NCBI GenBank assembly: GCA_028866785.1
Contig: JAGWHN010000013.1
Span: forward strand, 1-27,710
Direction: 5' to 3'
Length of the DNA: 27,710 bases
DNA from: Microcaldota archaeon
Lineage (GTDB): Archaea > Micrarchaeota > Micrarchaeia > Micrarchaeales > CABMGC01
Position numbers and translations under genes: made by a program. The notes beneath the pieces were generated by a model. That model was not told the origin of the DNA. It worked only from the letters and a program-made list of their open reading frames with translations, and ran no database searches. Below are positions 1-27,710 of the stretch, one piece after another (the stretch's first letter is position 1; every line of letters starts with the position of its first letter).

Positions 1-1665
1 AACCTCCACGATGCCACCGCCAGCGCCGCCTGCTCCCCCTACGCCGCCGCCCACTTGGCCGCTGCCGCCGCCAGCCCCTGGAAGGCCTGCTGCGCCGCTG
101 GTCAGGATCACTCCAAAGAACTGTGAGGTCTTCGTGGCAGTTACACAAGTGGAAGTTATCGTGCCGAAATTGCTCAGCAGTGAGTTCGCCTGGAGGTACT
201 GCCCACACACATCGAGCATTACTCCAGAGTTAACAGCGATCATGTTCGATGCGACAACAGAACCTAAGAGCTGGGTGCTCATAGTATAGATCACGTCTCC
301 ATTGTATGTGCCACTTGTTGGATTGTAGGTTACTGGATAGATTGTTGTTGACGTCGAAGTTGTTGAAGTTGTCGATGTTGAGGTAGAGGTGAACGATCCC
401 GTCTCGGTTATCGGGTTGTTCAGGGTTATCGAAGGCGAGGTGGAAGCGCCGGTGTAGCTCCCCGTTCCGGTTCCCGTCCATCCGTTGAACAGGTATCCCG
501 CACTTGGAGTCTCGCCAAGTGTTGCGCTGTTGCCCGCATTGTACCATCCGCTAACAGGGCTCACTGTTCCTCCGACTGCCGGAGAAGCTGAGGTGGTCAG
601 GAAATACTGCGTGATGTAGTTTCCGTTAAGGGTGCAGTTTGCGACCCCCGAGATTGTGCCTGATTGAGTGGTTGCTCCGCAGCCTGAGACAAAATTAAAG
701 AGATACTGGATTCCTGTGCCTCCTGAAACGGTTGTCTGGAAGGAGTAGGAATGGGAAGTTCCTTGCCCATAGCAGAGTTGCTGTGGGAATGAGGAGTAAC
801 CGACCCCGTCAATTGTGAGCGCGTTTGAGGTTGCGCCCGAGAGCCCGGGAACCGAGATTGTGTAGCAGACCGGTGGGGTGAATAGGATTATGGCATTCGC
901 GCTCTGGTTTGCAAATATGGCGGTGACAAGCACGTTCCCTGAAACGGAGCTTGAGATATGCGTCACCGCGTTTCCGGAGCCATCGCTCGTTACTACAAGA
1001 GGGCTTATCATGGCGCTGACCGAATTAGAGGTGAAATTCACCGTTGCACCAGAAAGTGGCGAGCCGAGAAGCTTCACATTCGCGGTTAGCTTGTCAAGCG
1101 AGGTCGAAAGTGCGACCTGCGAGGAATTCTGAGCGGCAAGCGTAATTGTTATGTCTGTAGGAGAAAGGAGAGGTGAGACATGGGTGTTATACGAGCCCGT
1201 GTAGCTCTGCCTTGTGTTTGAGGAGCACTGGCTCACATTTCCGCCAGGGCACGGGGTGTAGCTGAAAATGAATTTGCCTGAGGCAAGGGCGCCCTGCGAA
1301 AGGGCAGGAGTTATAGTGGCGCTGCAGATTATTGCTCCCCCCGGAAGCACAAAATTAGGGACGCATGTTCCTTGGATAGGAGCGATTCCGGTCACATTTA
1401 CCGTGATGCTAGGATTGATTATCGGATACGGATTGGAGTTTGTTAGAAGCATTGCCATCTTAGAGAGGGTTGCAGAGGACCCGAGTATTAGATCCTGACA
1501 AAACACCCCCGAATAGAATGTGCAGCTTGATGGAGTGAGCGTGGAGGGTGCGAAAACGAATAGGTAAAGCGAGGCGATGACGATTGCTGCGATCAAAAAT
1601 GCCCAGCCGTATGTTAGAAGATACTCTGTAGCAGATTGGGCGCTGTGAGCTCTTTTTTCCCTCAT
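1..1665 (-). CDS. Pilin-anchored glycine-rich surface protein, partial (continues off left edge)
   Basis: The frame is open from ATG at 1665 to base 1, 555 codons with no stop, so the C-terminus lies outside the window. The N-terminus has a class III archaeal signal sequence: a charged start, then AQSATEYLLTYGW and a hydrophobic helix, the pattern cut by PibD/FlaK-type prepilin peptidases just before the Gln. After it come a Cys-containing beta-rich head, an Ig/invasin-like stretch (SGATVNFTSNS, TSDGSGNAV), a divergent B-repeat (YFLTTSASP to GSFTS), a Ser/Thr linker and the start of a Gly-rich region near base 100. It is a clear paralogue of the protein at 4466-6625, alignable almost throughout. 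A TATA-like atatatttaaat at about 1690-1703 fits a leaderless start. It is probably displayed on the cell surface or in a pilus-like fibre; the ligand is unknown. Confidence 0.8.
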   Translation of the reverse strand, partial: MREKRAHSAQSATEYLLTYGWAFLIAAIVIASLYLFVFAPSTLTPSSCTFYSGVFCQDLILGSSATLSKMAMLLTNSNPYPIINPSITVNVTGIAPIQGTCVPNFVLPGGAIICSATITPALSQGALASGKFIFSYTPCPGGNVSQCSSNTRQSYTGSYNTHVSPLLSPTDITITLAAQNSSQVALSTSLDKLTANVKLLGSPLSGATVNFTSNSVSAMISPLVVTSDGSGNAVTHISSSVSGNVLVTAIFANQSANAIILFTPPVCYTISVPGLSGATSNALTIDGVGYSSFPQQLCYGQGTSHSYSFQTTVSGGTGIQYLFNFVSGCGATTQSGTISGVANCTLNGNYITQYFLTTSASPAVGGTVSPVSGWYNAGNSATLGETPSAGYLFNGWTGTGTGSYTGASTSPSITLNNPITETGSFTSTSTSTTSTTSTSTTIYPVTYNPTSGTYNGDVIYTMSTQLLGSVVASNMIAVNSGVMLDVCGQYLQANSLLSNFGTITSTCVTATKTSQFFGVILTSGAAGLPGAGGGSGQVGGGVGGAGGAGGGIVEV

Positions 1666-1685
1666 CTAAACAGAGGTATGTGCAA

Positions 1686-1732
1686 CTAGAGTTATTTAAA
1701 TATATTGCAAGCCTTGGTTTGCTATATAAAGA
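1686..1732. promoter_or_regulatory. Divergent promoter region for the surface protein and UbiA genes
   Basis: Two AT-rich boxes lie between the divergent starts. One, at about 1690-1703, sits roughly 26-38 nt from the minus-strand ATG at 1665. The other, gctatataaa at 1721-1730, sits 23-32 nt before the plus-strand ATG at 1753. Both spacings suit archaeal TATA boxes with leaderless or near-leaderless transcripts. The second box supports choosing ATG 1753 for UbiA. Confidence 0.55.
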
Positions 1733-1752
1733 TTGATTTGCAAGATAGCCTC

Positions 1753-2610
1753 ATGGGAAAAATCGGGGCAATCCTAAGGCTCACTAGAATAGAGCACAGC
1801 GTAATGCTCGTCATTGCGGTCATCGCCGCGGAGATAATTTCGGGAGGGGGGATACCAAGCGCCACAATTTTTCTTCTAAGCCTGATCACCCCGATCTTCG
1901 TGAGCATGGGCGCATTTGCGATAAACGACTACTTTGACATAAAGGTGGACAGGGAGAACAAGAAGATGCGGCCCCTCGTTACCGGAGAGATAGCGCCGAG
2001 CGAGGCCCTCTACATCACATTTGGCTCAATGGCAATAGGGGTCGCGGCAAGCGCGTTCATCAATGTCTACTGTTTTGCGATCGCAATCTTCTTTGCGGCG
2101 ATGTCGCTGCTCTACAGCTACAGGCTAAAGGAAATTTTGCTTTTAGGGAACGCATACATTGCACTCTCGATGGTTATTCCCTTTGTTTTTGGCAGCTATG
2201 TGATGAGCGCAATTCCAAGCCTTTCTGTGGTTATAATCTCGCTGATCGTGTTTGCAAGCGGACTTGCGCGGGAGATCCACGGGACTATAAGGGATTACAG
2301 GGGAGACAAAAAGATGAGGAATGTTAAAACGCTTCCAATCTCAATCGGGATAAAGGGAGCCGCATGGATCTCGCTATTGCTCTACCTTTTTGCAATAATC
2401 TTAAGCGTCTATCTCTTTGCCTATGTGGCGCCGTTTATACTAAATCCTATCTACGCGCTTTTGATCGGGATAACGGACCTGATGCTTCTCTACGTAGGGA
2501 TAGGCTACATACTAAGGCCCGTGCAAAAGTTCTATGACAAGACAAGGAACATCTCCCTATTTGCAATGGGGCTTGCGCTCATCGCCTTCCTGCTCTGCGT
2601 ATTGCTTTAG
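1753..2610 (+). CDS. UbiA-family prenyltransferase, probable DGGGP synthase
   Basis: This 285-aa polytopic membrane protein has about eight hydrophobic helices. It carries the two Asp-rich motifs of the UbiA superfamily: NDYFDIKVD at residues 58-66, followed by the RPLVTGEI signature, and DYRGDKKM at 181-188, followed by KTLP. In archaea this subgroup usually transfers the second geranylgeranyl chain to geranylgeranylglyceryl phosphate in ether-lipid synthesis; that substrate is inferred from family membership. An upstream in-frame ATG at 1705 would add 16 residues, but the TATA box at 1721-1730 lies inside that extension, so MGKIGAILRL at 1753 is preferred. The 3' end overlaps the convergent protease gene by 32 bases. 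Confidence 0.85.
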   Translation: MGKIGAILRLTRIEHSVMLVIAVIAAEIISGGGIPSATIFLLSLITPIFVSMGAFAINDYFDIKVDRENKKMRPLVTGEIAPSEALYITFGSMAIGVAASAFINVYCFAIAIFFAAMSLLYSYRLKEILLLGNAYIALSMVIPFVFGSYVMSAIPSLSVVIISLIVFASGLAREIHGTIRDYRGDKKMRNVKTLPISIGIKGAAWISLLLYLFAIILSVYLFAYVAPFILNPIYALLIGITDLMLLYVGIGYILRPVQKFYDKTRNISLFAMGLALIAFLLCVLL

Positions 2611-4390
2611 GCGCGCCTGGCGTTTTCGAGGCCGATGCCCGCACCGCTGTCCCCTGCCTTAATACCAGATAGATTATTATCAGGAAGCTGATGAAGGTCA
2701 GCGCGGCTAGCAAAAAGAGGATCTGGTATATCTGCGTTATCTCCTCCTGCAGGGCTGCAACATCAGTGCTGCCCTGTGGGCTTGGGGGGACGACTTGGAG
2801 AGGGACAAATCCTGATGAGAGGAACATGTTTGCGCCAGCAAGGCTTGAGGACAGCAGTGAGAGGGAATACGCGTTTTGCGCATAGTTAATTGCGCTTGCG
2901 TTGCTTTGCGCAAATGACTGCTGCCCCAAAAAGAAGAGCGCATGTGCGGAGAACTCATACGGCCAGATCCCTCCGCCCGTAGAGTTTGCTATGTTTGCGA
3001 TTGTGAGGTTGTCAAGCTTTGCTTTTGAGTAGAGCGCATAGGAGCTGTTCCCGAAGACCATCGCGTACTTTGAGTTGTAGAGCGCCGCGCCGTAGAGGCC
3101 CTCGTTGTAGCTTGCAAGAGCGGCCCTCGAGTATAGCCCCGAGTAATTCTGCGCAAGGGTGACGTTCTGGTGTATCCCGGCTATTGCCTCGTTCGAAAGG
3201 ATCACAGAGCCTGAGGTGTTGGTCGAGGCAATCTTGTACATCTGGCTTGCGGCAAAGCACCATGCGTACGCATTTGCTGCGCCGTAGATGCTCTGCGCAA
3301 CGTCATCGGTTATTTCCGCCGTTGCAAGCTCGTTTGCGGAGGTGTTCAGGGTCTGCAGGGCCCAGCTCTGCCTGAGCTCGCCGCCTATCACGTATTCATA
3401 GTTGCCCGCCGTCATCTGCGGCGCAACAAGGGAGCCGCAGTAGCCCGAGACGTTTTTTATTATGAGGGCGCCGGCACTCCTTGTGAAGTTTGAGTTTGCA
3501 AATAGGTACGCGTTTGAGAATTCGAGGAAGGAGAGATCCGCGCCAGTGTATAGATAGCCCTTGTTTGCTATCTGTGTGAAATTTAAAAGGGAGCTCCTGA
3601 GCGAGGACTCAAGCGAGCTGTAGTTTCCGCGTATTTGGGAGATCTGATGGGAGGTGAGGTTTATCGTCGCATTTGCGAGGACGCCGAAGCTTGAAGTGTC
3701 GCAATTTTCGCAGCTAAGGTTCAGCGCAGGAATTTTGCCGGTGTGGTAGTTCTGTGTTATGTTGTATGCAAAAGGCCTTGGGGCCCTCTGCCCGAACGCA
3801 TAGGGAAGCGCCTGGGTCAGGTTTGAAACTTTAACCACGGGGATGCCAAGCTTTTGCTGGACTATGTAGTAGAGGCTGTTTTCAAAGGTGCCATTTCCCG
3901 CAAATGGCACAATCATGAACTGCTTGCCGGACTGAACGGCAACCTTGCTCTTCTCATAGATTCCGCCAATTTCGCCGACAGCTCCGGAGTTGCTAATGGT
4001 TCCGGTCACCGCAAAATCATGAACCAGCGGAGTGTTGCTCAGCGCAGACACCGCAAGAAGCGAAAGCGCAAGGCCACCGCTTGGGCCTGAGACGGAGGTG
4101 TAGTTTATCGTATAGGTGAAGTTGTAGCTGCTCTTGTTCTTCCCAAGGTAGGCTGTGGCAGCGTTGACCGCGGAGCTTGCAGAAAGGAGCGTGTCGTTTG
4201 CAATGCTCTGCGGGCCTATGATCTTGACGTTCCCGTTTCCCGGCGTGACTGTGAGATGCATGACTGTAAGGTTTCCGACGCCCAGAGAGGAAACCGCGGA
4301 GGCGTAGATGTAGGCGCCGCCGCTTGCCGCATGGCTAGTTGAAATGCATACGAGCAGAACAAAAAGTGCAAGGCCTAGATTTTTCAGCAT
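2579..4390 (-). CDS. Secreted, membrane-anchored Lon-type (S16) serine protease
   Basis: The 603-aa product starts with a signal peptide (LGLALFVLLVCISTSHA) and ends with one transmembrane helix near residues 567-587 and a short basic tail, so the bulk should lie outside the cell. Residues about 30-195 resemble the Lon proteolytic domain. Ser104 is in GPSGGLALS and Lys147 in GGIYEKSKVA; the 43-residue spacing equals that of the Ser679-Lys722 dyad of E. coli Lon. No AAA+ module is present. The rest, about 200-560, is an Asn/Ser/Ala-rich extracellular domain with many N-X-S/T sequons. The family is probably the archaeal predicted secreted protease group near COG1750. TATA-like ttataaac lies about 25 nt before the ATG. 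Its position between two surface proteins suggests, but does not show, a role in processing them. Confidence 0.8.
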   Translation of the reverse strand: MLKNLGLALFVLLVCISTSHAASGGAYIYASAVSSLGVGNLTVMHLTVTPGNGNVKIIGPQSIANDTLLSASSAVNAATAYLGKNKSSYNFTYTINYTSVSGPSGGLALSLLAVSALSNTPLVHDFAVTGTISNSGAVGEIGGIYEKSKVAVQSGKQFMIVPFAGNGTFENSLYYIVQQKLGIPVVKVSNLTQALPYAFGQRAPRPFAYNITQNYHTGKIPALNLSCENCDTSSFGVLANATINLTSHQISQIRGNYSSLESSLRSSLLNFTQIANKGYLYTGADLSFLEFSNAYLFANSNFTRSAGALIIKNVSGYCGSLVAPQMTAGNYEYVIGGELRQSWALQTLNTSANELATAEITDDVAQSIYGAANAYAWCFAASQMYKIASTNTSGSVILSNEAIAGIHQNVTLAQNYSGLYSRAALASYNEGLYGAALYNSKYAMVFGNSSYALYSKAKLDNLTIANIANSTGGGIWPYEFSAHALFFLGQQSFAQSNASAINYAQNAYSLSLLSSSLAGANMFLSSGFVPLQVVPPSPQGSTDVAALQEEITQIYQILFLLAALTFISFLIIIYLVLRQGTAVRASASKTPGAPKAIRRAGRR

Positions 4391-4465
4391 GTTTCATCTA
4401 CCACATTAAAGTTTATAATCGCACACAAAACCAAGGGGAAACAAAATGGTTGAGGCCAATGATGC

Positions 4466-6625
4466 TCACGGCCAGGAGAACTGCACCACATTTCCATTGA
4501 GCGCATTTATGCCTATTCCAGAAGCTCCGCCAGTTCCTCCGCCGCCCCCGCCTCCGCCAGGGCTACCGGGATAGCTTCCGCCGGATCCGCCTGATCCACC
4601 ATATCCTCCCGAGGCTGGAGGGCTTCCCGCGCCTCCGCCGCTTCCGCCCTGCGAAGTGCCGCCGTTGCCGCCTGTACCGCCTGTTGCTCCGCTTGCAAAT
4701 ATCGCACCTGCATTGATCACATTAGTCCTGCCGATAAACACTGTACCGCCGCTTCCTCCGCCGCCCGCGCCACCGCCACCAGCGCCGCCGCAATAGCAAC
4801 CAGGCCCGCCCGAAAGGCTTGCGCCGTCACCGCCGACTATCCCGTTTGCGCTTATTAGGCCCAGATTATCAAGATACTTCATGTACAGTTCGACTATTCC
4901 GCCGCCGTTGCCGCCGCTTCCTCCCGAGCCGCCATACCAGCAGTTCAGGTTTGCGCCGCCTCGTCCTCCGCCTCCGCCGCCTGTTCCCGCAACCAAGATG
5001 TTTGAGGAGTATAGTGAGTTTCTGCTAAGCCCTGCGCCTCCAGGGCCCGAGCCGCTTGTCGCGCCACCGCAGCTTCCACCTGTGCCCCCAAGGCCGGCTC
5101 CGCCCGAATAAGTATCAGTAATTATGCCGCTGTTCTTGAGCATGTTTCCCACAACATAGTAGTTTCCATGCTCGTCCAAAACAACGCCGCTGTTGACTAT
5201 GACATCTACCGAGACATTGGCAGAACTCGAAAGGGCAGTGTTTGCAGTGTAGGTGGTGCTTCCGGTGCACTGTCCGCCCGTCCAGTTGTTTGTGCAGGAT
5301 GGAATTGTCGTGGTTGAAGAGGTGGAGGTCGTGGATGTGGTTGTACTCGAAGTGGAGGTGAATGAGCCTGTCTCAGTTATTGGATTGTTTAGGGTTATTG
5401 CAGGGGCGGTATTTGAGCCTGTGTAGCTCCCGCTTCCCGTTCCTGTGAATCCGTTGAACGCATAGCCCGCATTAGGCGTCTCGCCGAGCGTTGCGCTGTT
5501 GCCCGCGTTGTACCATCCGCTCGACGGAGTCACGCTCCCGCCCGCACCAGGCGATGCGGAGGTGGTGAGGAAGTACTGGGTAATGTAATTGCCGGAAAGG
5601 GTGCAGTTGGTGTTTGAGGAGATTGTCCCGGATTGCGAAGACTGACCACAGCCGCTTGCAGAGTTAAATATGTACTGGACTCCCGCGGCCCCTGACACGG
5701 TCGATTGGAAGGAGTAGGTATGCGATGTTCCCTGCCCGTAGCAGAGCTGTTGGGGCACAGAGGAATATCCGACCCCATCGACAGTCAGAATGTTTCCGCT
5801 TGCGCCTGAAACGCCCGCTGCGGATAGCGTGTAGCAGATTGCGGGAGTGAAAGAGATTATGGTATTGGCCATCGCATTTGCAAATGTTGCCGTCACTAGG
5901 GCATTAACTGATGCGGAGCTTGAGATATAGCTGACCGCATTTCCGGATCCGTCCGTAGTTGTTACAAGCGGGTTGACAACCGCGCTGATTGAATTGGAGG
6001 TGAAGTTGACCGTTGCGCCAGAAAGCGGGGTTCCTAGCATCTTTACGGTTGCAGTCAGCTTGTCAAAGGAGGTGGAAAGAGCGACCTGGGAGGAATTCTG
6101 CGCGACAAGCGCGATGCTTATTGTCGTCGGGGAAAGAAGCTGCGATGCGTGAGTGTCGAAGTTTCCCGCAAAATTCTGCCTCTGGGCGCCATGGCACTGC
6201 GCGGCATTGCCCCCCGCACATGGAGTGTAGGTGAATATGAAGGTTCCTGATGCGAGTGTCCCCTGAGAGATTGCAGGAGTGATTGTAGCGCTGCAGATGA
6301 TTGCGCCTCCCGCAAGCACAACGTTCGGGCTGCAGCTTGCGCTTATTGGGGCAAGCCCGCTCATGTTTATCACTAGGGCAGGATCAAGAATCGGATACGG
6401 CTGGGTATTTGTCAACAAAAGCGCAACCTTCGAGAGCGTATTCGAGGAGCCCAAGACTATGCCCTGGCAGTAAGGACCAGAGAAGAAAGTGCACGAGGAT
6501 TGCGCTATTGTAGAGGGAGCAAAGACAAAAAGGTAAAGCGATGCGACCACCACCGCCGCGATCAAAAATGCCCATCCGTACGTCAGGATGTACTCTGTCG
6601 CCGATTGAATGCGCATCTCCGCCAT
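4466..6625 (-). CDS. Pilin-anchored glycine-rich surface protein (full length)
   Basis: This 719-aa protein begins with a class III signal sequence (RIQSATEYILTYGW) and a hydrophobic helix at residues 18-36, as in archaeal type IV pilins. Next come a Cys-containing head (about 45-150), an Ig/invasin-like domain (about 175-262, with SGATVNFTSNS and TTDGSGNAVS), a divergent InlB-type B-repeat (about 350-423, GSVTPSSGWYNAGNSATLGE), a Ser/Thr linker (423-441), and a long Gly-rich domain (about 508-710) of GGSGGSGG-type runs ending in VVQFSWP. Gly-rich domains of this kind can form polyglycine-II helix bundles in phage adhesins. The likely role is a surface or pilus adhesin, inferred. TATA-like tttatatatg at about 6650-6661 supports the ATG at 6625. 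It is a paralogue of the gene at 1-1665, and of 24420-25748 in architecture. Confidence 0.85.
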   Translation of the reverse strand: MAEMRIQSATEYILTYGWAFLIAAVVVASLYLFVFAPSTIAQSSCTFFSGPYCQGIVLGSSNTLSKVALLLTNTQPYPILDPALVINMSGLAPISASCSPNVVLAGGAIICSATITPAISQGTLASGTFIFTYTPCAGGNAAQCHGAQRQNFAGNFDTHASQLLSPTTISIALVAQNSSQVALSTSFDKLTATVKMLGTPLSGATVNFTSNSISAVVNPLVTTTDGSGNAVSYISSSASVNALVTATFANAMANTIISFTPAICYTLSAAGVSGASGNILTVDGVGYSSVPQQLCYGQGTSHTYSFQSTVSGAAGVQYIFNSASGCGQSSQSGTISSNTNCTLSGNYITQYFLTTSASPGAGGSVTPSSGWYNAGNSATLGETPNAGYAFNGFTGTGSGSYTGSNTAPAITLNNPITETGSFTSTSSTTTSTTSTSSTTTIPSCTNNWTGGQCTGSTTYTANTALSSSANVSVDVIVNSGVVLDEHGNYYVVGNMLKNSGIITDTYSGGAGLGGTGGSCGGATSGSGPGGAGLSRNSLYSSNILVAGTGGGGGGRGGANLNCWYGGSGGSGGNGGGIVELYMKYLDNLGLISANGIVGGDGASLSGGPGCYCGGAGGGGAGGGGSGGTVFIGRTNVINAGAIFASGATGGTGGNGGTSQGGSGGGAGSPPASGGYGGSGGSGGSYPGSPGGGGGGGGTGGASGIGINALNGNVVQFSWP

Positions 6626-6663
6626 TTAAATCAAAAGGATATACAAAATCAGCATATATAAAA

Positions 6664-7953
6664 TTATGGGATGATTCTGCTTCTGTCCCTTGGGAACATC
6701 GATGCTTCGCGCACGTTGCTTTGCCCTGCGATCTTCATGGTGAAGCGCTCAAGCCCTATGCTCCATCCCGCATGCGGAGGGGCGCCCTGCTTGAAGGCGG
6801 TTAGGTAGAACTCAAAGTTCTTCGGGTCCATCCCCTTCTTTGCTATCGCCTCCTCAAGGAGCTTTGGGATATGGATCCTCTGAGCTCCGCTTGAGATCTC
6901 GACCCCCTTGTAGAGCATGTCGAAGCTGTTTGAGATCTCGGGGTGCTTGCTGTTTGGCATGCTGTAAAACGCCCTTATCGCAGTAGGGTACTCCTTCACT
7001 ATTATCATCTCGCCAAGCAGGCTGCTAAGGGTGGCTTCATGCTCCCTTGAGAAGTCGGAGCCGAACTCAATCTTGTGGCCATTTGAGTTTAGCTTGTCGA
7101 GCGCCTTCTTGTATGTGATAACGACGGGCTTTGCCCTCTCGAGCTTCACGTTTAGGCGCTCAAGGTCCGCGGCGTTTTTCTTTAGGACCTCGTCGATTAT
7201 TCCGGTTGCGACTTTTGAGAGGAGCTTTATCGCGTCGTTGTGGTCCGCAAATCCGATCTCGATATCCATCTGGGTGGACTCGTTTAGGTGGAACGGGGTG
7301 TCGAACTTCTCCGCCCTGAAAACGGGAGAGACTATGAATACCCTGTCCATCCCGCCAATCACAGCAAGCTGCTTGTAGAGCTGAGGGGACTGCGCAAGGT
7401 ACGCCTTCTTCTCAAAATAGTCTATCGAAAAGAGCTCGGATCCCCCCTCGGTTGCGGCCTCCACTATTGAAGGAGAGCGGATCTCCTGGAACTTTTGCTT
7501 TAGGAGTATCCCCCTGAACGCATTTAGCACGGTCGACTCGATCTTGAATATTGAGGTTGTCTCAAGCCTCCTAAGGTCAATGTGCCTGTGGTTTAGCCTC
7601 GTGTCGAGCTCCGCAGGGACCTTGCTTGTGACATCAAATGGAATTCTCTCCTCAAGCGGATTGAGATTTGTGATGGAGAGAGGGATTATCTCAAAGCCCG
7701 CCTTGGACTGGGGATTCTTTTTTATGGTACCCTCAACTGCGAGCACGCTGTCCTTTGGCATTGAGGTGCTCTTGATTATCTCCTCGCTCACCTCGCCCGC
7801 CTTTGCGGTCACCTGCGCAATCCCCGTGTGGTCGCGTATCTGCATGAATGATATCTTGCCGATGTTTCGCACTTCGTGGAGCCACCCGCAGATGGTGACA
7901 GATTCGCCTTCCATCCCAGAGCCAAGCTCTGAAATGTAGTGAGTTCGTAGCAT
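6664..7953 (-). CDS. aspS: Aspartyl-tRNA synthetase, archaeal type
   Basis: This 429-aa class II synthetase charges tRNA-Asp in the cytoplasm. The N-terminal OB-fold anticodon-binding domain covers residues 1-100 (GWLHEVRNIG, FMQIRDHTG). The catalytic core has motif 2 as VFRAEKFDTPFHLNE and motif 3 as GWSIGLERFTM, with RDRSRIIP at the end. Length and motifs match the archaeal/eukaryotic AspRS subfamily, which lacks the bacterial GAD insertion. The open frame extends upstream to 8067, but that stretch overlaps the divergent CBS gene and looks like chance sequence; MLRTHYISEL at 7953 aligns with family starts. Residue 26 is His, the residue I recall in non-discriminating archaeal enzymes that also make Asp-tRNA-Asn; this is only suggestive. 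Confidence 0.92.
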   Translation of the reverse strand: MLRTHYISELGSGMEGESVTICGWLHEVRNIGKISFMQIRDHTGIAQVTAKAGEVSEEIIKSTSMPKDSVLAVEGTIKKNPQSKAGFEIIPLSITNLNPLEERIPFDVTSKVPAELDTRLNHRHIDLRRLETTSIFKIESTVLNAFRGILLKQKFQEIRSPSIVEAATEGGSELFSIDYFEKKAYLAQSPQLYKQLAVIGGMDRVFIVSPVFRAEKFDTPFHLNESTQMDIEIGFADHNDAIKLLSKVATGIIDEVLKKNAADLERLNVKLERAKPVVITYKKALDKLNSNGHKIEFGSDFSREHEATLSSLLGEMIIVKEYPTAIRAFYSMPNSKHPEISNSFDMLYKGVEISSGAQRIHIPKLLEEAIAKKGMDPKNFEFYLTAFKQGAPPHAGWSIGLERFTMKIAGQSNVREASMFPRDRSRIIP

Positions 7954-7974
7954 GATACCCGTATTAGGTATGCA

Positions 7975-8000
7975 AGAAAAGATTAAAAGGATTAATTTGG
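7975..8000. promoter_or_regulatory. Short bidirectional promoter between aspS and the CBS gene
   Basis: Only 65 bases (7954-8018) separate the two divergent ATGs. The AT-rich core gattaaaaggattaattt at 7981-7998 can be read as a TATA element toward aspS (about 27-37 nt from 7953) and toward the CBS gene (about 21-38 nt from 8019). Both genes are probably leaderless. The assignment is by spacing only. Confidence 0.45.
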
Positions 8001-8018
8001 CATCTATTCTTGGTAATA

Positions 8019-8411
8019 ATGCTTTACGTGAACACGGTAATGCAGACCCACATAGTAGGGGTCGCAAAAAGCACTAAGCTCGCCTCCGCCCTAAAGCTCA
8101 TGGAGCGCAGCGCTGTTTCTCTCCTCCCGGTCATATACGGAAGCAAGCTAATCGGCACCATATCAAGAAAGGAGATCGCAAAGGCGCAGTCGTCCGGACA
8201 GGCACTTGCGAAGACAAGCGTCGAGAAGGTGATGAGGGACGACTTTAGCTTCGTTGAGGCGGGAATGCACATTGACGAGGCTGCAAGAGTAATGATAAAG
8301 AAGGGGCTCACCAGGATACCTGTTGTGAACAACTCCGATGAGATGCACTGCGTGGGGATGATCAGCTCGACCGAGGTGCTCAACGCAAAGAACAGGGTAA
8401 AGAAGAAGTGA
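8019..8411 (+). CDS. CBS-pair domain protein
   Basis: This 130-aa protein consists almost entirely of two CBS motifs, about residues 5-58 and 65-124. The repeats are seen in LLPVIYGSKLIGTISRKEI and IPVVNNSDEMHCVGMISSTE, each with the strand-helix pattern ending in a vG.is.. turn. Stand-alone CBS pairs (Bateman modules) usually bind adenine nucleotides such as AMP, ATP or SAM and act as regulatory subunits or sensors; which ligand applies here cannot be told. ATG at 8019 is chosen over an upstream TTG. The gene converges on the nucleotidyltransferase with a gap of 3 bases. Confidence 0.85.
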   Translation: MLYVNTVMQTHIVGVAKSTKLASALKLMERSAVSLLPVIYGSKLIGTISRKEIAKAQSSGQALAKTSVEKVMRDDFSFVEAGMHIDEAARVMIKKGLTRIPVVNNSDEMHCVGMISSTEVLNAKNRVKKK

Positions 8412-8414
8412 GCG

Positions 8415-9101
8415 TTAGTCGTAGACCTTGTTGTCGGTCATGTACTTGTTGACCTCCTCCATGTCCTTTATCGAATCGACTCCCCTCCAGTAGCAGTTGT
8501 CGAACTTCACGCCGCCAAGAAGCTTTTCCTTTGCAAGCTGCGGAAACGCGGTGCTCTCTATCGCTCCGTTTTGCGGCAGGTAGGAGAATATCTTTGGGGT
8601 CATCTTGTAGACTCCAGAATTTATCCAGTAATCCTTTAGCAGAGGCTTCTCAAGGAAGCTGGTTATCTTATCGCCCTCCATGTTGACTATGCCATATGGG
8701 CTTTGAAGAGGAGTGAGCGCAAGCGAGGCGACATTGTCCCCTAGTACAATCTTGTTTATGTCCAGGTTGGTTATGTTGTCCCCGTTCACCATTATGAACT
8801 CCTCCTCGCTTTTTAGGTGGGGTTCCACATTCTTTAGCGCGCCCCCTGTGCCAAGAGGCTCTTTTTCTATCACCACCTTTGTCTCAACGCCCCACTTGCT
8901 CCCGTCTCCAAGATAGTCAATCACCTTGTCTGCAAGGTAGGACGCAGTTATCAAAAATGAGTCGTAGCCGTACTTCTTTAGCCATGAGATCTGCCACTCG
9001 AGTATGGGCTTGCCGCCCACCTGGATTAGCGGCTTTGGGGTCGTCTCCGTGAGTGGCCTTAGCCTCTTCCCAAACCCTCCAGCGAGTATCATTGCTTTCA
9101 T
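8415..9101 (-). CDS. Sugar-phosphate nucleotidyltransferase (NDP-sugar pyrophosphorylase)
   Basis: The 228-aa product is a GT-A-type nucleotidyltransferase. The N-terminal signature LAGGFGKRLRPLTETTPKP is the nucleotide-binding loop, followed by GGKPILEW. Other family marks are EPLGTGGAL, VNGDNI (metal-binding Asp), the FLEKP loop and WINSGVYKM. It should make an activated sugar (dTDP-, GDP- or UDP-hexose) from a sugar 1-phosphate and NTP, for surface glycan or glycoprotein synthesis; the exact sugar is not readable. At 228 aa it lacks the C-terminal left-handed beta-helix of acyltransferase fusions. MKAMILAGG at 9101 is the preferred start, with a TATA-like tattttatttt near 9119-9132; an in-frame ATG at 9110 is possible. 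Confidence 0.88.
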   Translation of the reverse strand: MKAMILAGGFGKRLRPLTETTPKPLIQVGGKPILEWQISWLKKYGYDSFLITASYLADKVIDYLGDGSKWGVETKVVIEKEPLGTGGALKNVEPHLKSEEEFIMVNGDNITNLDINKIVLGDNVASLALTPLQSPYGIVNMEGDKITSFLEKPLLKDYWINSGVYKMTPKIFSYLPQNGAIESTAFPQLAKEKLLGGVKFDNCYWRGVDSIKDMEEVNKYMTDNKVYD

Positions 9102-9140
9102 GTGAATCATTCTTCAAGTTCCGAAAATAAAATAGACAAA

Positions 9141-9440
9141 TTATTTCCCAAGGACTATCTGTATGGCGCTGACCTTTGATCTGGTGCCGTCCTCGTTTGT
9201 TATCTCCTCGGAGCTTATCCCGATGTTCTGGACCTTCGTATCCATCACGAATCGGTTCCTTGCAATCTCGGCGACGTCAACAGCCCTTCCGATCGTGTTT
9301 CCCCTCGCCTTTATGGTGACAGACTTTGCGCCGTTGTTGAACTGGGTAACCACCGCAAGCACATAGTTCATCGCAGGCTTCTTTCCAACGTACACCACAT
9401 TTTCCGGCATGTCGCTTTCCATCTCGTTTGTCTCTTGCAT
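9141..9440 (-). CDS. Alba-family DNA/RNA-binding chromatin protein
   Basis: The 99-aa product matches Alba: [17 protein letters not shown] holds the paired lysines that contact nucleic acid (one is the acetylated site in Sulfolobus Alba), followed by the helix-strand pattern [19 protein letters not shown] and the beta-hairpin [12 protein letters not shown]. It coats DNA and/or RNA as a dimer. About ten extra acidic residues precede the core ([10 protein letters not shown]). A GGTGA Shine-Dalgarno site lies six bases upstream of ATG 9440, and a TATA-like gtttaaatag sits near 9490-9499, so this mRNA has a short leader, unlike most single genes here. Confidence 0.93.
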
Positions 9441-9507
9441 GTTTTCACCAACTGAAAAGTATCACTTGAAAATTATTCACTGCCTAGCTATTTAAACCAT
9501 TCCTACG

Positions 9508-9987
9508 TTATTTTCTTTTTCCCGCTTTCTTGCCAGTTATCGTCTCATGTATCGAGTATTTCTTGACGACCATCGCCTTGAGCTTGTCGATGTTTTCGTA
9601 GTTCGTCTCCCGCGCAAGCCTCTCCGCCTGGTTGAACTTGTGGGAATAGGATTTGTACGCGGCAAGCGCGGCTGCGAGCGCATCACGTTCGTGAAGGTTG
9701 CTGATTATCCTCTTGTCCGCAATCGACTCCTTCTTGCTCACGCTTATGTCGGTCGGTGGGACAAAAACCTTTGAGCCGAATGCTGCGGCAAGCTTGTTGA
9801 TCAAATGGGTTGAATTTTTCTTGTCGCTTGCGATTATGACAGGTATCCCCACATTTTTTATCTTGTCAACAAACCAGTCGAATCCGACGAACCTTGCATG
9901 GCCAAGGTAAATTGGCCTCCCTTCAAGATCGAGACAGACCACTGCGGCAGTCTTTCCCGGATCAACACCGACGATTATGTGCTTCAT
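9508..9987 (-). CDS. RuvC/RNase H-fold protein, short DUF460-like
   Basis: The 159-aa protein starts with IIVGVDPGKTAAVVCLD, the first beta-strand Asp of the RuvC/YqgF RNase H fold, and has HERDALAAALAAYKSY near residues 99-114, the C-terminal Asp motif of the same fold. This arrangement is seen in DUF460 (COG2433), predicted archaeal RNase H-like nucleases. Those are usually several hundred residues with a coiled coil; here only the N-terminal nuclease-like part plus a basic tail (ITGKKAGKRK) remains. The start is ATG 9987, preceded by an AAAGGAT Shine-Dalgarno site; the TTG at 9990 is not needed. It begins 9 bases after the stop of the thioredoxin-fold gene, so the two form an operon. Confidence 0.7.
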   Translation of the reverse strand: MKHIIVGVDPGKTAAVVCLDLEGRPIYLGHARFVGFDWFVDKIKNVGIPVIIASDKKNSTHLINKLAAAFGSKVFVPPTDISVSKKESIADKRIISNLHERDALAAALAAYKSYSHKFNQAERLARETNYENIDKLKAMVVKKYSIHETITGKKAGKRK

Positions 9988-9996
9988 CAAATCCTT

Positions 9997-11046
9997 TCAG
10001 TTGCATTTGGTGCTGTTTGCAAAGCAGACCGCGTTTTGCGCCGTCTGCGGTATTGACTGGTAGATGCAGTCAGTCACAACCGACGGAGTCGAGGTGACAT
10101 TGTAGTACTGCGCGAGAAGGAGCTGGGTGTTTATCGTAGTAGTGGAGTTTGCGACGCAGGAGTTTAGCAGGGGGAGGTTTAGTTTTGACTGGTTTGAGAT
10201 CTGGTTGAGGAAGTTGGCCGATACGTATGCGTTTGAGTAGAGGGACTGGAGGTTTGAGACAAAGCTCGTGAAGTTGCTCTGCTTTGAGGCGCAGAAAATG
10301 TATCTCCCGAGCGCCTGGGTGTTGTTTATGCCAACTCCACCGTTTGCGATCCTAAGCGACTCGCTCCCAAAGACAATCTTGAGCGTTGCATTGATTCCGC
10401 TCCCAAACTTTGACTGAAGGGAGGTCAGATCATTTAGGCTTGAGATCGATCCGGGCGCATAAGGGTCAATGAACCAGTACGTCTGAACCGGATTCTGGGT
10501 CAGGCAGGCAACCTTTCCGCTCAGCCTGACGACCCCCTGCGAGACAACATAATTAGGCAGGATCTTCGATGTCGAGGAGGTCTGAATGTAAGGGGTCGCA
10601 AGCGAGAAGTTCGAGTCATAAATCAGAAATGAGGCGAGGAAGTTGGTTCCGAGCGGATTCTTTATTGGCACAACACCCAGCCACTCTTTTGTCTGCGGGA
10701 CATAGCTTATTGTCGCATTCTGTATTGAAGAGAAGTATGGAAGTATCGAAAGGGATCCGTTGACGTATGCATAGCTTGCAAGTATCTGCCCGAGCCTGAT
10801 CTTTACCTCGCTTGCGTTGTGAAGGGGAACCACGCAGCTTCCGTTGAGCGAGCCGTATGCGCAGCTCTGAGTTGAATTCACAGGGCCTGCGCCCCCGGAA
10901 GTGGAGGAGACAACGAGCAAAAGCGCAACCAAAAGCACGACAAGCCCGATCAGGGCCACGTGTATGTTGTCAAGCCCGCCCATTTTGCCCAGCGGCCTGA
11001 CCACTATTCCTGCTTCCTTTGCTGCTTTCTTTTGCTTTGCTTGCAT
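9997..11046 (-). CDS. Membrane-anchored thioredoxin-fold protein without CXXC
   Basis: This 349-aa protein has a basic cytoplasmic N-terminus, one transmembrane helix (about residues 29-48) and an extracellular domain rich in Asn/Ser sequons. Residues about 188-330 look like a DsbA/thioredoxin fold: YWFIDPYAPGS (190-200) matches the WFxDPYCPxC strand-turn with both cysteines replaced, and STPSVVTDC (319-327) resembles the cis-Pro loop. Eight other cysteines remain in the extracellular part and could form structural disulfides. Classic redox activity at the usual site is therefore unlikely; a chaperone or binding role is possible. ATG 11046 is preferred over the GTG at 11055. The gene starts 11 bases after the tRNA-Arg 3' end, so it is probably transcribed with the tRNA. 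Confidence 0.6.
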   Translation of the reverse strand: MQAKQKKAAKEAGIVVRPLGKMGGLDNIHVALIGLVVLLVALLLVVSSTSGGAGPVNSTQSCAYGSLNGSCVVPLHNASEVKIRLGQILASYAYVNGSLSILPYFSSIQNATISYVPQTKEWLGVVPIKNPLGTNFLASFLIYDSNFSLATPYIQTSSTSKILPNYVVSQGVVRLSGKVACLTQNPVQTYWFIDPYAPGSISSLNDLTSLQSKFGSGINATLKIVFGSESLRIANGGVGINNTQALGRYIFCASKQSNFTSFVSNLQSLYSNAYVSANFLNQISNQSKLNLPLLNSCVANSTTTINTQLLLAQYYNVTSTPSVVTDCIYQSIPQTAQNAVCFANSTKCN

Positions 11047-11057
11047 ATGAAACACTA

Positions 11058-11145
11058 CGGGCTCGACGGGATTTTCACAATTGTTTTGAACCCGTGACCT
11101 TTGCCTTAGGACGGCATCGCTCTATCCAAGCTGAGCTACGAGCCC
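11058..11145 (-). tRNA. tRNA-Arg (anticodon CCU) with a 13-nt insert in the T-loop
   Basis: The minus strand folds as a tRNA: acceptor GGGCTCG/CGAGCCC with discriminator G, D-stem GCTC/GAGC, anticodon loop GTCCTAA (anticodon CCU), variable AGGTC, and T-stem ACGGG/CCCGT. The T-loop is 20 nt instead of 7. Removing 13 nt (11072-11084, ACAATTGTGAAAA) leaves TTCAAAT, a normal T-loop, and a 75-nt tRNA. CCA is not encoded. The 27-43 pair is an A-A mismatch. A TATA-like element at 11164-11177 lies about 25 nt upstream. Decay by insertion is the alternative, but all helices are otherwise sound. Confidence 0.85.
11072..11084 (-). other. Putative non-canonical tRNA intron, between T-loop positions 59 and 60
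   Basis: The insert can fold with its flanks. TTCA (first four loop bases) pairs with TGAA inside the insert. This leaves a 3-nt AAT bulge on the 3' side and a loop beginning AAA on the 5' side. Cutting after the second base of each (AA^A and AA^T) removes exactly 13 nt, the cleavage rule of the archaeal bulge-helix-bulge/loop endonuclease. Repeats of A make the exact ends ambiguous by a few bases without changing the mature product. Confidence 0.6.
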
Positions 11146-11163
11146 AAACTTACTTTTGCTATA

Positions 11164-11178
11164 GATTATTTATAACCC
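11164..11178. promoter_or_regulatory. Shared TATA element for tRNA-Arg and aroA
   Basis: The near-palindromic gattatttataacc is about 25 nt from the tRNA 5' end (11145) on the minus strand and about 25-30 nt from the aroA ATG (11200) on the plus strand. Only 54 bases separate the two genes, so one AT-rich core probably serves both directions. aroA is then leaderless. Confidence 0.55.
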
Positions 11179-11199
11179 TATCGGCACAAAATAGGTTTT

Positions 11200-12516
11200 A
11201 TGACGTCCATACTGGTAGGCAAGTCGATTCTCCACGGCGAGACGAGTAGCCACCCTAGCAAGAGCTACACGCACAGGGACATAATCATACCGGCACTTGC
11301 AAAGGGAAAGAGCACTGTAATCAATCCGCTAAAGTCAAGGGACACGGAGGCCTCCATCCTTGCAGCACAGGCGCTTGGAGCGTTCGTAGAAAGAAAGGGC
11401 AACACGCTTGAAATCACGGGAAATGGGGAGGGCAAAATCCAGGATTCGCTTTTCTATGCGGGAAACTCAGGAACAACGCTGAGGATAATGACCGCAATTG
11501 CAGCGCTCAATAACCAGATGACAGAGCTATACGGCGACAAAAGCCTGAACAAGAGGCCTATGGACCATCTTGCCGGGGCTCTTGACGCAGTTGGAGTTTT
11601 TACGGAACTCAAAGAGACAAAAAGATGGGTAGGAAAAAAATATGTGATAGATGGCACCGCGCCAGTTTTTGTGAAGGGACCGATTAGAGAAAGGGAAATA
11701 GTGATAAACGGCTCGCAATCGAGCCAATATGTTTCGGCGCTGCTCGTCGCTGCTCCGCTTGCAAAGAATGGAATGGATATACAGATAAAGGGGGGCGCAG
11801 TTTCAACCCCTTATATGGATATAACAGTTGCGGTAATGAAAAAGTTCGGGATAAAATTTGACGTCGAGATACCGCATGTGAGATACTCAATTCAAAGACA
11901 GGAATACACCCCGACAACGGTTACCGTCCCGACAGATTATTCCGGAATGGCCTTCCCTATCGCCGCAGGGATAATGAGCGGAGTAGGGGTCACAATAAAT
12001 GCAGTTGAAGACGATCTTCCGCAGGGGGACAAGGCGATACTCGACATTGTTGAGCGGCTTGGCGCAAAAATAAAGACAGGAAATGGAAAGATAGAGGTTA
12101 GCCCCTCAAGCGAGCTGGAGGGTGGGGCGTTTGATCTGGCAAATACCCCGGACTTGGTGATACCCGTGGGAATACTCGGCATGATTACGAGACGGCCGCT
12201 TACCATAGAGAACGTGGCACACGCAAGAAGAAAGGAGACAGACAGGATAGATGCACTCACAAGGGAACTAAAGAAAGTGGGGCTCAGGGTCGACCAATTC
12301 CGCGACGGGCTTACAATAGAGAGGTATAATGGGGTTCACGGGGCAGTTCTGGAGTCTTATGGTGACCACAGGATGTTCATGGGGATGACTGTGGTCGGAA
12401 TGTACACGGGCAACGCGCAGGTCAATGGACTTGAATCCGTGAATGTCTCATTTCCTGGATTTATTAGCGAGATGCAGAAATTAGGCGGGGAAATAAAGAT
12501 TTTATTAAAACGTTAA
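11200..12516 (+). CDS. aroA: 3-phosphoshikimate 1-carboxyvinyltransferase (EPSP synthase)
   Basis: This 438-aa cytoplasmic enzyme of the shikimate pathway joins PEP to shikimate-3-phosphate. Family motifs run in order: SHPSKSYTHR (substrate-binding Lys/Ser), GNSGTTLRIM, the GSQSSQYVSALL loop, PDLVIPVGIL, ARRKETDRI and the C-terminal SYGDHRMFMG. Length is normal, and no key motif is missing. The ATG follows a TATA element at about 11164-11177. The stop lies 5 bases from the convergent YcaO stop, which is also the point where base composition drops sharply into the AT-rich island. A chorismate mutase about 11 kb downstream belongs to the same broad pathway. Confidence 0.93.
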   Translation: MTSILVGKSILHGETSSHPSKSYTHRDIIIPALAKGKSTVINPLKSRDTEASILAAQALGAFVERKGNTLEITGNGEGKIQDSLFYAGNSGTTLRIMTAIAALNNQMTELYGDKSLNKRPMDHLAGALDAVGVFTELKETKRWVGKKYVIDGTAPVFVKGPIREREIVINGSQSSQYVSALLVAAPLAKNGMDIQIKGGAVSTPYMDITVAVMKKFGIKFDVEIPHVRYSIQRQEYTPTTVTVPTDYSGMAFPIAAGIMSGVGVTINAVEDDLPQGDKAILDIVERLGAKIKTGNGKIEVSPSSELEGGAFDLANTPDLVIPVGILGMITRRPLTIENVAHARRKETDRIDALTRELKKVGLRVDQFRDGLTIERYNGVHGAVLESYGDHRMFMGMTVVGMYTGNAQVNGLESVNVSFPGFISEMQKLGGEIKILLKR

Positions 12517-12520
12517 GAAC

Positions 12521-14278
12521 TCAAGCAAATGGATGAGGATAATTTAAAGCCAAATTAGTGAGTGAAATCTCTTCATTTGCATTTTTTGACAATGTGCTAC
12601 CCACACCAAAAGTTAATGGCAAGAGTTGGGGGACAGTGCACCTAATCACAGAAAATTTATCCCTATCCATAAATCGCAATGTCAAGTCGAAAAAATAAGG
12701 ATTTAATGAATACTCTTCAAGAAGATAGGAATACAAATTATCGGATTTAACAAGTTGATAATATTCTTTTTCAAAATTAATGTACTCAGATTGATCCAAA
12801 TACGGCTTTAGTAGATAAAAATTAGAGGGATCACGATAAAATATAGAATGCTCCTCGGGGGAGATTATTTTATCCTTTTCAATCTCATAAGACTTCCTAG
12901 TATTTTCGATCAGATTTACCAGGGCTAAAGAACCAAACGCCTCCCTAAGCGTTTTTAAAAGAGCATTTTTTGGATCGATATCTGCACCTGAAACGACTAT
13001 TGCCTTTGGTCTCTGATCAATTTTATTCTCCAATAGCACTTCAAACGTAAATACACCCGAAAATCTAGAGCAGTCTATAATGTGTGTTTCAAAACCAAAA
13101 TTATGTATAGCGTGTACAATTTTTTGCGCTGGTAGAGGTATAGTATGATTCATAACATGTGGGAAAGATTTAGAAGAAGCCCAATGCCTCATAGTATTAT
13201 CGCGCTCGATAAGTTCTAAAAAAGCGCTAACTTTTGCTTTTTCAACAGACTTATGTGCAGCACATCCGCTAGTAGTTAGATTAGCATACTTAGAAGTTGG
13301 TAACATATTAACATATAGAAAATCATCAGGGATAAAATAGAACTCGCCATTTGGGTCGGTACATTTTCTCCAATTTAAAGTAGTTTTATTTGAAATCTTC
13401 TTAAGCGCAACTTTTTTATTGTAGACTTTAGAGTAATCCCATAATTCGGAGGGATTAATTCCAACTTCATTTAAATTTAACAATTCATTAAAAGTGCAAA
13501 TTTTTTCAGACGAAGTTTGTGGAATACTGAAGGAAGAATATCTTTCTACCGCTTCATATAATCCACGTTTATATGCACCGGAATAATCAAATCCCGTGCC
13601 AATTGCCAATTCTAAAAAATCTAGGGAGGGATAAAGGGGAAAAATGGGATTCTCAAACCAAAATAACAAAATCTCAAAACCACTCAGTTTACTCTTAAGG
13701 CTAATGGGAGAAATCTGGTGTATAGATTTTTTAGTACGAATAATCCCTAAATTTTTGTCATAAAGCGATTTTTTTCCCGGATTACAACTTCCAAAAACAT
13801 GATTGTTAACCTTAATGCCATAATCGTGTCTGCAGAAAGGATGTTTAAATAAATTAGGGAATCGTGAAATAGTTTTGTCATCAGTATTAATACAAATTAT
13901 TTTTTTATCTAATTGAAAAGTAGGTAAATCACTCAGATAATTAAAATTATAAGAAGACTCGTGTTTGCTGTAAAGAAATTTAAAATTCTTTGTGGTATTT
14001 GCAAGATGCAATAAAACACATACTGGACACATGTCACAGGGGCAGTTTACCACAGGACCCAAAAAAAGAAGATTAGATTTTTTAAAAATAAATAGTAACT
14101 TCTTTTTTTTTAGAAACAATTTAGCAATTTCTTCAAGATCCTCATCTATTAAAACATCATCAAAAATGCATATTTCATAGGATTTAAAATGCTCTAGTAA
14201 AAAATTCCATTTTAAGGTAAAGGTTTTGCTTAATAGATTAGCAAGAAAACGAGATTTTTTATTAAAATAAAGTCCCAT
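12521..14278 (-). CDS. TOMM-type YcaO cyclodehydratase with N-terminal Cys-rich partner-like domain
   Basis: The 585-aa product has two parts. Residues 226-585 form a YcaO domain: GTGFDYSGAYKRGLYEAVER (227-246) and LELIERD (354-360) supply four Glu residues (242, 245, 355, 358) at the places that bind Mg-ATP in E. coli YcaO. The C-terminus is PHPFA, close to the PxPxP tail typical of azoline-forming YcaO proteins. Residues 1-165 recall a cut-down partner (E1-like/Ocin-ThiF) domain: GPVVNCPCDMCPVC (74-87) and HPFCRHD (146-152) offer Cys/His for a zinc site. It should activate backbone amides with ATP and cyclise Cys/Ser in the precursor. The start is ATG 14278, five bases after a GGTGA site lying in the end of the upstream dehydrogenase gene; the TTG at 14299 is rejected. 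Codon use is very AT-rich. Confidence 0.85.
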   Translation of the reverse strand: MGLYFNKKSRFLANLLSKTFTLKWNFLLEHFKSYEICIFDDVLIDEDLEEIAKLFLKKKKLLFIFKKSNLLFLGPVVNCPCDMCPVCVLLHLANTTKNFKFLYSKHESSYNFNYLSDLPTFQLDKKIICINTDDKTISRFPNLFKHPFCRHDYGIKVNNHVFGSCNPGKKSLYDKNLGIIRTKKSIHQISPISLKSKLSGFEILLFWFENPIFPLYPSLDFLELAIGTGFDYSGAYKRGLYEAVERYSSFSIPQTSSEKICTFNELLNLNEVGINPSELWDYSKVYNKKVALKKISNKTTLNWRKCTDPNGEFYFIPDDFLYVNMLPTSKYANLTTSGCAAHKSVEKAKVSAFLELIERDNTMRHWASSKSFPHVMNHTIPLPAQKIVHAIHNFGFETHIIDCSRFSGVFTFEVLLENKIDQRPKAIVVSGADIDPKNALLKTLREAFGSLALVNLIENTRKSYEIEKDKIISPEEHSIFYRDPSNFYLLKPYLDQSEYINFEKEYYQLVKSDNLYSYLLEEYSLNPYFFDLTLRFMDRDKFSVIRCTVPQLLPLTFGVGSTLSKNANEEISLTNLALNYPHPFA

Positions 14279-14282
14279 AAAA

Positions 14283-15335
14283 TCACCACTTATTTCCAAT
14301 CGTAAGTAAGTACGTTACGGATTCATTAAATCCATCAATCTTTAAAAATTCATCTGCAATCGTATCTCTTAAGGCGGGCGTTAAAAAACAACCCAGATCT
14401 AAAGCCTCTGCAGTCAATATTATTCTATGTGCCAACGAGGAGCACTCAATGTAAACATTTCTAAGCGCCCTAGAATCTCTATATCTCCACATATACCTAC
14501 CGAAATCAGATGAAATTAGAATACATAAATTGGAGTTTTTAATTTTTTGTCCTATCCCGATTTTGGTAATTTTAGTGCTGAAATTACCTTTTTTTATTAA
14601 ATGAATGCTATGATCTCGCATATTATAGTGATAAATTCCATTTTTGATGCCACTTACTTTAAAAACAACAAAATAAACTTCAAAAGGAGTATATGAGGAA
14701 AGTGTAAGTATTAAAGGATTATTTTTGCTACGCATGCTACTAAAGTTTCGGACTACTTTTGCGGGCTGGGTAGAATAATATAAAAGAGTTGCAAGTTTAG
14801 AGATATTTATACCCCTATTTGGAAATGCCCTCTTTGTCCTTCGATTTAAAAGTATATGGCCAAGGGAATTATCAAAATCTTCAGGCAGAGGCAATTTTTT
14901 TGACTTTTTAAATTCTTTAAAAAATTTAGGAAACCCACCGAGTTTTACGTAATCAGATAATACTTTAGATTTAGTTTTTTCCTCTCCAACTTGCCCCATA
15001 TCAAAATACTTTATATCCTTAGTAAACAAATGAAAATAAAGCGCATTTCTCCAGCCCATTTTTAACCAAATTGAATAATCTTTATTTTTATAGTCAACTA
15101 AAATTTTTTGTGAGGTTAAATCTTCAAATATTTTTTGGAAGCCAGAATCAATTTTTTCTTTAGTTAGGTAATTTCTAATATTATTTTTAGATCGTGGAAA
15201 AAGGCAATAGTTCAGAATATCCAAAACCAAATTACTAACTTTAAAAATTTTCTTTGACTTTGGTAAATATATTGCTTGAATTTGTAGATTTGAACTTAAA
15301 TCCCTTTTCCATCTAATACTAGCAAGTGGATTCAA
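14283..15335 (-). CDS. SagB-type flavin dehydrogenase, copy 2
   Basis: This 350-aa protein of the nitroreductase superfamily resembles SagB/McbC enzymes, which oxidise azolines to thiazoles or oxazoles with FMN. Residues about 30-85 look like a winged-helix N-terminal domain; 150-350 form the flavin domain, with LNRRTKRAFP (163-172, phosphate-binding Arg cluster), GIYHYNMRDHSIHLI (233-247) and MWRYRDSRALRNVYIE (282-297). The expected PSGGARHP loop is degraded here (about 198-218, SSMRSKNNPLI). No ATG is available at the N-terminus; TTG at 15335 is the most likely start, 25 bases after the upstream stop. A GGTGAT site overlaps that stop, rather far from this TTG. The gene ends 4 bases before the YcaO ATG. 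Confidence 0.78.
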   Translation of the reverse strand: MNPLASIRWKRDLSSNLQIQAIYLPKSKKIFKVSNLVLDILNYCLFPRSKNNIRNYLTKEKIDSGFQKIFEDLTSQKILVDYKNKDYSIWLKMGWRNALYFHLFTKDIKYFDMGQVGEEKTKSKVLSDYVKLGGFPKFFKEFKKSKKLPLPEDFDNSLGHILLNRRTKRAFPNRGINISKLATLLYYSTQPAKVVRNFSSMRSKNNPLILTLSSYTPFEVYFVVFKVSGIKNGIYHYNMRDHSIHLIKKGNFSTKITKIGIGQKIKNSNLCILISSDFGRYMWRYRDSRALRNVYIECSSLAHRIILTAEALDLGCFLTPALRDTIADEFLKIDGFNESVTYLLTIGNKW

Positions 15336-15360
15336 AATATATTTTTTATTATTAATTTAA

Positions 15361-16452
15361 TCACCCAAGTGCTGCAAATTTCAAAACAGACTCAGTTTCT
15401 GAATCAATACCAAGATATTTTTCAAGTTTTTGATCCTGAAAACCATGGCCAAAATATGTTTTTACGTTTGAAGCTTTAGAAACAATTTTCAGGGTTTCCA
15501 ACAGATGACCTAAATCGTGTAGGACTACCCTATATGATCTTGGCTCTCTATATCTCCACATACTACGCTCAAAGATCGCCGAAAGGATTATGATTGCCTT
15601 AACTTCAAAAGGGGGTCCATTTTTTAACTCATGTATAATGTTTTTCAACTTTTTAGTTTGTACATTTGAATTGATTAATTCAAGCATATTTTTTTCTACA
15701 GAATAATGAAAAACACCCTTTCGAAGTTTTGAATTTAAAATAACAACATAGGCTTCTATAGGATGCCTAGCGCCTCCAGAGGGGCTAGTTTTCAATAAAA
15801 ATTCACCTTGATTTGGAAATTTAACTGTGCCCGTCTTCCCAAAGGTATAAAATAAAATATCAGAAACTTGAGTTTTTGATAGTGGTAATTTTGAAGGGGA
15901 AGAGTCAACAACATTTTCTAACAATAATTTTTTAATATTTATTTTGTCAAAAGAATTTAAATTTTGAAATAAAGAGATAGACCCCACTCTTGTTTTATAG
16001 TTCTTATAAATGTTAGGAGGGGAGGAATCTTTAAAGTACTCTGACATTTTATGATTATCAAGATTATGTGCATCGGGTTGCGTATAATCCAAAAAGGGAT
16101 AGTCACGGATAGACATATAAAAATCTAAGGCATGGCTCCAGTTATTTTTTTCCCAAAATCTTGTTTTAGCTTCAATTAGAGAATCATCACTACCAGAGGA
16201 TATTAAAATTTTGGCTTTGACTAGTGAACTAATGATCGTCGGAACTGAAGAGGCATCGTAACCGCAAGTTTCAAAGTAACGTGTAATATCGTTTTTGGAC
16301 TTAAAAGTGCTGCAAAAATTTATTAATTTCGGCAATGTGGAGTCAGAAACCTCATATTTCTTCTTAGTAAAGAAATTTTCAAGAACCAACTTGGGTCGCA
16401 AAGCGTAATCAGGGTATAACCTAAGCCACAAACTGGCTTTGTATTTGCGCAT
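15361..16452 (-). CDS. SagB-type flavin dehydrogenase, copy 1
   Basis: The 363-aa product is a second, strongly diverged SagB-like enzyme. A winged-helix-like N-terminus (about 20-85) is followed by a flavin domain with SPSGGARHPIEAYVV (223-237), the canonical SagB loop, then KGVFHYSVEKNMLELI (245-260) and MWRYREPRSYRVVLHDLGH (298-316). The Arg cluster found at the start of the flavin domain in copy 2 is absent (the region reads LLLENVVDSSP). This is the reverse of copy 2, so the pair may build one complete FMN site as a heterodimer. ATG 16452 has an AAAGGAT Shine-Dalgarno site and lies 20 bases after the precursor stop, so the genes are one operon. Confidence 0.75.
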   Translation of the reverse strand: MRKYKASLWLRLYPDYALRPKLVLENFFTKKKYEVSDSTLPKLINFCSTFKSKNDITRYFETCGYDASSVPTIISSLVKAKILISSGSDDSLIEAKTRFWEKNNWSHALDFYMSIRDYPFLDYTQPDAHNLDNHKMSEYFKDSSPPNIYKNYKTRVGSISLFQNLNSFDKINIKKLLLENVVDSSPSKLPLSKTQVSDILFYTFGKTGTVKFPNQGEFLLKTSPSGGARHPIEAYVVILNSKLRKGVFHYSVEKNMLELINSNVQTKKLKNIIHELKNGPPFEVKAIIILSAIFERSMWRYREPRSYRVVLHDLGHLLETLKIVSKASNVKTYFGHGFQDQKLEKYLGIDSETESVLKFAALG

Positions 16453-16472
16453 TTAATCCTTTAACTGCCAAA

Positions 16473-16613
16473 CTAGGCCTTTTTTACTGCTTTTTTTACC
16501 AATACGCTTCCACCACAGCTACAACTCTGCCTTAATGCGAGCACAGGGGTCCTAATTTCCTTCAGAACAAAGCCCTTAACAATAGTTTTTGACTTTTTAG
16601 CTGCCATATCCAT
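16473..16613 (-). CDS. Candidate RiPP (TOMM) precursor peptide, 46 aa
   Basis: A small ORF opens the YcaO/SagB operon. Translation gives a Lys-rich leader (MDMAAKKSKT), an amphipathic stretch (IVKGFVLKEIRTPVLALR), a core QSCSCGGS at residues 29-36 and a basic tail (VLVKKAVKKA). Cys31, Cys33, Ser30, Ser32 and Ser36, next to Gly34-Gly35, are the residue types that azole-forming enzymes modify, and SC/CS pairs beside Gly recall microcin B17. Cys occurs nowhere else in the peptide. ATG 16613 fits a leaderless start, with a TATA-like cctttTAATG at 16635-16644; an internal ATG at 16607 is an alternative. Its size, composition and position directly upstream of the modifying enzymes argue for a precursor. 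Product structure is unknown. Confidence 0.75.
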   Translation of the reverse strand: MDMAAKKSKTIVKGFVLKEIRTPVLALRQSCSCGGSVLVKKAVKKA

Positions 16614-16634
16614 CAAATTAATTTGTGACTAAAA

Positions 16635-16651
16635 CATTAAAAGGCTTTCTC
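16635..16651 (-). promoter_or_regulatory. Promoter of the RiPP operon
   Basis: Reading the minus strand, a purine-rich gagaaag (BRE-like) precedes ccttttaatg, a TATA-like box centred about 25 nt before ATG 16613. Spacing predicts a transcript beginning at or near that ATG. Downstream genes of the operon have their own Shine-Dalgarno-like sites, as expected for internal cistrons. Confidence 0.5.
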
Positions 16652-16750
16652 AAACTCGAAAGTAAGCCAATACACTTTGTTTTTAAGGATATGGAAAGAA
16701 ACAAAAATAGTATTCGGTAGTATAAACCAATCAAATACAATTATTGAATA

Positions 16751-16828
16751 AGCTTTTTAAATATCTATAGTCCCACTGATAGTAGGAGTTACAGCTAAAA
16801 GTTTGGGAGTTAATACAGGTTACTCGTA
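16751..16828 (+). promoter_or_regulatory. argS promoter and short 5' leader
   Basis: A strong TATA-like ctttttaaatatc lies at 16753-16764. Initiation about 25 nt later would leave a leader of roughly 40 nt before ATG 16829, with a weak AGGT Shine-Dalgarno element at 16817-16820. The gap 16614-16828 between the divergent RiPP operon and argS holds only these two promoters as far as I can see. Confidence 0.45.
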
Positions 16829-18745
16829 ATGGGTGTTTTAATAGAATATAGTAGTCCATCTACAATCGCAAAAACGGAATTCAGTAAGATTATAAAAAAA
16901 TCTGTAAGATCTAGTTTTTCGCTAGACCTAAGTGAAGAAGAGGTAAAGGCGACGATAGACATCCCAAAAAATAGCATGGGAGATATAAGTACATCAATAG
17001 CTTTTAAATTGGCTAAGGAATTGAAGAAAAATCCGAAGGAGATTGCTTTTGAAATTGCAAATCATTTAGAGAAAACTGACTTGATTCCAAATACAATGGA
17101 ACTAAATGGATACCTGAACGGGATATTTAATGAATCAATGTATTCAAAATTGGTTCTTGAAGCAGTAGCAAAAGACCAAAACAAGTACGGCATGTCGGAG
17201 GAAGGGGTTGGTAAAAAGGTAATAGTTGAGTTTGCGAGCGTTAACCCGAATAAGCCTTGGCATGTTGGACATTTGAGAAATGCTTTATTGGGTGACTTTG
17301 TATCTAATATTTTAGAATTTTCTTCTCACCAAGTGGAACGTGAGAATTATATAGATGACTTAGGGCTTCAAATGGCTGAGAGTCTGTGGGGACTAAGAAA
17401 TTTTAATGCAATTCCAAATGAGAAATATGACCAATGGATCGGTAAACAATATGTAGAGGTTAATAAAAAACTTTTGGAACCTAATTCGCAAGTTAATAAA
17501 GAAATTAAAGATATGCTAAAGAGAATGGAGGATCTGGATTCTACCGAATCAGTGGAAGTAAGAACCATGGCAGAAAAATGTGTTAAAGCGCAGCTCGAAA
17601 CCTCAGCAAATTATGGTATATACCATGATGTTATGATATGGGAAAGCGATGTTGTACGTCAAAAATTACTTGAGAAGGCTTTGGAGTTCGCTACTAAAAA
17701 TGGAATACTTGAGAAGCCAAGTGAAGGAAAATATGCCAATTCAACTGTTGTGCCGATGTACAAGATAGCAAAATATGTTAAAGAATTTGCAGGTAATGAA
17801 GAAGAAGCAAAAGTAATAGTAAGAAGTAATGGCGCTGCAACCTATATTGCAAAAGATTTTGCTTTTCACATGTGGAAGTTTGGATTGGTTGAGGACAGTT
17901 TCAGATATGAAAAATTCAATACCCAATTTAATGGCAAACCGTTATATACAACTTCGGCATCGGGAAGCAAAATGGAATTTGGAAATGTAACAAATGCAAT
18001 AAATATAATTGGATCTGCACAAAGAGTCGAACAGCAAATAATGAAATCAATGTTTAGTTTACTCAATGAAGATAAAATAGCAAAAGGCATAGTACATTTA
18101 TCGTATGGAGAAGTGGAGATTAAAGACAGTAATTTAAGTACAAGATCAGGAGCTTGGCTAGGAAAAGATAAGAATTATACTGCAGACGATCTACTGAAGG
18201 AAGCAACCGAAAAGGCAAGTATAATTGTTACAAAAAGTGAAAAGATAAATGACAAAAATTCTATTAGTTCAATTTCTAAGTCAGTTGCTTTGGCAGCAAT
18301 AAAGTTTGAATTTCTTAAATATGCACTGGAAAGTAAAATTGTGTTCACTTGGGAGAAATCATTGAATTTTGAAGGTGATTCAGGGCCGTATTGCCTTTAC
18401 AGTTATGCAAGAGCCGTTAGAGTTTTAGAAAAAAGTGGATTTATTGTGTCGCCACATAAAATTACCGAACTGAAAGGAATTACACGCGGTGAAGATTTTG
18501 AATTGGTTAAACATATTGGAAATTTCTCGAGCGTCATAGAGAAAGCAAATTTGGAATATCGACCTAATTTACTTACAGATTACGCCTTGACTTTAGCTGC
18601 ATTGTTTGGTAAATTTTACAAAAATATGCCGATATTAAAAGAAGGAGAAGCAAGAGATCTAAGGATTTTACTCACCTATGCGGTAAAGCAAACTATGGAA
18701 AATACATTAAGACTTTTAGGCATAGTCCCTATAGAAAGAATGTAG
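16829..18745 (+). CDS. argS: Arginyl-tRNA synthetase, AT-rich island copy
   Basis: This 638-aa class I synthetase appears complete. The N-terminal tRNA-recognition (Add-1) domain is at about 1-120 (IPKNSMGDISTSIAFKLA). The HIGH motif is HVGH at 145-148 within PNKPWHVGHLRNALLGD, and the KMSKS-equivalent is the weakened NLSTRSG at 435-441. The C-terminal DALR anticodon-binding domain ends at LRLLGIVPIERM. Motifs fit an archaeal-type ArgRS. It lies in DNA far more AT-rich than aspS or thrS in the same window and is divergent from the RiPP operon. It may be the cell's only ArgRS sitting in an AT-rich region, a transferred replacement, or a second drug-insensitive copy; the window cannot tell these apart. 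Confidence 0.9.
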   Translation: MGVLIEYSSPSTIAKTEFSKIIKKSVRSSFSLDLSEEEVKATIDIPKNSMGDISTSIAFKLAKELKKNPKEIAFEIANHLEKTDLIPNTMELNGYLNGIFNESMYSKLVLEAVAKDQNKYGMSEEGVGKKVIVEFASVNPNKPWHVGHLRNALLGDFVSNILEFSSHQVERENYIDDLGLQMAESLWGLRNFNAIPNEKYDQWIGKQYVEVNKKLLEPNSQVNKEIKDMLKRMEDLDSTESVEVRTMAEKCVKAQLETSANYGIYHDVMIWESDVVRQKLLEKALEFATKNGILEKPSEGKYANSTVVPMYKIAKYVKEFAGNEEEAKVIVRSNGAATYIAKDFAFHMWKFGLVEDSFRYEKFNTQFNGKPLYTTSASGSKMEFGNVTNAINIIGSAQRVEQQIMKSMFSLLNEDKIAKGIVHLSYGEVEIKDSNLSTRSGAWLGKDKNYTADDLLKEATEKASIIVTKSEKINDKNSISSISKSVALAAIKFEFLKYALESKIVFTWEKSLNFEGDSGPYCLYSYARAVRVLEKSGFIVSPHKITELKGITRGEDFELVKHIGNFSSVIEKANLEYRPNLLTDYALTLAALFGKFYKNMPILKEGEARDLRILLTYAVKQTMENTLRLLGIVPIERM

Positions 18746-18754
18746 ATTTGCAGA

Positions 18755-19378
18755 TCATATTTTTCCATCTTTTTTAACTATCAATGCAATGGCTTGGAGA
18801 GTTTTATTTATGTTTTGGGCGCCATTGACTTTTATTACCTTTATACCGTTCTTCTGAATACGCTTCAACACAAAAGCATATTCATGCATTAAAATTTTAT
18901 TATATTTAGAGTTAAAATTAATATTTAGAATTTTTTTATTTCTAAGTTTTAGGCGTTTTAGACGTTTTTTTTCTTCAACATCCAAAAAAATTACTAAATC
19001 GGGTTTAGCAATACTTTGCTGAGACAAATCGGCTAAATTTTTTATTATATTTCTATTTTTACCTCTGTTATATATCTGGTCAAGTGCTAGATGAATACAG
19101 ATTGTAGAATAGATATATCGATCTAGGACAAAAATTGTTTTGGGGCTATTCAAGTCTTTTATTTTATTTGAGGTGATTTGGCACAGCGTTAGATAATAAA
19201 GATACTGCACCAGTAGGTGATTTTTAAGGTTTGAAATTAAATAAGCTCTTAGGGAAGGTAGAAAGTTTGGATGTGCGAATGTATTGATATATACTATATT
19301 TGATTTAGGGAGCTTTTCTAATTTTCTAGAGATAGTGGTTTTACCGGTGCCTTTATTACCTTCAATAACGATTATCAT
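18755..19378 (-). CDS. P-loop nucleotide kinase, thymidylate kinase-like
   Basis: The 207-aa product begins MIIVIEGNKGTGKTTISRKL, a Walker A loop of the thymidylate/deoxynucleoside kinase type. LDRYIYSTICIH carries the DR-Y motif that contacts the nucleotide, and PDLVIFLDVEEKKRLKRL matches the strand before the LID helix. It would phosphorylate a (d)NMP or a related substrate; specificity cannot be read. ATG 19378 is chosen because GGTGA (19383-19387) is well placed as its ribosome-binding site, making the in-frame GTG at 19387 unlikely. It lies 40 bases after the kinase gene upstream, and its stop is 9 bases from the convergent argS stop. It is Lys- and Ile-rich, like the rest of the island. 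Confidence 0.72.
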   Translation of the reverse strand: MIIVIEGNKGTGKTTISRKLEKLPKSNIVYINTFAHPNFLPSLRAYLISNLKNHLLVQYLYYLTLCQITSNKIKDLNSPKTIFVLDRYIYSTICIHLALDQIYNRGKNRNIIKNLADLSQQSIAKPDLVIFLDVEEKKRLKRLKLRNKKILNINFNSKYNKILMHEYAFVLKRIQKNGIKVIKVNGAQNINKTLQAIALIVKKDGKI

Positions 19379-19418
19379 AGGTTTCACCCAAAGATTTGAA
19401 AAAGTTTAAAGTTAAGCG

Positions 19419-20339
19419 TTAGGATTTTTTGAAAAATTTAAAATTCTGTTTTAGTAGTTTAAGGCTTTTTGATATGCTAGTAGACCCACTATCTTCTTCT
19501 AATAGCTCTTTAAACGAATTTAAATATTGGCTTTTAGCTTCAGAGTCATTTTTAATTGATGTTTTTACCGCAATCAGCTCTTCGAGTACCCATAAAAGCC
19601 TATCAAATATTTTTACGGATTCAAATTTTAACACGTTTTCCATCTTAATTTTTCCAAATGAATTTTGGTTATAATGTTTAAGAAATAAGGTCTTTTCTAT
19701 AGAATCTAATTTAGCTCTAGAAAAGAATGTTGCAATGTCCCATTCCGGTTCACTGAGAGCAGCAGTTTCAAAATCAATAAAGATTAACTTACCTTTATTT
19801 AAAAGTATATTTTCCTTTGAGATGTCCCCATGTGTTAAAACAAGGGAAGCTCTGGTAAATTTGAATTTTTTAATTATTGAGTAAATCTGATGAATAGCTG
19901 CAGCGTTTTTAAATAGTAAAGGGTTTGAGATTTTCGAAACTAAAAAATCTGCTCTTTTAGAAAGATCTTTTTCAAGTCTTACTTTAATACTAATTTTTTT
20001 AATGCAGGTTAATTTATGGGATTCTGAAATTTTATGTAGTTTTGCCATCTCAGAGGCGACTAACTTAATTCGTGAGGAATTTAAAAAATTGACATTTTTT
20101 CCCTGCATGTATTCAATTAATAAAAAGGGGCTTTGAGTTTTATTGCCACGAAAATAATAGTAGGGTTTGGGTGAAATCTTTAACTCACTTAAAGTTTTGA
20201 GAGCGAAATATTCGGATCGTAAAGTTTGTCTTTTTTTATTCAATTTTTTTTCCTTACTAAATCGAAGGATAAAGTTTATATCTTTTAATTTGATCAAGTA
20301 GTTAAAATGTCTTTCACTTTTAATCAGAAAAATATTCAT
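19419..20339 (-). CDS. APH/choline kinase-fold phosphotransferase
   Basis: This 306-aa protein has the aminoglycoside phosphotransferase/choline kinase fold signature: LTHGDISKENIL (catalytic Asp, about residues 168-179) followed by IDFETAALSEPEWDIA (188-203, metal-binding Asp). The N-lobe includes FLLIEYMQG, the hinge. Such enzymes phosphorylate small molecules (aminoglycosides, choline, sugars, amino-acid derivatives) and occasionally proteins; the substrate here is unknown. Its position with the nucleotide kinase in the island next to a RiPP operon allows tailoring or self-protection as hypotheses only. The first ATG is at 20339; the TTG at 20348 is not needed. Confidence 0.72.
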   Translation of the reverse strand: MNIFLIKSERHFNYLIKLKDINFILRFSKEKKLNKKRQTLRSEYFALKTLSELKISPKPYYYFRGNKTQSPFLLIEYMQGKNVNFLNSSRIKLVASEMAKLHKISESHKLTCIKKISIKVRLEKDLSKRADFLVSKISNPLLFKNAAAIHQIYSIIKKFKFTRASLVLTHGDISKENILLNKGKLIFIDFETAALSEPEWDIATFFSRAKLDSIEKTLFLKHYNQNSFGKIKMENVLKFESVKIFDRLLWVLEELIAVKTSIKNDSEAKSQYLNSFKELLEEDSGSTSISKSLKLLKQNFKFFKKS

Positions 20340-20398
20340 AAAAATCAATCATGCAGTTTAGATATTTATAGATCAGAAGTAAATCTCGATAACATAAA

Positions 20399-20527
20399 TT
20401 AACGCTTTTTAAAGCACCAATTAAAGTCATTACGGAACGCAGCCATAGCGCCAAATGAAATCTTTGCGGAATCCTTGATGAACCTTAGAAATTCGCTTCG
20501 AACAGTTGTCGCAGGATTTGGGTACAT
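20399..20527 (-). CDS. Small 42-aa ORF at the island edge, possibly a truncated gene
   Basis: ATG 20527 lies 4 bases after the nnrD stop and opens a 42-codon frame that starts MYPNPATTVRSEFLRFIKD and ends NWCFKKR. The first 36 codons resemble backbone base use; the last few fall where the sequence becomes AT-rich (about 20400-20420). It may be a short real gene translated with nnrD or the 5' remnant of a gene cut when the island arrived. I recognise no family. The rest of 20340-20531 holds no other gene that I can see. Confidence 0.35.
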   Translation of the reverse strand: MYPNPATTVRSEFLRFIKDSAKISFGAMAAFRNDFNWCFKKR

Positions 20528-20531
20528 ATTA

Positions 20532-21428
20532 TCACTTATCATTCTTATCAAATTTTTTTATAGCATTTGGTATCTCAGCAATAATATCAGTTGCGAGAAT
20601 ATGTCTTCCCATCCTCAAATTCAACATGTCACCTATCAGTGAGTGTATATATGCACCCGCGACACTTGATATAAACATGTCACTATTTAGTGCGGCATAT
20701 GCGCCAATTAGGCCGGAGAGCACATCTCCAGTCCCCATTGTTGCAAGCGCCGCAGATTTTGATTTGATAATCTTAATCCGACCTCCGTCCGTGACAATTG
20801 TCTCGTGGCCCTTTAACACAATGGTCGCGCTTATCTTTTTTGCAACGACTATGGCAGCATATGCGCGCTTCCTGAGGTCATTGCCAATCTCCCTCTTGTA
20901 AAAAAGCGAAAACTCCTTTTGGTTTGGAGTTATTGAGAAGTTCTTGCTGAGTCTTATTTTTGAGACTCCTAAGATTGCGTCCGCATCTATAACGACGCGC
21001 TTATCTGAACCAATTAGGCTTTTTGACAATCTTGAGACTGCAGCGATGCTTCCCTTTTTTCTTCCAAGTCCAGGCCCAATCACAACCGAATCTGCCTTGG
21101 AGAGCTCCTTTCTCAGAAATGAAAGGTCGGAAGTGGAAAGATCATTTCCCAAAAGTGACTTCACTATAAGATTTGGGGAGACTGCGCGCACATCGTGCAG
21201 CACGGACTTTGGAACATAGGTAATAGCATATCCAACCCCGACTCTAAGCGCTCCAAGAGTCTGATTAGCAGAAAGTGAGGCAAGCGCAGGAGCCCCGTGA
21301 AAGTCAGAGCTTCCGCCAATCACCGCAATCCTGCCGTTTTGGCTCTTGCTTGAAAATAGACTGCGTGTGGGAGTGGCTAGCGCAAGGTCCCTTGGGCCTG
21401 CAAAGTGGTTTTTGGCACTCTTTGGCAT
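20532..21428 (-). CDS. nnrD: ADP/ATP-dependent NAD(P)H-hydrate dehydratase
   Basis: The 298-aa product is a ribokinase-fold repair enzyme that converts hydrated NAD(P)H (NADHX) back to NAD(P)H using a nucleotide. The evidence is IAVIGGSSDFHGAPALAS at the N-terminus, VVIGPGLGRKKG, VIDADAILGVSK, ITPNQKEF, IVLKGHETIVTDG and the catalytic ATMGTGDVLSGLIGA near residues 223-237. It has only the dehydratase domain; the NnrE epimerase often fused in bacteria is absent. A TATA-like gaatttaaccc lies near 21453-21462. Composition is that of the backbone, so the island ends before this gene. Confidence 0.88.
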   Translation of the reverse strand: MPKSAKNHFAGPRDLALATPTRSLFSSKSQNGRIAVIGGSSDFHGAPALASLSANQTLGALRVGVGYAITYVPKSVLHDVRAVSPNLIVKSLLGNDLSTSDLSFLRKELSKADSVVIGPGLGRKKGSIAAVSRLSKSLIGSDKRVVIDADAILGVSKIRLSKNFSITPNQKEFSLFYKREIGNDLRKRAYAAIVVAKKISATIVLKGHETIVTDGGRIKIIKSKSAALATMGTGDVLSGLIGAYAALNSDMFISSVAGAYIHSLIGDMLNLRMGRHILATDIIAEIPNAIKKFDKNDK

Positions 21429-21554
21429 GATAGCTAATGAAACGTAAAGGGTTAAATTCTAATATCGAATAGCTGTTTTGGGATTTTTAGCTCAAGCCTT
21501 TTAGATTTTCCATACACATCTAAAAACGGGGAATTTTCTTTAAAGTTGGTAGCA

Positions 21555-22448
21555 ATGGCAAAGCTCTTCAAGAACAAGGACAAGCTAGTTATGTACATCC
21601 CGTTTGAGGTCATATCAGGGATGAACCTAAAGGAGGGGGACGACGTCGATTTCTTCAGGTACAACCAAAACTCATTCATTTTCGCAAAGAAGTCCGATAT
21701 CACGGACATGATTTTGGGAAAGAAGCCAGCGGAGGAGAGGCCATCCGCACAGTCAATCGAGAGATTCCCTGCGGAGGAGCTCTCATCAGAGGAAATAGCC
21801 GTCCTGAAAAAGCTCGACACGCTCAAGTACGGGATGAGGAGCAAGGAGAACGTGGTGAAGATGCTGGACAAGGAGGAGAGGATAACGCTCAAGGGGCTGA
21901 TGAAGAAAAAGGCGGTCTCACTCTTTGCAAAGGATAAGAGCAAGGAGGCGCTCTTTAGCATCTCGAAGGGAGTCTACGACAAATACTTGATGAGGAAAAA
22001 GATGGGCGAGCAGCAATCTGCGCAGCCCGCAAGATCCATCGCTGCACCAGAGCAGAAGACGAGTTATCAAAGGCCGCAGATGCAATCTTCTGCGCCTGCA
22101 TACGGGATCGAAAACGAGAATGTCAAGACGCTTGAGAAGGAAGGGTTCATTGTGCTCCAGTATGAGGCTGAGGCATCCGCGCTCTCGCTTGCTCTTGAGC
22201 AGAGCATAAGGAGGGGAATGGTGCTTGGCACAAGGTCGTTCAACAAGAAATTCTACATAATAATGAGGTCTTATTTTGACAGGCACGGCGCAAAGATCCT
22301 CAAGGCGCTAAAGGACGGCGAGCTAAAGGTCGCTCAGATAGCAAAGGAGGTGGGAATAGACGAGGACGGAGCAAGAGCCATACTCTATTTGCTTGCCGAG
22401 AGCGGGGATGTGAGCGAAAAGAAGAAAGACTTGTTTACGCTTGCCTGA
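21555..22448 (+). CDS. AbrB-like and winged-helix two-domain regulator
   Basis: This 297-aa protein begins with a SpoVT/AbrB-like swapped-hairpin domain (residues 1-46: LVMYIPFEVISGMNLKEGDD, then FIFAKK). It continues with a charged helical region, a Gln/Ser/Pro-rich linker (about 148-182), and a C-terminal helix-turn-helix (about 250-297: KVAQIAKEVGIDEDGARAIL, then GDVSEKKKDLF). This suggests a DNA-binding regulator, probably local, with two DNA- or protein-binding ends. I know no named family with this exact order. ATG 21555 (MAKLFK) is preferred over an upstream TTG. A long antisense frame here (21452-21961) is a shadow. Confidence 0.65.
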   Translation: MAKLFKNKDKLVMYIPFEVISGMNLKEGDDVDFFRYNQNSFIFAKKSDITDMILGKKPAEERPSAQSIERFPAEELSSEEIAVLKKLDTLKYGMRSKENVVKMLDKEERITLKGLMKKKAVSLFAKDKSKEALFSISKGVYDKYLMRKKMGEQQSAQPARSIAAPEQKTSYQRPQMQSSAPAYGIENENVKTLEKEGFIVLQYEAEASALSLALEQSIRRGMVLGTRSFNKKFYIIMRSYFDRHGAKILKALKDGELKVAQIAKEVGIDEDGARAILYLLAESGDVSEKKKDLFTLA

Positions 22449-22450
22449 TT

Positions 22451-22606
22451 TTAAACTGCTGCAAAGTGGTCAAGCACAAGTATGACTACTGCAAAGAGCG
22501 CGATTATGATAAGCACCAACCTTGCATTCATGAGCGGGCCCTTTGAAGGCGCATCGTACATGCTCATTACTCCTGCCTGGTTCTGTGGTGTTGATATTCC
22601 TGCCAT
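22451..22606 (-). CDS. Sec61-beta (SecG-like) translocon subunit, 51 aa
   Basis: This short gene encodes a cytoplasmic N-terminus with QAGVMSMYDAPSKGP, then a single C-terminal transmembrane helix (LVLIIIALFAVVILVLDHF). That layout, with an AG-x-M-x-x-Y/F-D motif before a Pro and one tail anchor, is characteristic of archaeal Sec61-beta, the small subunit of the SecYEbeta protein-conducting channel. Length (51 aa) is normal. A TATA-like ctttaaataattt at 22631-22643 lies about 25-37 nt before ATG 22606 and overlaps the end of the upstream membrane-protein gene. A different tail-anchored small protein is the alternative. Confidence 0.75.
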   Translation of the reverse strand: MAGISTPQNQAGVMSMYDAPSKGPLMNARLVLIIIALFAVVILVLDHFAAV

Positions 22607-22632
22607 GTAAACGCATATCCTAGACTGGGAAA

Positions 22633-23133
22633 TTATTTAAAGGCTTCACTGCGTCTTTTGCCAAAATATCCGCCAATCAAACCCGATAGAGTTGAAATCG
22701 AGAGCAGAGTAATTGGGATATGGGTTATTGGCGAATGATCGCCTGACAGCGTCGCAATCAATGTTAAAAAGACAATGAAACCGATTAACCCTCCAAAAAA
22801 GCCAAGCACGGCACCGAAGAATATTCGCTTTTGCAGGAACCCGGGAATTCCTCCTACCATTATGAAAAAGAGCGCGGTGAGCCCGTAGAGAACGTTGGTT
22901 GTGGAAGGGATTCCTGAAAATGCAAGCAAAAGCACAAGTATGAAATCCACAATGATCGAGATTATGACAATACCTACGAGCATTAGAAAAATCTTTACAG
23001 CAGAGGAGGAGTTTTGACTTATGCGCTGGCCTATTGCGGGATTTCCACTGTTTGCACTAACAGCTTCGCCCAGATTGAGCTTTGAATTGTTTTTTAGGAT
23101 AGGCACTTCTACAGGATTTTCTTTATGCGACAT
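22633..23133 (-). CDS. Four-helix membrane protein of unknown function
   Basis: The 166-aa protein has a hydrophilic N-terminus of about 45 residues (Asn/Ser-rich), four predicted transmembrane helices (about 46-72, 82-98, 104-127, 142-158) with Gly-rich turns (GAVLGFFGGLIG, GLIGGYFG), and a short basic tail (GKRRSEAFK). The helix pairs look alike and might be an internal duplication. I recognise no family. The TATA-like atttaaataattc at 23157-23170 supports ATG 23133. It lies directly upstream of the Sec61-beta-like gene. Confidence 0.7.
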   Translation of the reverse strand: MSHKENPVEVPILKNNSKLNLGEAVSANSGNPAIGQRISQNSSSAVKIFLMLVGIVIISIIVDFILVLLLAFSGIPSTTNVLYGLTALFFIMVGGIPGFLQKRIFFGAVLGFFGGLIGFIVFLTLIATLSGDHSPITHIPITLLSISTLSGLIGGYFGKRRSEAFK

Positions 23134-23234
23134 CTAAACATAGGAACTTTATTGAAGAATTATTTAAATCATGCGGCACATACGCACACCCACAAAAAGT
23201 ATAAATAACTCCGGGCAGCTTTGAATCTGATTTA

Positions 23235-23609
23235 ATGGAGAGAATCCCGCTCAAGGTTGACTTCAAGTACATGGCCCAGGACATAAGAGGCACCGAATAT
23301 CTGCTCCTCGACCTGCTTGCAACAAGAAGAGGCTACGAAACTGTGGAGCTTGGCTGGGGAAAGAGTTCCCTCCACAAGTCCCTCGCCGCATACACACTGG
23401 ATCAAAAGGCACTGATTAGTGTAGGTGAAAAATATGTTGAGATCACGGGATACGGAGAAAAGGTCTATGGGTTAATAGAGGCGGATAAGGAGCTTAAGAG
23501 AAATCTGGTCTCCAGCGCCCTGCTGTTCCTCCTGGCGGAAGGCATCCCAAGACCGCAAGAGCTGGGCACGAACCTAAACCAGGCAGTCGAGGTCATAATT
23601 AGGAATTAG
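23235..23609 (+). CDS. Hypothetical 124-aa protein, possibly winged-helix
   Basis: This small soluble protein has alternating helices and a short strand pair: YLLLDLLATRRGY, then SLHKSLAAYTLDQKALISVGEKYVEITGYGEKVYGLI, which reads like the recognition helix and wing of a winged-helix domain (L..kgLI.v....ie.T..G..vy). The C-terminal helix (NLVSSALLFLLAEG) may mediate dimerisation. No metal or catalytic motif is evident. A good TATA box (gtataaataac at about 23198-23208) lies 27-37 nt before ATG 23235. It converges on the chorismate mutase gene, with stops one base apart. Confidence 0.65.
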   Translation: MERIPLKVDFKYMAQDIRGTEYLLLDLLATRRGYETVELGWGKSSLHKSLAAYTLDQKALISVGEKYVEITGYGEKVYGLIEADKELKRNLVSSALLFLLAEGIPRPQELGTNLNQAVEVIIRN

Positions 23610-23610
23610 C

Positions 23611-24315
23611 CTACTCGGATTTATTTTTCGCTCCGAGCGCCTGAAGGTAAATTACCTCCGAGTCAACCGTCTTTTCTATCAGCCACCTGAATATCTGCTC
23701 AATTGGATTTTGGGGAAGTTCGTACCTTGCCGCTATCTGCACCGCCTTTTCGACAACCGCATTTTCCCTGCCAGAATCCCTAAGCGTCTCCTTCAGCCGC
23801 TCCACGTCGATTTGGCCGGAATAAATTTCAGGGTTGCTGCGGTACTTTGCCTGCGCGACAAAAAGGCTGATTCCGGTCACCCTCTCATTCATAAGCCCGA
23901 GTATTTCCGTATCCTTCAAGGCAGCCTGCCAATATGTTGTGGGATCGTCGCCAGCCATGCAAATTTCCGGCAAAACGGAACGATAGAATCCGACCAGCTC
24001 CTCCTTGATCGGGATCCTCATCTCAAGAACGTCTGTTTTTGGGACAACCCTTTTCACCAGGCTTTTTGGGAGCAGCTCCTTTTCCGTAAGTGGGTGCTGG
24101 TCTTTGTACTCAAACCTCCCGCCTATTGCCTGCGATGACTCGAGACTTAAAATCGAGAGGTCAAGCAGTGATATGCCCCGCTTGCCTTCTATTGCTATAG
24201 CATCCTTCAAGTATATTGGCTCATTTAGGCTCAGCCTTGAGCGGTCCTTGAGCGCGCTGACAGTCAACTCGGTGAGCTGGTCAAGCCTGACTCTTATCTC
24301 CTTGAGCGACTCCAT
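23611..24315 (-). CDS. AroQ-fold chorismate mutase, eukaryotic-like
   Basis: The 234-aa all-helical protein opens with LKEIRVRLDQLTELTVSALK, the first AroQ helix with Arg8. Its C-terminal half (about 131-227: LKDTEILGLMNERV, FVAQAKYRS, VVEKAVQIAARY, TVDSEVIYLQAL) follows the pattern of yeast and plant chorismate mutases, including the FVAxAK stretch whose Lys (here 157) is catalytic. Chorismate to prephenate is the reaction, feeding Phe/Tyr synthesis. Arg145 is one residue off the gapless alignment with the yeast catalytic Arg, so residue mapping is tentative. ATG 24315 follows a TATA-like gcttaaatagc near 24337-24347. The pathway partner aroA lies at 11200-12516. Confidence 0.65.
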   Translation of the reverse strand: MESLKEIRVRLDQLTELTVSALKDRSRLSLNEPIYLKDAIAIEGKRGISLLDLSILSLESSQAIGGRFEYKDQHPLTEKELLPKSLVKRVVPKTDVLEMRIPIKEELVGFYRSVLPEICMAGDDPTTYWQAALKDTEILGLMNERVTGISLFVAQAKYRSNPEIYSGQIDVERLKETLRDSGRENAVVEKAVQIAARYELPQNPIEQIFRWLIEKTVDSEVIYLQALGAKNKSE

Positions 24316-24419
24316 CAAGGCTCAAATGACGCTTGAGGCTATTTAAGCATTACTTGGGATTTGTATTGCAAACACGTCACTTATTTAAATCTCGTATGAT
24401 AAAAAAATAAGTTGAATTT

Positions 24420-25748
24420 ATGGCAAGGCTGCAAAGCGCGATGGAGTACCTTATGACCTATGGATGGGCCATTTTGATCATAGCGGTGGTTCTTGGCGCA
24501 CTCTACAGTCTTGGAGTATTCAACGGAAACGGCTTAAGCGTTTCGTCTTCGTGCTTTTCTTCTGCCGGATTCCTCTGCCAAAACCCGATAATAAACACAT
24601 CGGGATACCTCGGGATAAAGTTCGGGCAGATTGGGACAAGCTCCATCACGATAACGGGTCTTGCGTGCACTGCAAATGTCTCTGCCCCCCTTTCCACTCA
24701 GAGCGCAAACATCTCTGTCACCTCGGGAGCCACTGTGCCAATTGCATTTCACTGCCCGCTCTCATCTAATTCCTTTGGGACGGGATTCAAAGGATACCTC
24801 TGGCTTGTCTATTCAACCCCGACACAAACGGGGATTGTCGACAGAATTGCGTTAGTAACCGCAAAGGTGTCAACGATGGGGAACGTTGCCACGTCCACAA
24901 CAACTACATCGGTGGTAACGACTTCAACAACCACATCGTCTACGACGACAAGCATCATAGTATTTGCAGCAACCTGTGGGGGGACCTTGACGAGCAGCAA
25001 CGGCAATGACATCTGCACATTTACGTCCAATGGCATGTTTACTGTGGCGGGCACGACCGGAAACGTCGCAGTGCTCGTGGTGGCTGGCGGAGGAGGAGCA
25101 GGATACTCCACAGGTTCATGGGCAGGCGCCGGAGGGGCAGGCGGATTTATTGAGAATGATAATTTTGCGGTGAGCATCCAAACTTATAATGTGATTGTAG
25201 GAGGCGGCGGACCTGGAGGCGTAGGATTTACGTCCTCCTCCGCTTCTGACGGGGGCAATAGCGTATTTAGCACGATAAACGCGATCGGAGGGGGAGGGGG
25301 AGGAGGTTCTTACTGCTGCAATTTCCCAGGGGCAGGGGCGTCTGGAGGATCTGGAGGAGGCGCAGGGCCTAGTGTTTATGGCGGGACTGCCGGTTCAGGG
25401 ACAGTAGGACAAGGAAACAATGGAGGAGGTGACAGTAGTGGCTCAGGAGGGGCAGGAGGAGGAGGGGCAGGAGGAGTCGGAGGCAACGGAAGGGGAGGCA
25501 ATGGGGGAATAGGCCTGCAAAGCAGTCTTTCCGGTTCGCTTAAGTATTATGCGGGCGGCGGGGGCGGTGGAGGCAGCCCTAACGGATCTGGAGGCCTTGG
25601 CGGAGGAGGCGATGGCGGAGCTGCAGCAGCCGGAACTCCAAACACTGGAGGGGGAGGAGGAGGCGGTGGCGCTGGCGGCCCTGGAGGAAACGGTGGGTCG
25701 GGAATAGTTATAATCGTATACAATTCGCTTGGGAATGGAACCCCGTAG
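24420..25748 (+). CDS. Pilin-anchored glycine-rich surface protein (third copy, shorter)
   Basis: The 442-aa protein has the same plan as the genes at 1-1665 and 4466-6625: a class III signal sequence (MARLQSAMEYLMTYGW) and hydrophobic helix, a Cys-containing pilin-like head (about 40-150), a Thr/Ser linker (about 155-182), then a Gly-rich domain (about 222-432) with VNVIVGGGGPGG-like turns (actual: VIVGGGGPGG) and long GGGGGGG runs, ending IVIIVYNSLGNGTP. It lacks the Ig-like and B-repeat modules. The start of the Gly-rich part (FTSNGMFTVAGTTGNVAVLVVAGGG) resembles the Gly-rich domains of phage tail adhesins. A TATA-like acttatttaaatctc near 24379-24393 precedes ATG 24420. Likely a surface or pilus component. 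Confidence 0.82.
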   Translation: MARLQSAMEYLMTYGWAILIIAVVLGALYSLGVFNGNGLSVSSSCFSSAGFLCQNPIINTSGYLGIKFGQIGTSSITITGLACTANVSAPLSTQSANISVTSGATVPIAFHCPLSSNSFGTGFKGYLWLVYSTPTQTGIVDRIALVTAKVSTMGNVATSTTTTSVVTTSTTTSSTTTSIIVFAATCGGTLTSSNGNDICTFTSNGMFTVAGTTGNVAVLVVAGGGGAGYSTGSWAGAGGAGGFIENDNFAVSIQTYNVIVGGGGPGGVGFTSSSASDGGNSVFSTINAIGGGGGGGSYCCNFPGAGASGGSGGGAGPSVYGGTAGSGTVGQGNNGGGDSSGSGGAGGGGAGGVGGNGRGGNGGIGLQSSLSGSLKYYAGGGGGGGSPNGSGGLGGGGDGGAAAAGTPNTGGGGGGGGAGGPGGNGGSGIVIIVYNSLGNGTP

Positions 25749-25769
25749 TAATTTGCATTTCTGCAGAAA

Positions 25770-27494
25770 TCAGTTTGGGCTTGGCGTCTTGTTCTCGCAT
25801 TCCTTCTTTATCTTTTCTATGAAATCTTCTACCTTGACCCCGAATTTCTGGGCGCCGCTTCTTGCCCTAACGGCAATTGTGTTTGCATCTTGCTCCTTTT
25901 GGCCAACAATTAGCATGTACGGGATCTTCATTAACTGCGCCTCGCGGATCTTGTACTCAAGCGTCTTGTCGGAAATGTCAACATCAACCCGCATCCCAGA
26001 TTCCTTTAACTGGGCATAAACTCCCTTGGCGTATTCGTTTGCGCCCTCCGAAATCGCAATCACTTTTGCCTGCACGGGTGCAAGCCAGGTAGGGAACTTG
26101 CCTTGATAGTGCTCGATCATCACTGCCATGAATCTCTCAAGCGATCCGAAGATTGCCCTATGCAAAACTATCGGGGTGTGCTCCTTTCCGTCCTCGCCAA
26201 CATATGCAAGCCTGAATCGCTTTGGCATCTGCATGTCGACCTGAATTGTTCCGCACTGCCACTCCCTGCCCATTGAGTCCTTTATCTCAACCTCAATCTT
26301 TGGGCCATAGAATGCGCCCTCCTTTTCTTTTATCTGGTACTTTAGCTTCTTTGCATCAGCTGCATTGATCAACACATCCGTGGCCATTTTCCATTCTTCA
26401 TCAGTTCCCATGTGGCTATCAGGCATGGTCGAGATTTTTATCTTATGGGACATTCCAAAGACGCCGTACATCCTCTCCATAAGCTCGAGTATCTCCTTGA
26501 TCTGGTCGACAACGCCCTCAGGGGTTGTGAAGATGTGTGCATCGTCCTGGCTGAAAACCTTTACCCTCAGCAGGCCGCTTGCGACCCCACTAAGCTCGTT
26601 TCTGTAAACATTGTCAACCGTAGCAAACTTGACCGGAAGGTCGCGATAGCTCCACTTTCTCGACCTGTAAATAAGGAATGTGGCAGGGCAGTTCATAGGC
26701 TTTAGGCCAAATTCCTCTTCCCCGAGCTTTGTGAGGAACATGTCCTCGAGATAGTGCTCGGAGTGACCGCTTATCCCCCAAAGCGCCGTGTTTGCAAGTG
26801 CGGGGGTGCTGATCTCCTGGTAGTTCAATTTCAAAAGCTCCGAGCGGATGTAGCTGATTAGGAGGTTCCTTAGTATCAGTCCATTGTTGTGCCAGTGGAC
26901 CATTCCCGGAGAAACTTCTTGGAATGAAAACAGATCAAGCCTCTCCCCGATTATCCTGTGGTCAGTTTCAGGGAGGCCTGCAAAATCGCTCTTTCTGATT
27001 CGCGCGAACATCTCATCCTCAGAGATCTTTCTTGTTTCTTTCACCGCCTTTTTGTCAACAATCGCTTCGGCTGCTGACTTTGGGAGATTGGAGTAGCTTC
27101 GGGACTGCTCTGCAAGCGGATGCGCCTTGACCTTGAGCGAGTACTGCTTTGTCCAGCCGAACGGGGATTTGTGTACCACGATTCCCAAGTTCTTTGCATC
27201 CGCCTCAAAAGCTCTGAGCACTGAAATTGCAATATCTGGCTTTGCGAGATTGCTGCTTAGATGCGCGAATGGATAAATAAGAATCGTGTTCTTGCCAAGA
27301 TTTGTTAGGAACTTCTTTAACTCAGTGACGGCTTGCTGGGCAATTTTCTCATCATCCCCTTTTTCAACAGTTGTGAACAGGACGACTATGTCCTCATAGC
27401 GCTCCTTTTTCTTCTCCGCATCCTCGGCTAGCGCTATCTCCTTCTTGATTGGCTCGTACTCAATAAACTCTACGTGCTGCTGGAGGATCTTCAT
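25770..27494 (-). CDS. thrS: Threonyl-tRNA synthetase, archaeal type
   Basis: The 574-aa enzyme has an N-terminal archaeal editing-type domain (MKILQQHVEFIEYEP, residues about 1-140; D-aminoacyl-tRNA deacylase-like fold that clears Ser-tRNA-Thr) in place of the bacterial N1/N2 domains. The class II core follows, with zinc ligands at MNCPATF, DDAHIF and VLHRAIFG; motif 2 is VYRNELSGVASGLLRVKVF and motif 3 is GSLERFMAVMIEHY. The C-terminal anticodon-binding domain spans about 465-565 (KVIAISEGANEYAKGVY). Length is close to normal for archaea. It stands alone, 21 bases from the convergent surface-protein gene. Confidence 0.93.
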   Translation of the reverse strand: MKILQQHVEFIEYEPIKKEIALAEDAEKKKERYEDIVVLFTTVEKGDDEKIAQQAVTELKKFLTNLGKNTILIYPFAHLSSNLAKPDIAISVLRAFEADAKNLGIVVHKSPFGWTKQYSLKVKAHPLAEQSRSYSNLPKSAAEAIVDKKAVKETRKISEDEMFARIRKSDFAGLPETDHRIIGERLDLFSFQEVSPGMVHWHNNGLILRNLLISYIRSELLKLNYQEISTPALANTALWGISGHSEHYLEDMFLTKLGEEEFGLKPMNCPATFLIYRSRKWSYRDLPVKFATVDNVYRNELSGVASGLLRVKVFSQDDAHIFTTPEGVVDQIKEILELMERMYGVFGMSHKIKISTMPDSHMGTDEEWKMATDVLINAADAKKLKYQIKEKEGAFYGPKIEVEIKDSMGREWQCGTIQVDMQMPKRFRLAYVGEDGKEHTPIVLHRAIFGSLERFMAVMIEHYQGKFPTWLAPVQAKVIAISEGANEYAKGVYAQLKESGMRVDVDISDKTLEYKIREAQLMKIPYMLIVGQKEQDANTIAVRARSGAQKFGVKVEDFIEKIKKECENKTPSPN

Positions 27495-27567
27495 CCAAAT
27501 AACCTAGACTAGTCTCTATTGTTAATAGCAGGTATAAATAATTATATAGCAGCATAGAGCTGAGTCA

Positions 27568-27710
27568 ATGAACCACTCAAGGATTCTCATTCTTTCTGCG
27601 GCAATAATCTTTGCGGTTGCGGCAGCCATTTTGATCTTCTCAGCGCATTTGCCCGCAGCCAATTACACCCGTTTTGAGATTGCCGGAAACAGCTTTGGGA
27701 TAACTTATCT
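27568..27710 (+). CDS. Secreted or membrane protein, 5' part only
   Basis: An open frame from ATG 27568 runs off the right edge. It encodes a signal peptide or N-terminal anchor (ILILSAAIIFAVAAAILIFS) followed by AHLPAANYTRFEIAGNSFG. A TATA-like gtataaataattatata at 27532-27548 lies about 25-35 nt upstream. The 47 codons seen are too few to assign a family. Confidence 0.6.
   Translation, partial: MNHSRILILSAAIIFAVAAAILIFSAHLPAANYTRFEIAGNSFGITY

Follow-up and report, generated by a model that had tools for sequence, protein, structure and literature searches.

A probable azole-peptide gene cluster with a divided pair of SagB-type dehydrogenases in a Micrarchaeota archaeon

Described azole-forming systems and the archaeal locus

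Gene clusters of the LAP type are already recorded from ultra-small organisms: 110 were reported in 93 further CPR genomes, 89 of them with a nitroreductase gene (Sharrar et al. 2020, PMC7298704). As in the locus analysed here, a YcaO, a nitroreductase-type dehydrogenase and a small precursor are combined; the example given in that paper differs in that its single nitroreductase is accompanied by a peptidase and by a precursor of 84 aa. TOMM clusters were described from haloarchaea and Sulfolobus in 2015 (Cox et al., PMC4603692), and the haloazolisins, as presented there, resemble the present locus in being archaeal and in their truncated fused cyclodehydratase, which lacks about 200 N-terminal residues. 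RiPP clusters have also been reported in DPANN archaea (PMC12144867, PMC12153355), and the passages concerned do not call any of them azole-forming. The novelty claimed for this locus by the first-pass annotation is narrowed by these three sets of reports; what is left of it is that none was found described as azole-forming from DPANN.

The azoline oxidases ThcOx (5lq4) and BmdC (7ly7), which are among the closest known systems, join an RRE-like N-terminus to an FMN-dependent oxidase of the nitroreductase fold, and both are homodimers. In BmdC the FMN lies between the two protomers, with Arg145, Arg146, Ser147 and Arg149 supplied by one and the backbone of residues 182-186 by the other, according to the site description in PMC8795117. 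As reported in the ThcOx paper, residues 7-86 have the leader-binding fold of TruD, and the second clamp domain (87-194) was judged by its authors unlikely to be active (PMC5108345). Leader-binding domains (RREs) fused to dehydrogenases have been called possibly vestigial in a passage of PMC7470986.

For the window, meaning the whole stretch of 27,710 nucleotides that was analysed, the archaeal source first proposed is supported by genes for Alba and DUF460 and by a ThrRS editing domain of the kind specific to archaea. Within it, four adjacent minus-strand genes encode a small peptide, two SagB-type proteins and a YcaO, all where the first-pass annotation had placed them (Table 1). The profile searches that it had suggested agree with its gene assignments, with Pfam YcaO matched at E 5e-32 and the TIGR03605 cut-off of 78.4 bits passed by both SagB proteins. 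From its TTG start the YcaO has 592 aa; the public protein set uses an ATG seven codons later, giving 585 aa. It is concluded, with a probability of about two in three, that the cluster makes an azole-containing (TOMM/LAP-type) peptide and that its two SagB proteins likely act as one heterodimer. A unit of TOMM type with its own precursor is supported, now also by a syntenic relative. Its first description as complete is not supported: neither in the window nor at the related Levyibacteriota locus do the genes next to the cluster include a recognisable leader peptidase, exporter or immunity gene. A Lon-C-domain protein is encoded at 2579-4390, about 8 kb from the cluster, within host-like DNA.

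Table 1. Coordinates of the cluster, its motifs and its surroundings in the window
Feature	Position	Strand	Remark
YcaO cyclodehydratase, short apparently E1-like N-terminal part	12521-14299	-	Pfam YcaO, TIGR03604; nearest solved MusD, TruD, LynD
PHPFA C-terminus of YcaO	12524-12538	-	P588, H589, P590 invariant in four aligned members
Span of invariant C91, C94, C156, H158 of YcaO, possible zinc site	13826-14029	-	Invariant in four aligned members
SagB2, one half of a SagB-type dehydrogenase; RRTKR present, PSGG absent	14283-15335	-	TIGR03605 81.0 bits; 47% to Levyibacteriota SagB2
RRTKR motif at residues 165-169 of SagB2, predicted to hold the FMN phosphate	14829-14843	-	Function assigned by comparison with BmdC
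SagB1, one half of a SagB-type dehydrogenase; PSGG loop present, RR[ST]xR absent	15361-16452	-	TIGR03605 93.6 bits
PSGGARHP loop of SagB1 (residues 224-231)	15760-15783	-	PSGG-type loop in 57/58 aligned members
RRE-like domain at the N-terminus of SagB1 (residues 3-85), predicted strands then three helices	16198-16446	-	AlphaFold2 model
Precursor peptide gene, 46 aa	16473-16613	-	ATG at 16613; TTG-started reading from 16616
Predicted core SCSCGGS (S30-S36)	16506-16526	-	Levyibacteriota counterpart GSSCGIS
Conserved putative leader stretch FVLKEIRTPVLALRQ	16527-16571	-	F-x-[LI]-K-E-[IL]-x-T-P-V-[LI]-A-L-[RK]-Q common with Levyibacteriota peptide
ArgRS	16829-18745	+	Inside low-GC block
Low-GC block: cluster, ArgRS, thymidylate-kinase-like and choline-kinase-like genes	12521-20348 (7.8 kb)		Gene GC, GC3

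FMN-site motifs of the two SagB proteins

The PSGG loop is present in SagB1 and RR[ST]xR is absent, while SagB2 has RR[ST]xR and no PSGG. The two FMN-site motifs, whose presence in one chain is usual for such enzymes and not a formal criterion, are divided here between two proteins. The FMN dehydrogenase, or optional B protein, is represented by two members of the SagB family. These genes were first read as two SagB-like dehydrogenases; their sequences point instead to two halves of one enzyme. ThcOx has both motifs, 48 residues apart, and the Arg motif of BmdC lies in the same chain by its residue list, whereas the motifs are divided in our pair; the proposed site between SagB1 and SagB2 otherwise resembles the FMN site between two protomers of BmdC. 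Among the SagB1 relatives listed, out of 733, PSGG without the Arg motif was seen in 116 of 120, the window's own protein included, and the complementary division was found in all six SagB pairs examined. As a control, 11 other plasmid SagB proteins were read by eye, of which 7 have both motifs, 3 have degenerate forms of both and 1 is without the Arg motif. In contrast to the split pair of the window, both motifs stand together in a single SagB at 6 of the 11 CPR YcaO loci sampled (1.5 kb on each side), and likewise in the Halomicrobium YcaO cluster, which also has a separate leader-binding protein; the latter is the one haloarchaeal YcaO cluster compared, and no haloazolisin membership is implied for it.

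Because the complementarity recurs in 6/6 pairs and other SagB proteins mostly keep both motifs, we infer that SagB1 and SagB2 form an obligate heterodimer sharing one FMN site. Judging from alignment ranges, the PSGG stretch would be the 182-186 loop of BmdC. As this loop acts through its backbone, its loss from SagB2 is weaker evidence than the loss of the Arg motif from SagB1. No published description of a heterodimeric or split SagB was found in the literature, which was searched without most subscription journals. The Anabaena variabilis protein Ava_2154 (3eo7) is a single polypeptide, unlike the two proteins of the window; its first half best matches SagB1 (PSAGG) and its second half SagB2 (RRSTR, no SGG), so that it resembles the split pair joined into one chain. 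If the heterodimer is real, it explains the recurrence of two-SagB loci in archaea and bacteria and gives a simple sequence rule for recognising such pairs and expressing them together, with PSGG in one chain and RR[ST]xR in the other. Expression of a single SagB would then be expected to fail, and leader-binding domains fused to dehydrogenases need not be vestigial.

Split pairs also occur on four plasmid records, none of which carries a YcaO, and such a SagB pair may serve other chemistry. In Thermus the split pair adjoins a ThiF-like protein. The plasmid SagB counts are among the matches listed, beyond which the SagB searches had 38 and 18 further matching records. Of the four listed records with two SagB places, the three that were checked show no second SagB within 4 kb.

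Precursor, cyclodehydratase and proposed pathway

A groundwater MAG of Candidatus Levyibacteriota (CPR) has all four genes in an identical order, and the peptide gene occupies the same position there. Comparison of the two peptides alone gives 18 identities over 27 residues (E 1e-11). When the small stop-to-stop frames of the window and of the Levyibacteriota locus were compared (720 x 341), this pair was the top match (E 1.4e-9). Over the 27 codons compared, 12 changes are synonymous, 9 are nonsynonymous and 6 codons are unchanged. Since 18/27 residues were kept despite synonymous changes in 12/27 codons, the precursor appears to be real and under purifying selection. An adjacent precursor with a conserved putative leader and a Cys/Ser/Thr core is present: comparison of the two sequences suggests FVLKEIRTPVLALRQ as the leader, four of the five Ser/Cys sites of the core align with Ser or Cys in the relative, and the basic tail SVLVKK is kept in both. 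A homologue search with the single window peptide gave no matches, nor was it matched in plasmids. A possible mimicry of SUI1 was considered and rejected; the window peptide scores 17.1 bits against a cut-off of 25.5 and its Levyibacteriota counterpart has no SUI1 match, so this is treated as a chance effect of the CGG stretch. Any similarity of the Thermus peptide is weak, its score being reached 24 times (window) and 79 times (Levyibacteriota) in 5000 shuffles, and BLASTP found none. The Thermus leader pattern was written after the similarity had been spotted by eye, and the pattern scan was accordingly not blind.

The YcaO has MusD, TruD and LynD as its nearest solved structures. The four glutamates noted in the first-pass annotation, E249, E252, E362 and E365 of the 592-aa form, are invariant in the four aligned members including the window's and match those of MusD; we take them to bind Mg-ATP. 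The PHPFA tail seen at the outset is likewise there, the protein ending in YPHPFA. With the SagD-family model TIGR03604 it scores 158.9 bits, below the curated cut-off of 219.25, as do three relatives (164.6, 200 and 212.6 bits). That model is nevertheless the best family for all four members scanned, which argues against the thioamide or RimO-type affinity that had been raised as the contrary case, and TfuA, the partner in TfuA-dependent thioamide formation, was absent among the 24 window genes scanned. A possible E1-like region is suggested by a motif match of 6 bits, in which profile positions 40-119 pair with MusD 152-232, and by invariant CPxC and HPxCxH, and C91, C94, C156 and H158 may form a zinc site. 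The structure model of this protein (pLDDT 46.8) is too poor for use of its fold. From where the alignment starts, the YcaO seems to be without the usual RRE. As regards features of the haloazolisin type, its N-terminus is short, and no F-like gene was recognised in the cluster.

SagB1 was modelled with AlphaFold2 (mean pLDDT 90.2) as a nitroreductase fold with an RRE-like N-terminus. The model superposes on ThcOx along its whole length, beginning at ThcOx residue 114, and is aligned with BmdC from residue 3 at a poor rmsd (12). On this model the N-terminus would supply the leader binding that the YcaO seems to lack. The start at residue 114 of ThcOx places it on the second clamp domain, which counts against leader binding.

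In the proposed pathway, the RRE-like domain at the start of SagB1, perhaps along with its counterpart in SagB2, would bind the leader and present the core SCSCGGS. The YcaO with MgATP would cyclise up to five residues (C31, S32, C33, S36 and perhaps S30) to azolines. SagB2 would hold the FMN phosphate with RRTKR while the PSGG loop of SagB1 lies against the flavin, and each heterodimer, with one complete FMN site, would oxidise azolines to azoles. The leader may finally be trimmed by an enzyme encoded elsewhere.

Distribution, origin and rival readings

The cluster has a patchy distribution. In searches around the Levyibacteriota MAG, YcaO matches at E <= 1e-10 occurred in 11/379 genomes of the phylum sample, of which only the Levyibacteriota MAG has the full family, the others reaching at most 112 bits; at E <= 1e-40, 1/82 genomes of the order matched. 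The SagB1 profile found 2/373 genomes of the class, the second being a partial match (109 bits), and the peptide model found 7/373, the Levyibacteriota MAG scoring 81 bits and the other six 16-19 bits. These six have per-genome E values of 0.001-0.008, and a few such matches are expected by chance. In two further cases relatives of YcaO and SagB1 come from contigs of the same size (8173 and 147584 bases), so their linkage probably recurs there. The Levyibacteriota cluster is flanked by genes of amino-acid biosynthesis and by three small uncharacterised ones. YcaO relatives on plasmids were found in 13 records, all below 30% identity. Carriage by viruses or plasmids was considered and rejected: no relative of YcaO, SagB1 or ArgRS occurs in viral contigs, and the low-GC block has no DNA match in plasmids.

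Genes of this block have GC of 0.28-0.34 and GC3 of 0.25-0.29 (0.41 and 0.42 in the peptide gene), and 17 flanking genes measured have 0.43-0.57 and 0.43-0.69. Horizontal transfer, together with the rest of the block, is the probable origin of the cluster. No convincing flanking pair marking the ends of an inserted element was seen among the repeats listed, which cover 20 of the 45 direct families and 25 of the 78 inverted pairs. An assembly chimera, in which the block and its cluster would be foreign to the archaeon, is improbable. GC does fall sharply at ~12.5 kb and rise at ~20.4 kb, and the sole located relative of the cluster is bacterial; composition is however host-like on both flanks, the aroA and YcaO genes lie tail to tail, their stop codons 4 bases apart, and the block ArgRS matches chain 2zue best (394 bits, against 256 for 1iq0), which are presumably the Pyrococcus and Thermus enzymes. 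This ArgRS, considered as a possible immunity gene or second copy, has no match in the Levyibacteriota MAG, a result uninformative by itself.

Several other readings compete with the azole peptide made by a heterodimer. An ordinary azole cluster, with two independent homodimeric dehydrogenases for thiazolines and oxazolines respectively, would agree with the profile scores of both SagB proteins and with the W-R-Y stretch kept in both, taken as the region of the catalytic Tyr. SagB1, like nearly all its listed relatives, is nevertheless without the Arg motif by which BmdC binds FMN, and SagB2 is without PSGG in a division complementary in every pair examined, which leaves this reading rather unlikely. 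A non-azole product, such as dehydrogenated or backbone-modified residues in a non-TOMM RiPP, is improbable. The YcaO-free plasmid pairs, the ThiF-like neighbour in Thermus and the sub-cut-off TIGR03604 score speak for it, while TIGR03604 as best family throughout, the missing TfuA and the Ser or Cys at four aligned core positions in both peptides speak against it.

The modified peptide might also act inside its producer as a regulator, ribosome-associated factor or metal ligand. Neither cluster has a recognised peptidase, exporter or immunity gene next to it, the basic tail is conserved and the window peptide has its weak SUI1-like match, all of which would suit such a role; the absence of that match in the Levyibacteriota peptide and a patchy spread (1/379 and 1/82 genomes), more like that of an accessory metabolite than of a housekeeping factor, make it unlikely. 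Antagonism of neighbouring cells is the most likely, putative use of the azole peptide. More tentatively, the cluster may represent a new class of azole-RiPP synthase, in which an obligate heterodimer of degenerate SagB halves with one common FMN site also carries the only leader-binding domains, joining oxidation and substrate capture in one unit. It would move as a four-gene cassette between ultra-small archaea and CPR bacteria, both of which would use the same modified peptide in a life spent on other cells. The shared cassette offers an expressible test of the exchange and use of modified peptides between tiny archaea and CPR bacteria. The rings predicted from Cys and Ser resemble those of some natural antibiotics.

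Precursor peptide and gene order

The first-pass annotation proposed a minimal azole-forming (TOMM) operon and described four minus-strand genes, for a small peptide, two SagB-type dehydrogenases, and a YcaO. This description of the sequence was correct. The genes are packed into 4.1 kb, with 20 bases between peptide and SagB1 and 25 bases between SagB1 and SagB2. At the SagB2/YcaO junction, a TTG start of YcaO gives a 17-base overlap and an ATG seven codons on, the start used in a public protein set, gives a 4-base gap. The catalytic and zinc roles named for the cluster are putative, drawn from alignment and general family knowledge.

Features of the cluster, its surroundings and related loci
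Sequence	Feature	Position	Strand	Remark
Window	Precursor peptide	16473-16613	minus	first gene of cluster
Window	SagB1	15361-16452	minus	TIGR03605 93.6 bits (cut-off 78.4)
Window	SagB2	14283-15335	minus	TIGR03605 81.0 bits (cut-off 78.4)
Window	YcaO	12521-14299	minus	Pfam YcaO E 5e-32; TIGR03604 158.9 bits, under cut-off 219.25
Window	ArgRS, thymidylate-kinase-like, choline-kinase/APH-like genes	16829-20348		in low-GC block with cluster
Window	Lon-C-domain protein	2579-4390		host-like composition
Window	Large protein with Ig-like/InlB-like repeats	4466-6625
Window	Glycine-rich-domain protein	24420-25748
L001	Peptide	7603-7725
L001	SagB1	7770-8879
L001	SagB2	8886-9953
L001	YcaO	9954-11720
L026; L030	Thermus plasmid pTHTHE1601	1-6279; 14867-15025
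L029; L027; L028	Split SagB pairs, haloarchaeal and Anoxybacillus plasmids	6901-9059; 7710-11910; 7707-11497		no YcaO on record

A profile built from the window YcaO and its two nearest relatives was run on the species-genome collection, where 62 stretches fitted a pattern and one encoded a relative. This locus, L001, is a contig of 13.4 kb in a groundwater MAG of Candidatus Levyibacteriota. It has the identical order peptide-SagB1-SagB2-YcaO, with identities to the window of 46% (SagB1), 47% (SagB2), and 35% (YcaO). When all small frames of both sequences were compared, the two peptides formed the top-ranking pair. From the F of FVLKE to the KK past the core, 18 of 27 aligned residues are identical, and the codons show 12 synonymous changes, 9 residue changes, and 6 unchanged positions. 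Both peptides have the leader consensus F-x-[LI]-K-E-[IL]-x-TPV-[LI]-AL-[RK]-Q, four aligned Ser/Cys core positions, and SVLVKK. Judged from sequence, the precursor gene is real. The window peptide is weakly SUI1-like (translation initiation factor 1), under the cut-off, and this similarity is absent from the L001 peptide.

FMN-site motifs divided between two SagB proteins

The window SagB1 carries PSGGARHPIEAY and lacks the RR[ST]xR motif, while SagB2 carries RRTKR and has LSSYTP at the expected loop position. The SagB1 profile search matched 733 proteins. Among the 120 listed, the window's own included, 116 have PSGG without the Arg motif, a further three combine PSGG with an Arg motif in strict or looser form, and one has neither by pattern. 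Further pairs were sought on plasmids with both SagB1 and SagB2. The genes are adjacent in Thermus thermophilus, overlapping in Halorussus caseinilyticus, separated by two genes, one an IS630-type transposase, in Anoxybacillus amylolyticus, and about 2 kb apart on opposite strands in Natrinema pallidum. With the window and L001 counted, one partner has PSGG without RR[ST]xR and the other lacks PSGG in all six pairs; the second partner carries RR[ST]xR in five, Anoxybacillus having RRSNQ instead.

Eleven other plasmid SagBs, chosen from the listed matches and judged by eye, served as controls. Both motifs occur in seven (Roseateles, Streptomyces with NASGG, Nostoc, Rhizobium jaguaris, Halomicrobium with PSAGG, and two R. 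leguminosarum). Degenerate forms of both occur in three (Priestia RQTVR, Ligilactobacillus ESIR and TPGG, Sinorhizobium pMl4 PSEG), and Sinorhizobium pSymB lacks the Arg motif. Additionally, 11 YcaO loci of CPR were sampled with 1.5 kb on each side. A single protein with both motifs is present at six, the locus L007 has a SagB match without the strict pattern, and no SagB was seen in the flanks of the others.

In the azoline oxidase BmdC (PDB 7ly7), the cited account places FMN between protomers, with Arg145, Arg146, Ser147, and Arg149 from one and backbone 182-186 from the other (PMC8795117). These residues form an RRSxR pattern. Structural alignment pairs SagB1 172-363 with BmdC 137-321; from these ranges, PSGG would fall at about BmdC 182-189. 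Since the motifs are complementary and the BmdC FMN lies between protomers, SagB1 and SagB2 are predicted to be an obligate heterodimer, in which they would act as the two parts of a single oxidase and together complete one FMN site. A fused form of this pair appears to exist in the Anabaena variabilis protein Ava_2154 (3eo7). No description of a split, heterodimeric SagB was found in the literature searched.

On the Thermus plasmid, a 52-aa peptide, the split pair, a ThiF-like protein, a MATE exporter, and a DUF885-like protein are encoded in a row, with no YcaO on the plasmid. The peptide ends ELEPFDLALVQGCGDIAQ, loosely resembling the window leader.

Distribution and genomic context

CPR LAP clusters (PMC7298704), DPANN RiPP clusters (PMC12144867, PMC12153355), and archaeal TOMM clusters (PMC4603692) are already on record. 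In the passages cited, the DPANN papers list YcaO-related RiPPs as a class of archaea in general; PMC12153355 tallies five YcaO clusters, which are CPR. The window cluster is a genuine cluster of predicted azole-RiPP type, likely responsible for azole-RiPP biosynthesis, and represents a new variant with a predicted two-part oxidase, common to an archaeon and a CPR bacterium.

In the YcaO search, in which the 7992 candidates with most words in common were scored, three relatives besides the window's own reached E <= 0.001, two of which are 35% identical to the query and cover 99% and 88% of it. Among the listed SagB1 matches, a close group holds at least 10 proteins plus the window's own (46-55%); both named members are CPR, Levybacteria (that of L001) and a Patescibacteria group bacterium. 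In two cases YcaO and SagB1 relatives come from contigs of the same size (8173 and 147584 bases), suggesting that they are probably linked there too. In the phylum of the L001 genome, that genome alone among 379 sampled carries the full family; in its order, one genome of 82 does. In the tree, the window SagB1 groups with a metagenomic protein inside the close group (support 91/72, a branch that is not firm), and the window and L001 SagB2 proteins fall into a single clade (100/100) distant from SagB1. A SagB1-like protein, P0083, named as Candidatus Aenigmatarchaeota and encoded on an 874869-base contig, has RKSER beside PSGG, as in few others.

Genes at 12521-20348 have GC of 0.28-0.34 and GC3 of 0.25-0.29, with the exception of the peptide (0.41 and 0.42); the 17 measured flanking genes have 0.43-0.57 and 0.43-0.69. 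We infer that this block came with the cluster by horizontal acquisition. The ArgRS and peptide genes are divergent, 215 bases separating their starts. The best solved relative of ArgRS is 2zue (394 bits), then 1iq0 (256), which we take to be the Pyrococcus and Thermus enzymes. A second copy, a replacement, and immunity are candidate readings of this ArgRS, none favoured. An earlier proposal, made for thermoacidophisins in the passage cited (PMC4603692), is that TOMM clusters are transferred between archaea and bacteria.

A scan of the other 20 window genes turned up nothing resembling a dedicated exporter, a peptidase for the leader, or a gene for immunity. The Lon-C-domain protein, about 8 kb from the cluster, could conceivably serve as a peptidase. 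At L001, the neighbours are three small frames without family and seven amino-acid biosynthesis genes (ACT domain, DapB, semialdehyde dehydrogenase, argininosuccinate synthase, aminotransferase, DapA-type, and homoserine dehydrogenase). The repeat protein and the glycine-rich-domain protein of the window are possible archaeal surface proteins.
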